DNA of 48,658 nt from Thermodesulfobacteriota bacterium (GCA_028282925.1 JANQGV010000213.1:1-48658); one strand, 5' to 3'; shown: positions 1 through 48,658, counted from the first letter of the stretch. Program-made: numbers and translations. The notes: a model not told the origin generated them from the sequence alone.

Positions 1-2
1 CC

Positions 3-119
3 GCGATGTGCGGATATTGCGTGAACGATTTCTTTATTTTCAGTGTTGTTTCCGTTTCACCCACATTCTGGGCTGTGATCGGCTTAACCCTGGCGTTTGG
101 TAAGGGGAACAATGGGTAA
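3..119 (+). CDS. 3' end of a membrane protein, possibly O-antigen ligase/polymerase (partial)
   Basis: An open frame enters from the left edge and stops with TAA at 117-119. Its last residues are strongly hydrophobic (SPTFWAVIGLTLAFG followed by KGNNG), as expected for the last membrane segment of a polytopic protein. It overlaps the ATG of the next glycosyltransferase by 8 bp, a usual arrangement in sugar operons. A polysaccharide locus would often place an O-antigen ligase or polymerase here, but only about 38 residues are visible, so the function is a guess. Another frame is also open (stop at 101-103) but gives a less protein-like sequence. Confidence 0.45.
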   Translation, partial: AMCGYCVNDFFIFSVVSVSPTFWAVIGLTLAFGKGNNG

Positions 120-1239
120 AAAAAGTGTGCAGCATATCTCAATTTGTTTTTTCATGAAAGATGCCTATCCACTCTTCAACCCTGCCTGCAAGGGGGTTTT
201 CGGCGGTGCCGAGATTGACTTATATTTGCTTGCATCGGCCCTTGCTCAAGATAAGAGCTACAGGGTGATGTTTTTGGTGGGTGACTACGGCCGGCCTGAC
301 AGGGAAATAATCAACGGTGTTGAACTGGTCAAGCTTAAGTTTTCCGATTTGCAGCGATACCCCTCGGTTTTTTATAAAGTTGTACGTCGGTTGTATATTT
401 TCTATATGCTCATAAAAACAAAAGCAGATATTGTTTTTACTGAAACGGCAAGCGATTCACTCGCCTATATTGTGGCTGTCCAGAAACTGCTGAAAAAAGG
501 AAAGGTGGTATTCCGGCTCGGTTCCGATATTGATGCCGACTTTGATTTCCTCAAAGAAAAAAGTCCGTTGCTGTACCAACTGTACCGCAATTCCGTTATA
601 TATGCCGATACCGTTGTTTGCCAGACCGCATCCCAGCAGAATAAGCTCATACCTTCCCTGCGGAACAAAAGCCGTATTATTAAAAACTGTTTGCCTGACG
701 CCGGGACTGTTGATGAAAAAAAAGAGGACTACATCCTGTGGGTTGCACGGTACGACTATATGAAACGGCCCGAACTGTTTCTGGGTCTTGCGCAAATGTT
801 GCCCGATGAACGTTTTATAATGATAATGCCGGGCCGGGGAAATGCCTGGGAGCGGGTTGCCAGGGCCGCTGAACAACAACCCAACGTTACTTTTCTCGAC
901 TATGTCGACTTTCGGGCTGTTCAAGGGTATTTCAACCGCACGAAGTGCTATGTGAACACTTCGACCTTTGAAGGCTTTCCCAATGCTTTTTTACAGGCCT
1001 GTGCCGGGGGGGCGCCCGTTGTTTCCTTTGTTGTCGACCCGGACGGCATTATTGCCCAATACGATCTTGGATGCGTATGTCAAGACAGCCTTGAAAAAGC
1101 GGCAGGCTTTATACATGCGCTGGACGACCGGACTGTGGACCGGTTGGGGAAAAACGGAAGAGACTATTTTCAACAGAACCATACTCTGGGAAAAACGGTG
1201 CAGCTTTACAATGATCTTTTTGTGTCCTTAATCAGTTGA
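112..1239 (+). CDS. GT4-type glycosyltransferase with altered EX7E motif
   Basis: A 375-residue GT-B-fold glycosyltransferase, probably transferring a sugar from a nucleotide donor to a lipid-linked glycan at the cytoplasmic face. The N-terminal half has the GGAEIDLY loop typical of GT4 enzymes. The C-terminal half has the donor-binding segment EGFPNAFLQACAGGAPVV. The canonical GT4 pattern is E-x7-E; here the second acidic residue is Gln (E..LQA), a departure from the other GT4 members in this window. I chose the ATG at 112 over an upstream TTG at 97 because TAAGGGG lies at a suitable distance before it. It overlaps the preceding partial gene and is followed after 46 bp by the YfhO-like gene on the same strand. 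The sugar specificity cannot be read. Confidence 0.85.
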   Translation: MGKKSVQHISICFFMKDAYPLFNPACKGVFGGAEIDLYLLASALAQDKSYRVMFLVGDYGRPDREIINGVELVKLKFSDLQRYPSVFYKVVRRLYIFYMLIKTKADIVFTETASDSLAYIVAVQKLLKKGKVVFRLGSDIDADFDFLKEKSPLLYQLYRNSVIYADTVVCQTASQQNKLIPSLRNKSRIIKNCLPDAGTVDEKKEDYILWVARYDYMKRPELFLGLAQMLPDERFIMIMPGRGNAWERVARAAEQQPNVTFLDYVDFRAVQGYFNRTKCYVNTSTFEGFPNAFLQACAGGAPVVSFVVDPDGIIAQYDLGCVCQDSLEKAAGFIHALDDRTVDRLGKNGRDYFQQNHTLGKTVQLYNDLFVSLIS

Positions 1240-1285
1240 ACGTAACGGGCGAGAGCATCAATCCGGATTGTGTTATTGAAAAGGA

Positions 1286-3727
1286 ATGCTTAAGCACATA
1301 ATGCCTGATATGAAACGTGCATGGGTAAAAAATATAGTATGCTATAGTGGACTTCTTGTCCTGACGGTACTCTTTTTTTCAGAGGTGCTGTTTTCAAGCA
1401 AAACATTTATCAGGCGCGATAACTATATTTTCCATAATCCTCGAAGAGCGTTCGCAGCGGAAACAATTCGTGAAGGACAACTCCCGCTCTGGAATCCCTA
1501 CGTTGCCTGTGGTGTGCCCTTCCAGGCAAATATTCAGAGTTCACTCTTTTATCCGCCAAGCCTGATCTATTACCTGCTTCCTTTTCAGCAGGGATTTAAA
1601 TATTTTATTGTGCTTCACTACTTTTTGGCAGCCCTGTTTATGTTCATGTTAATGCGGCAATGGAAAACAAGCCGGCCCGCTTCGTTGTTGTCCGGGATTG
1701 TTTTTGCTTTCGGTGGGTATATGGTGTCCATTAACGACAATGTCGCATTCCTGACGGCCGGCATATGGCTTCCGCTTGTTCTCCTTGTTCACCATCGGGC
1801 TTTGCTTGCGGGGTCCATACGTTACAGCATATTAACAGGGTTTTTTATCGCCATGCAGGTCTTTGCAGGTGACGCCTCCTTTTATGTTCTTTCGAGCCTG
1901 ATTTGTACCGGCCTGTACACAGTTGTGTGGTCGTTGCAAAGCCACAAAAAAGGGAAGGGCTTTTATCAAAAGGGGTGGATATGCCTGGTGCTGGCCTGGG
2001 GTTTTTCCGGTGCATTGGCTGCTGTACAACTATTACCGTTTGCCGAGTTTGCCGTTCGGTCGACGCGGTTTTCCGGACTTAGTTTTGAAATGACTACACA
2101 ATGGTCGTGGCATCCCCTGGAACTGTTTCAACTGCTTTCTCCCGGGTTCCTGGGTTATTTAGCGCCCAATACCAGGTGGTTTGGGCAAATGTGGCTCGAC
2201 TCCTGGTATTCCGGTGTTTTTCCACTGCTGCTTGCGACCTTGTTTGTCGTGTACGGCAAAGATGTAAGAAAGGTATATCTCGTGACGCTTCTGTTTTGTT
2301 CGCTGTTTCTTGCTTTGGGCAAGTATAATCCGGTTTTTCCGCTGTTGCACAGCTACCTGCCCGGCACCGGTATGCTTATGTATCCTGTAAAATTTCTTTT
2401 TATCGCCTGCTTTGCTTTCTCGATTATAGCAGGCAAGGGCTTGATGCTTTTTCTGGAAGTCTGTTCCGGGAACAAAGAACATACCCGGTACAGTTTATTG
2501 TTGGGAGGCTTCACCCTGATTGTAGCAGGTTTGCTGTTGGGGATGTGTTTATTCAGAGAGCAACTCCATGCCGGTTTTGTTAAGCAGTATCCGGTAACTG
2601 AATATAATGAATCTTTTTATAATACGCTCTTTAATTCCACCTATACAGGGTTTTATACCACAATCGGCTTTTGCATTCTGTTTTTAATGCTCTTCCGGGT
2701 GGCGACTCGTTATCACCTCACAAAAAGCTTTGTCGCTTTATGTATCATAGTGCTTGTGTACGCCGACCTGCTGTTTATCGGAAAACTGCCGGATCCCTAT
2801 GTCGAGGAATCACTCGTCGGAAAACGGAGCAAAACAGCCGATTTTATTTTAAAAGACGAATCCTTATTCAGGATCTATACCCATGATGGAACTGCAAAAA
2901 GGAGTTTTATGCATTTTTACGGCATCCCGTTCAGTGGTGCATATCACCAATTAATGAACATCCTTGCGGCCAACCTTAATATGTATCAGCATATCTATTC
3001 TGTTCAGGAATATGCAGCTATTATGAGAAGGAACTATTATAAGATTTTATATCCCGTGGATCATTATTTCAAAAGCGGAGAAACGGATTTTGCCCGGGTG
3101 GACTATTCTAAAAAAGTATTTGATATGCTTAATGTCAAATATCTTATTTCGCCTTTCCCCCTGCCTGAACTCGGCTATGTGCAAGTAATGGAAAAGCCAG
3201 TACGAGTATATCAAAATCTTTCGGTGCTTCCGCGTGCCTTTTTTGTGCAAACAATGCAAGTTGTTCCCAATGAGAAAGCTGTGCTGGAAAGAATGCAGGA
3301 TGCGCAGTTTCAGCCCCGGCAGGTTGCCTATGTTTCGTATCAAGAGGCGGAAAAAATCAAACAATCCATAAACCGTATTTCCGCGGAGCACGAAAACCCG
3401 CCGTTTAAAAGTAAAGTGCTCTTTAGTGAATATTCTCCCAACAGTGTTACGATGGATGTTGAAACGAACAGGCCGGGCCTGTTGTATTTTTCAGACAGTT
3501 ATTATCCGGGATGGGAGGCGCGGATAGCGGGCACACGTGTTCCCATCGTCAGAACCAACTACTTTGGACGGGGGGTTTTTGTCCCTGCCGGCAGCCATCG
3601 CATAACGTTTGTTTTTAAACCGGTATCATTCCGCATAGGGGCCATCGTTTCTCTAACAGCGTTACTCTGCGCTTGTATGGTTGTTTTTGTTTGCAGGAAA
3701 CGGTTGCGCAGGGAAATGAAAGCTTAA
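1286..3727 (+). CDS. YfhO-family polytopic membrane protein (putative GT-C glycosyltransferase)
   Basis: An 813-residue inner-membrane protein with about a dozen hydrophobic segments and a C-terminal soluble part. The N-terminal region has the first periplasmic loop expected for this family (RDNYIFHNPRRAF, then GQLPLWNPYVACGVPF). The C-terminal part contains LLYFSDSYYPGWEARI, the hallmark of YfhO (PF09586), ahead of two last membrane segments. YfhO proteins are thought to be lipid-phosphate-sugar-dependent GT-C enzymes that add side-branch sugars on the outer side of the membrane; in Gram-positives YfhO is linked to teichoic acid glycosylation. ATG 1286 lies directly after AAAAGGA, and ATG 1301 or 1310 are alternative starts. 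It follows the GT4 gene in the same direction and fits a glycan-modifying role. Confidence 0.85.
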   Translation: MLKHIMPDMKRAWVKNIVCYSGLLVLTVLFFSEVLFSSKTFIRRDNYIFHNPRRAFAAETIREGQLPLWNPYVACGVPFQANIQSSLFYPPSLIYYLLPFQQGFKYFIVLHYFLAALFMFMLMRQWKTSRPASLLSGIVFAFGGYMVSINDNVAFLTAGIWLPLVLLVHHRALLAGSIRYSILTGFFIAMQVFAGDASFYVLSSLICTGLYTVVWSLQSHKKGKGFYQKGWICLVLAWGFSGALAAVQLLPFAEFAVRSTRFSGLSFEMTTQWSWHPLELFQLLSPGFLGYLAPNTRWFGQMWLDSWYSGVFPLLLATLFVVYGKDVRKVYLVTLLFCSLFLALGKYNPVFPLLHSYLPGTGMLMYPVKFLFIACFAFSIIAGKGLMLFLEVCSGNKEHTRYSLLLGGFTLIVAGLLLGMCLFREQLHAGFVKQYPVTEYNESFYNTLFNSTYTGFYTTIGFCILFLMLFRVATRYHLTKSFVALCIIVLVYADLLFIGKLPDPYVEESLVGKRSKTADFILKDESLFRIYTHDGTAKRSFMHFYGIPFSGAYHQLMNILAANLNMYQHIYSVQEYAAIMRRNYYKILYPVDHYFKSGETDFARVDYSKKVFDMLNVKYLISPFPLPELGYVQVMEKPVRVYQNLSVLPRAFFVQTMQVVPNEKAVLERMQDAQFQPRQVAYVSYQEAEKIKQSINRISAEHENPPFKSKVLFSEYSPNSVTMDVETNRPGLLYFSDSYYPGWEARIAGTRVPIVRTNYFGRGVFVPAGSHRITFVFKPVSFRIGAIVSLTALLCACMVVFVCRKRLRREMKA

Positions 3728-3833
3728 CCTCGGCTTCCGTCCATTAGGAAACCCCGCTTTTTTTTTGGATCAAACTTCTTAAGAGGCTGCCTGCCTGAAA
3801 AAAGGAACCGTGCTGTTGCGGCTTGAGTTTCTA

Positions 3834-3862
3834 TTTACAAAACCATGTATATGCTTTAGGAT
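3834..3862 (+). promoter_or_regulatory. Candidate sigma70 promoter for the 3895 gene
   Basis: TTTACA (3834-3839), a 17-bp spacer, then TAGGAT (3857-3862). An inverted repeat TATGCT/AGCATA (3850-3855 and 3864-3869) straddles the -10 element and could bind a regulator. The predicted transcript start is about 26 bp before the ATG at 3895. The -10 match is only partial. Confidence 0.45.
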
Positions 3863-3894
3863 TAGCATAATTTTAATTATTACAAGGGGCGTTT

Positions 3895-4839
3895 ATGCCT
3901 TTACTCTCAGTGGTTGTTTGCACCTATAATCGTGCTGAATTATTACGTAAGGTTGTCGAAAGTCTCTGCCGTCAAAACTGTGATCGCATGTTGTATGAGG
4001 TGGTCGTTGTCGATAACAATTCCTGCGATGCGACCCGTGATGTGGTCGGGCAGTTTAAAGACCAGGCCGTTCGATATGTTTTTGAAGAAAGGCAGGGACT
4101 TTCATGTGCACGCAACCGGGGATGTCTGGAGGCGAATGGTGAATATATAGCATATATCGACGACGATGCCGTTGCGCCGGAACAGTGGCTTGCAACAGCG
4201 GTGAACATCATCGGTAAACAAACGCCGGCGGCTTTTGGAGGGCCTTATTACCCGTATTATACCGGTGAAAAACCATCGTGGTTTAAGGATGAATATGCAT
4301 CGCAGGGAATGGGGAAGAGTGCAAAGCAGATAAAGGGACCCGGCCTGAGCGGTGGGAATTTTTTCATAAAAAGAGAATTGCTGGTCCGTGCCGGGTGTTT
4401 TGATGAAACCCTGGGAGTGAAAGGGGGCGATCTTGGTTATGGAGAGGAAACAGCCCTGTTGAAACATATAAGCGAAACAATGCCCTTTGAGCGAATTTAT
4501 TATGACCCAGACCTGTATGTGTATCATATCGTTAAACCTCAGCGAATGTCCCTGGTATGGAACATGAGACATTTTTTTCTTTCAGGATGCTTCTCTTTCC
4601 GTTTTTTGGCCTCTGATCGGGAGAAAACGGGAAGCCGGAAGAGTATCATTATTCTAGATATCGTAAAAACCGTTAGGGATTTTGTTGCCTCGATATCAGG
4701 AGCAGTGTTCATGCGGGACAGGCGACAATTCCCTCATTGGGAAAGCTGTTTCTTCGAGCAGGCTTTGCCGCATGTAAAACGCATTGGATGGCTTTTTGAA
4801 GAACTGAAGTGTGCATGCAGGAATGGGTTGCGTGTTTAA
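3895..4839 (+). CDS. GT2 family glycosyltransferase
   Basis: A 314-residue GT-A-fold enzyme. It shows the GT2 opening LSVVVCTYNRAELLRKVVESL, the nucleotide-binding VVVDNNSCD, and the metal-binding acidic cluster YIDDDAVAPEQW at about residues 90-100. The GGNFF segment and a following conserved Asp/Glu-rich stretch (LGYGEETALL) fit the acceptor side. No transmembrane segment is evident, so it should work on the cytoplasmic face on a lipid-linked acceptor. An AAGGGG ribosome binding site precedes ATG 3895. A 167-bp gap with a candidate promoter separates it from the YfhO-like gene, so it may start a new transcript together with the following gene. Confidence 0.88.
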   Translation: MPLLSVVVCTYNRAELLRKVVESLCRQNCDRMLYEVVVVDNNSCDATRDVVGQFKDQAVRYVFEERQGLSCARNRGCLEANGEYIAYIDDDAVAPEQWLATAVNIIGKQTPAAFGGPYYPYYTGEKPSWFKDEYASQGMGKSAKQIKGPGLSGGNFFIKRELLVRAGCFDETLGVKGGDLGYGEETALLKHISETMPFERIYYDPDLYVYHIVKPQRMSLVWNMRHFFLSGCFSFRFLASDREKTGSRKSIIILDIVKTVRDFVASISGAVFMRDRRQFPHWESCFFEQALPHVKRIGWLFEELKCACRNGLRV

Positions 4840-4872
4840 TTGTTTGTTCCTCAGCCAGCCGGGGACATTGGT

Positions 4873-5643
4873 ATGGGTAAAAAGTCAAAAACTGAAATCT
4901 GCTCTGTTGTTGTTTCATCCTGTGATGCCTTTGATGACCTCTGGGCGCCATTCTTCACGCTGTTTTTTCGCTACTGGGAAGAATGTCCTTTTCCGATTTA
5001 TCTCATAGCAAATGAAAAAGAATACCCCGACGGGCGCGTTCGAACAATTACCACCAAAAAAGACAGCGGCTGGGCGACCAATATGCGTACAGCTTTGTTG
5101 TCGATAACAACCCCCTTTATACTCTATATGCAGGATGATTATTTGCTGACCAGGTGTGTGGATACGGAAAAAATTGTTTATTTGCTTGTCCATGCACAAG
5201 ACAGAGATGCCGCCTGTCTTCGTCTGTATCCCAGCCCGGGACCTGACCATGGGGTGGATGTTGATGCTCATGTCGGAATAATTTCCAGGCAGGCTGATTA
5301 CCGGGTTTCATTGCAGGCGGCACTTTGGCGCAGAACTGTTCTGGAAGCTCTTCTGGTTGATGGGGAAACCGGCTGGGAAATGGAAATGAACGGTACTCAA
5401 CGCGCCTCTGAGCGCGAGGATCTTTTTTTGAGTATTGAAAGAGAAATGGACGAAGAAGGGAGGCTCTGCTCTCCTGTTCCCTATTTTTGTACTGCTGTAG
5501 AGAAAGGGTATTGGGTGCCTGAAGCGGTAGCGCTATGTGAAAAAGAAGGCATTATGCCCGATTTGAAAAGGCGTCCTTTAAAGGGGCGGCAAAAAAAGGA
5601 ACCATTACGGACCCGCTTGTTGAAAAAAATAGTAAGGCGCTAA
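4873..5643 (+). CDS. Putative GT-A-fold glycosyltransferase, unrecognised family
   Basis: A 256-residue soluble protein. I do not recognise an exact family, but the arrangement is that of a GT-A transferase. A beta-strand opening (CSVVVSSCDAFDDLW) is followed by a second strand with IYLIANEK, then FILYMQDDYLLT, which looks like the metal-binding DxD region at about residues 85-90. The C-terminal end is strongly basic (KRRPLKGRQKKEP), consistent with membrane-surface attachment. I chose ATG 4873, preceded by CGGGGAC at good spacing, over an in-frame TTG at 4840. It lies 33 bp after the GT2 gene and is probably cotranscribed. The next gene is convergent and no convincing terminator hairpin was seen between them. 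Confidence 0.6.
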   Translation: MGKKSKTEICSVVVSSCDAFDDLWAPFFTLFFRYWEECPFPIYLIANEKEYPDGRVRTITTKKDSGWATNMRTALLSITTPFILYMQDDYLLTRCVDTEKIVYLLVHAQDRDAACLRLYPSPGPDHGVDVDAHVGIISRQADYRVSLQAALWRRTVLEALLVDGETGWEMEMNGTQRASEREDLFLSIEREMDEEGRLCSPVPYFCTAVEKGYWVPEAVALCEKEGIMPDLKRRPLKGRQKKEPLRTRLLKKIVRR

Positions 5644-5760
5644 CAATCCTCAAGTTTTGCCTCTCAATGGCAGCTATTTCCCCTGTTTGCTGTGGTCTTC
5701 GCACCCGGCGGCCATAAGGTTCACCCTGCCCGAATGGTATCAATCATGGTGCCGGATCAT

Positions 5761-6873
5761 TCAAGCATTTCTATCGCGACCGATTTTTTTTAGTATCGTC
5801 AGCTCTTTCTGTGCAATAGTATCAAGGGAATAATTGCTACGTGTGAAACTGTGTGCGTTTTTTCCGAGCTTTTGCTGAAGTGCTGTGTCGTTAAGTAGGA
5901 TTGTTATTGCATCCTGGATTTCTTGGGGCTTTGTTCCACAGAGTATGCCGTTTTCATTATGTTTAATAATTTCCTTTATGCCGGTGCTGTCTGCGCCTAT
6001 TACAGGCAAGCCACATGCCATAGCCTCTATCAGTGTTTTCGGATGGCCTTCGTACAAAGAAGGCAGGATGAAAGCTTTAGCACTGTTGATTTTTTCAGGA
6101 AGCTGTTCATGGGGCACCCGGTCTTCCCATTGAATACGGCCATTTAAGGTTCCGTAGGTTGTATGCAGTTGTTGCTTTAACTCGCCATTGCCGATAATAA
6201 GGATTTTGATTTTAAGCTGCTGTACTGCAGCAAGCAGGGCAGAAATATTTTTTTCTTCTGAAATCCGGCCGATAAAAATCAGGTCGAAAGCTTTTTCCTT
6301 ATTAATCGGTTTAAATTGATCTGTTGCAACATAGTTCGGAATAATAGTTGTTTTTGTTGCTGCGTTCGGAATCAGGTTTTCGAAGTGAGTTTTCATCAAG
6401 GGAGTGGTAACAACAATATGGTCGGCACCGGAAAAAGCATTCAGTTCAATTTCCCGGGCGCGCTCAGCTTGAGATGAAGACACCCCCCATTTCTTTTCCA
6501 TGGTTTTCGACCATACATAGCCGCAACGGGCAATCATCGGTATTCGCCATAAGCGCGCTGCCCGAAGGGCAATGTCAGATCCGTCGGCCTGATTTGTTTT
6601 GATAACATCACAGTTAAATAACGTTCTAAAAAAAAGCAATGGTATGAAGAATTCATAAAGCTTTTGGGAAAAGCCCCATTTGTTGCACAGAATGGTGATG
6701 TCCGGCAGATTTTTTGTGTAGGATAAATCCGTTTTCGTGCCGAATGTGATGAAGGTTATGTTGATTCCGCTTTCCTGCAGCTTTTTGTAAAGAGCTGTTT
6801 CACGGGACAGCATGCCGATTCTGTCCCAGGAGCTGAGTGATTGTCCTCTGGTAAACAGGAGCGTAAGGTTCAT
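5761..6873 (-). CDS. GT4 family glycosyltransferase
   Basis: A 370-residue GT-B enzyme. The C-terminal half shows the GT4 signature in order: LIFIGRISEEKNISALL (start of the donor domain), IIGNGELKQQL, and LYEGHPKTLIEAMACGLPVIG with an intact E-x7-E. The N-terminal half is a Rossmann-like acceptor domain. Predicted role: addition of one sugar to the growing lipid-linked glycan in the cytoplasm. It is transcribed leftward, convergent with the preceding genes. The start codon has no clear Shine-Dalgarno sequence, so the exact start is less certain. The methyltransferase gene upstream (7020-8057) is on the same strand 146 bp away, so the two may form a short operon. Confidence 0.88.
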   Translation of the reverse strand: MNLTLLFTRGQSLSSWDRIGMLSRETALYKKLQESGINITFITFGTKTDLSYTKNLPDITILCNKWGFSQKLYEFFIPLLFFRTLFNCDVIKTNQADGSDIALRAARLWRIPMIARCGYVWSKTMEKKWGVSSSQAERAREIELNAFSGADHIVVTTPLMKTHFENLIPNAATKTTIIPNYVATDQFKPINKEKAFDLIFIGRISEEKNISALLAAVQQLKIKILIIGNGELKQQLHTTYGTLNGRIQWEDRVPHEQLPEKINSAKAFILPSLYEGHPKTLIEAMACGLPVIGADSTGIKEIIKHNENGILCGTKPQEIQDAITILLNDTALQQKLGKNAHSFTRSNYSLDTIAQKELTILKKIGRDRNA

Positions 6874-7019
6874 GAAGGATATAATATCTATGATTAGTTC
6901 TGTTTAGTCCTGCCAGGTTTTTTGTGATTCCGGTACCCTGATCGCCACATCAGCCGGCAGGCCGAAGGCACACTATGTTCCGGTTTCTTTGAATGCATTT
7001 CTTTTCGACCGTTTCGGCC

Positions 7020-8057
7020 CTATCTCCTCTTTCCTTTTGCATTTATCCCCCATGGTCTCTTGGTTAAACTCTTCTGCTCCGACAGTTTTTGGGGGACATC
7101 GTCTGCAATGGTGAAATTGTTTTCATTATACCAATTGAACAGTTCTTTGTAGGTGTGATGCGATGCTGTTGGGGCAGAGTACCAATCAAACATGTGGATC
7201 AAAGAAGGCTGCAACCTCAGGAAAAGATTGGAGATTGTAAATCCATTCGGCAGCTTGTTTATTAATCCGGACAGTTTTGCCATCGCCGACGAAAGCCTCA
7301 TGCACCAGCTAATGGATAACCTTGTTGTGATTTGCCTCAGCCACCAATCATTAAACTCCCAAACAGGGTTTAATTTTCCATATACATGGGCTACGAAAAC
7401 CCCGCCTGCCTTGACCGTGCGTGCAACTTCAGTAAATGCTCTCTTCGCATTACCCGTGTGCATTAAAACACCATTGCTGAAACAGCTGTCAACGCAGTGA
7501 TTTTTTAACGGCAGGTTAAATAGACTGGCTTGTAAAATAAAGATATTCTCAAACTCTTTGGTGTTGTCAAAAGAGGACTCTACAGAGCCATACCCGATAT
7601 CTACACCAAGTAGTATGCTTTTATCATCCCCCCGCTTTCGGGCCTCATAGGTGTACCGACCGTTGCCGCAACCTGCATCAAGAACCACCTTGCCTGATAT
7701 TTCTTTCTCGAGCAACCTGCATTTGGAATTAAAAGCATTTTCCCTATCACTGATCCGGCCCCCTTTATACCGGTCGATTTCGGCATCGGGTACATCTTGA
7801 TCTTTTATAAAGCCCCAGTCTTTGAAATGTTCCCATTCGTAGCCGAAATAATTTTTTGTTTTGCTTTCTATGGTAGGGTTTTTTTTGTTCAGACTGTAAA
7901 ATGAATCATCAACAAATCGCGGAATATCATCAATTATTGGATATTCTTTATTGCACTGTGTGCAATGAAAATTGTTCGGGGATATTTGCAAATCACCTTT
8001 ACATTGTGTGCATTGCAATAAGTGCAGTATTTTGGAAAAATCCTTCATTTTTGGCAT
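7020..8057 (-). CDS. SAM-dependent methyltransferase with N-terminal Trm112-like zinc domain
   Basis: A 345-residue class I methyltransferase. Residues 16-35 hold two CxxC pairs (CTQC and CTQC) followed by EYPIIDDIPRF, the layout of a Trm112-like zinc ribbon (PF03966) fused to the enzyme. Motif I of the SAM-binding fold is VVLDAGCGNGRYTYEA near residue 130, and later parts of a Methyltransf_11 fold follow (SCFSNGVLMHTGN). In polysaccharide loci such proteins usually methylate a sugar or act as uncharacterised modification enzymes; the substrate cannot be inferred. The segment is visibly AT-rich. ATG 8057 has no obvious ribosome binding site, and ATG 8048 is an alternative. The region upstream is a long non-coding divergent spacer. 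Confidence 0.8.
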   Translation of the reverse strand: MPKMKDFSKILHLLQCTQCKGDLQISPNNFHCTQCNKEYPIIDDIPRFVDDSFYSLNKKNPTIESKTKNYFGYEWEHFKDWGFIKDQDVPDAEIDRYKGGRISDRENAFNSKCRLLEKEISGKVVLDAGCGNGRYTYEARKRGDDKSILLGVDIGYGSVESSFDNTKEFENIFILQASLFNLPLKNHCVDSCFSNGVLMHTGNAKRAFTEVARTVKAGGVFVAHVYGKLNPVWEFNDWWLRQITTRLSISWCMRLSSAMAKLSGLINKLPNGFTISNLFLRLQPSLIHMFDWYSAPTASHHTYKELFNWYNENNFTIADDVPQKLSEQKSLTKRPWGINAKGKRR

Positions 8058-8413
8058 TCAACAATTCACTATTGAAATATGCATGAAAAACCAGCCGGTA
8101 TTACTCCGAGGGTAGTTCACGTGGCTTGCATTTCTGTTGTGTAGCGGCATTCGTCCTGGGTGCGTATCCTGTTTCCGCCTTTTTTCTATTACTAGAGTTG
8201 CTGTGGTAAATCAAGCGATAAATGGTTCGCAGCGACAAAGACCGAAAGCAGTGTGTAAAACGTTTGCGGGGATTGACCATTACAGCCGAAAGGTTTAATT
8301 TTACAGGGATAATAAAGGCCATCTTTGAGTTTCCCCTAAAGCAATGACTGGATAAGAACGATATATGTATATAATGATTTCAACAGGTGTTTTTGCTCTG
8401 CGGCATTAATGCT
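8058..8413. other. Divergent intergenic spacer
   Basis: About 350 bp between divergent genes. An open frame of 73 codons on the minus strand (8101-8322) has no recognisable protein features or ribosome binding site and is not called. A TATAAT at 8370-8375 could be the -10 box of the rightward gene. I see no hairpin with a U-tract, tRNA or repeat here. Confidence 0.4.
8370..8375 (+). promoter_or_regulatory. Candidate -10 box (TATAAT) for the DUF2079-like gene
   Basis: A perfect TATAAT, but no good -35 element at 16-18 bp upstream. If it is used, transcription would begin near 8382. That would exclude the GTG at 8387 as a normal start and favour ATG 8414 or 8438. Confidence 0.3.
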
Positions 8414-9979
8414 ATGTGTTTCCGACTAAAAATATTTATGGTTAGTAGAAAAACTGTTCACATACTCATTGTCGGCATATTCTGTCTTTCAGTATTGTTT
8501 TCGATTGGATTCAGTACGATTAAAGGTCGTGCTTTGGGATACCAGACCCGGGACTACCCATTCTTTTTGCAATTCTACGCCAAAGTATTTGATCACCGGG
8601 CAGAGCCGCGCTTTACACTTAACCCGCATGGAAGTAACTTCCTGGGGTACCTGGGGGTGGAAGCAACCGATAATTTTCACCGGCAACTCCACTTCAGCCC
8701 GGTATCATATGCGTTCGGTATTATCTTTGCCCTCAGCAAATCACCCCTGCTTATTTTTGGTGCCATAGCGGGTGTGTTTTTTCTGCCTCTTTTGTATCTT
8801 GATCTTGCATGTGGTGAAACAGGGCAGAGAAAAAATATGGCTTTGCTTCTTGCTCTCCTGTATGCTGCCTATCCTTCGGCGTTCCCGGCGGCTTCCTATG
8901 ATCTCAGGCCATACATCCTTTTGGGCCCCCTGTTTGCATGTGCAATGATTGCTGTTCATTATCAACGACCTTTTCTGGAACAATTGCTGTTTTTTAATCT
9001 CCTTTTCTGCGTCCGTGAAGAAGCCCTCATTCTGGGAGCCGGGATACTTACATATTTTGTGTTGAGAAACTATTCCGAGAAGCGCTGGGTGAAAAGAGCC
9101 CTTATCTTGGGACTATTCTGGCTGACCTGGGCCCTGGTAATTCAGAAGTATTACGGGTGGGCATCTTTTGCAACCATGCCCGGCACCAACCCCGTAGTTC
9201 TTTATGTGCTTGAATTTGTATACGTAAAAACTGCGCAGTTCAAACTGTTTTGCATAAGTGCGTTGATATGTCTTGTGGTGGTATGGTACGGCATGAAGCG
9301 GGAACCCCTTTGGTTTAAGAAGACATTCCAAGTTGCGGGTTATTTGCTTGTCTGTTTACCGTTATGGTGGCAGTTGCGGTATGAAATCCAGGAGTACATA
9401 AAAGCACAGCAACCTGATTCAGTATGGGCCATTTTTGAACATGTGGTTATATCGCCTAGATTTCATTTGTATTTTATAGTGTTTTTTTTGTTGTTTATTC
9501 TCCTGTGGGACTTTGCCGGCTCAAGAATATATCGAACAGGCCTGATCTGTATGATGCTTGTTTGTATTGTTTTTTCAATGGTTTTTCATTATAGCGTTCC
9601 GCAGGCGACGGTCAAAGAGTTGCTGCCGCATTATAATGAAAATCAGCCGACGGCATCAATTGTGTTTGATGTGCGAAAATCGACGAATAAATACCGGTCT
9701 CATATCCTGTGTGATTACGCTACATACCAGGCTTTTTTCGATTATGAAAATGTCTATGTTTTCGACAGATTGCCGTGGTATATAATTGAAGGTGAACAAC
9801 GCTTTTATCCTGACAACAAACCCGTTTTAGAGGGCCTGTTGCGAAATAAAATTGAATTTATAATTGTTACAAAGCATACTATGCTTAAAATCAAGCCACT
9901 TTTGCGGAGCATGTCCCTTAAACCGCAACATGCATACGGCAATGACAGGTTTGAAATTATCAGACTGCCGAATCAATGA
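8414..9979 (+). CDS. DUF2079-type polytopic membrane protein (putative GT-C)
   Basis: About 521 residues with a signal-anchor-like first membrane segment (VHILIVGIFCLSVLFSIGF) and roughly ten further hydrophobic segments. The first periplasmic loop contains TRDYPFFLQFYAKVFD, and HFSPVSYAFGIIFALSKSPL appears before the next helices. This is the DUF2079 arrangement (PF09852), a family related in fold to GT-C glycosyltransferases. The C-terminal 150 residues form a soluble domain ending in EIIRLPNQ. Three starts are possible: GTG 8387, ATG 8414 and ATG 8438; none has a strong ribosome binding site. Likely role: periplasmic-side transfer of a sugar from a polyprenyl-phosphate donor. Confidence 0.75.
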   Translation: MCFRLKIFMVSRKTVHILIVGIFCLSVLFSIGFSTIKGRALGYQTRDYPFFLQFYAKVFDHRAEPRFTLNPHGSNFLGYLGVEATDNFHRQLHFSPVSYAFGIIFALSKSPLLIFGAIAGVFFLPLLYLDLACGETGQRKNMALLLALLYAAYPSAFPAASYDLRPYILLGPLFACAMIAVHYQRPFLEQLLFFNLLFCVREEALILGAGILTYFVLRNYSEKRWVKRALILGLFWLTWALVIQKYYGWASFATMPGTNPVVLYVLEFVYVKTAQFKLFCISALICLVVVWYGMKREPLWFKKTFQVAGYLLVCLPLWWQLRYEIQEYIKAQQPDSVWAIFEHVVISPRFHLYFIVFFLLFILLWDFAGSRIYRTGLICMMLVCIVFSMVFHYSVPQATVKELLPHYNENQPTASIVFDVRKSTNKYRSHILCDYATYQAFFDYENVYVFDRLPWYIIEGEQRFYPDNKPVLEGLLRNKIEFIIVTKHTMLKIKPLLRSMSLKPQHAYGNDRFEIIRLPNQ

Positions 9980-10033
9980 TCGAAGGAGCGGCCTTGACGC
10001 CGGTCGGGACGACTGTCATTGATACCCTGGTTA

Positions 10034-10042
10034 TGCTATAGT
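10034..10042 (+). promoter_or_regulatory. Candidate extended -10 promoter upstream of the ABC exporter
   Basis: TGC-TATAGT (10034-10042) matches an extended -10 element (TGn followed by a TATAAT-like box). Transcription would begin about 60 bp before ATG 10109. No convincing -35 is present, which extended -10 promoters often lack. Confidence 0.35.
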
Positions 10043-10108
10043 AGGCAAAAGTCCGAGAATTCGGCAGTAGCGGTTTTGCTTAAATCTACAAATGGTAGAG
10101 GTCTTTAT

Positions 10109-10888
10109 ATGCTTAAAGGCAATCTTGTTCTATCCCAGTCGTTAAGTCTCCTGCGAGCATTGACATACAGGGATATCACATCCCGATACCGGAAATCTCT
10201 TCTTGGTCCGGCATGGGCGCTGATTCAACCACTGGTATATATGGTTATTTTTACTTTTATACGAGGGGTAACCAATATTTCAAACGAGGATATACCCTAT
10301 CCCGTGTTCACTTTTGCCGCCCTTGTCCCCTGGACTTTTTTTTCCAATGCGGTTATTCGCAGCGCTCCCAGCATCGTGTCAAATGCAAATATAATAAAGA
10401 AAATTTCTGTTCCACGAGAGGTGTTCCCTTTGTCTGCGGTGTTGACATCGCTGTTTGATTTTTTCATGGCCGGCACTGTTTTAGCGTTGCTGATGGCCTA
10501 TTACCGTATCAGTATAGGATTGGCGCTGCTGTGGCTGCCCGTGCTTTTGCTTATTACCGCAATACTGGCGTTCAGCATTGGGATGTTCCTTGCTTCTTTT
10601 GGTACATTTAAACGAGATTTGGTGATGGGTTCGACAATTCTTATGCAGTTCTGGCTTTTTACATCACCAATCATGTATCCCCTGAGTCAAGTGCCGGACA
10701 AATGGAAAACCCTGTATATGATGAACCCGGTAGTCGGCCTTATTGAAGGATATAGAAATATATTTCTCAAGGCCGCCCCGCCGCCGGCAGAACCGTTTTT
10801 TTGGAGTGTTGTCGTTACCTTAATAATTCTGGCAATTACGTGGCCTTTGTTTCGGTGGATCTCGCAATATTTTGCAGATGTATTATAA
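10109..10888 (+). CDS. wzm: Polysaccharide ABC transporter permease (Wzm-type)
   Basis: A 259-residue integral membrane protein of the ABC-2 family with six probable membrane segments. Diagnostic pieces are the amphipathic N-terminus LRALTYRDITSRYRKSLLGPAWALIQPL and the C-terminal FWLFTSPIMYPLSQVPDKW followed by NPVVGLIEGYRNIFL. These are characteristic of Wzm/TagG/KpsM-type exporters of lipid-linked O-antigen or capsule. It pairs with the ATPase 66 bp downstream. I moved the start to ATG 10109 (GTAGAGG upstream at good distance) from a more distal in-frame codon, because the 30 extra residues do not resemble the family. Its presence means the glycan made by this locus is, at least partly, completed in the cytoplasm and exported by the ABC-dependent route. 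Confidence 0.92.
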   Translation: MLKGNLVLSQSLSLLRALTYRDITSRYRKSLLGPAWALIQPLVYMVIFTFIRGVTNISNEDIPYPVFTFAALVPWTFFSNAVIRSAPSIVSNANIIKKISVPREVFPLSAVLTSLFDFFMAGTVLALLMAYYRISIGLALLWLPVLLLITAILAFSIGMFLASFGTFKRDLVMGSTILMQFWLFTSPIMYPLSQVPDKWKTLYMMNPVVGLIEGYRNIFLKAAPPPAEPFFWSVVVTLIILAITWPLFRWISQYFADVL

Positions 10889-10954
10889 AAACAGTGGGAA
10901 GCACCCAGACAGTGCCATCAAGCGTTCGTTCTTATTTATAGAGAATTTTTGAGC

Positions 10955-12208
10955 ATGAGTAATGATACTATTATTGAAGTGGAAAACCTTTGGAAACATT
11001 ACGGGTTACCGCTGTCGCTTTTTATCCGCAACTGTCGACGCCGGCTTCAGCGAAAATCCACAAACCACGGCAACAAAAATGCGACATGTGAAAAGCACGT
11101 ACATGACAATTACTATGCGCTCAAAGGTCTTTCCTTCACAGTAAAACGTGGCGAAACCATCGGCATTATCGGTCATAATGGTGCAGGCAAAAGCACGTTG
11201 CTCAAGGTCCTGGCGGGGGTAACTCCGCCTACAAAAGGCAGATTTGAAATAAAAGGCAGGGTTTTTCCCATGATTGAGCTCAATGCCGGCATGCATCCCG
11301 AACTGACAGGTCGCGAGAATGTCCGCCTCCTGGGGGCAATCATGGGGTTCTCCCGAAGTGAGATTGATGGGCGATTGCCGGACATTGAGGAGTTTTGCGA
11401 TTTAGGCACGTGGATGGATCGTCCGGTCCGCATGTATTCAAGCGGTATGCTGGCGCGCCTGGGTTTTTCCGTGGCGCTGAATGTACGTGCGGACGTCCTG
11501 CTTATTGACGAAGTCATGTCTGTCGGAGATATAAATTTTCAGCGCAAGTGCTTCGAGCAGATGATGAAGGTGAACAATAAGGGTCAGACAATTTTGCTGG
11601 TTACTCACAATGTACGGCAGGCTGAAAGAATCTGCGAACGCGGCATCAATGTAGAAGGGGGCAGCATTATTGCAGACGGTTTGATGAATGAAGTCTCGAG
11701 TAATTACTTCAAAAATGCAGTGGTCAATCAGTATAAACGCATAACCGAAAAAAATGCACCGGTGATATATTTTGATTCAGAAGACATCAATATCACTGAT
11801 ATCTACTTCGTGGACAGTTCCGGTCAGAGGGTCAACACCATTGAAACCGGGCAAGACTGCCAGATCAGATTGCATTTTAGACTAACAAAAAATATTGATG
11901 ACCTGGTGTTTCATATCGGCTTTGTAACGTCGGATTTGCTGCGTTTAACAGTATTCAACTCAATTGACGAAAAGATTGATTTCAAGGGATGGCGGTCCGG
12001 TGTCATCTCGTGCAATTTAAACAAAATACCGCTCATGCCCGGAGTCTACGGTTTGTTCGTATCGGTTACCAGGTCGAACAACATCATGCTGTTTAAAGGT
12101 GAAGGGTTACGTTACATAAAAGTGATTGACAGCAGCTATGTATTTATCAGGCGCAATATGGATCTGGTTGCGTTAGATGTTTCCTGGAAGGCGCAGAAAG
12201 AGGACTGA
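10955..12208 (+). CDS. wzt: Polysaccharide ABC transporter ATP-binding protein with C-terminal Wzt-type domain
   Basis: A 417-residue ATPase that powers export of a lipid-linked glycan with the upstream permease. The nucleotide-binding domain shows Walker A GHNGAGKSTLLK (about residues 73-84), signature YSSGMLARLGFS, and Walker B DVLLIDEVMSVGD. A stretch of about 35 residues rich in Arg, Asn and His lies between the first strand and the Walker A region, as in many Wzt/RfbB/TagH proteins. From about residue 260 to the end a beta-rich domain follows (DINITDIYFVDSSG, PLMPGVYGLFVSV). This resembles Wzt_C (PF14524), which in E. coli O8/O9a recognises the methyl- or phosphate-capped non-reducing end of the finished chain. 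An in-frame TTG at 10949 is a less likely start. The gene after it is convergent. Confidence 0.93.
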   Translation: MSNDTIIEVENLWKHYGLPLSLFIRNCRRRLQRKSTNHGNKNATCEKHVHDNYYALKGLSFTVKRGETIGIIGHNGAGKSTLLKVLAGVTPPTKGRFEIKGRVFPMIELNAGMHPELTGRENVRLLGAIMGFSRSEIDGRLPDIEEFCDLGTWMDRPVRMYSSGMLARLGFSVALNVRADVLLIDEVMSVGDINFQRKCFEQMMKVNNKGQTILLVTHNVRQAERICERGINVEGGSIIADGLMNEVSSNYFKNAVVNQYKRITEKNAPVIYFDSEDINITDIYFVDSSGQRVNTIETGQDCQIRLHFRLTKNIDDLVFHIGFVTSDLLRLTVFNSIDEKIDFKGWRSGVISCNLNKIPLMPGVYGLFVSVTRSNNIMLFKGEGLRYIKVIDSSYVFIRRNMDLVALDVSWKAQKED

Positions 12209-12225
12209 ATACATTAATGTCCTGG

Positions 12226-12252
12226 AAAACAACAGCGTTCTAAACGTGTTTT
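12226..12252. terminator. Possible bidirectional terminator between convergent genes
   Basis: AAAACA and CGTT pair with AACG and TGTTTT around a 3-nt loop, with a 4-nt bulge on one side. The arrangement gives an A-tract on one strand and a U-tract on the other, and sits exactly between the convergent wzt and methyltransferase genes. The stem is weak. Confidence 0.25.
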
Positions 12253-12257
12253 AAATA

Positions 12258-12905
12258 TCAGGCAAGCTTTCTGCAGTATCCTGTAATTTTATCTGCAAAT
12301 CTTCTCAAACACATCCTGTTGGCCTTAACGATCCTGAATTTTTCTTCAAAAAAAATATATGAAGGCAGCAGGCAAACCTCTTGAAAAATTGCCTTCAGAT
12401 CTCTTTCCAATTGCATTATGGATAATTTGTTTATGTGTGTGGGGTCGTCAAAAAAATAATATTTATACATCTTTGTTTTAAAAGCTTTTTTAAAATCATA
12501 GATTCTCTTAAAGGGATAATTCGGTGTCCCGACAATAAAAGTGCCGTTTTTACGCAATACCCTGTAAAACTCTTTCAGATACACTTTATACTGGTGATTG
12601 GGAATGTGCTCGATTACGTTTGATGAAAAAATACAGTCGAAATAGTCCGACTCAAAGGGGAGGTGCGGGTTTGCGGTGTCAGGCTTAAAGCAGTTGTATC
12701 CAAGAGATGTAATTCTGGAATAATATGTATCGTTCAGTTCTGCGGCGTATAAATTATCCTTATCAATATACTTGGAAAACATTTCAAGATATCTGCCGTT
12801 CCCGGCACCAAAATCCAACAGCTTTGAGTTCTTGCCACAAGAAAAAAAACCCATAATTGTTTTTTCGGTGTTTTTTGCAATCGGCTGTTCCCAAGGCATG
12901 TCCAT
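12258..12905 (-). CDS. SAM-dependent methyltransferase
   Basis: A 215-residue class I methyltransferase (Methyltransf_11 type). SAM motif I is SKLLDFGAGNGRYLEMF near residue 35, the acidic second motif is LYAAELNDTYY, and the motif IV region is FDCIFSSNVIEHIP. ATG 12905 starts 5 bp after the stop of the radical SAM gene; a longer in-frame reading from TTG 12944 would overlap that gene and lacks a ribosome binding site. The two are surely cotranscribed leftward and probably modify the same substrate. Being next to an ATPase with a chain-end-recognition domain, it is a candidate for glycan capping, but this is inference. The whole two-gene segment is AT-rich relative to its neighbours. Confidence 0.82.
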   Translation of the reverse strand: MDMPWEQPIAKNTEKTIMGFFSCGKNSKLLDFGAGNGRYLEMFSKYIDKDNLYAAELNDTYYSRITSLGYNCFKPDTANPHLPFESDYFDCIFSSNVIEHIPNHQYKVYLKEFYRVLRKNGTFIVGTPNYPFKRIYDFKKAFKTKMYKYYFFDDPTHINKLSIMQLERDLKAIFQEVCLLPSYIFFEEKFRIVKANRMCLRRFADKITGYCRKLA

Positions 12906-12910
12906 AGGCG

Positions 12911-14008
12911 TTATGACCCCATATACGATTGACACGTTACACAAGCTTTGTCAGGATACACACCATTCAGCAGATTTTTACGGATGTCGACAAGAATCTC
13001 ATTGTTCCATAAATCCATGATGTTTTCATAATCGAAAAAATAGCCCAGGGTGTTCAGGTCTCCAATAACTACGGCATTACATCCTCCGACAATGACATTT
13101 TCATGATATCGCTCTGGATCATTTCCAGCAACCGGCCACGTTTGCAGGCGAGTCCAAAAGGAACCGCACGGATTTTTATGGCTGTCAAAGGGTTGCGGCA
13201 CCGAAACGGGAATGCCTTTTTTCTTGCCTAGCTCCGAAGCCTCTTTCAGGGCCTTTTCGATGTCTGTATTTCCAGACGTGTAAACCGCCTCATTCGATGT
13301 GTATTGATTGAAATTGTGAGGATGCAGGTTTACTATTTCGAGTGTTGCGTTGATTTTTCTTTTATGAAGGTCATCAATAAGATTATTGATGTGCTTATAA
13401 TTGTAAGTAGTTAAAATGAGGTGTACACGGAATAAAATATTTGTATGTTTACTGATCTTTTCCATTGTAGAAAAGACATCTTCGTAGGTAGATCCTTTTT
13501 TCAATGCTTCATGCTCATCAGGATCCCCGGAGAGCACATCGGTCGTTATATATTTTACATACCGGCCCCTTTTTATTATCTCATCATAGTAATTGTTTTT
13601 TTCGAAAACAGCTCTATGGAAATTTGTTTGAAAAGATGTAATGCCATATATCTTAATAGCATAGTCAATCATCTCAAGAATATTCTTATGCAGGAACGGC
13701 TCCCCGGGGGCGCAGATGTGAACATGTGGAACTCTGCCCCTATAGCAGATGTTTATGATTTTTTTAAAATTTTCCATTGAAATGCTGTAGTTAAGGCCCT
13801 GCACATTGCTTTTTCCGTTTTTGGCGTCCTCGGCGTGATAGGCACAAAACACACATTTGTTATTGCAGGCGCTTGAGATTCCCAGAGTCAAGCTTCTTGG
13901 GGGATAGGAAAGAACGGAATTTTTGTAGTATTCTTTTTGGAAAGATTCTTCATCTTTTTTTAGCGAATGTTCCCTGAAAATCGTTTTAATTTTTTTTATC
14001 GGATTCAT
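12911..14008 (-). CDS. Radical SAM protein with C-terminal SPASM-like cysteines
   Basis: A 365-residue radical SAM enzyme. The cluster motif CNNKCVFC (Cys48, Cys52, Cys55; CxxxCxxC) follows LTLGISSA. HVHICAPGEPFLH gives the GxP/GE-type SAM-binding segment. The C-terminal third has further cysteines (CGSFW, VGGCNAV, ACVTC), with the closing YPDKACVTCQSY typical of SPASM/twitch auxiliary-cluster domains (PF13186). These enzymes generate a 5'-deoxyadenosyl radical; in sugar loci they may act as dehydratases, epimerases or methyl/alkyl transferases, and the reaction here is unknown. A 371-bp spacer separates it from the divergent asparagine synthase gene. It is followed by the methyltransferase after 5 bp. 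Confidence 0.85.
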   Translation of the reverse strand: MNPIKKIKTIFREHSLKKDEESFQKEYYKNSVLSYPPRSLTLGISSACNNKCVFCAYHAEDAKNGKSNVQGLNYSISMENFKKIINICYRGRVPHVHICAPGEPFLHKNILEMIDYAIKIYGITSFQTNFHRAVFEKNNYYDEIIKRGRYVKYITTDVLSGDPDEHEALKKGSTYEDVFSTMEKISKHTNILFRVHLILTTYNYKHINNLIDDLHKRKINATLEIVNLHPHNFNQYTSNEAVYTSGNTDIEKALKEASELGKKKGIPVSVPQPFDSHKNPCGSFWTRLQTWPVAGNDPERYHENVIVGGCNAVVIGDLNTLGYFFDYENIMDLWNNEILVDIRKNLLNGVYPDKACVTCQSYMGS

Positions 14009-14379
14009 GAGAATTCTAAATAGTATATGCTGTTATATAGAGTGTTCGGAAAAACCATTGAGCAGGTCTTGTGAATTCAGCTCGTGCTGCAAGATGCTAC
14101 CGCTGACCAACAGCGCTGGCTCAGTTTATTGCACTCTTTGTATCGTTCAGGTAATCTGCAAAGCCTAATGATCTCTTGATATTTCTATATGCAATGATAA
14201 TATATCACATAATAATTATAGCATACAACAAAACTTGGATGCACATGGTGTGCAGAATTTCAGACCAGGCCGTGAATAGGGCCATTTTAGAGTTAAGAAT
14301 CGCAGAGTGTTTTGTCTGCGAAATTGTTTGACTCCAAGAATGGATTAAATACGGCCGATTAATAAGAACAACATATAGT
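14009..14379. other. Divergent intergenic spacer
   Basis: About 370 bp without a supported gene. It contains a candidate rightward promoter (14176-14203), an AT-rich stretch at about 14160-14225, and a small CGCTG/CAGCG stem near 14100-14115 without a U-tract. A 95-codon minus-strand open frame here overlaps the asparagine synthase gene and has no protein-like character. Confidence 0.4.
14176..14203 (+). promoter_or_regulatory. Candidate sigma70 promoter for asnB
   Basis: TTGATA (14176-14181), 16-bp spacer, TAATAT (14198-14203). It would give a leader of about 170 nt before ATG 14380. It lies within an AT-rich stretch, so a chance match is possible. Confidence 0.33.
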
Positions 14380-16203
14380 ATGTGTGGAATTTTTGCTGCG
14401 TTAAATGTACATATAGACCCTTCAGTCGTGTCGGAATGCATGCAAGCCATCAGGCATCGTGGCCCGGATGATTCCGGAATGTGGCGCGGCACTGTTGCGC
14501 CTGTTTGGATGGGTCATCAGCGCCTGGCCATACTGGATTTAAGCGACGGAGGTAAGCAGCCGATGCACAATGAAGACCAGTCTGTCGTAATGGTTTGCAA
14601 CGGTGAAATATACAACTATTATTCATTACGTGAACGCCTTGAGGGGCTGGGCCATCGACTTTACTCGAATTGTGACAGTGAGATAATACTTCATGCTTAT
14701 GAAGAATGGGGTGATCAGTGCGTTGAAAAGCTTGAGGGAATGTTTGCCTTTGCTTTATGGGACGAAAAACAGCACAGATTTTTTGCAGCCCGGGACAGAG
14801 TCGGCATTAAGCCGCTTTACTACATGGAGGCAGGCGACGGCCTTATAGTATCTTCAGAAGCACAGGTGCTTTTGCCTTTTCTAAAACCAGCTCCGGAGCC
14901 TGACCCCCTGGCCCTGGCCTATGTTATGACATTGGGATATATCCCTTCACCTTTGTCGATCTGGAGGGGCATCAGCAAGCTTGAGCCTGGACACATGCTA
15001 GTCTGGACGGCCCGGACGAGGCTCGTGCAGCGTAAGTACTGGGAACCTCCAAGACATATCGACCATGACAAAAAAAACGATCCCGCAGAATGGCGGAGTC
15101 TTTTTGAAAAGGTGCTAGATGAGCATCTGCTGTCGGATGTGCCGGTTGGTTTGTTCCTTTCGGGAGGTCTTGACTCTTCTGCTCTTGCGGCCGGACTGGC
15201 CGGCGCAGATGATCCGGTGCAGGCGATAACCGTCAGTTTTCCGGATTCATCGGACAATGAAGCCCCGATTGCGGCTTCTACTGCACAGCATTTGGGTCTG
15301 ACTCACGATATCATTCCAATACAGACACAGGATATCGGCGATCTCATTCCTGAAGTTGTATCGACCTTTGATGAACCCCAGGGCTTCAGCGCATTGCTTT
15401 CCATGTATGTTTTGAGCAGGGCTGCTGCAAAAAAATACAAGGTTGCTCTGGCCGGAGATGGGGGAGACGAGGTTTTTGGTGGATATACCTGGTATGATAA
15501 CCTTGATTTCAGGCCTTCTCATTACGTCTCCGGCTGTGTTCGCCGGTTGTTGCGTCCTTTCGTATATCGTTATGCAGGACCAGGCATTCGTCAAAAAACA
15601 GCGGAGCATTTCTGTCGATTATCGCCACTGCACCGCCATGCCTGGCGCCTCTATCCGCGCTTTTTACCGGAAGAGGCTGCATCGTTATTGCAGCCCACAG
15701 GACTCCGCTTTGGGGATGAAGAACTGTTGGCCCCGTTACAAAAACATTTTGAACCGACATTGCCTCTTAAAAGGGCTTTGCAGCGTGTGGACCTTATGAC
15801 ATTTTGTACGGATTCGATCCTGGCAAAAGTCGACAGGGCAAGTATGGCCCATTCCCTTGAAGTCCGCGTTCCCTTTCTGGATCGACGTATTGTTGAATGG
15901 GCGCTTCCGACGCCGGTGGATGAACAAAACAGCGCCGGGAGCAAGGCCGTTTTGCGGAAATATCTTGCCAACCGTGTGCCTCCGGAAGTTCTGTCTCATC
16001 CCAAGCAGGGCTTCAGCATACGGGGATCGGATACTTTTGACTGGGATCAGGCGATCAGCATCATTCGTGAAAGCGTATGGATAAAGAATGGCTACTGGAC
16101 ACCCGACTGGGAGCATTTAGTCGCACCGGGCGTGCCTTATCGGACGGCTCGCATCTGGAATTTGTTGTCTTTAACCCATTGGGCCGAGTTTTGGTTGCAG
16201 TAA
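14380..16203 (+). CDS. asnB: Asparagine synthase (glutamine-hydrolysing) family amidotransferase
   Basis: A 607-residue two-domain enzyme. Residues 1-210 are a class II glutamine amidotransferase: catalytic Cys2 (MCGIFAAL), RHRGPDDSG and the NGEIYNY loop. Residues about 235-600 are the ATP-dependent synthetase domain with the PP-loop LSGGLDSS at 260-267 and the later GDGGDEVFGGY. All key residues are present, so it should transfer glutamine-derived ammonia to a carboxylate. In glycan loci such paralogs are thought to amidate uronic acids or related acidic sugars rather than make asparagine. The start is fixed by the need for Cys at position 2. It heads a rightward set of three genes (this, GT4, GT2). 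Confidence 0.92.
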   Translation: MCGIFAALNVHIDPSVVSECMQAIRHRGPDDSGMWRGTVAPVWMGHQRLAILDLSDGGKQPMHNEDQSVVMVCNGEIYNYYSLRERLEGLGHRLYSNCDSEIILHAYEEWGDQCVEKLEGMFAFALWDEKQHRFFAARDRVGIKPLYYMEAGDGLIVSSEAQVLLPFLKPAPEPDPLALAYVMTLGYIPSPLSIWRGISKLEPGHMLVWTARTRLVQRKYWEPPRHIDHDKKNDPAEWRSLFEKVLDEHLLSDVPVGLFLSGGLDSSALAAGLAGADDPVQAITVSFPDSSDNEAPIAASTAQHLGLTHDIIPIQTQDIGDLIPEVVSTFDEPQGFSALLSMYVLSRAAAKKYKVALAGDGGDEVFGGYTWYDNLDFRPSHYVSGCVRRLLRPFVYRYAGPGIRQKTAEHFCRLSPLHRHAWRLYPRFLPEEAASLLQPTGLRFGDEELLAPLQKHFEPTLPLKRALQRVDLMTFCTDSILAKVDRASMAHSLEVRVPFLDRRIVEWALPTPVDEQNSAGSKAVLRKYLANRVPPEVLSHPKQGFSIRGSDTFDWDQAISIIRESVWIKNGYWTPDWEHLVAPGVPYRTARIWNLLSLTHWAEFWLQ

Positions 16204-16343
16204 ACAGCAACAATACAATGACCCTTTTTTCAAGGAAGATATTTGCAGCACCATAGGGTGGTGAAAATAAAGTATATGTTTCAAGCAATACGGGGGTTCC
16301 GCTAGTGCTGCATATGTTTTCTATGCTTTGTGGATGAATACTT

Positions 16344-17459
16344 ATGCGTATACTTGTCGGCAGTGCATTTGAAGCATTATCCGGTTGGGCTCATGCCATT
16401 AATACCGTCAAGATGGCTGAGGGTTTCGCTCGATTAGGGCACCAGGTAAGCATCGTTTGTAAACAATCTCCCCATGGTAAAGCAACAAAGGCGCAATTGG
16501 CAGAAACGTATGGACTGTCTGGGGATATTCGATGGATACATCTGCCCCAAAGGTGTTTTCGTATGAGCATTGACCAGCACTGGTCGTTTGGCCTGCCGGC
16601 ACTACTGCCGACCCTGATAATACGTCCTGATCTTGTTTTCTCACGAAATTATATTTTTCCATGGCTGACGAGTTTGTTGGGGTTTCCGACGGTAGCTGAA
16701 AGCCACACTCCCGGAACAAACAATACGCCGGCATTCCTGCGTTTTGTGAGCGGGACACGCAGGAACTCTTTTCGTACATGGGTCACCATTTCAGAAGTGC
16801 TTGCCGAACAATACCGAAGTCTTGGTGTGCCGCCGGAAAAGATCACGGTCCTTCCGGATGCTGTTGATTTCAACCTTTTTCATCCACCATCCACGATGCC
16901 TGCCAGCCCTTATGGCGGCAACAAGCCCAATGCTGTATACGCAGGCCATGTGTTTGAACCGTATAAAGGGATTGATACAATTTTGCAGGCTGCATTGCAG
17001 TTGCCTGATGTGAACTTTCAACTGCTCGGAGGGCTGCAGGAACAGCTCATAGCATATCGCGCGCAGGCAAAAGAGTTGGGATTAGAAAACGTATTCTTCC
17101 TTGGGCTCAAAAACCATTCAGATGTTCCCCTGTATCTATGGCATGCAGATGTATTGCTCATGCCCCTTTCTCAGCACCATCCGAGTGCTGCCTGGACAAG
17201 CCCGGTAAAACTCGGTGAGTACCTGGCCTCGGGAAAGCCGGTGGTTGCTACTACTGTACCGGCCCTGCAAAAATGGCTGAGTGAAAAAGAAGTTTTGTTT
17301 GTTGAGCCGGATAATGCAGAAGCGCTGGCCGGAGGGATACGCTCTGTGCTGGGCGATGTAGAACGAGCCAGAAGTCTGACTCGGAATGGTGTTGCCAAGG
17401 CCCAAACATTATCATACGAAAAGCGGGCTGAACACATATTGTCGAAGTGTAAAAAGTGA
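16344..17459 (+). CDS. GT4 family glycosyltransferase
   Basis: A 371-residue GT-B enzyme. The acceptor domain opens with MRILVGSAFEALSGWAHAINTV. The donor domain has NAVYAGHVFEPYKGID, FLGLKNHSDVPLYLWHADVLLMP and TSPVKLGEYLASGKPVVAT, the form of the GT4 donor motif in which K-L-x-E-Y replaces the usual E-G-x-P-x-x-x-x-E. It lies 140 bp after the amidotransferase gene and 52 bp before the GT2 gene, so these are likely one transcript. No membrane segment is seen, so it should work at the cytoplasmic face. The sugar is unknown. Confidence 0.88.
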   Translation: MRILVGSAFEALSGWAHAINTVKMAEGFARLGHQVSIVCKQSPHGKATKAQLAETYGLSGDIRWIHLPQRCFRMSIDQHWSFGLPALLPTLIIRPDLVFSRNYIFPWLTSLLGFPTVAESHTPGTNNTPAFLRFVSGTRRNSFRTWVTISEVLAEQYRSLGVPPEKITVLPDAVDFNLFHPPSTMPASPYGGNKPNAVYAGHVFEPYKGIDTILQAALQLPDVNFQLLGGLQEQLIAYRAQAKELGLENVFFLGLKNHSDVPLYLWHADVLLMPLSQHHPSAAWTSPVKLGEYLASGKPVVATTVPALQKWLSEKEVLFVEPDNAEALAGGIRSVLGDVERARSLTRNGVAKAQTLSYEKRAEHILSKCKK

Positions 17460-17511
17460 CTAAATATAATCTCCCTTAATGTTTTTTTGCTCATCAGTGC
17501 CAAGGGTAGCC

Positions 17512-18558
17512 ATGTCTGAGATTTTACATTCGAAAGAGCCGCTTGTCAGCGTTATTATGCCTGTATATAACGGTGAAGTCTATTTGTCCGAGGCTATAGA
17601 AAGCATTCTTAGCCAGACCTTATCGGAATACGAGTTTATTATTATTAACGATGGTTCTACCGATAATAGCCCTAAAATAATTTCTTCATATTCCGATCCC
17701 CGAATACGTTCTATTACTCACGAGAAAAACTGCGGTTTAACCCATTCGCTCAACGTGGGTCTGAAGACGGCACGCGGGAAATATATTGCCCGTATGGACT
17801 GTGATGATATAAGCCTTCCTGAACGCTTTGAAAAGCAGGTTGCCTTTATGGACACGCATGCCGATATCGGGGTATGCGGCACATGGGTATATGCTTTCGG
17901 AAGCAGTCCGGAAGGGGCGTGGCACTATCCTGTTGATCACGATGTAATTAAAGCATCGATGGTTTTCGGTCCTGTATTTGCCCACCCCAGCGTCATGATC
18001 AGAAGCGATGTTCTGTGCAATAATGATCTGTATTATAACGAGGAATTGCATTACGCACAGGATTTTGATCTGTGGATACGGCTGCTGAACTGCACCAGAG
18101 GAGCAAACATTCCGGAAGTTCTTCTCAAGTATCGCATTCATGGTTCTCAAATCGGACGAGCACACAAAAACGATCAGGAAGGCTCTGCTATTCAGATTTA
18201 CCAGTCTTTGATGCAAAAAATAGGCGTTGAACCAACGTCAGAGGAATTGCAGCTGCATGCCGATTTAGCGCGCTATCGTTTTGAAACAACCAAAACCTTT
18301 TTGACAACGTCACGCCAATGGCTTGAAAGGCTCTATGTAGCCAACAAAACAAAAGGATATTTTGCGCAGCCGGATTTTTCAAAGGTGCTTGCAGATCGCT
18401 GGTTTGCTCTCTGTCTTGCATCTGCGAACCTGGGTGTGTGGACATGGAGGCAATTTACACAATCACCTTTTTTTAGACATGTACGCGTCGGAAGGCGACG
18501 TAAGCTTAGGTTTATGCTTTGCTGTCTTTTTAAGGGAAGGATATTTAAAAAAGTTTAA
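17512..18558 (+). CDS. GT2 family glycosyltransferase
   Basis: A 348-residue GT-A-fold enzyme: LVSVIMPVYNGEVYLSEAIE, EFIIINDGSTDNS, and the metal-binding ARMDCDDISLPERFEKQ. A C-terminal basic tail (RHVRVGRRRKLRF) may contact the membrane. ATG 17512, preceded by AAGGG at good spacing, is preferred over ATG 17479, which would add 11 residues without family similarity. It is the last gene of the rightward block; the next gene is convergent. Expected role: transfer of a sugar to the lipid-linked glycan. Confidence 0.88.
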   Translation: MSEILHSKEPLVSVIMPVYNGEVYLSEAIESILSQTLSEYEFIIINDGSTDNSPKIISSYSDPRIRSITHEKNCGLTHSLNVGLKTARGKYIARMDCDDISLPERFEKQVAFMDTHADIGVCGTWVYAFGSSPEGAWHYPVDHDVIKASMVFGPVFAHPSVMIRSDVLCNNDLYYNEELHYAQDFDLWIRLLNCTRGANIPEVLLKYRIHGSQIGRAHKNDQEGSAIQIYQSLMQKIGVEPTSEELQLHADLARYRFETTKTFLTTSRQWLERLYVANKTKGYFAQPDFSKVLADRWFALCLASANLGVWTWRQFTQSPFFRHVRVGRRRKLRFMLCCLFKGRIFKKV

Positions 18559-18625
18559 AGCTGTTCAGCACAAGCACATACAACCATCTTTTTTAGCGAT
18601 ATATTCCCCTGTTGCGAGAGAAAAA

Positions 18626-20110
18626 TCACTGCCTGGGAACATAGAAATATTTAATAAGGGGCCACGTTCCGGTTTTGTGTGGAAAATCCTTCACCAGGGT
18701 ATAATGGGTTTCAATATCATTTTGAAACCATGAAAAGGTGCGGTCCATCACTACGGCCGCATACCGCTTTTCGGCCAGGGCCGAGCGAATATCGGAGATA
18801 AGCCTGCTTCTCTCCGGGCCGGGATCACCACGCAGTATGTCGTTGATTGCACCGATATGGGCAGTCCCTGTCTTTCCGGCGATAACACTCAAGTATCCAT
18901 ACGCCGGGGCAAAAATCTCACCGTCGACCAGTTTAAGTGCGGAAATAGTTCGCGCATAGACATCTTTTGCCCCACGGCCAGGCATTAGGGGCCGCGGATC
19001 ATAGAGCAAAACTGAAAATTGCAGCAGGCAAAAAAACAACATGACTACTGCACACACTTTTCCATAGAGGGATTTTTTTTGCAGAGCACATACGCTATGT
19101 TGGGCAAGGCCGGTTGTTATGGCCAGGGCAGCATAGGAAAGCATAAGCACATTTTTATAGCCCCCGCTTTTAATTTTTGTCATGCAGGTTACAAGCACCA
19201 TGGCCAAAACGATCAACAGATAGAACACTTTAGTCTCTTTTGATAGTACCTGAGAGGGTGTGAAAAGGAATACGGCTACACACGCACAGGAAAACGGCAG
19301 TGCAAAAAAAATGTCCTGTGTCCAGAAATCGGCAATCCTGTCGAAAAAAACCGGATGCTGGCCGGGGAGCACAAACAGGTAAAAGCGATACCAGCCCTCA
19401 TGGACGAGGTCGAACCCGGCAGTGCATCCTGCAAGCAGAATTCCGGCCACGGCACAGAAAACGCCGGTATATTTCCATGGTCGATACAGACAGCTGTAAA
19501 CAATAAGCGGCGCAGCAAGAACCAGCCCGGTCTGTTTGGTCAATGCCGAACATGTCAATAAAACGCCGGTAAGGAACGCTCTGGAAAGAGAGCGGCTGAA
19601 GCGCAGGCTGAACACGGTCCACACGTATAGAAAAAGAAAAAGCATGTCGATTCTGCCGAGATCGAAATAGGTCCCGCTTATCCTATAGGTGGCAGCAAAC
19701 AATCCTGCTGCAAGCAGGCCTGAAAAGCGGCTTCCTGTTTCCCTTTTGACGATCTCGTAGAGAAGGGCAAAGGTCAGCAGGGAGGCAACAACTGAAAGCA
19801 GCCTGAGAGAAAAAAAGGTTGCGCCGACGGCCTTTGCCAGTCCTGCGGCGATATAAAAAAAAAGGGGCGGGTATATGGCAGGTACAAATTCTACTGAAGG
19901 CCGGCAGTAGAGCTGTTGCCCGGAAAGAAGCCGGTTCACATGGTCGAGCATGCTGCCCTCAATCCACTCCAGTGCAAACGGGAACCGAAGGTGTGCCACG
20001 GCAATCCAGGCATACATGCCGATAAAAAGGCACACGCACAACAATACCATGCCCTTGAGGAGATACCAGCCTACCTGTTGCTGTGTGTTGTTCATGGATC
20101 CATCTTTCAT
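18626..20110 (-). CDS. Polytopic GT-C-type glycosyltransferase (PMT_2/ArnT-like)
   Basis: A 494-residue membrane protein with about ten hydrophobic segments. The first periplasmic loop has the family pattern FALEWIEGSMLDHVNRLLSG followed by AIYPPLFFYIAAGLAKAVG. A second loop has FDLGRIDMLFLFLYV, and LTCSALTKQTGLVLAAPL follows. This is the layout of PMT_2/GT39-GT83-like enzymes, which use polyprenyl-phosphate sugars and act outside the inner membrane. A short soluble C-terminal region follows. The start is either 20110 (3 bp after the previous stop) or ATG 20095; neither has a strong ribosome binding site, consistent with translational coupling to the GT4 gene upstream. Confidence 0.8.
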   Translation of the reverse strand: MKDGSMNNTQQQVGWYLLKGMVLLCVCLFIGMYAWIAVAHLRFPFALEWIEGSMLDHVNRLLSGQQLYCRPSVEFVPAIYPPLFFYIAAGLAKAVGATFFSLRLLSVVASLLTFALLYEIVKRETGSRFSGLLAAGLFAATYRISGTYFDLGRIDMLFLFLYVWTVFSLRFSRSLSRAFLTGVLLTCSALTKQTGLVLAAPLIVYSCLYRPWKYTGVFCAVAGILLAGCTAGFDLVHEGWYRFYLFVLPGQHPVFFDRIADFWTQDIFFALPFSCACVAVFLFTPSQVLSKETKVFYLLIVLAMVLVTCMTKIKSGGYKNVLMLSYAALAITTGLAQHSVCALQKKSLYGKVCAVVMLFFCLLQFSVLLYDPRPLMPGRGAKDVYARTISALKLVDGEIFAPAYGYLSVIAGKTGTAHIGAINDILRGDPGPERSRLISDIRSALAEKRYAAVVMDRTFSWFQNDIETHYTLVKDFPHKTGTWPLIKYFYVPRQ

Positions 20111-20113
20111 GCT

Positions 20114-21232
20114 TTACTGAACCAGTGCCGCATAGAGCGCTTCATATGTTTGGGCTATGCGATGGATGGAGTATGTGTTGTCGACTGTCTCGCGTGCAGC
20201 AGCACCAAGTTTTTCAGCGTATGGCCGATTCTCCAGGCACTTCTTCATGGCTTGATACAAGTCTTCAATGTCGCCGCTGTCTACAAGGATACCATTTTTG
20301 CCGTCTTCCACAACATCGATTGCCCCACCGGCGGCCGATGCAATTACAGGCAATCCCCGGGCCATGGCCTCAAGCAGAACATTGGGAAGCCCTTCGGCAA
20401 ACGACGGCAACACAAACAGTGCGGCGTTTCGGTAATAAGGATCCGGATCCTGGAGCGCCCCGTGAAAACAAGCACTGTCCAGCAGGCCAAGCCCCCGGGC
20501 CATGTCCTCAAGTGAGCTTCTCTCGGGCCCTTCGCCTATGATGTCCAGCCCGGCCTGCACCCCGTCGTCGCGTAGCCGTTTAAAAGCATCCAGCAACACG
20601 TGAGCGCCTTTGCGCCTGATTAATCTGCCGACAAACAGCAATCGTTTATCGCTCGTTCCTGTTTCTTTCCTGCTCAGACCAACGGGCGCAACCCCGTTGG
20701 GTATATACTGTATGCGTTCTTCAGGAAAGTCTTCTTGGCGGGCCTCTTGAAGCGTCTCATTGCAAATGGCAATCAAGCGATCAGCCTCTTTCAGCTTATT
20801 CAAAAAAGCCGCTCCCATAACCCCTCTTTTCAGCTTCGCAAAATCACTTTCTTGTCCTGCCAGGGCAACTTTAACAATCACTTTTTTGTTTAATAATTTT
20901 TTCACCAGCATCGCAGCGATGGAATGAAATCCCTGCAGCTCATGGCAATGTATAATATCATATGATGCGCGCCGACTGATAAGAAACCAGAGTACTGATA
21001 CCGCATAGGTCACGCCGAACAGCTTGCTCCAGGGCAACGTTACTATCTTTCGGTGAACAGGCACATTTTGCATAACCTCAAAGTCGGGCAGGTTTTTCAA
21101 GCGCCTAGTCAGTACTGAGACATCCACGCCCCGGGCGGCAAGGGTCCCGGCCAGAAGCAGGGCCTGGCGTTCTGCCCCTCCGATACAGGGGGGGAACAGT
21201 GATATTATCATAAGTACCCGAGGTTTCGTCAT
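20114..21232 (-). CDS. GT4 family glycosyltransferase
   Basis: A 372-residue GT-B enzyme: VLMIISLFPPCIGGAERQALLLAGTL at the N-terminus (read in two parts, MIISLFPP and GGAERQ), RLLFVGRLIRRKGAHVLL opening the donor domain, and FAEGLPNVLLEAMARGLPVIA with an intact E-x7-E. I chose ATG 21232 because the family usually begins a few residues before VLMIISLFPP; an in-frame ATG at 21307 would add 25 atypical residues. It is followed 3 bp later by the GT-C gene, and is preceded by an amidotransferase gene about 100 bp upstream on the same strand. The whole block 18626-26425 reads leftward. Confidence 0.9.
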   Translation of the reverse strand: MTKPRVLMIISLFPPCIGGAERQALLLAGTLAARGVDVSVLTRRLKNLPDFEVMQNVPVHRKIVTLPWSKLFGVTYAVSVLWFLISRRASYDIIHCHELQGFHSIAAMLVKKLLNKKVIVKVALAGQESDFAKLKRGVMGAAFLNKLKEADRLIAICNETLQEARQEDFPEERIQYIPNGVAPVGLSRKETGTSDKRLLFVGRLIRRKGAHVLLDAFKRLRDDGVQAGLDIIGEGPERSSLEDMARGLGLLDSACFHGALQDPDPYYRNAALFVLPSFAEGLPNVLLEAMARGLPVIASAAGGAIDVVEDGKNGILVDSGDIEDLYQAMKKCLENRPYAEKLGAAARETVDNTYSIHRIAQTYEALYAALVQ

Positions 21233-21334
21233 GTTAAAAAAGCTCAGCGAACAGTGTATGTTTATCGCTATAACCCGGTAAAGAGGTTTAATGGGCAAAA
21301 GCGACACTTTTGGCTATGCCCTGTCTATTGCTTG

Positions 21335-23233
21335 TCAAGGGTGTGTGCTTCTATTGTCGTAATATATCCTGTGCCACAGCTCCAAAACAAGCAGGTTCCA
21401 TATGCGGTAGCAATGGTCGTAGGTTTTCGTCATATGTTCATTGATCATTTCCTGCAAAAATTTCTTATTGAAATAACCGCGTTGTATGGCCCTGGAATCA
21501 AGCAGCACATCATATACCATTTCCTTTAAGTCGGTGCGCAGCCATCGGTCGATCGGTACGCCAAAACCCATTTTCTTCCTGTCGGCTATGCCCGCAGGCA
21601 GGTAATCTGCGCTTAGCCTGCGCAGAAAGTATTTAGTGGTAAAGCCGCGCAGCTTGTATTCGGGGGGTAGAGTTGCTGCAAACTCCATGACGGTATGGTC
21701 AAGAAACGGCGACCGAGCCTCAAGAGAATGGGCCATGGTAGCTATGTCGGTCTTGACCATCAAAGCCTCCGGCAGGTACGACATGGTATCAACGGAAAGG
21801 ATCCTGTCGAGAGCTGAATCGGCAAGGGCTTTTTTGAACAGCTCCACAATAAAATCCACCGAATCGCTCTCACGGATCCGGCTCATAAAGGATGTGGTGT
21901 ACAGGGAATTTTTCATGTCGTTGTCAAAATGACAAAGCCACCGGACATACCGCTGTTCAGGCGGCTGTTCAAGTGCTCGTAAAAAACGTTTGACCCGGGC
22001 AATAAAACTGTTTCGCCCGGCCCCATTCGGAAGGCGTTTGCCAAGCGCTGCAATGGGTGTGCATGCCAGCAGGCGTTTCAGAAAGGCTGTCCTTTTCATT
22101 GCACTGTATCTTTCATATCCGGCAAAGCCTTCATCACCACCATCACCGGTCAGGGCAACCGTCACATGCTCTGACGTTTTTTGGGCCAGATAGAATGTCG
22201 GCACGGCAGAGGAGTCTGCAAAGGGCTCGCCATAGTATTGTACAATTCGGGGAAGGCTTTCAACAATGTCGGGGCGGACAACAAATTCCCGGTGCTCGGT
22301 AGCATACTGCTTTGCTATGCTCCGGGCAAAGGGTAATTCATTATATTCTTCATCTGCAAATCCGATGGAAAATGTTTTTACGGGGGCATCCAGCATGTCG
22401 CTCATTGCGGCAACAACAATACTGGAGTCGATTCCACCGCTTAAAAAGGCGCCGAAAGGGACATCGCTTTTAAGCCTTATTGCAACCGCTTTGTTGAATA
22501 TGTCTCCAAAACGTTCTCTGTATTCGTCAAACGAACAACGATTGCCCTTCTGCTTATATGAAAGCTGCCAGTACCGCTGCATTGTAATGCCGTCGCGTTT
22601 AACAACCACATAATGGGCGGGAGGGACCTTCCTGATGCTTTTGAAAATCGAGTACGGTGACGGTACATACTGATAGGTAAGGTAATGATGCATGGCTTCG
22701 GAATCCAGTTCGTTTCCGCAGTCGGCATCCTTGAGCAGGGCCTGTATTTCTGAAGCAAAAACAAAGGAGTCGGAAGTCTTTGCATAAACAAGCGGCTTTT
22801 TGCCGATACGGTCTCTGGCAAGAAAGAGCAAGTCTTTATGAGCGTCCCATAACGCAAAAGCAAACATTCCCTTTAAATCCTGAAGGCAGTCGAATCCCTT
22901 TTCCTCGTAAAGGTGTATAATTGTTTCGGTATCGGTGCGGGAGGAAAATACGTGGCCTGCTTGTTGAAGGGTGTTTCGCAGTTCCTCAAAGTTGTAAATT
23001 TCTCCGTTAAAAACAATCCGGATACTACCGTCCTCATTTGTCATCGGCTGGTGACCCGCAGAGGAAAGATCGTGGATGCTGAGGCGGGAATGCCCTAATC
23101 CGACGGAGCCGTCGGTCCAGCAGCCTTTGTCGTCGGGCCCCCGGTGATGCATACGCGACGCCATATGCTCGAGCAATGCCGCATCTACCGGCCGTTGCCG
23201 GTCATAATAGATTTTACCGCAAATTCCGCACAA
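21335..23233 (-). CDS. asnB: Second asparagine synthase-type amidotransferase, TTG start
   Basis: A 632-residue paralog of the protein at 14380. The glutaminase domain has the catalytic Cys2 (CGICGKIYY), HHRGPDDKG and FNGEIYNF. The synthetase domain has LSGGIDSS at 264-271 and GDGGDEGFAGYERY. The codon before the obligatory Cys2 is TTG, preceded by GGAAAGGTGAAG. Since maturation exposes this Cys as the N-terminal nucleophile, TTG must be the true start. Length and order match asparagine synthases and the amidotransferases of exopolysaccharide loci. Both copies look catalytically complete, so the locus may amidate two different carboxylates. Confidence 0.92.
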   Translation of the reverse strand: MCGICGKIYYDRQRPVDAALLEHMASRMHHRGPDDKGCWTDGSVGLGHSRLSIHDLSSAGHQPMTNEDGSIRIVFNGEIYNFEELRNTLQQAGHVFSSRTDTETIIHLYEEKGFDCLQDLKGMFAFALWDAHKDLLFLARDRIGKKPLVYAKTSDSFVFASEIQALLKDADCGNELDSEAMHHYLTYQYVPSPYSIFKSIRKVPPAHYVVVKRDGITMQRYWQLSYKQKGNRCSFDEYRERFGDIFNKAVAIRLKSDVPFGAFLSGGIDSSIVVAAMSDMLDAPVKTFSIGFADEEYNELPFARSIAKQYATEHREFVVRPDIVESLPRIVQYYGEPFADSSAVPTFYLAQKTSEHVTVALTGDGGDEGFAGYERYSAMKRTAFLKRLLACTPIAALGKRLPNGAGRNSFIARVKRFLRALEQPPEQRYVRWLCHFDNDMKNSLYTTSFMSRIRESDSVDFIVELFKKALADSALDRILSVDTMSYLPEALMVKTDIATMAHSLEARSPFLDHTVMEFAATLPPEYKLRGFTTKYFLRRLSADYLPAGIADRKKMGFGVPIDRWLRTDLKEMVYDVLLDSRAIQRGYFNKKFLQEMINEHMTKTYDHCYRIWNLLVLELWHRIYYDNRSTHP

Positions 23234-23262
23234 AATACTTCACCTTTCCGGTGGATGGTATA

Positions 23263-24180
23263 TTAGTTAGCGCCTCTGATTCGCCGCAATAACGACAGAC
23301 ATACAGGCGGACACAGTGCTTTTAAAATAAACAAAAAACACCGCATGGTGGGCACGCGACGCAATGACGCATACAACAGGGGCAAAGCTTTTCCGTGGTT
23401 TCCTCTTGAATAATATTCTACTCCCCACAGGAGATAATGATCGGCCAGAATTATATTTTCTTTGGACCGGTACACGTCTGCACGGCGCTCAAAAGCACGC
23501 TCAATCACCCTGTGGTGACATTGTTGCCTCGTGGAAACATCTATTGCCTGTGAAAGACTACCTTTCCTCACGTGAGTTGTAACCAGGATTTCCTTGACAA
23601 CAACCACCTGTGCAACCTCGGCCATCCGAATCCAAAGGTCCTGGTCTTCCCAGGCAACAAGTGTTTCATCGAAACCACCGAGTTGCACCAGAATAGATTT
23701 CCGGCATATTGTGGCGGGCGTCACCTGAAATGCATCGGGCCATAGCACCCGCGGAAATACCCTGTTGCGCTCATAGTCATCGTTGGGCACGCGTTCCGTT
23801 CCGTCCGGATGTCGCTCATGTGCATAGCAGTACGTCATGCCGACCGCATCATCATCAATAAAGGGCTGGAGGCCTTTTGTAAGTCGATCTGCGTTCCATT
23901 CATCGTCAGCGTCGAGGAAAGCAATAAATTCTCCGGAAGCTGCTGCTATGCCCTTGTTGCGTGCCGCGCCGGCGCCGGCATGCTTTTGGTGTATATAGCA
24001 GACTTTTTCTCCACAGTCTTTTATGTGAGTCTCGGTATCATCCGTAGAGCCGTCGTCAACAACAATAATCTCCTTGGCAGGATAGTCTTGCCTGGCGGCC
24101 GAGCGTATGGCACGCTGCACAAAGCTCCGGCAGTTATACGCAGGAATGACAATAGAGGCCAAAGGATATTTTTTTTTCAT
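23263..24180 (-). CDS. GT2 family glycosyltransferase
   Basis: A 305-residue GT-A-fold enzyme: ASIVIPAYNCRSFVQRAIRS, IIVVDDGSTDDTE, FIAFLDADDEWNADRL (DxDD metal site) and the acceptor-side WEDQDLWIRM. Its ATG overlaps the stop of the upstream GT2 gene by 4 bp (ATGA), a sign of translational coupling. The gap to the amidotransferase start is only 29 bp. It sits in the leftward operon that begins at 26425. Confidence 0.9.
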   Translation of the reverse strand: MKKKYPLASIVIPAYNCRSFVQRAIRSAARQDYPAKEIIVVDDGSTDDTETHIKDCGEKVCYIHQKHAGAGAARNKGIAAASGEFIAFLDADDEWNADRLTKGLQPFIDDDAVGMTYCYAHERHPDGTERVPNDDYERNRVFPRVLWPDAFQVTPATICRKSILVQLGGFDETLVAWEDQDLWIRMAEVAQVVVVKEILVTTHVRKGSLSQAIDVSTRQQCHHRVIERAFERRADVYRSKENIILADHYLLWGVEYYSRGNHGKALPLLYASLRRVPTMRCFLFILKALCPPVCLSLLRRIRGAN

Positions 24181-25166
24181 AGCCTGTGATACTCGCGCTC
24201 CTCAAATACATTCTCAAGCTTTTTTAAACCCGGTATTTTATTGCTCAGGGCATGGTACCTGCTGTCTCCCAAAAACTGCCACAAACGAAACCGCATATGA
24301 GTAAAGGATAAAAAAACAACCGGATTAGTCGCAAGGGCTTTAGACCATAATTGCCTGGCCTGCACCTTGTCACCCCTTCGCCGGCAACGCATGCCTTCCG
24401 TCATCAGTTGCTGGGCATACATATAGGCCAATTGCATTTTCACCTGGGTTTTCTGTATGCCTTTCCTGTTTTGCCAGAAACGCCGTGAAACGGTGATGCC
24501 TTCTTCAACAAACGGGCGCCATCCAAGAGCTGTTTTAGCATCGCCATGAACTCGATATGCAGCCAGACAATCATCAAGATAATCAAACCGGACATTTTCG
24601 TGTATTCTCAGCCAGAAATCATAGTCCATCATATAGTGCAACGTTTCATCAAAAGGTCCGTATTGCTCCCAGAGCGATTTGCGAAAAAAAGTCCCCGGCT
24701 GTGCAAAGCCGGCGCCGTGCGGCTTCCACCAGTAGTAAAATGTGTCCGGCCGGTACTGTGCCTTGCGTTGACCAAGAACGGTATTGTTCTCATCAACAAA
24801 AGTACAATTGCTGTAGACAAACCGTGCATCAGGTTTTGTGTCTATATAGTCGATAAACTTTTGCAAAGCACCGGGAAGGAGAAAATCATCGGAGTTAATC
24901 CAGACAATCCATTCACCCCGTGCCATGGATATCCCCTTGTTTAAAGCCTCCGCCTGGCCCCGGTCCTGCTCCGAAACCCAGATTGCATGACGACAGCTTT
25001 GCAACATATCAAGCGTTTCATCGGTTGATCCACCATCGATAATGATATGTTCAACAGAATCCGATTCCTGGGAACGTATGTTTTCTATGTTCTTTTTTAG
25101 AAACCGGCCCTGGTTTAACGAAGGTGTTACAACGCTGATAAAGGGTTGATTGTACTTCATGATCAT
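24177..25166 (-). CDS. GT2 family glycosyltransferase
   Basis: A 329-residue GT-A-fold enzyme: PFISVVTPSLNQGRFLKK, HIIIDGGSTDETLDML, WIVWINSDDFLLPGAL and DYDFWLRI. The sequence belongs to the WcaA-like group whose members often act on the outer repeating unit. The start codon ATG 25166 overlaps the stop of the upstream GT4 gene in an ATGA; ATG 25160 is another option. The C-terminal 80 residues are helical and arginine-rich with no membrane segment. Confidence 0.9.
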   Translation of the reverse strand: MIMKYNQPFISVVTPSLNQGRFLKKNIENIRSQESDSVEHIIIDGGSTDETLDMLQSCRHAIWVSEQDRGQAEALNKGISMARGEWIVWINSDDFLLPGALQKFIDYIDTKPDARFVYSNCTFVDENNTVLGQRKAQYRPDTFYYWWKPHGAGFAQPGTFFRKSLWEQYGPFDETLHYMMDYDFWLRIHENVRFDYLDDCLAAYRVHGDAKTALGWRPFVEEGITVSRRFWQNRKGIQKTQVKMQLAYMYAQQLMTEGMRCRRRGDKVQARQLWSKALATNPVVFLSFTHMRFRLWQFLGDSRYHALSNKIPGLKKLENVFEEREYHRL

Positions 25167-26425
25167 TGCAATAGTATATGTTCACAGAGCGATAGGTAGT
25201 CGTCAAGCATACGCTCTATTGCAAAGTGCTTTTCGGCTTTTTGCCTTCCTGCCTTTCCGAACAAGGCATGCTCATCAGCATGCTCTGCAAGCCATACTAC
25301 AGCATCGGTAATTGCTTTTGGCGTTTGGGGATCGACAACAAATCCCGTACGACCGTCCTCAATTTCCTCAGGCACCCCGCCTATCCGGCTTCCGATAACC
25401 GGTACTCCACACGCCATGGCCTCAAGTATAGCTACCGGCAGGTTATCGGCGTTGGTAGTGTGAATGAAGACATCGGCACAATTGTAGATCTCCATCATTT
25501 GTTGCTGGTCGTATAGTAAACCAAAATTGCGGCCGTCGGGAACCGCAGTACCATTGTCTTCATTTCCGACTTCAATAATATAAAAGTCTTTGGGTGCCGA
25601 CTGTTCCAGAATCTGCATGGCTTTCGCAAATGTATCGTAATCTTTGAAAGGATTTGATTTGCCCTTGTGCGCCGCGTGTAAAACCACGAAAGCATTTTCC
25701 GGGATATGTAATTTATTACGGAGAGACAAGCGCTGTTCTTCCGGCAGCGGATGATACAGATCGGTATCAATTCCGTAGTTAATAACATGAACCGGTACAT
25801 CGCGGGCAATGCTTTTGGACAGTTGATTTTTCAACCAACGGGAAGGACTTACCAGGTGAAGTCGGGCTTCTTTGGAACGTGCGATTTTTTTAAAAATAAT
25901 TTTTCGTCTCCACTGGTTTAGAATGCTCATGTCATGTGCAACAGGCACATAGATATCAGGATATGGGCACTTGCGACAATTGCGTTGCCATTTAGTGCAG
26001 TCCAGGGGATACGCACAATGACCGGTAACCGCCCACATGTCGTGTAAAGTCCATACCATGGGCACTTTGCTGATCCGGTACAAATCCTCAAGGCGGATAA
26101 GGTCCGTACGCAGGGTATGGCCTAAAATGATGTCGGGCGTGAAGGGAAGCTTGTCAAGAAGATGCTTTGAAGACCAGCTGGCGCACTGTTCAATTCCGGC
26201 ATTCTGTAATTTGCTGAGGATAAAATGGGGGATTTTTTGCATAATGCTCATTGAGCGAGGATCAAAAGGGGTAGGGGATACAAAACCGGTAGTATCGCAT
26301 TCAACGCCGCTGCGAATACGGATATGGGAATGAACACCCCGGTTTTTAAGTCCGGAGGCAAGCAAGAAAGCTATTCGTTCTGCCCCGCCTCCAACGATTT
26401 CCGTAGAGAGAGTTAGAATATTCAT
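25163..26425 (-). CDS. GT4 family glycosyltransferase
   Basis: A 420-residue GT-B enzyme. The N-terminus has ILTLSTEIVGGGAERIAFLLA; the middle has MVWTLHDMWAVTGHCAYP with a cysteine pair (CRKCPYP), typical of the WcaC-like GT4 group. The donor domain has NADNLPVAILEAMACGVPVIG with intact E-x7-E. It is the first gene of a leftward operon of at least three overlapping genes, probably extending to 18626. The promoter must lie in the 167-bp divergent gap, where an AT-rich inverted repeat occurs (26432-26450). Confidence 0.9.
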   Translation of the reverse strand: MNILTLSTEIVGGGAERIAFLLASGLKNRGVHSHIRIRSGVECDTTGFVSPTPFDPRSMSIMQKIPHFILSKLQNAGIEQCASWSSKHLLDKLPFTPDIILGHTLRTDLIRLEDLYRISKVPMVWTLHDMWAVTGHCAYPLDCTKWQRNCRKCPYPDIYVPVAHDMSILNQWRRKIIFKKIARSKEARLHLVSPSRWLKNQLSKSIARDVPVHVINYGIDTDLYHPLPEEQRLSLRNKLHIPENAFVVLHAAHKGKSNPFKDYDTFAKAMQILEQSAPKDFYIIEVGNEDNGTAVPDGRNFGLLYDQQQMMEIYNCADVFIHTTNADNLPVAILEAMACGVPVIGSRIGGVPEEIEDGRTGFVVDPQTPKAITDAVVWLAEHADEHALFGKAGRQKAEKHFAIERMLDDYLSLCEHILLQ

Positions 26426-26431
26426 ATACGA

Positions 26432-26450
26432 CGATTATATATATTAATCG
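26432..26450. repeat. AT-rich inverted repeat in a divergent gap (possible operator)
   Basis: CGATTA (26432-26437) and TAATCG (26445-26450) are perfect inverted arms separated by an all-A/T 7-bp centre. It lies directly before the leftward GT4 start and overlaps sequence that could supply its -10 box. Confidence 0.3.
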
Positions 26451-26518
26451 TTTTCAAACACTAGCAAAGTGCACATGGAAAAGCAAAGTAAAGTTTCTGC
26501 CGCCATCCTTAATATCCA

Positions 26519-26547
26519 TTGACACGTAAAAACTCTCTTCTTATACT
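26519..26547 (+). promoter_or_regulatory. Strong sigma70-type promoter
   Basis: A perfect -35 TTGACA (26519-26524), 17-bp spacer and -10 TATACT (26542-26547). Transcription would start near 26554, about 39 bp before the ATG at 26593. It is the best-formed promoter in the window. Confidence 0.68.
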
Positions 26548-26592
26548 AAGATAAAAAAGGCAGCTTTTCATTTTTATACATATAATACGCTT

Positions 26593-27519
26593 ATGACACC
26601 ATCTCCGGTACTCATATTTGTTTATAATCGGCCTTTGCATACCCAAGAATGCATCCATGCTTTGCAACAGAACCGGCTCGCCAGAGAAACTGATCTATTC
26701 ATATATGCAGATGCCCCGGAAAAACCCGACAGCAAAGCCGAGAGTGTTCGTGCATTCATTCGTTCCATACAGGGGTTTAAATCTGTTTCCATTATTGAGC
26801 GGAAAAGCCATTATGGTCTTGCCCGGTCTATTATATCCGGGGTAACGGACAGCATTAATGCCTATGGTAACGCCATTGTCCTTGAAGATGACCTTGTGAC
26901 CTCTCCATTTTTTCTTACCTATATGAATGACGCCCTGAAGTTTTATAAAAACAATAAAAACATTTTTTCTATTAGCGGATACAATTATCCGCCCGAAACG
27001 TTAAAAATTCCTGAAAACTACAAAAATGACGTCTTTTTGAGCTATCGTCCTTCCTCCTGGGGCTGGGCCACATGGGAAGACCGGTGGGGAGAGGTGGACT
27101 GGGGCATTTCCGACTATGACCAGTTCATCAATACGGCTCATGAGCAAAAGCAGTTCAACCGCGGGGGTGACGACCTGACGCCTATGTTGAAAGATTTTAT
27201 GCGCGGAAGGATTGATTCGTGGGCCATTCGGTTTTGTTATGCTCATTATAAAACTGGTGCCTATGCACTGTTCCCTGTCTGTTCTTATGTGGATAATATC
27301 GGTTTTGATACAACCGGGACACATCCGAGCCCGCCTTTTACCTGTTCCAATGATGTATCGACGGGCAGGCCGAAGTGTGAGTTTGTAGAGCTGCCTTCGA
27401 TAGATCATGAAATTGCGGCACGGTTTAGAAATATTTTTTCTCCCAAGCCTCCTCCCCGATCTTTAAAAAGCAGCCTCTATTCAGCTTTTTGTGCATTTTT
27501 GCGTCCCCAAAAAAAATAG
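26593..27519 (+). CDS. Putative GT-A-fold glycosyltransferase (EDD metal motif)
   Basis: A 308-residue soluble protein. It opens with VLIFVYNRPLHTQECIHALQ, similar to GT2/GNT-I-like enzymes. It then has the acidic IVLEDDLVTSPFFLTYMNDAL, where EDD corresponds to the DxD metal site, followed by a SWGWATWEDRW stretch typical of this uncharacterised transferase group. There is no clear ribosome binding site close to ATG 26593 despite the strong promoter. It is a single-gene rightward unit convergent with the GT-D gene (11-bp gap). The function as a transferase is well supported; the sugar is not known. Confidence 0.75.
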   Translation: MTPSPVLIFVYNRPLHTQECIHALQQNRLARETDLFIYADAPEKPDSKAESVRAFIRSIQGFKSVSIIERKSHYGLARSIISGVTDSINAYGNAIVLEDDLVTSPFFLTYMNDALKFYKNNKNIFSISGYNYPPETLKIPENYKNDVFLSYRPSSWGWATWEDRWGEVDWGISDYDQFINTAHEQKQFNRGGDDLTPMLKDFMRGRIDSWAIRFCYAHYKTGAYALFPVCSYVDNIGFDTTGTHPSPPFTCSNDVSTGRPKCEFVELPSIDHEIAARFRNIFSPKPPPRSLKSSLYSAFCAFLRPQKK

Positions 27520-27530
27520 CCTGCAAAATT

Positions 27531-28514
27531 TTACCAGTAACACCCCGCCTCGACATCATTTGAACCTGAAGGATTTTCTTCCGGTAACGGCCTCACCCAG
27601 TATTCATTATAGAGGTTTTGAAAAAACGGGCGTTCGTCCCACCGCTTTCCTTTGATGCCGAATAAAATTTGGGTTGCTCCCCCAAGGTGTACCGCCTTTT
27701 TTCCGATGCTTTTAATAAATGATGCGAGAGGCAAACCATAAGCCCCTGCACCGATAAGTGCAATATCAAAAGGGGTTGTTTTTATCCTATTGCACATCCA
27801 GTCCAGCGCATCAAACCAGCTTGCAAAAGCAACTTCGTTACGAGCAATCGACTGCACGGCTTTCAACGTTATAAGTTCAAACGAAGGCAGGATTTTTGGG
27901 TTGTGGAACAAAGAAACTCTTTTTTTATACTGTTTTTTTATGCTTTCTTCAAAAGGATGAATGACCAGCACCTTTTTGTTTTTAAGGATTTCGGACCAGG
28001 GGTCGGCATGATAATAGGGCTCCATGTCGCTCAAACGCACTGTTTTAGCGTTTGGGAACAGATGTGAAATTCTGTTTTCACCGGACAGCCATGACCCCAT
28101 GATGTCGATGTTTTTGATATCCATAAGCATCCGGTGTCCAAACAATTCAAGAGTTTTGTCGTTTACGGGAAAAAAGCCGGCATTGTTATGCATGGCTCTT
28201 TTAATGTTTTCGTCCCACCAGAATGGCCCTGTTTCATTCTTAATAAAACCTATAGCTTTCGAAAAAACACTGGCTGTCCTGGTGATGTCGAAATACCTCA
28301 GTGTTGCGTCGAGCTCACCGCTTCCAAATCGAGCAATCATGCAAGGGTCGCTTTTTGATAAGAGGCTCTTTATTGCGTCACTGGCAGATTGTCCGGAATA
28401 GTCCGGGGAGGGATCAGCAATATGATCTCTGGATTTCAGAAGGGTTTCGTAAAAGACGCGACATTTCTCCAGAGCTCTTGCAGAAGCAGTATTCATTGCG
28501 TGTATCTTTCTCAT
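27531..28514 (-). CDS. GT-D-fold putative glycosyltransferase
   Basis: A 327-residue soluble protein. Near residue 60 it has CMIARFGSGELDA, matching the RxGxGE signature of the GT-D/DUF1792 family (PF08759). Towards the C-terminus ALIGAGAYGLPLASFIK and HLGGATQILFGIKGKRW are strongly conserved-looking. The founding GT-D enzyme, from a streptococcal adhesin cluster, adds glucose to a glycoprotein glycan; this member probably adds a sugar to the glycan made here. ATG 28514 has its purine-rich site immediately adjacent; ATG 28496 is an alternative start. It lies 39 bp downstream of the sulfatase-like gene and is likely cotranscribed. Confidence 0.65.
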   Translation of the reverse strand: MRKIHAMNTASARALEKCRVFYETLLKSRDHIADPSPDYSGQSASDAIKSLLSKSDPCMIARFGSGELDATLRYFDITRTASVFSKAIGFIKNETGPFWWDENIKRAMHNNAGFFPVNDKTLELFGHRMLMDIKNIDIMGSWLSGENRISHLFPNAKTVRLSDMEPYYHADPWSEILKNKKVLVIHPFEESIKKQYKKRVSLFHNPKILPSFELITLKAVQSIARNEVAFASWFDALDWMCNRIKTTPFDIALIGAGAYGLPLASFIKSIGKKAVHLGGATQILFGIKGKRWDERPFFQNLYNEYWVRPLPEENPSGSNDVEAGCYW

Positions 28515-28553
28515 CCTCTTTTAACAAACAATGTCTTCCCCGCTGATCGATAA

Positions 28554-30383
28554 CTATTGTGTATACCCCAGGGCCTTGAGCTTGTCGCGCAGGTCGGCGT
28601 CCAGCATCGATGTTCCGACCTCTTCTTCAAACCGTGCCGATTTATTTTGCAGGTCCTGCAGGGGTTTCAGTAACTGCTGCGTGTCCGGAATGGCGTCAAT
28701 CAGGTTGTTGTGCTCCCGTGGATCTTTTTCGATATCATAGACTTCTACTTCAACAGGAGAGGTGTATCCAATCAGCTTCCACTTGTTGCTGCCGTCATCG
28801 GTGTTCTGAATCACCTTTTTCCCGGCTTCAAAAGTGCAGTACTTTTCATTACCGTAAAGTGTACCGCTGGCAAATATCGGCGACTGAGGGTCACGAGGTC
28901 CGTTATGAGGAAGGTCTGTAAGATTAATGCCCTGGAGACGTGTGTCTTTCCTGATGCCCACAGCATGGTAAATGGTAGGTGCAATATCTATTAGTTGAAC
29001 CGGTGTCGTGGATTCCCGGGAAGGAATATCCGGACCGGTAATTATCAACGGGACATGCAGCAGTTCATTGTAGAGGCTGTGCCCGTGTTCAAAATTATCA
29101 TGATCCCAGAACTCCTCACCATGGTCTGATGTGATTATCAAGATTGTATTTTCCAGCAATCCGGACCGGTTTAAAAACAGGGTAACTGCTTTTATGTTTT
29201 CATCGATAAATCGTATCTGCGCATCATAGAGTGCGATAATGTGTTCCCGGTCGTCGGTGGAAAGCCTGTTGTCGGCGAGTAAGGCCCTGATTTTATTGAA
29301 ACCGCTTTTTCGGTTTCCGGGCTCGAAGTTGGGATTATCGTTTTTTGTAAACAGATAATTTATGGGTGTTTTGGTGTATGGTGCATGTGCATCCATGTAA
29401 TGGATATACGCAAAAAAAGGATCATTATCGATTTGTGATATCTCAGAAATAAAATCGCCGGTTACCTGGTCGGCGTTTGTTGTCTGGTGGGAGCGGTACC
29501 GACAGGTGTCGAACCCCTGGTGAAAGTTGAAGTCCTTTTCAAGAAAATCGTTGCCGCCATTGAAGAAAAATGTTTTATATCCTTTGTTTTTGAGTACTTC
29601 TGCCAGGGTGTTGATTTCAGAAGGTAATACATTCGCTTCGTTTAAAACATTGTGCTCCGTTGTATAAAGTGAGGAAAAAATGCTGGCAATCGACGGCTTC
29701 GTCCAGGGCGCATTTGCATAAGCCCGTTTGAAGAGCAGGCCGCTACGGGCCAGTTGGTCGATTGCCGGTGAAGTTGGGCGCTGATACCCATAGAAGCCAA
29801 GGTGATCGGCGCGCAGGCAATCGACAATGATCAAGACAATGTTGGGGCTGTCGGGACGGTTTGCGCGTTTGTCAAGAGCAACCAGGCCATTGAGGAAAAT
29901 CAGCAGGATTAGAAGAGACAGGCAAACGATTGTCGGTTTTATGGCTCTGCGTTTTGCAGCGTCGCCGTATATGCTGCACGCAACCAGGCACAGTATGGCG
30001 ATGATCCATTGTGTTTGCTTGGTATCGTCCGGCAAAAAGAAAAGAATGCCTGCAATGCCGCATGCAAGTAAAATAAGACCTGCGCTGTACGGCAGGAAGT
30101 TGTTGTATGATTTTCCGGGGGTCTTCCGCTGTAGAAAAGCCGTAAGTGCTTTGTATATGCCGGTATAGGCAGCAAAACCGATGCAAAAAAGGAGCAGACA
30201 CACCGGGACCCATTTGTTTGCATGGGTTTGCAGGCTTTGTACGGCAAGGCGGGAGGTCTGGTAGTGCAGATAGTTGTGGCTGATCGTTTCCCCGGCAGCG
30301 AAAGCGCAACTCAACAGCCAGCCGGTAAGCAGGCCTCCGGAAATATAATAGTATAATTTCTCTTTATTTAAAAAAAAGGCCAT
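28554..30383 (-). CDS. Sulfatase-fold membrane protein with Thr nucleophile, probable phosphotransferase
   Basis: A 609-residue protein with five predicted membrane segments (about residues 10-30, 58-78, 98-117, 125-141, 150-170) and a large extracytoplasmic alkaline-phosphatase-superfamily domain (Sulfatase, PF00884). Metal-binding NIVLIIVDCLRADHLGFYG and TSDHGEEFWDH are present. At the formylglycine position, sulfatases have C-x-P-S-R; here the sequence is APWTKPSIAS, with Thr228 in place of Cys. A Thr nucleophile and five helices are features of LtaS and of phosphoethanolamine transferases. A phospho-group transferase to the glycan or lipid is therefore more likely than a sulfatase. Transcribed leftward with the GT-D gene; only 50 bp separate it from the divergent TPR gene. 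Confidence 0.8.
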   Translation of the reverse strand: MAFFLNKEKLYYYISGGLLTGWLLSCAFAAGETISHNYLHYQTSRLAVQSLQTHANKWVPVCLLLFCIGFAAYTGIYKALTAFLQRKTPGKSYNNFLPYSAGLILLACGIAGILFFLPDDTKQTQWIIAILCLVACSIYGDAAKRRAIKPTIVCLSLLILLIFLNGLVALDKRANRPDSPNIVLIIVDCLRADHLGFYGYQRPTSPAIDQLARSGLLFKRAYANAPWTKPSIASIFSSLYTTEHNVLNEANVLPSEINTLAEVLKNKGYKTFFFNGGNDFLEKDFNFHQGFDTCRYRSHQTTNADQVTGDFISEISQIDNDPFFAYIHYMDAHAPYTKTPINYLFTKNDNPNFEPGNRKSGFNKIRALLADNRLSTDDREHIIALYDAQIRFIDENIKAVTLFLNRSGLLENTILIITSDHGEEFWDHDNFEHGHSLYNELLHVPLIITGPDIPSRESTTPVQLIDIAPTIYHAVGIRKDTRLQGINLTDLPHNGPRDPQSPIFASGTLYGNEKYCTFEAGKKVIQNTDDGSNKWKLIGYTSPVEVEVYDIEKDPREHNNLIDAIPDTQQLLKPLQDLQNKSARFEEEVGTSMLDADLRDKLKALGYTQ

Positions 30384-30433
30384 AGTATAAAGTGGTTATC
30401 CATTGAGTTCAGGTAATTACTAATTACCTTATA

Positions 30434-32206
30434 ATGTGCCGAAAAACAAATATTACTTTTCGCTGTGTGGGGGCACAAGGTGTGAATCGCCGACATGTAT
30501 TGCTGTTAGTTCTTTTGGCAGTTGTCTGCTATATCAATACGCTACCCAACGGCTTTGTAGCCGGAGACCGGCAGTTTATTGTGCAAAATCCGGCGGTCGG
30601 TGATTTTTCGGCTGTTCTCAAGTCTTTTTCATCAGATTACTGGAACATACTGGGCGGCCAGTCTTTTATGTATTACCGGCCGGTGGTCGTTTTTTCCCAC
30701 TTTGTGGATTATTCATTGTATGGGCTTAATCCGCTCGGCCACCATCTTTCAAACCTCCTGTTTCACATTATTGTAACCCTGCTGGTATATCGGCTTGCCT
30801 GCCGCCTTTTGCCGGGGCGCCTGAACGCCGCTTTTGTTGCGGCCGGGTTGTTTGCCCTGCATCCAGTCCATACGCATTCCGTGAGTTATGTTATGGGCAG
30901 AACCGATATCCTGGCGGCTGTTTTCTATCTATCCGGCTTCATAGTCTTGACCGGCAGCATGAAGCAGGGACAAAAAATGTTTTTTTCCTGCATATGTTAT
31001 ATGTGTGGCCTGTTGTGTAAGGAGATAGCGGTAACGCTTCCGGTTCTGTATCTTTTGTATGTCGTGCTGTGGGAGGGAGCAAAGAAGCTGCGGGAGCGGC
31101 AGGTGTGGGTTCTGTTTGCGTCGCTTTGCGCATCCTTTGCAGCATATGCCCTATTGCGTTTTTACGCGGTGGGCGGTTTTTCCTCCCCGGAGAATATTTT
31201 AGCCTCGATAGATGTCTGGCAGCGGGCTGTGATGGTGGTGATTACCATCGGTTTCTACACTGCTAAACTTTTGTTTCCTGTTCAGCTTTGTTTCTACAGT
31301 AATCTGGTCATCCCCGACTCCGTTTCTGCGTTATTGGGTTCGGCTTATTTTTGGGCGGGCTGTTTGTTTCTGGCTGTATTTGGTATAGCCCTGGTGAAAA
31401 TACCCCGGGTATGTTTCTGTCTGGCCTGGATAGTGTGCTCGCTTCTGCCGGTACTTAATATAACCCCTTTGCCGGTTTTTGCAAAAGAAAACTATTTGTA
31501 TATACCCTCTGTCAGTTTTTGTCTTCTGCTGGCATTGCCTTTTGCAACTAACGGGGCGACCCGCTGGAGGCGACTGTATTTCGCTCTTGTTCTTTGTGTC
31601 TGCGTCTTCTATGCCATTATTACCGTGCAGCGCAACACCGACTATCGCGACCCGATTACCTTTATGAAAGCAACCCTCCTGGCAATGCCGGAGGTGGAGG
31701 AAGAAAACCGTTCTAAGATATCGCATTTCGAAGGCGTTAAAAACCACTTTACAACCCATAGAAATTTAGGTCGGCTGTACAAAGAGCAAGGCGAGTGGGC
31801 GACGGCCGAATATCATTTCCAGCAGGCATTGCACTATATCCCGTCCTATTTTCCAGGAGAATATGCATCCGATGTCTACCTCTCTCTCGGGCAGGTATAT
31901 GAAAAACAGACAATGCCTGATCGGGCCAGGGCCGCCTATGAAAAAGCGCTCTCCGGTTCAGCCCGGCCGTATTATATCTACAACCTGCTGGGCGTGCTGG
32001 AAGCCAAAAGAGGTGCGCTGTATGAAGCAAAAAAGCTGTTTTTAAAAGCGATTGATGAAAATAAAGAGTATGCCCCCGCTTTTTTCAACCTGAGCCTGGT
32101 TTATGTAAAGCTGGATATGCCGGATGAGGCATCGCGTGCGCTGCAACAGGCGGCACGGCTTAACCCGGCCTATCAGAATTATCTGCAAAATCATGATCAG
32201 CGGTGA
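30434..32206 (+). CDS. TMTC-like polytopic GT-C protein with C-terminal TPRs
   Basis: A 590-residue inner-membrane protein. After the first helix comes a periplasmic loop with YYRPVVVFSHFVDYSLYGLNP, then FALHPVHTHSVSYVMGRTD, which is the characteristic pattern of TMTC-like GT-C proteins. About nine membrane segments run to residue 410. The last 160 residues hold four tetratricopeptide repeats (for example LGRLYKEQGEWATAEYHF and LSLVYVKLDMPDEASRAL). Eukaryotic TMTCs are O-mannosyltransferases; bacterial homologs are uncharacterised. The start may be GTG 30482 (GTGGGGGC upstream), since a TATAAT box overlaps ATG 30434. The next gene is 66 bp downstream. Confidence 0.75.
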   Translation: MCRKTNITFRCVGAQGVNRRHVLLLVLLAVVCYINTLPNGFVAGDRQFIVQNPAVGDFSAVLKSFSSDYWNILGGQSFMYYRPVVVFSHFVDYSLYGLNPLGHHLSNLLFHIIVTLLVYRLACRLLPGRLNAAFVAAGLFALHPVHTHSVSYVMGRTDILAAVFYLSGFIVLTGSMKQGQKMFFSCICYMCGLLCKEIAVTLPVLYLLYVVLWEGAKKLRERQVWVLFASLCASFAAYALLRFYAVGGFSSPENILASIDVWQRAVMVVITIGFYTAKLLFPVQLCFYSNLVIPDSVSALLGSAYFWAGCLFLAVFGIALVKIPRVCFCLAWIVCSLLPVLNITPLPVFAKENYLYIPSVSFCLLLALPFATNGATRWRRLYFALVLCVCVFYAIITVQRNTDYRDPITFMKATLLAMPEVEEENRSKISHFEGVKNHFTTHRNLGRLYKEQGEWATAEYHFQQALHYIPSYFPGEYASDVYLSLGQVYEKQTMPDRARAAYEKALSGSARPYYIYNLLGVLEAKRGALYEAKKLFLKAIDENKEYAPAFFNLSLVYVKLDMPDEASRALQQAARLNPAYQNYLQNHDQR

Positions 32207-32272
32207 GCTGAAAAAGCGCAATGATTTGTTTTGATGCCCGATAGGGACGCCACTTCCTGAAGAGAGGGACTC

Positions 32273-33865
32273 ATGTTGTTTTCGGATGTGCAAAAACAGG
32301 AAAAAGGCTATGCCTGGCTGTTTCTTTTGGTCCTTGCGGCTGTGTGCAGTGATTTTGTTGTAATGGTTCTGTTTTCCGATATCAGAACTCTTTTGATAAC
32401 CATACCCGATGATGCATCGTATTATTTCAAAATTGCCGATACCATTGTTCATAATGCTTTTGTCTCCTTCGACGGGATTCATGAAACAAACGGGTTCCAA
32501 CCGTTGTGGCTGTGCATGCTGCTGCCGGTGGCGGCCGTTTTTAAAGGGTCGCCGGAAGCAATGATGCAGGCGACTGCGTTGCTTCAGGTGGTGCTTCTTG
32601 CTGTTTCGGCGCTGATGCTGTTTTCGCTCCTTTCAAAAACTCATTCGGTAAGGTCAGGTTTTTTTTGCAGTCTCCTGTTTTTTGCAGCCGTTTTTTTTCC
32701 GGGAGTCAACGGCATGGAGTCGGCATTGCTGATATGTATGTGTGTCGTTTTGTTGTATTACGGCCGGCGAAGCGACATCATCGCCCGGTCTACCCCACGG
32801 GGCGAATTTTTTTTCGGGATACTGTTGGGGCTTGTTATGCTGACCCGCCTTGACATGGTTTTTCTCGGGGGGGTTATTGCCGCCGTTCTTGCATTCGACG
32901 TGTGTTTATCCCGCAGGCCCAAAAGAGAAACGATACGGAGGTTTGTGACTGTTGTGGGCAGTGCATCGCTTATCGTAGCGCCGTATCTATTGCTTAATTA
33001 CCTGTTCTTCGGCCATGCTGTTCCCATCAGCGGCATTCTCAAAAGCTGTTTCCCCCACCCGATGGTTAATCGCAACATCCTGGAGCTCTTTACCCCGCGA
33101 TACACTGTTTGTATACTGATCGCCTGCTGCTACCTGGGCTGGTTGTTGCTGTCAGGCGGTAAACGGCGGGAGCGGTCCAGCGATGTGCAGTATTTCGGCA
33201 TCGCAACCGCTGTATGCGCAACTTCGGTAGTACTGCATGCGCTGTATACATTTTTGTTCATGAAATGGGCGGTTTTTGCCTGGCACTTCATTTTGTACCC
33301 TTTTTGTGTGGTGCTGATAATCGGCGATGTGTTTTACCGCCTGGGTCAGCCCCGGCCGAAAGGCGTTCTGAAGATATGCTGCTGGATTATTGCGGGGCTG
33401 ATAGTGTGCGCGGCATGCGTGAAGGTGTATCGCCGTCATACGCGCCCCCTTGAGAACAGCTGGCATGTGGCTTCATATAATGCCGCCTGCTGGGCCCGTG
33501 AAAACACTCAGCCCGACAGTGTTTTTGCGATGAAAGATGCGGGACATTTCAGCTTTTTCAGTCGGCGAAAGGTCATTAACCTGGACGGCATTGTGAATAA
33601 TCTGCAGTATCAGGATGTGCTCAAAGAAAAAAACCTTAAAAAGTATTTTGCCGATAATAACGTTATGTACCTTGTTCAGCATGCTTTCTGGAATAACGAA
33701 AGCATAGCTACGGCACAATATGATGTTATTTCAATTTCTTACTGGAGTCATCTCTATTCGGTCGAGAGCGTCAAGATACCCCTTTACAAACAGAATGAAG
33801 CATACCGCTCTCCCGTGTATTATGACGGCCCCTATGCCTCTGTTTTCGTCATCTGGAAACTGTAA
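32273..33865 (+). CDS. Polytopic GT-C-like membrane protein
   Basis: A 530-residue membrane protein with about ten hydrophobic segments. The first periplasmic loop carries PDDASYYFKIADTI and DGIHETNGFQPLW, typical of PMT_2/ArnT-like hypothetical glycosyltransferases that use a lipid-linked sugar. A soluble domain ends the protein. GAGAGGGA gives a good ribosome binding site before ATG 32273. It probably shares a transcript with the TPR protein upstream. It is the last gene of the glycan region; the next gene starts a TRAP operon after a 276-bp gap with its own promoter. Confidence 0.72.
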   Translation: MLFSDVQKQEKGYAWLFLLVLAAVCSDFVVMVLFSDIRTLLITIPDDASYYFKIADTIVHNAFVSFDGIHETNGFQPLWLCMLLPVAAVFKGSPEAMMQATALLQVVLLAVSALMLFSLLSKTHSVRSGFFCSLLFFAAVFFPGVNGMESALLICMCVVLLYYGRRSDIIARSTPRGEFFFGILLGLVMLTRLDMVFLGGVIAAVLAFDVCLSRRPKRETIRRFVTVVGSASLIVAPYLLLNYLFFGHAVPISGILKSCFPHPMVNRNILELFTPRYTVCILIACCYLGWLLLSGGKRRERSSDVQYFGIATAVCATSVVLHALYTFLFMKWAVFAWHFILYPFCVVLIIGDVFYRLGQPRPKGVLKICCWIIAGLIVCAACVKVYRRHTRPLENSWHVASYNAACWARENTQPDSVFAMKDAGHFSFFSRRKVINLDGIVNNLQYQDVLKEKNLKKYFADNNVMYLVQHAFWNNESIATAQYDVISISYWSHLYSVESVKIPLYKQNEAYRSPVYYDGPYASVFVIWKL

Positions 33866-34141
33866 ATGTCAGGCGTCGGATTGGAGCAGGCCTTCGGGGA
33901 CCCGGAGGGGCATGAAATGCCTTGAGGGGACCCCCGCTGCCCGATTATTGCAAGAATAATTCAATACTTGACAGTGCAGGGGCTTTCGTCTTATAGTTTT
34001 AGGTCTTGATAGCCAGTCTCAGGAATCACGTGTGCTCTTTTCAGTGCAGCGGCTGTTCCATGGGGAGAGTCGGCCCGGGAGTAGTCGCATATAATTCTTT
34101 ATTTATATTACGTGCATACTAACTAAAGGGAGGAAGAGGGA
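33866..34141. other. Intergenic region upstream of the TRAP operon
   Basis: About 276 bp. It holds two copies of GGGGACCC 30 bp apart (33896-33903 and 33926-33933) around a GGCAT/ATGCC hairpin (33909-33921), then an ATTATT/AATAAT stem near 33944-33960. The candidate promoter 33968-33997 follows, and a TATAAT at 34090-34095 lacks a -35 partner. The G-rich stretch could end transcription from the glycan side, but it has no U-tract. Confidence 0.4.
33968..33997 (+). promoter_or_regulatory. Candidate sigma70 promoter for the TRAP operon
   Basis: Perfect -35 TTGACA (33968-33973), 18-bp spacer, -10 TATAGT (33992-33997). It implies a leader of about 135 nt before dctP. Confidence 0.55.
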
Positions 34142-35161
34142 ATGAATAAAAAAATCGGACTATCCATTGCGATCATCATAGCCGCGTTGATTGTACCCGT
34201 ATGCTTTCATTCTGCCGTACATGCCGGACCCATCAAGCTCAGCTATGCCAACTTTCCGCCGGCCCCGACCTTTCCGTGCGTACAGATGGAAAGATGGAAG
34301 ACCGAGGTCGAAAAGCGCACCAATGGTAAAGTCGTTATCAACACCTTTCCCGGCGGGACGCTTCTGGGCGCCAAGAATATGATGGACGGGGTTATTATGG
34401 GGCAGGCCGATATCGGTTGCCTCTGCATGGCCTATCAACCCGGCCGGTTTTCCGTTACCAACGCAACCAGCCTGCCGCTGGGCCTGCCCAACGCCGAGGT
34501 TTCCAGCCAGGTGCTGTGGGAACTGTATAAGGCATACAAGCCCAAGGCCTTTGATAAAGTCAAAGTGCTGACCATGTTTACCACCGCGCCGTCCAATATC
34601 ATGTCTAAAAAGCCGGTTCGCAGCCTCCAGGACTTGAAAGGCCTTAATTTGAGAGCCTCCGGCGGGGCCGCCCAGATTCTAAAGGCCTGGGGTGCCAACC
34701 AGGTGGGCATGCCCATGTCGGCCACTCCGGAAGCCCTGCAAAAGGGCGTCGTTGAGGGTTTATTTTCTTCTTTGGAAGTTTTGAAAGACTTCAAGTTTGC
34801 TGAAATGTGTCGCTATGTAACCATGACCGACACGGTTATCTACCCCTTTGCCGTTGTGATGAACAAAAGCGCCTGGAATGCGCTTCCCGATGGCGTTAAA
34901 AAGGTTATGGGCGATCTGGCCGCCGAGCAGTGTAAATGGACCGGAACCTACATGGACAACCATGTGAATGAGTCGCTCGCATGGTCGAAAAAGAACCATA
35001 ACCTGGAAGTAATTCAACTGCCGGAAAGCGATCAAACGGTAATGAAGCAGCAGCTTGCTCCCCTTGTGACCGACTGGAAAACAAAGGCCAAGGAAAAGGG
35101 CCTCCCGGCGGATGCAATTGTAAACGATATCAAAAAGTTCAAAAAGCAGTTCGGCGGATAA
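34142..35161 (+). CDS. dctP: TRAP transporter substrate-binding protein (DctP family)
   Basis: A 339-residue periplasmic solute receptor that delivers a substrate, usually a carboxylate, to the membrane subunits. The first 28 residues are a Sec signal peptide ending in VHA. The mature protein has the DctP fold (PF03480): KLSYANFPPAPTFPCVQMERW, FPGGTLLGAKNMMDGVIMGQADIG, and SLQDLKGLNLRASGG, where the Arg of LNLRASGG aligns with the carboxylate-binding Arg of the family. AAAGGGAGG and AAGAGG provide an unusually strong ribosome binding site. A terminator-like hairpin follows at 35219-35245, which would make this subunit far more abundant than the permeases. Confidence 0.93.
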   Translation: MNKKIGLSIAIIIAALIVPVCFHSAVHAGPIKLSYANFPPAPTFPCVQMERWKTEVEKRTNGKVVINTFPGGTLLGAKNMMDGVIMGQADIGCLCMAYQPGRFSVTNATSLPLGLPNAEVSSQVLWELYKAYKPKAFDKVKVLTMFTTAPSNIMSKKPVRSLQDLKGLNLRASGGAAQILKAWGANQVGMPMSATPEALQKGVVEGLFSSLEVLKDFKFAEMCRYVTMTDTVIYPFAVVMNKSAWNALPDGVKKVMGDLAAEQCKWTGTYMDNHVNESLAWSKKNHNLEVIQLPESDQTVMKQQLAPLVTDWKTKAKEKGLPADAIVNDIKKFKKQFGG

Positions 35162-35218
35162 GTACGTTTACGCTGTCGTCAGTTTTAAAAAAACAATTCG
35201 CCGCAGTATGCTTTATAT

Positions 35219-35250
35219 GCTCCCCGTTTTTTTATTGCGGGGAGCTTTGT
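35219..35250 (+). terminator. Intrinsic-terminator-like hairpin between dctP and dctQ
   Basis: GCTCCCCG (35219-35226) and CGGGGAGC (35238-35245) form a perfect 8-bp stem around an 11-nt loop, followed by TTTGTT. Its position inside the operon suggests partial termination that lowers the permease transcript. Confidence 0.65.
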
Positions 35251-35277
35251 TAATCTTGCAGCAGAAAAATACAGGTT

Positions 35278-35769
35278 ATGGAGTTCCTGGACCGGGTTAC
35301 CAAATGTATCAATAGAGTGATGGTGCTGATAGCCGGCATCGTCCTGGTGGGGATGATTCTGCTGACCTGTGCCAATATTGTGATGAGAATTGTGCATGTT
35401 CCCATCCGCGGTACGTTTGAACTCATGGGCATGTTCGGAGCCATTGTAACCGCATTTTCTCTCGGGTATACCCTGCATAAAAAAGGACATATTTCCGTAG
35501 ATATCCTGTTCCATTTCTTTCCGGCCCCGGTTCGAGCCGTGCTGGGCGCATTTAATGATCTCGTTTGCCTGGTTTTCTTTTCGATTGCCTCACGGCAGAT
35601 CTGGAAATGGGCAACCACTCTTCGTGATGCCGGTGAGTTGACCGAAACCCTGCAGATCATCTACTACCCGTTTACCTATGGAGTTGCAATCGGATGCGGG
35701 GTGCTTGCTTTTGTCTGTTTGACCGATTGTATTCGCTCGGTCGCTTCCCTGAAACGAGGTGCCCGGTGA
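35278..35769 (+). CDS. dctQ: TRAP transporter small permease (DctQ family)
   Basis: A 163-residue inner-membrane protein with four hydrophobic segments. It contains RGTFELMGMFGAIVTAFSLGYTL and a basic loop before KKGHISVDILFHF, the DctQ pattern (PF04290). It forms the membrane complex with DctM and receives substrate from DctP. There is a 116-bp gap after dctP with the hairpin described there. Its stop codon overlaps the GTG of dctM (GTGA), so the two are translationally coupled. Confidence 0.9.
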   Translation: MEFLDRVTKCINRVMVLIAGIVLVGMILLTCANIVMRIVHVPIRGTFELMGMFGAIVTAFSLGYTLHKKGHISVDILFHFFPAPVRAVLGAFNDLVCLVFFSIASRQIWKWATTLRDAGELTETLQIIYYPFTYGVAIGCGVLAFVCLTDCIRSVASLKRGAR

Positions 35770-37070
35770 GTCTGGCACTGATCGGTATTATCGGTATTGT
35801 GGCTTTGCTGGCGGTTCTGTTTTTCCTGGGGATGCCGGTGGGCTTTGCCATGGCTGTAGTGGGCTTCTGCGGGTTTTGCAGCGTGGTATCATTTAAGGCC
35901 GGGCTGGGAATGATCAGTACGGATCTGTGGACCTCATTCTCTTCCTACGGCCTGACGGTTATCCCGCTCTTTATTTTTATGGGGCAGATTGCGTTTCATT
36001 CCGGAGTGAATGAAAAGCTGTACGACTGTGCCTACAAATGGATCGGCCATATCCGCGGCGGTATTGCCATGGCAACGGTTGCCGCCTGTACTGCGTTTTC
36101 GGCTATCTGCGGCTCCAATGCGGCAACTGCGGCAACCATGACCTCTGTAGCATTGCCCCAAATGAAAAAGTTCAAATATGAACCCAAGTTGAGCACAGGC
36201 GCCATTGCCTGCGGCTCAACCCTGGGGGTCGTTATCCCGCCCAGCGTGGTTTTGATAGTCATCGGTCTCTCGTCCGGGCAGTCCATTGCAAAGCTGTTTT
36301 ACGGTGGCATCGGGGCCGGTATTGTGCTGGCAACGCTGTTGATGCTTACGGTGTATGGTGTATGCCTGGTGCGGCCCCACTGGGGTCCAGTCGGCCCTAA
36401 AATCAGTCTCCGAGAAAAGGTCCGTGCACTTCCGGGCGCGCTTGATATGCTGCTGATTTTCCTGCTGGTAATGCTGGGGCTCTATTTCGGATTTTTTACC
36501 CCCATAGAGGCGGGTGCGGCGGGTGCGTTTTTTGCTGTTATCATCAGCCTTGTGCAGCGGGGGCTTACCCTGCGGGGCTTTTTCGCAGCAGTTGAGGATA
36601 CGCTCAAGATATCCTGTATGGTTATTATGATCGTGGCTGGGGCCACCATCTTTGGGCGGTTTCTGGCAGTCACCCGTATTCCCTATGATATCGCCACCTG
36701 GGTATCAGGTCTCCCTGTTCCGGGTGTTGTGGTGATGCTTATTATTTTTCTGATCTATGTTCTGGGCGGTATGGTCATGGATGCCCTGGCCCTGCTGCTC
36801 ATCACCATCCCCATCTTTTTTCCGGTTGCAAAAGAGCTGGGATACGACCCGCTGTGGTTTTCCGTAGTGATTACCGTTATTACCACCCTCGGGGCGGTAA
36901 CGCCGCCCGTGGGCGCTACGACCTACGTGGTGGGGGGGATGGCCCGCGATATTCCCATGGGAAGTGTGTTCAAGGGAGTTGCCTATTTTCTTCCGGCCTA
37001 CATTATTTGCATTCTTATCCTTTTGCTGTTTCCTGAAATTATCATATTTTTCCCCAAGCTGATAAATTAG
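35766..37070 (+). CDS. dctM: TRAP transporter large permease (DctM family)
   Basis: A 434-residue inner-membrane protein with about twelve hydrophobic segments (PF06808), the ion-driven transport channel of the TRAP system. Diagnostic pieces are FFLGMPVGFAMAVVGFCGF, ICGSNAATAATMTSVALPQM, GVVIPPSVVLIVIG and VTPPVGATTYVVGG. The GTG at 35766 overlapping the dctQ stop is the most likely start; an upstream in-frame ATG would extend it 24 residues into dctQ without family similarity. It ends 195 bp before the convergent FadH-like gene; a palindromic repeat lies in that gap. Confidence 0.92.
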   Translation: MSLALIGIIGIVALLAVLFFLGMPVGFAMAVVGFCGFCSVVSFKAGLGMISTDLWTSFSSYGLTVIPLFIFMGQIAFHSGVNEKLYDCAYKWIGHIRGGIAMATVAACTAFSAICGSNAATAATMTSVALPQMKKFKYEPKLSTGAIACGSTLGVVIPPSVVLIVIGLSSGQSIAKLFYGGIGAGIVLATLLMLTVYGVCLVRPHWGPVGPKISLREKVRALPGALDMLLIFLLVMLGLYFGFFTPIEAGAAGAFFAVIISLVQRGLTLRGFFAAVEDTLKISCMVIMIVAGATIFGRFLAVTRIPYDIATWVSGLPVPGVVVMLIIFLIYVLGGMVMDALALLLITIPIFFPVAKELGYDPLWFSVVITVITTLGAVTPPVGATTYVVGGMARDIPMGSVFKGVAYFLPAYIICILILLLFPEIIIFFPKLIN

Positions 37071-37107
37071 TCCTAAAACACGCGAAGAATCCCCTTTGAT
37101 TTGGGAC

Positions 37108-37238
37108 TATGAGGCGGTTGGAGAACGTCCATCTACTGTGTTGCGCTCAGCCTTCGTCGTTGCGGCGTATAAACACATACGCCTCACTCCAAAGTCTTTC
37201 GCGCGCCTTGTATCTGAACATTCTCCAACCGCCTCATA
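37108..37238. repeat. 131-bp palindromic intergenic element
   Basis: The ends are perfect 18-bp inverted repeats (37108-37125 and 37221-37238; core GAGGCGGTTGGAGAA). On the same symmetry axis is a central hairpin GGCGTAT/ATACGCC (37164-37170 and 37177-37183) with a 6-nt loop. The sequence between is only partly self-complementary (imperfect matches such as TAC and GCGC). It contains no gene and sits between the convergent dctM and FadH-like genes. It resembles a non-autonomous miniature element or REP-like repeat; it could also serve as a bidirectional transcription stop. Confidence 0.7.
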
Positions 37239-37265
37239 TTGCCGTTTTAGCCATCAAACATACAT

Positions 37266-39209
37266 CTATGTCTCAATTTTCCGCACAGCGTTAAAGCCAC
37301 CCCAGACGGCATCCATAATACTGCCCGGCTCTGTGCAATCGCCGATGCTGATAACGTTGCTTTTATCCCGCAGCTCTTCACTCAGGGTGTTTTCGGAAAA
37401 CATTCGTCCGGCAAAAACAAGACTGTCTGCTTCAATGCGTATTTCAGTGCCCTGCTGTTCGGCTACAATGCCGTTGTTGTCAAACGTTACAGGAATCGTA
37501 CCGCGATACACAGTAATGTTGGGGTGTTTAATCATCTGTAGAAGCAACGACCGGTTGTGTAAATCCAGCATATTCGTATCCAGTTCTTCGGCGTCAAGGC
37601 GCGCGCACAGGCTTATGTGCTTACCCTGGCCGGCCAGATAGACTGCGGTTTCACAGCCGATTACTCCGGCGCCCATCATCAGTATTTGTTCTCCCTGTGG
37701 CTCAGCACCGCCGAGAACCTGGAGTACGGTCAAAACCCTGCCGTTGTTTAATGGCGGGGGCTCCATGTCTGCACCGGTTGCCAGAACGACATAGTCGGCT
37801 CCGAAATCGACAATGTCTTCAACGGTTGCTTTTTTATTAAGTACACTATTTACAGGCAGCTGGCTTATGCAATTGTTGAGGTATTTGATATAATCGGCAA
37901 TATCATGTTTGAAATCCGGCTTTGCCGCCAGGTTAAGGTTGCCTCCCAGAGTGCCGGTTGCCTCCCAGAGGGTGACATCGAATCCGCGTTGCGCCCCGAC
38001 GCGAGCGGCCTCGATACCACCAGGGCCGCCGCCTATAACCAGCAGGCTGCGTTTTTCTCGCAAAGGAGCCAGCTGCCATTCGGTTTCATGTCCGCAGAGA
38101 GGGTTGAGGGCGCAGCTTGTGGGCTCGCCGGCAATCATCTGCCACAGGCAGCCTTCGTGACAGCCTATGCACGGCATTATCTCAGCGATTTTTCCATTCT
38201 TAACCTTGTTGACCCATTCCGGCTCGGACAGCAAACCCCTGCCGATGGCGATGAAATCGGCTTTGTCCTCAGTCAGTGCTTTTTCCGCGACCTCCGGGTA
38301 GTGCAAACGGCCCACGGCAAAAACAGGAAGGGCGCAGCTTTTTTTGACTTTTGCTGCCAGTTCCACTAGACAGCCCGGCGGCTGATACTGGGGCGGGTGG
38401 GGCCACCAGCCGGTCTCGTAGCAGCCGGCGTCAATATGCAGGGCGTTGACACCCATCTTCTCAAGCTCTCCGGCAATCCAGAGCCCTTCCTCCTCCTGGC
38501 GCCCGCCTTCAAGATAGTGGGCTATGCCGTAGCGATAAATAATGGGGAAGTCCGGTCCGGCTTCCTTCCTGATCGCTTCAATTGCCTCCCGGGCAAAGGT
38601 GAGCCGGTTTTCACGCGATCCGCCGTAGCGGTCATCCCGGCGGTTCCAAAGCTCGGTCATGAACTGGTCCATCAGGTATCCTTCATGACCGTGCAGTTCA
38701 ACACAGTCGGCGCCGGCTTCACGGCAGCGCCGGGCCGCATAGCCGAATGAACGGGCAAGCTCCGCGGTTTCTTCCGTAGTCAGGGCCCTGGAATTAAAGT
38801 CAGGATAGTCGGGTACATAAAAATTTGGATTTTCCGAAGCGGAAACAGGCGGTACGTTTTCATCGATCACCGGGGCCGGAACAACCCGCCCGAAACCGGC
38901 GGTCAATTGTACGCTCAGCTTACACCCGTAAGCGTGGAGCCTGTCGGCAAGACTGCGCATCGAAGAAAGATGCTTGTCTAAAGAAAAATTAAACAGGTGC
39001 TCGGCCACGGGCTCAAGAGCATGGGAAACAAAGGTCATTTCGGTTGTTATCAAACCCACGCCGCCTTTGGCCCGGGCTTCGTAATAGGCCTGAAACCGCT
39101 CGCCCCAGTCGCCGTCGGAATCGCACAGACCGCGCACACCCATTGCGGCCATAACGATCCGGTTTTTTGTCTCCATTGTGCCGATACGGCCGGGTTCCAG
39201 TATTTTCAT
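37266..39209 (-). CDS. FadH/BaiCD-like FMN/FAD/4Fe-4S oxidoreductase
   Basis: A 647-residue member of the Old Yellow Enzyme/2,4-dienoyl-CoA reductase group. Residues 1-340 form the FMN TIM barrel (PF00724) with ELHGHEGYLMDQF and DRYGGSRENR. Cys347, Cys350, Cys354 and Cys366 (CIGCHEGC then SC) bind a 4Fe-4S cluster. Two Rossmann domains follow (LLVIGGGPGGIEAARVG and ILMMGAGVIGCE) for FAD and NAD(P)H. Such enzymes reduce conjugated C=C bonds of dienoyl-CoAs, steroids (BaiCD/BaiH) or other enones. ATG 39209, seven bases after AAGGAGG, is preferred to TTG 39233. It is the last gene of the leftward operon, 30 bp after the hydrolase gene. Confidence 0.9.
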   Translation of the reverse strand: MKILEPGRIGTMETKNRIVMAAMGVRGLCDSDGDWGERFQAYYEARAKGGVGLITTEMTFVSHALEPVAEHLFNFSLDKHLSSMRSLADRLHAYGCKLSVQLTAGFGRVVPAPVIDENVPPVSASENPNFYVPDYPDFNSRALTTEETAELARSFGYAARRCREAGADCVELHGHEGYLMDQFMTELWNRRDDRYGGSRENRLTFAREAIEAIRKEAGPDFPIIYRYGIAHYLEGGRQEEEGLWIAGELEKMGVNALHIDAGCYETGWWPHPPQYQPPGCLVELAAKVKKSCALPVFAVGRLHYPEVAEKALTEDKADFIAIGRGLLSEPEWVNKVKNGKIAEIMPCIGCHEGCLWQMIAGEPTSCALNPLCGHETEWQLAPLREKRSLLVIGGGPGGIEAARVGAQRGFDVTLWEATGTLGGNLNLAAKPDFKHDIADYIKYLNNCISQLPVNSVLNKKATVEDIVDFGADYVVLATGADMEPPPLNNGRVLTVLQVLGGAEPQGEQILMMGAGVIGCETAVYLAGQGKHISLCARLDAEELDTNMLDLHNRSLLLQMIKHPNITVYRGTIPVTFDNNGIVAEQQGTEIRIEADSLVFAGRMFSENTLSEELRDKSNVISIGDCTEPGSIMDAVWGGFNAVRKIET

Positions 39210-39239
39210 CGATATGCCTCCTTGCTTATTCAATATGTT

Positions 39240-40004
39240 CTACAGCTGTTCCAGAAAGTTCAGGGTAGCCTCAATTATCTGTTCCTGCTGTTTTTCCCTG
39301 GTAATGTCCGCCAGATTGTCATGGGGTTGCACAGGGTCGGGAGAGGTGTCATAGTAGCCGAACTGGGTGTGGTTGCCCCCCTCGATTTTTATCAGCTCTG
39401 TTCCCGGAGGCAGGTGCTGCAGGCTGTCCTCTATGTACTCAGGATACCCGTCGTTTGTGCCATAAATTGATACGGCTTCCAGAGGTTTTTTGTCCAGGCG
39501 GAAAAGGGCCGAGGGCCAGGTGGCCCATAGTATCACCCCGTCTATCTTCCAGGTATACATTTTGGCAAACAGGCAGGCAAATGCACCGCCCATGGAGTGG
39601 CCGCCGATTGCCCACGTTTCAATTTCATCATAATAGCGCAATATGGAATTTGCCCGGCGCCAGCCCAGATGGGCAAGATCAAACGGCATGCTCACAATAA
39701 CAACGAGGTATCCTTCTGCTGCCAAAGCGCGGGCCGACGGGGCATAGGAGCGGGCATCGACTTTGCCGCCCGGGTACATAATAAATCCTTTGGAAGGTTG
39801 CGATTGCTTTGGTTCAAGAACGTAATAATCCGGGTTTTCCGTAGCGTACCACAGGGACTTGCGGGTTACGATAACCTCATCATCTGATTCCATGGCTTCA
39901 AGCGCTTCCGGCAGCGGGGGAAAGCTTTCATCCTCTGCGGCGCTACACGGCAGGGTTATTATCAGCCAAAGCAGTAAAAAAATGAAAATGAATTTTGGGC
40001 GCAT
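39240..40004 (-). CDS. Secreted alpha/beta hydrolase
   Basis: A 254-residue hydrolase with an N-terminal signal peptide (hydrophobic stretch 5-18, then LPCSAAED). The fold shows GFIMYPGGKVDARSYAP (oxyanion strand), nucleophile Ser137 in GGHSMGGAFA, Asp185 in YGTNDGYPE and His212 in EGGNHTQFGYY. The last is typical of the Abhydrolase_5 group (PF12695). The PC before the cleavage region is not a standard lipobox. It should hydrolyse an ester or thioester in the periplasm. A strong AAGGAG precedes ATG 40004, 17 bp after the flavoprotein gene. The substrate is unknown. Confidence 0.85.
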   Translation of the reverse strand: MRPKFIFIFLLLWLIITLPCSAAEDESFPPLPEALEAMESDDEVIVTRKSLWYATENPDYYVLEPKQSQPSKGFIMYPGGKVDARSYAPSARALAAEGYLVVIVSMPFDLAHLGWRRANSILRYYDEIETWAIGGHSMGGAFACLFAKMYTWKIDGVILWATWPSALFRLDKKPLEAVSIYGTNDGYPEYIEDSLQHLPPGTELIKIEGGNHTQFGYYDTSPDPVQPHDNLADITREKQQEQIIEATLNFLEQL

Positions 40005-40021
40005 GCTTTTTCTCCTTTTCG

Positions 40022-40876
40022 TTATCCTCCGGAACGCTTGTTGCGGATTTTATCCATGAATTCAGGGGTGATGACCGTAAGCCCCTCTTTTTTGGCTTCC
40101 TTGACAATACCGGAAATAACCTTTTTTAAGAATATGCTTGGCACTTTAAGAATTTTGGAACAGGCCTCGTCTTCCCAGGTAACTTCCGGGTCGAACCGCG
40201 TGCAGGCATACTTCACCATCTCAAAAGAATTGCTCTTTTCTTGCGGGATAGGAACCTTATATGGCGAGGAATGCTTTGTAAACCAGAAACGCACATTGTC
40301 CCGGAACCCGTAGTCGATGGGTATCCGAGGAAAGCCTTTGCCTTTCAGCAAACACTGATACCATTTTGGTTTCATGATGATTTTATTGATACGCAGAAGG
40401 AAGTGATATTCAATAAGCTCTTTATTGTCCTGCAATGGATGGCTTTCATCCCATGTGCATTCAAAAATCTGTACCGCCTCTTTGACTATTTCGGGGTGGC
40501 GGACGTCGTCACCGTTCGAGCGGGTCGAAGGAAGCAGGGTAAAAATACTGTTTTTCATTTTTTCTTCGGTGCTCTCGCCCGGATAGCCCAGGGCAACACA
40601 GTTTTTCATGTACTTTTTTTTGTCGGGAATGAAATTAATGGCACATGTCTTTGAGCGAATGATATTCTGGGCGGTATTGCTTGTGCCTCGGGCAATGAGC
40701 ATCATAGCGTAATCGCGGCCGCCGGTTACTACGTGAGGAAAACACAATGAATACGGGCCCAGATTGGTCTGCCCAGACTCGGTCAGGGTGCTCACCAGCA
40801 CCACCGGCATGGGGAAAAAGCTGGATGTCTGGTAGAAATTGTCCAGCATGCGGACATCGGTAAATTCATTCGTCAT
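40022..40876 (-). CDS. Flavin-reductase-like protein with C-terminal PCP_red-like domain
   Basis: A 284-residue protein. Residues 1-190 resemble the flavin reductase-like FMN-binding split barrel (PF01613): SSFFPMPVVLVSTLTESGQTN and ARGTSNTAQNI. The last 57 residues (228-284) contain VTWEDEACSKILKVPSIFLK and, after a helix, KEAKKEGLTVITPEFMDKI. This corresponds by eye to the PCP_red domain (PF08369) found at the C-terminus of dark protochlorophyllide reductase subunit B and in some unrelated iron-sulfur proteins. ATG 40876 is preceded by GGAAAGGA; an upstream reading to 40927 is less likely. It may reduce a flavin or a substrate directly; no signal peptide is seen. Confidence 0.65.
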   Translation of the reverse strand: MTNEFTDVRMLDNFYQTSSFFPMPVVLVSTLTESGQTNLGPYSLCFPHVVTGGRDYAMMLIARGTSNTAQNIIRSKTCAINFIPDKKKYMKNCVALGYPGESTEEKMKNSIFTLLPSTRSNGDDVRHPEIVKEAVQIFECTWDESHPLQDNKELIEYHFLLRINKIIMKPKWYQCLLKGKGFPRIPIDYGFRDNVRFWFTKHSSPYKVPIPQEKSNSFEMVKYACTRFDPEVTWEDEACSKILKVPSIFLKKVISGIVKEAKKEGLTVITPEFMDKIRNKRSGG

Positions 40877-40931
40877 GTTTTTTCCTTTCCATGAGTGCAT
40901 ATGGTCAAGGTTGTGCAGCCTGCACAAAACC

Positions 40932-42209
40932 TTAATAGGTTTTTTGTAAGTGGCGCACGGTGAAAATGCTCGGCTTCACGGCATGGCTCACAACCGGGGT
41001 ATAGATTTTTTGCGAGCTGCTGAAGCCTGAATGGATCCGCTGAAAGTCGACATAGGTCGAGCCGACAATGGTCATTTTCTCCTGGCCGGTTTCCGTTTTC
41101 AGTACATCGGTATGCTGCAGAAAGCATTTCCAGAAACGCCCGAGCTGGTCATATATTTCGGTCCATAGAATGATGTATGACTCGGGATCGAGATACCAGA
41201 TGCGTTTTGAATAGAGGTAATTAGGGTCTTTGCTGACAACCTCGACCACCAGGGTGTTGCACCGCTCATAGGTAATACCGTTTACAATCCCCTGCCCGAG
41301 CTGCCGCGTGACTTTGCTCAGGTCCTGGTGGCGTGAGCTGAGCAGTTCTTTGCGGCCGTTAAATGTGTAGTCGTTCCTGAGAATCTCGCCTTCCCAGAAA
41401 TATTCATCATCATAGATCAGGTCGGTGCCGTCGATGGAGTCCGTTTTCTGGGAGGTCGACATGCGCCTGATCCTTCTGAACTGTGAATACCACAGATACA
41501 TGTCGTCTTCTTTTTCATGGTCGATAAAACGCATGGTATACATGCGCATGTTCAAAAATTCACTGGGCAGATAGGTGTGCATAAAGTATCCACGGTGAAA
41601 GCCTTTTTTGTTGCCCGGAAAAGCCGGTTTGGGCTCGAGTTCGGTGCGGTGAATAAAATAGAATTCGGTATACTCCTGGTCGGCCAGGCGTTCGGTTCTG
41701 GACTTGGGGTTTATGTTTGGAGACCATTTACGGTACTTGCACGTATCACCGTGATTGTTGAATTCAAAGTTCCAGGCCATTTCAAGTCCGGTTTTAGGGT
41801 CGGGGTACGGCTGTCCGGCAATCTCGGCGTAGTTTTCAATGGTACCGTCCGGATTGGTCTTGACCAGGGGGGCATATTTTTTTGTGGCAGCAACCATACC
41901 ATTGGTGGGAGTGTACTGTGTATATGGAGCAATATAAAAAAAGTACCCTTCCGGCGGACCGCCCCATTTATCGGGGTTTTTGTAGATTTCGACATAGGAC
42001 TTCGGCATAAATTCGGCAACCTGATCGATGGTGGCAGCATCAACCTTCTGGCCGGACCACGTTTTTTCCCATTCCCTGACCCGGGATAGTTCTTCCGGGG
42101 TGTAGGCCGGTTTTATGGTGATTTCATTTGCCCATGTATGCCATGCAGGGGCAACAAGGATTATTGCGGCACACAGGAACATAATTGTTTGTTTGCGTAT
42201 GTGTATCAT
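40932..42209 (-). CDS. DUF1329 family exported protein
   Basis: A 425-residue protein with a signal peptide ending at WANE (about residue 28). It carries the DUF1329 layout (PF07044): TIDQVAEFMPKSYVEIYKNP early, NNHGDTCKYRKW in the middle, and YERCNTLVVEVVSKDPNYLY and RIWYLDPESYIILWTEIYD in the last part. DUF1329 has a LolA-like half-barrel suggestive of lipid or hydrophobic ligand handling and is usually encoded beside DUF1302 outer membrane proteins, as here (29-bp gap). Ribosome binding site GGAAGG is well placed. The precise function is unknown. Confidence 0.85.
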   Translation of the reverse strand: MIHIRKQTIMFLCAAIILVAPAWHTWANEITIKPAYTPEELSRVREWEKTWSGQKVDAATIDQVAEFMPKSYVEIYKNPDKWGGPPEGYFFYIAPYTQYTPTNGMVAATKKYAPLVKTNPDGTIENYAEIAGQPYPDPKTGLEMAWNFEFNNHGDTCKYRKWSPNINPKSRTERLADQEYTEFYFIHRTELEPKPAFPGNKKGFHRGYFMHTYLPSEFLNMRMYTMRFIDHEKEDDMYLWYSQFRRIRRMSTSQKTDSIDGTDLIYDDEYFWEGEILRNDYTFNGRKELLSSRHQDLSKVTRQLGQGIVNGITYERCNTLVVEVVSKDPNYLYSKRIWYLDPESYIILWTEIYDQLGRFWKCFLQHTDVLKTETGQEKMTIVGSTYVDFQRIHSGFSSSQKIYTPVVSHAVKPSIFTVRHLQKTY

Positions 42210-42238
42210 TGTTTTACCTTCCTATAGTTCAGTGTGGA

Positions 42239-43852
42239 TCAAAATTGATATTCAAGGCGAAAAATTAAACTGTCCCGCCGGTCCCAGGAGTTTCCATTGG
42301 GGTTATTGCGTTTGGCACCGTACAGCTTGAGGCCGACCGTAGCACGAAAGTTATGATAGGGCCGTGGGAAATAATATGTTACCGGCAGAACGCAGTACCA
42401 GCGCTTGGTACGGAACAGCCATTGAAAGACCGGCACAACTGCAATATTTGTATTAAACAACTCGGCCTTGGCCCACAAAGCAATACCATCGGTAACGGAA
42501 TCACCCGGCAGGTGATTCCGGTTGGAGGCGATAATGTCGTGGTCGTGGTTGAATATTTTTTCCCAGAAGTAGGTTATGGAAAAATCAATATTCTTGTTGG
42601 TCTGTAAAAGGTTTTCAAGAACAGCAGGTAATTTGAATCGGTCGTTATATTTAATTGCCAGGCCCAGCACATCCCGCCGCACTTCATCATAGAGGGCTCG
42701 GTCGTTGCTGTCGGTCCCCTTGTTAAAGGGGCTGCCGATTTCGTAAAACCATTCAAAGTCCCAGGTTGAAAGGTGCAGCCAGGGAACATAGGTTTGGGCG
42801 GTCCCGCCGATGGTCTGGTAGCGCTTGAATTTGAATACGCGGTAATCGGGCCAGTCGCCGGGGTTCAGATGGCTGCCGGTCATGGCGGCCCGGATGCCGG
42901 CACTCACATACTGCATGGCAAAGGTGTCCATATTGCCGTCGTGAACGCTTGCAATGCCCCAGTCCAGGCGATGGTTCCAGTACAGAAGTGTCCAGTCAAT
43001 GCCCCAGGTATAGCCGTGAAGACGGAAGCCCCATTCATAGTTTTCACTCAGGTTCCAGGTCGGGGCATCCCGGTAGTTTTTTTCATACAGCCAGGGCCAA
43101 AAGCCCATTTCCTTATCGCGGGTAAACGATGTTCTGCCTTTGAATGCTTTTGGCCCCCAGTGTGTTCCCTGGTAGGCCAGATACTGCGACCTGAAATAGC
43201 CGGGGTTGAAGATGAACTCAAACACCAGTTGGCCGGGAAGATCGGATGTGTAGAATCCCCGGATCATCCAGAGTCCCTTTTTCACCTCTTCCCAGGTGTC
43301 AAGTCCGGGCACTCCCCAGCGCAGATCAAGGGGATTGACCACATCGGCAACCCGGTTGGTATCGAGCTGCCCCCAGATAACAATCTGCTTGCCGATCCGA
43401 AACTGCCAGGGCCCCTTCTCGATATCAAGATATGCCTCGGTCAGGATGTCTTTGTCGAAGCTGCGGGGGTGTTTGTAGTCTTTGCGGTCGCGATGGTTAA
43501 TGTGCCGGTTCTGGTTGTCGTCGATAATCCCGGACTTTTCCCACCACCACTTGAAACCGGAATAAAACTGTATGTTGTGGTCAAGGCCCTCGCTGATGGT
43601 GTACATGCCTTCGATAAAGAAGGAGGTCATCAGGAAATCAACGCGGGTATCAAGGTTGGAGCCGATATGGGATTTTTTTTCCGAGCGGTCCCAGGGCTGA
43701 ATCTGATAGTAGCAAGTTTCCTTGAGAAACCCGCTTACCTTCAGCCGGCCGTCCAGCAGCGGCACCATGGCACGAGCCGTAGAAAATGATCCCGCAGCCA
43801 TGAAAACGGCGATGCTTAAAAGAAAAACACTGTAAAGGGAGTTTTTTTTCAT
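42239..43852 (-). CDS. DUF1302-type outer membrane beta-barrel protein
   Basis: A 537-residue exported protein with a signal peptide (cleavage near ARA-MV at residue 28). It is rich in alternating aromatic strands (LYWNHRLDWGI, FEWFYEIGSPF, PYHNFRATVGLKLYG) and ends in EYQF, the C-terminal aromatic signal for barrel assembly. The IGKQIVIWGQLDTNRVADVVNPLDL segment is the DUF1302 (PF06980) hallmark. Proteins of this family are linked to uptake or export of hydrophobic compounds in hydrocarbon, steroid and aromatic degraders. It forms a module with the DUF1329 protein. The high-GC antisense frames over it are shadows. Confidence 0.85.
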   Translation of the reverse strand: MKKNSLYSVFLLSIAVFMAAGSFSTARAMVPLLDGRLKVSGFLKETCYYQIQPWDRSEKKSHIGSNLDTRVDFLMTSFFIEGMYTISEGLDHNIQFYSGFKWWWEKSGIIDDNQNRHINHRDRKDYKHPRSFDKDILTEAYLDIEKGPWQFRIGKQIVIWGQLDTNRVADVVNPLDLRWGVPGLDTWEEVKKGLWMIRGFYTSDLPGQLVFEFIFNPGYFRSQYLAYQGTHWGPKAFKGRTSFTRDKEMGFWPWLYEKNYRDAPTWNLSENYEWGFRLHGYTWGIDWTLLYWNHRLDWGIASVHDGNMDTFAMQYVSAGIRAAMTGSHLNPGDWPDYRVFKFKRYQTIGGTAQTYVPWLHLSTWDFEWFYEIGSPFNKGTDSNDRALYDEVRRDVLGLAIKYNDRFKLPAVLENLLQTNKNIDFSITYFWEKIFNHDHDIIASNRNHLPGDSVTDGIALWAKAELFNTNIAVVPVFQWLFRTKRWYCVLPVTYYFPRPYHNFRATVGLKLYGAKRNNPNGNSWDRRDSLIFRLEYQF

Positions 43853-43864
43853 AGGTGCCCCGTT

Positions 43865-44587
43865 TTAGAATAAGGCTTTCAATGTGAGTTCCGTCATATC
43901 ATGGCCCACGGCATTTTCCAGCATCAGGCCGCCGGGGTCGTTCTCTTTCAAAGTTAAACGGATGGCTTCTTTGCGAGTGATGAGCTGCCGCATGTAGTCC
44001 GGATCGCAGGAGTTTCTTGTTTTCCAAAGCCGGTGATATATATCCAGATAATCGACCATGAGCCCTAAAATCTGATCCTGTGAATCTTTAGTGCTGGGGG
44101 CCACCTCGGTCGAAATGCAATAGGGTGAAATTAAAGCACGGAACCAGTCGGGATTACGGATAGAGCCGTCGGAAAAAGATTTTTTTCCTTCATTGTAAGC
44201 ATCTTCCAGGGGCTGCAGATGTTTTTCCATGTACGGCAGGTCGCAGATGCAATCGGCCGTCGGATAAAAATCGATAATAAAATAGCTGCCCTTTTCGCTT
44301 TCAGCCCAAAAGGAGGAATAAATAGGCAGCGAATGCTGGTCGTCCGGCCAGATAAGGGTGGTGTAGGTCATAAGCTTATCGCGATAGCTCTGTATCCCGA
44401 AAACAATTTTTTCAAGTCCGGGAGCTTCATACAGATATTTAAAGCTGCTGGAGAGCCCCCCGCCTTTCAAGTTCCACAACGGGGTGATATCTTCGCCCTT
44501 GTAGACCTCCATTTTAGTTGCGTTGAATTTATTCAGGATTGCCATTATTCTTTCTTCGTAGGGTGGAAATGTGTATGTTTCCGGCAT
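43865..44587 (-). CDS. Ferredoxin-dependent bilin reductase-like protein
   Basis: A 240-residue soluble protein. I recognise by eye the bilin reductase (FDBR, PF05996) pattern. Residues 80-90 read WPDDQHSLPIY and residues 104-109 IIDFYP, matching the P-x-LPIF...(I)xDLxP region. The C-terminal end has DPGGLML (217-223) with ELTLKALF, matching the DPARGML...E....LF ending. FDBRs reduce biliverdin, and red chlorophyll catabolite reductase belongs to the same superfamily. The catalytic acid after LPIF (Asp105 of PcyA) corresponds to Phe93 in my alignment, so the reaction may differ. A strong AAAGGAG precedes ATG 44587. If this match is wrong, the protein is an unknown. Confidence 0.6.
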   Translation of the reverse strand: MPETYTFPPYEERIMAILNKFNATKMEVYKGEDITPLWNLKGGGLSSSFKYLYEAPGLEKIVFGIQSYRDKLMTYTTLIWPDDQHSLPIYSSFWAESEKGSYFIIDFYPTADCICDLPYMEKHLQPLEDAYNEGKKSFSDGSIRNPDWFRALISPYCISTEVAPSTKDSQDQILGLMVDYLDIYHRLWKTRNSCDPDYMRQLITRKEAIRLTLKENDPGGLMLENAVGHDMTELTLKALF

Positions 44588-44630
44588 GAGCTGCTCCTTT
44601 CTCTTTGCCTGTAATACTGCCAGAGACTGC

Positions 44631-45320
44631 TTACAGTTTTATAACAAATTGTTCACGGCCTTCTCGCAGGGCCGCGGCATTAACCACTTCCAGTGTTCTG
44701 TTCTGCATTGCGGGGTTGTCGAGGGCATCGACACATACCGCTGCTATTTGCTCTCTTTTAACCAGACCGGTAATTTTACCGCCTTCGCCGAAAGCAACCT
44801 CATCCGGCAGCTCTTTCTGGGTATAACCGCCGGGTCGTATGATGGTATAGCAGATACCGTTCGACCTGATAGCATCCTCAGACCTGGTCTTGACCTTCAG
44901 CACGGGTCCCATGGCAAACCGGTATATGCAGGAAACGGCATTTTTGCTGTCGCCTGCCCCGATTGAAGAAACGACAACCGCCTGACGCAGTCCTTTGTTC
45001 TTGGCGGCCTTGACCAGGTTCTGATTCCCCATGTTGTCGATTTTATTGTTTTCTTTTTTACTGAACGGTTTTTTTGAACCGATTGCGCTTATCAGAAAGT
45101 CAGCGCCTTCCATGACCTTTTCAAGCGAAGCCACTGAAGTAAGGTCACCCTCAACGCAGGTAATGCCTTCTTCCATAAGGCCGGGAGGCTCAGGCGGGTC
45201 AAAGGGCCGCACCAGCAAGGCGCGTACCAGGTAGCCGCTGTTCAATAATTCCTTCACGATACATCTGCCGAGTCTGCCGGTTGCCCCGGCAACAACAACA
45301 GTCTGCTTTTCTTCAGCCAT
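44631..45320 (-). CDS. Atypical short-chain dehydrogenase (NAD(P)-binding, SDR)
   Basis: A 229-residue Rossmann-fold protein of the NAD_binding_10/NmrA type (PF13460). The dinucleotide-binding motif VVVAGATGRLGRCIVKEL (about residues 8-25) is intact. VSSIGAG and the later IIRPGGYT replace the standard YxxxK active site of classic SDRs. Plant and bacterial relatives include Tic62-like and divinyl-reductase-like proteins, as well as many oxidoreductases of unknown role. AAGGAG lies at correct distance before ATG 45320. It is within the compact operon, 18 bp after the lipoprotein gene and 43 bp before the FDBR-like gene. The substrate is unknown. Confidence 0.85.
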   Translation of the reverse strand: MAEEKQTVVVAGATGRLGRCIVKELLNSGYLVRALLVRPFDPPEPPGLMEEGITCVEGDLTSVASLEKVMEGADFLISAIGSKKPFSKKENNKIDNMGNQNLVKAAKNKGLRQAVVVSSIGAGDSKNAVSCIYRFAMGPVLKVKTRSEDAIRSNGICYTIIRPGGYTQKELPDEVAFGEGGKITGLVKREQIAAVCVDALDNPAMQNRTLEVVNAAALREGREQFVIKL

Positions 45321-45338
45321 TATTCATTCTCCTTTTTG

Positions 45339-47981
45339 CTATGTGCCCGGGTCCGACATGACTTCAACATGTGAGTCAAGGTAGCGGCCGGTGTTGTAAA
45401 TGTAGTTCCACGCTTGGGCGTCGTCCAGGGCATGGGCCCTGAGGAACAGGGCGCTCCAGCGTGCGGCCGTTTCAATGGACTGTTGCTGGTTGAGCGTGGG
45501 GTCGTTTTCATCCGGGGTCGGCCCGGAAGGGTTGTTTATGTTACACAGTGAGTAGTGGTTGGCGCCTTTTATCGTAATTGCCGCTTTTGGTGTGTCCTTT
45601 ATTCCCTGGTATGTTTTTTTGGTCTCCTCAGCTGTGGCGTTGCTGTCCAGCTCGCCGTTTATAATCGCCACGGGTAATCCCTTGTTTTGTGTCGGCGCCC
45701 AGCCCTGGAATGGGGTTTTGATACCACTGAGGGCAACAGCCTTCAGCTCTGAGGGACGGGTAAAAGATTCCCCTTTTGGACAGAATGGGTACATGCATGT
45801 GTCCTGTATTGCCATAATGACATTGGCGGAGCCGAATGAGTGACCCAGCATGACCAGCCGTGACGTATCGACCATGCCGGTAACAGGGCTTGTGGAATCG
45901 GCATTTTCATCGGCCATAAAATCAAGCACATCATAGAGCTGCTGCTGCTCGGCAAAAAGGCCCTCCATGGCAACCCCGGAAAATTCATAGGACCGATAGT
46001 GATTGGGCACAACGACAATAAAACCATAGCGTGCTATTATTTTTGAGTACTCAGAATAGAGCGATTTGTCACAGTAGGCACCCTGCAGCAGAAGCGCCAC
46101 CGGAAATGTCCGGGATGTTCCGTTATCAGGCCCCTGCCGGGTTGGATAGTACACATCAACCTTGTCCCCGTTTTGCGGCATTACAGTTTCATATGACGAT
46201 GCGTTGTCAAATTGGGGCGAAGGGGGCTGAGGGCGGGAAATCCGGCGGTAAATCGTGCCTCCTTCCGGAGGGTCCAGGCCTTCGGGGCCGTCGGCGCTGG
46301 CTTTGTCGACGCCGACATACAACGTATTGTTGAACTGCGCAAAGGAGCTGATGCTTACGACGCGATTGTCGCCAAAACCGCTCAAAGTGACCGGTTGCCA
46401 GGTAGTGCCGTCGGCGGTGCGCCACAACTGCGCGCCGGTTAAATACTGTTCGCCCATGCCCAGTTTGGGGGCGTAGTTGGAAATAAGGCCGGCATACAGT
46501 TCATTATCAAACGTGAAGAGATTGGCGGCAATGTTCTGATACATAACCAAAAGCCATTTTCCAACATTTTGTTTGCCGTCAAAACCGTTGGGCACGTCGG
46601 AATCGCCGCCTGCGCTGTAAAACCAACTGCCGTCATCCGGGCTTCCGGTAGGTGTATACAGAACCCGGGCCCCGGCAAGGGTCTGGATGCCGACATACAA
46701 ATTTCCATTGAAATCGGCCATGCTCCAGGGCATGAAATTCCCGTTCCACATGTTGCAGTCCATGCCGCAGCCGAAGCCGTTTTCATTGGTCCCTTCATCA
46801 TTGTCATCAACATTAACGTCAACAATCAGCTCCCAGCCCTCATCGGTCAGCCGGGCCATTCTTGAGCATTTGCCCATGTTGCCGGTTGCCCCGGTGCCGC
46901 CGGCATACAGGGCCGGCTCGCCCGATACCGATGATACGCACAGTGAGGGTATACTGGTGCTCACGGGACGCTGCCCATTCAGATAATCTTCGTCGGAGTG
47001 ATAATTGCCGAAACTGTTGGGCGGCTCTGTCACGCTCCAGGTGTCGCCGTCTGCGGTATGCCAGACCTGGGCTCCGTAATCATAGTTGAGGGCCGTGTTG
47101 ACGAATAGCTTATCCTCAAATATGACCATCGAAGGTATCATTTTGTTCCAGTACGTACCGAAACCGTTCTCGTCCGTGCCGGTACCGATCTCGTAGGTGT
47201 CGCCTGCTGATACTGCGCCGCGATCATATTCAATAAAGGGCGGATAGGGATTGCTGAAAGTACGTTCCCCACAAAAGGTATATTCCTGCCCCAGGTTGCC
47301 GGCTTGTTCATTCTGCTGGATTACAAGGGTATCTTCCGTGTTGCCGACAATATCAAAACGTCTGAATTTCCCGTCGCCGGAGGTTATCTGCAGCACCCCG
47401 CCGGCCCAGGCATCAGTCTGCCAGCTTTTGCTGCTGTCGGTGATGCTGGCGGTTACGTCGCCATCATCATCGTCACAGCCAGATATAAGGGTAATTGTTC
47501 CCGACTCCTCGGTATCCTTTTTATCCGAGATAACCGGCTCCCATGCGGTACCGTCAAAGCGCCAGATTTCGCACCCTGTAGAGTCAAAGACCTTGCCCTG
47601 GTGTCCCGAGGAAAACCCGCAGTAGAGCTTATTCTGAAAAACAATCATGGCGCCCCACATGCAGCTGATCCAGGGGTTGCCGTAAACCCCGTTTTCTACA
47701 CCATTGGGGAAAAGGACCTGCTCCCAGGAGCCGCTTTCGGTTGTGCGCCAGATCTCGGTGCCCTCTATTTCGTTTCGGGTCATGGCATACAGCCGGTCCT
47801 GGTATTCCGCCATGGCCACGATGCCATAGTTGTTGGTGCTGCCGAAACCAGGCTCTGTTGCCGCCTCCCAGGTGGAGCCGTCTTCAGTGGGCTGCTGCTT
47901 GGTTGTCTCGCATCCGGTCAGTAATATCAAACAGCAGAATGCAATCCCGACTTTAAACGCTCTATTTATACTCGTTTTCAT
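45339..47981 (-). CDS. Lipoprotein: beta-propeller-like repeats fused to chlorophyllase/PETase-type hydrolase
   Basis: An 880-residue exported lipoprotein. The lipobox LLTGC puts the lipidated Cys at residue 24; Glu25 suggests outer-membrane localisation. Residues about 40-590 hold six or so repeats of the type F-x-x-x-LY-x-G...GA-x-IWRT-x-DG-x-W, as in YCF48/BNR-like beta-propellers. From about residue 610 a hydrolase follows: FPVALLLQGAYC, SEYSKIIARYGFIVVVPNHY (the strand pattern of chlorophyllase and PETase-like families, PF07224/PF12740), nucleophile Ser715 in GHSFGS, Asp779 in NGELDSN and His809 in GANHYSL. It starts at ATG 47981 with GGAGGGGAG upstream and overlaps the preceding gene by 4 bp. 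It should hydrolyse an ester at the cell surface or in the periplasm. Confidence 0.8.
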   Translation of the reverse strand: MKTSINRAFKVGIAFCCLILLTGCETTKQQPTEDGSTWEAATEPGFGSTNNYGIVAMAEYQDRLYAMTRNEIEGTEIWRTTESGSWEQVLFPNGVENGVYGNPWISCMWGAMIVFQNKLYCGFSSGHQGKVFDSTGCEIWRFDGTAWEPVISDKKDTEESGTITLISGCDDDDGDVTASITDSSKSWQTDAWAGGVLQITSGDGKFRRFDIVGNTEDTLVIQQNEQAGNLGQEYTFCGERTFSNPYPPFIEYDRGAVSAGDTYEIGTGTDENGFGTYWNKMIPSMVIFEDKLFVNTALNYDYGAQVWHTADGDTWSVTEPPNSFGNYHSDEDYLNGQRPVSTSIPSLCVSSVSGEPALYAGGTGATGNMGKCSRMARLTDEGWELIVDVNVDDNDEGTNENGFGCGMDCNMWNGNFMPWSMADFNGNLYVGIQTLAGARVLYTPTGSPDDGSWFYSAGGDSDVPNGFDGKQNVGKWLLVMYQNIAANLFTFDNELYAGLISNYAPKLGMGEQYLTGAQLWRTADGTTWQPVTLSGFGDNRVVSISSFAQFNNTLYVGVDKASADGPEGLDPPEGGTIYRRISRPQPPSPQFDNASSYETVMPQNGDKVDVYYPTRQGPDNGTSRTFPVALLLQGAYCDKSLYSEYSKIIARYGFIVVVPNHYRSYEFSGVAMEGLFAEQQQLYDVLDFMADENADSTSPVTGMVDTSRLVMLGHSFGSANVIMAIQDTCMYPFCPKGESFTRPSELKAVALSGIKTPFQGWAPTQNKGLPVAIINGELDSNATAEETKKTYQGIKDTPKAAITIKGANHYSLCNINNPSGPTPDENDPTLNQQQSIETAARWSALFLRAHALDDAQAWNYIYNTGRYLDSHVEVMSDPGT

Positions 47982-48658
47982 TCCGTACTCCCCTCCATCG
48001 TGATGGTAATTGTTATGTCAGCCGATTCCTCCTTGAGGGCTGCGCTCGCTTGTGCTTTTATTGTTCCCTTTGGCATATCGTTTTCCCAGGTTATCGAAAG
48101 CGCAGCTGAGGTGACCGAAATGCTTTTAACGTCATAGGCGTTTTCCGCCAGAACGGCAAAGATGAAGCAGCCCAGGTCGTCTTTATCGGTCTCGCCGCTT
48201 AAGGTGCTGTCAGAAACGGTGCCGGTTATGCGAATACCTGCTTTTTGCAGGGTGTAGTTGCCGTTGTGGGTAAACAGGGTATCGCCGAAAGGTAATGACA
48301 GGGAGATGTTTTCGCCGTTTATCTGTATCGTTCCGTTTACGCTTTCAGGAGGGGCCGCCTGTGTCAACTCCCTGAACCGGTCATCCAGCAGATGGGTACC
48401 GGCGGTCCGCAGGAAGTGGTAGGAGGCCGGATTGTACTCTTTCTGTTCGGTAATTGTTTCTCCCACGATAATCTGAGTATTTTCAACGGTAATGCTGCTG
48501 CGGTTGTAGGCATCCTTGATATATATTTCCTCATTATGCCGGTCGACAACATCTACAGCACTGTCGCGCAGCAGCTTCCAAACATCCCAGGTTTGCCAGA
48601 ACCACTCCATCGGGAAAATGAAAATATAATCAAATCCGTCCTCTACCCAGTTTGCAAG
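47978..48658 (-). CDS. Unknown beta-rich protein, N-terminus outside window (partial)
   Basis: The frame stays open to the right edge, so the start is missing; at least 226 residues are visible. The N-terminal visible part has WVEDGFDYIFIFPMEWFWQTW, then an acidic, Thr/Ser-rich, beta-strand-like region (SISVTSAALSITWEND, ADITITITMEGSTE). I see no family signature or catalytic motif. Its stop codon overlaps the ATG of the hydrolase lipoprotein in an ATGA, so the two are translationally coupled and probably functionally linked. An exported binding or structural protein is possible, but this cannot be decided without the N-terminus. Confidence 0.6.
   Translation of the reverse strand, partial: LANWVEDGFDYIFIFPMEWFWQTWDVWKLLRDSAVDVVDRHNEEIYIKDAYNRSSITVENTQIIVGETITEQKEYNPASYHFLRTAGTHLLDDRFRELTQAAPPESVNGTIQINGENISLSLPFGDTLFTHNGNYTLQKAGIRITGTVSDSTLSGETDKDDLGCFIFAVLAENAYDVKSISVTSAALSITWENDMPKGTIKAQASAALKEESADITITITMEGSTE

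Follow-up and report, generated by a model that had tools for sequence, protein, structure and literature searches.

A bilin reductase-like operon in a class of Thermodesulfobacteriota as a candidate module for oxygen-independent tetrapyrrole reduction

The window analysed here is a stretch of 48,658 nt from a Thermodesulfobacteriota bacterium (GCA_028282925.1 JANQGV010000213.1:1-48658), and the region of interest occupies its positions 37266-48658. Nine consecutive ORFs lie there on the minus strand, separated along the coordinates by 6, 17, 4, 29, 12, 43, 18 and -4 nt (Table 1). They are transcribed in the order 226-aa ORF, 880-aa lipoprotein, SDR, ferredoxin-dependent bilin reductase (FDBR)-like protein, DUF1302, DUF1329, flavin-reductase-like protein, exported hydrolase and Old Yellow Enzyme (OYE). 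A preliminary description of this DNA had seen a single tight minus-strand operon with a DUF1302/DUF1329 pair, convergent with a TRAP transporter, and these observations are confirmed, both DUF proteins scoring above their Pfam cut-offs. Since the end of the window (48658) is also the end of the contig, the 5' part of the operon is missing. The first gene seen matches DUF4251 at only 18 bits (Pfam cut-off 27).

Table 1. Features of the operon and of the convergent transporter locus
Feature	Coordinates	Strand	Remarks
226-aa ORF	47978..48658	-	open at contig end; first operon gene seen; no assigned function
880-aa predicted lipoprotein (LLTGC)	45339..47981	-	C-terminal alpha/beta hydrolase, PETase/chlorophyllase families
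229-aa atypical SDR (NAD_binding_10/NmrA-like)	44631..45320	-	Pfam
240-aa FDBR superfamily protein	43865..44587	-	Pfam, profile search, AF2, Foldseek
DUF1302 outer-membrane protein (AmeA-like)	42239..43852	-	Pfam 27.8 bits, cut-off 23.2
DUF1329 periplasmic protein (AmeB-like)	40932..42209	-	Pfam 126.1 bits, cut-off 23.1
301-aa flavin-reductase-like protein	40022..40927	-	weak C-terminal PCP_red-like segment, residues 251-294
254-aa exported alpha/beta hydrolase	39240..40004	-	signal peptide, GHSMG at 135
655-aa OYE	37266..39233	-	4Fe-4S motif CxxCxxxCx11C at 355 + FAD/NAD domain
TRAP transporter DctP/DctQ/DctM	34142-37070	+	convergent with operon

The substrates so far established for the FDBR enzyme family are bile-type and chlorophyll-type pigments. 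The window protein matches its model PF05996 at 40.8 bits (Pfam cut-off 31), which is the sole Pfam match of the protein; the RCC_reductase model PF06405 gives none. A profile built from the 16 FDBR paralogs of the genome and searched against the PDB found tetrapyrrole reductases as its only significant matches (GtPEBB, 2e-28; HY2, 2e-25; PebA, 4e-19; PcyA, 5e-16; PebS, 3e-8; RCCR, 2e-6), the next family appearing at 0.04. The orthologs of the window protein are 57-62% identical, and an AF2 model employing 12 of them reached a pLDDT of 82 and a pTM of 0.83. In Foldseek the top 45 PDB matches of this model all belonged to the FDBR/RCCR family, HY2 reaching the highest TMq (0.81), followed by the coproporphyrinogen oxidase HemF at 1.7e-3. 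Both profile and structure searches therefore support the FDBR/RCCR superfamily and uphold the bilin-reductase-like character proposed earlier. At the level of the active site, the register against PcyA was fixed by the invariant Pro88. The position of the catalytic Asp105 of PcyA is taken by Phe93 in the window protein and by Phe or Tyr in its orthologs, and Asp106, Asp112 and Asp217 are invariant across the 12 orthologs. Among the 16 paralogs of the genome, the Asp105 position holds Asp or Glu in 10, Asn in 3, Phe in 2 and Arg in 1. The window protein is thus an FDBR by fold and superfamily, but it does not carry the catalytic signature of PcyA.

Regarding the other products of the operon, the C-terminal part of the 880-aa lipoprotein scores above the cut-offs of both PETase (PF12740, 35.1 bits against 28) and Chlorophyllase (PF07224, 29.3 bits against 26), with a nucleophile elbow GHSFG at 713. 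This agrees with the chlorophyllase/PETase-like exported hydrolase of the preliminary description, and the two candidate families are not told apart by profile match. Abhydrolase_5 is matched in the operon at 136 bits (Pfam cut-off 27). The OYE protein contains OYE and Pyr_redox_2 domains (Pfam), and its OYE, 4Fe-4S and FAD/NAD architecture is that of FadH, BaiCD and BilR, as had been proposed for a FadH/BaiCD-like reductase. However, it falls far below the curated cut-offs of its relatives: its best NCBIfam match, BilR-long, gives 384 bits against 750, and the BaiCD equivalog model 375 against 825. As it also carries HGHE at residue 181, where BilR has HGDR, its identity as BilR was rejected. 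The SDR matches NAD_binding_10 at 130 bits (cut-off 27.2) and adjoins an FDBR in five genomes (window, L082, L084, L085 and L086). It was said to be of the divinyl-reductase type, a label that is weak, as the protein matched generic NAD_binding_10/NmrA models and no specific one. In the case of the flavoprotein, the PCP_red-like domain reported earlier is present as a weak match (PF08369, E 1e-4), but its 22.7 bits lie below the cut-off of 32.5, as do the 26.0 bits of Flavin_Reduct below 27. Two of the five members of this flavoprotein family show PCP_red at E<=1e-3. The protein has relatives in its own genome, at a different FDBR locus (L017, 79%), and in G010, next to the DPOR-like genes (L166, 63%).

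The window FDBR is one of many. Its own genome holds 14 PF05996 matches above the cut-off, or 16 by the family's own profile, and 13 of the 17 genomes of the class carry 6-19 copies each, which amounts to at least 150 across the class among the matches listed. In 390 genomes sampled across the phylum, FDBR matches were obtained only in genomes of this class and in none of the others, and a search of phage records returned weak matches from cyanophages only. The class is represented by MAGs whose records bear the titles Deltaproteobacteria, Proteobacteria or Thermodesulfobacteriota and isolate names (Zodletone, Lac Pavin, Alinen sediments, 150 m deep cast) that suggest mostly anoxic habitats; the class is uncultured, and apparently non-photosynthetic and oxygen-avoiding. 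As the assemblies are independent, contamination is an unlikely source of the trait. Clustering at 38% identity defined nine ortholog groups present in at least three genomes each, with that of the window protein in 11, and this conservation across genomes indicates that the copies are old paralogs and not recent amplifications. One ortholog group comprises fusions to a 2x[4Fe-4S] ferredoxin (six loci in five genomes). The fused paralog of the window's own genome (L013:2694-3674) exceeds the cut-offs of both FDBR and RCC_reductase (PF06405, 27.9 against 24.9). Another group bears an N-terminal membrane anchor and often stands beside an exported flavodoxin (PF12724, 44 bits), for which an identity as HemG was rejected (26 against 142 bits). 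Ferredoxin fusion and flavodoxin proximity form the pattern that would be expected of ferredoxin- or flavodoxin-dependent radical reductases. The window FDBR is neither ferredoxin-fused nor exported, and most FDBRs lack an export signal.

The surroundings of these genes were surveyed for families that recur, in three or more genomes, no further than seven genes from an FDBR. Envelope and transport functions are represented by DUF1302, DUF1329, MMPL/RND and YCF48-like proteins, and redox functions by geranylgeranyl-reductase-like, FMN reductase, PNPOx, OYE, AOR, SDR and FAD-oxidase/GlcF-like Fe-S proteins. A ferrochelatase-family protein also recurs (40.9 against a Pfam cut-off of 27 at an FDBR locus; 40.8 in G007), and a coproporphyrinogen-oxidase-like protein (27.9 against 31.8) occurs at L017, L115 and L129. 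The exported chelatase-like lipoprotein fam34 (597-713 aa) was rejected as a ferrochelatase (Pfam 20.4 against 27); it has no PDB relative by sequence, and the pLDDT of 41 of its AF2 model allows no inference on its fold. The window's gene set is found again in G001 (L082) as flavoprotein-OYE-SDR-FDBR, and the SDR-FDBR pair also in G002, G004 and G008. Synteny of FDBR with DUF1302 recurs in other genomes, for instance in G007 (L081) as hydrolase-MarR-FDBR-DUF1302-DUF1329-YCF48-RND. The closest sister locus in the window's own genome (L016) reads RND-DUF1302-DUF1329-YCF48-fam34-FDBR-PNPOx-OYE.

DUF1302 and DUF1329, together with a YCF48-like protein and an HAE3/MMPL pump, make up AmeABCD, a hydrophobe transporter of Castellaniella and the one characterised Ame-type system, which is an exporter (PMC6394551). 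All four components stand together at L016, L081, L096 and L103, whereas the window, whose contig ends there, has only the first two; in contrast to AmeABCD, the genes are joined here with FDBRs. Of 87 DUF1329 genes, 16 have an FDBR at a distance of 10 kb or less, where no more than 4.0 would be expected (P about 5e-6), but most copies are located away from FDBRs, and the transporter module is therefore a general one. Ame-type systems serve monoterpene tolerance (PMC6394551), and relatives of the DUF1302/DUF1329 pair in P. putida are needed for metabolism of and growth on Tween 20 (PMC10866462). Such functions would suit the catabolism of another hydrophobic conjugated compound (a steroid, terpenoid, carotenoid or aromatic ester), in which the FDBR fold would have been recruited to reduce C=C bonds. 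The equal nearness of the OYE to BaiCD and BilR, a UbiD near two FDBRs and the absence of Asp105 from the window FDBR group are in agreement with this possibility, which we nevertheless consider rather unlikely. All solved relatives act on tetrapyrroles or have the FDBR fold, and the same or allied operons repeatedly contain ferrochelatase-, CPO- and DPOR-like genes. These neighbours also led to the rejection of steroid degradation, to which the likeness to DUF1302, DUF1329 and BaiCD could point and which the preliminary description had entertained. Among the neighbourhood families listed, no steroid or terpenoid pathway set stands beside FDBRs.

The statement of the preliminary description that no tetrapyrrole gene is visible holds for the operon but not for the genome. 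Contig C65 of the same genome encodes a DPOR-like complex made of two NifH-like proteins, a D subunit and a K subunit, followed by DUF1302-DUF1329-YCF48-RND genes. The K subunit carries PCP_red above the cut-off (55.5 against 32.5) and has DPOR BchB as its nearest PDB structure (1e-24). This likeness to DPOR (BchLNB) and chlorophyllide reductase has its limits, since the best NCBIfam match of the K subunit, BchB, reaches only 172 bits against 490, and the two NifH-like proteins, the linkage to DUF1302/DUF1329 and the lack of BchE set the complex apart. In G008 the SDR and window-type FDBR follow immediately downstream of a DPOR-like operon, in G010 such an operon flanks a window-type flavoprotein, and G014 shows a D subunit, two chelatase-like genes, feoB and an FDBR in succession. 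FDBR-DPOR adjacency is found only in G008 and G014, and it was set aside as a statistical argument because two genomes are too few. Long K-subunit homologs are present in 11 of the 17 class genomes, including one without FDBR (G006), and are missing, like FDBR, from all three f3-family genomes. BchH exceeds its curated cut-off (850 against 829 bits) and stands with a ChlI/D-like ATPase.

These genes bring in a further interpretation, namely that a non-phototroph synthesises and exports a pigment or cofactor of tetrapyrrole type, either similar to bacteriochlorophyll or novel. BchH/ChlID, the DPOR-like complex, geranylgeranyl-reductase (GGR)-family proteins and the FDBRs would build it, and the Ame-type pump would export it, as the known Ame system does (PMC6394551); partial bacteriochlorophyll pathways do exist in the non-phototrophic Binatota (PMC8262859). 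However, across the 17 class genomes no BchE was found above the cut-off and heme oxygenase (PF01126), the one ring-opening enzyme searched, was found in none, so that canonical anaerobic chlorophyll synthesis does not fit, nor does bilin synthesis dependent on heme oxygenase. Complete bacteriochlorophyll synthesis was rejected on the first count and bilin synthesis of the pre-PcyA type on the second. Exported hydrolases and membrane-anchored FDBRs fit the processing of a substrate from outside. Known bilin synthesis needs far fewer FDBRs than the 6-19 divergent copies present here. We regard biosynthesis as unlikely on these grounds.

Tetrapyrrole-directed chemistry is supported because the window protein is an FDBR by profile and fold, and because ferrochelatase-, coproporphyrinogen-oxidase- and DPOR-like genes recur. 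The FDBR is co-operonic with the OYE, the flavin-reductase-like protein, the SDR, two exported hydrolases and DUF1302/DUF1329. Further components are encoded in paralogous and allied modules, namely the RND pump, YCF48-like, ferrochelatase-like and coproporphyrinogen-oxidase-like proteins, the DPOR-like complex, flavodoxins and geranylgeranyl-reductase-like flavoproteins. From these sequences, the operon would appear, with somewhat better than even confidence, to be a module of a system for tetrapyrrole reduction that works without oxygen and extends across the class. A tetrapyrrole as the probable target is fairly well supported, import and breakdown of it have a slight balance of probability in their favour, and chlorophyll as the specific substrate is less probable than that. 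The system would most likely serve the catabolism of an exogenous pigment derived from chlorophyll or heme, or electron disposal by means of it. In such a scheme, DUF1302/DUF1329 would handle a hydrophobic conjugated tetrapyrrole (pheophytin/chlorophyll- or heme-derived) at the outer membrane, exported hydrolases would cleave its side-chain esters and chelatase-like proteins from sister loci would exchange or remove the metal. Single electrons would come from reduced ferredoxin, to which one paralog group is fused, or from the flavodoxin that neighbours the membrane-anchored one. The FDBR paralogs could then reduce C=C bonds stepwise, each acting on a different bond or intermediate, and the OYE, SDR and flavoprotein may reduce other double bonds or carbonyls. 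Several observations count against this explanation: the window FDBR and its orthologs lack an acid at the Asp105 position, BchH and the DPOR-like genes could mean synthesis, the characterised Ame-type system exports and DUF1329 occurs mostly apart from FDBRs, the PCP_red match of the window flavoprotein is below cut-off and FDBR-DPOR adjacency is confined to two genomes. In the earlier proposal that the operon reduces and de-esterifies an exogenous pigment, the tetrapyrrole-directed chemistry stands; de-esterification, a chlorophyll substrate and import rather than export are what we infer. That proposal was of the right kind, but its scope was too narrow.

A more specific version of this explanation would have tetrapyrroles serve as respiratory electron acceptors, the FDBR paralogs being terminal reductases of anaerobic respiration. 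The large number of paralogs has a parallel in the reductive dehalogenases, which are expanded in dehalorespirers. The membrane-anchored FDBR group beside exported flavodoxin, the exported PNPOx-haem proteins and the FAD-oxidase/Fe-S GlcF-like and AOR genes linked to FDBRs would also suit a respiratory role. Against this, no quinol-linked subunit was identified, and export signals are lacking from most FDBRs, including that of the window; we judge respiration quite improbable. For the tetrapyrrole-reducing system as a whole, we put forward tentatively, at a little less than even chances, that a small, class-level lineage of apparently anaerobic bacteria of Desulfobacterota type evolved a dedicated route, independent of oxygen, for the uptake, demetallation and reductive degradation or respiration of tetrapyrroles derived from chlorophyll or heme by means of an expanded FDBR/RCCR-like set.

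Plant RCCR (PF06405) has the same fold as the window FDBR, and the ferredoxin-fused paralog exceeds its Pfam cut-off. RCCR acts downstream of an oxygenase, whereas the class is apparently anaerobic and without heme oxygenase and the window FDBR has no PF06405 match. FDBRs and pre-PcyA proteins have been described in non-photosynthetic bacteria (Rockwell, Martin and Lagarias 2023, PMC10151467). They have the PF05996 fold and profile in common with the window protein, but differ from the present system in its 6-19 copies per genome, its lack of heme oxygenase in 17 genomes, the Phe/Tyr at the Asp105 position of the window group and the linkage to an Ame-type transporter. Pre-PcyA proteins have been described with V4R or bilin-globin partners (PMC10151467), which are not among the neighbourhood families listed. 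By the tests made, the chemistry would be FDBR/RCCR-like and not that of PcyA, RCCR, pre-PcyA or BilR. All known enzymes of the FDBR/RCCR/CPOX fold were noted to be ultimately oxygen-dependent, and a late origin was inferred (PMC10151467). Being apparently anaerobic and without heme oxygenase, the class is a counter-candidate to this oxygen dependence, and with 6-19 FDBR-like genes per genome it makes the late-origin inference testable.

The multiple FDBR copies and the joining of envelope-transport and reductase genes in one operon suggest a new anaerobic route of pigment reduction or breakdown. To our knowledge, little has been established about the anaerobic degradation of chlorophyll and other tetrapyrroles that sink into anoxic water and sediment, and we found no gene system for it described in the open-licence literature; the clusters give named candidate genes for this process. 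Some of the bacteriochlorophyll-synthesis 'gene shrapnel' in non-phototrophs, such as that of the Binatota (PMC8262859), could likewise serve tetrapyrrole reduction.

Nitrogenase-like gene sets resembling light-independent protochlorophyllide reductase (DPOR-like) occur in this class next to genes of the ferredoxin-dependent bilin reductase (FDBR) superfamily or in allied operons. Besides a pair of NifH-like proteins, the operon on another contig of the window's own genome encodes a K subunit with a C-terminal PCP_red domain. This operon is followed by a complete Ame-type transporter set (DUF1302, DUF1329, YCF48-like protein and RND/HAE3 pump) and represents a candidate new nitrogenase-like clade. 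Within the family of the window's genome, only G006 carries DPOR-like genes while lacking an FDBR.

Chelatase-like genes are also found near FDBRs. The two CfbA/ferrochelatase-like proteins of L172 measure 325 aa each, and the exported 597-713 aa family weakly resembles ferrochelatase, its predicted model being too poor to support a fold assignment. BchH exceeds the curated cut-off at L160 and L163, alongside ChlI/D-like ATPases, in a genome where no BchE scored above cut-off. The genes near the L163 BchH are one of the ferrochelatase family, one FeoB-like, AOR and those for exported flavodoxins.

Loci with tetrapyrrole-related or FDBR-associated genes
Feature	Locus	Genome, contig
DPOR-like operon	L096:8901-13656	G000 C65
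Single run: DPOR-like genes, two CfbA/ferrochelatase-like genes, feoB, FDBR	L172:6142-18263	G014 C205
Exported 597-713 aa family, FDBR-adjacent	L016:8475-10268; L132:6684-8504; L134:13113-15254	
BchH, ChlI/D-like ATPases	L160:6639-12307	G000 C323
BchH, ChlI/D-like ATPases	L163	G007 C72
UbiD-family decarboxylases, co-operonic with FDBRs	L115:8381-9877; L090:2004-3602	
Small exported proteins, conserved close to FDBRs	L016:7064-7513; L018:9717-10172	

Judged by eye, both small exported proteins look cupredoxin-like; that of L016 has no Pfam match. Elsewhere in the window, positions 18626-33865 include mannosyltransferase-like, asparagine-synthase, sulfatase and TPR protein genes, in appearance unrelated to the 37266-48658 operon. 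The FDBR match at G005:C171:1700-2368 contains four in-frame stops and is apparently a pseudogene or an assembly error.
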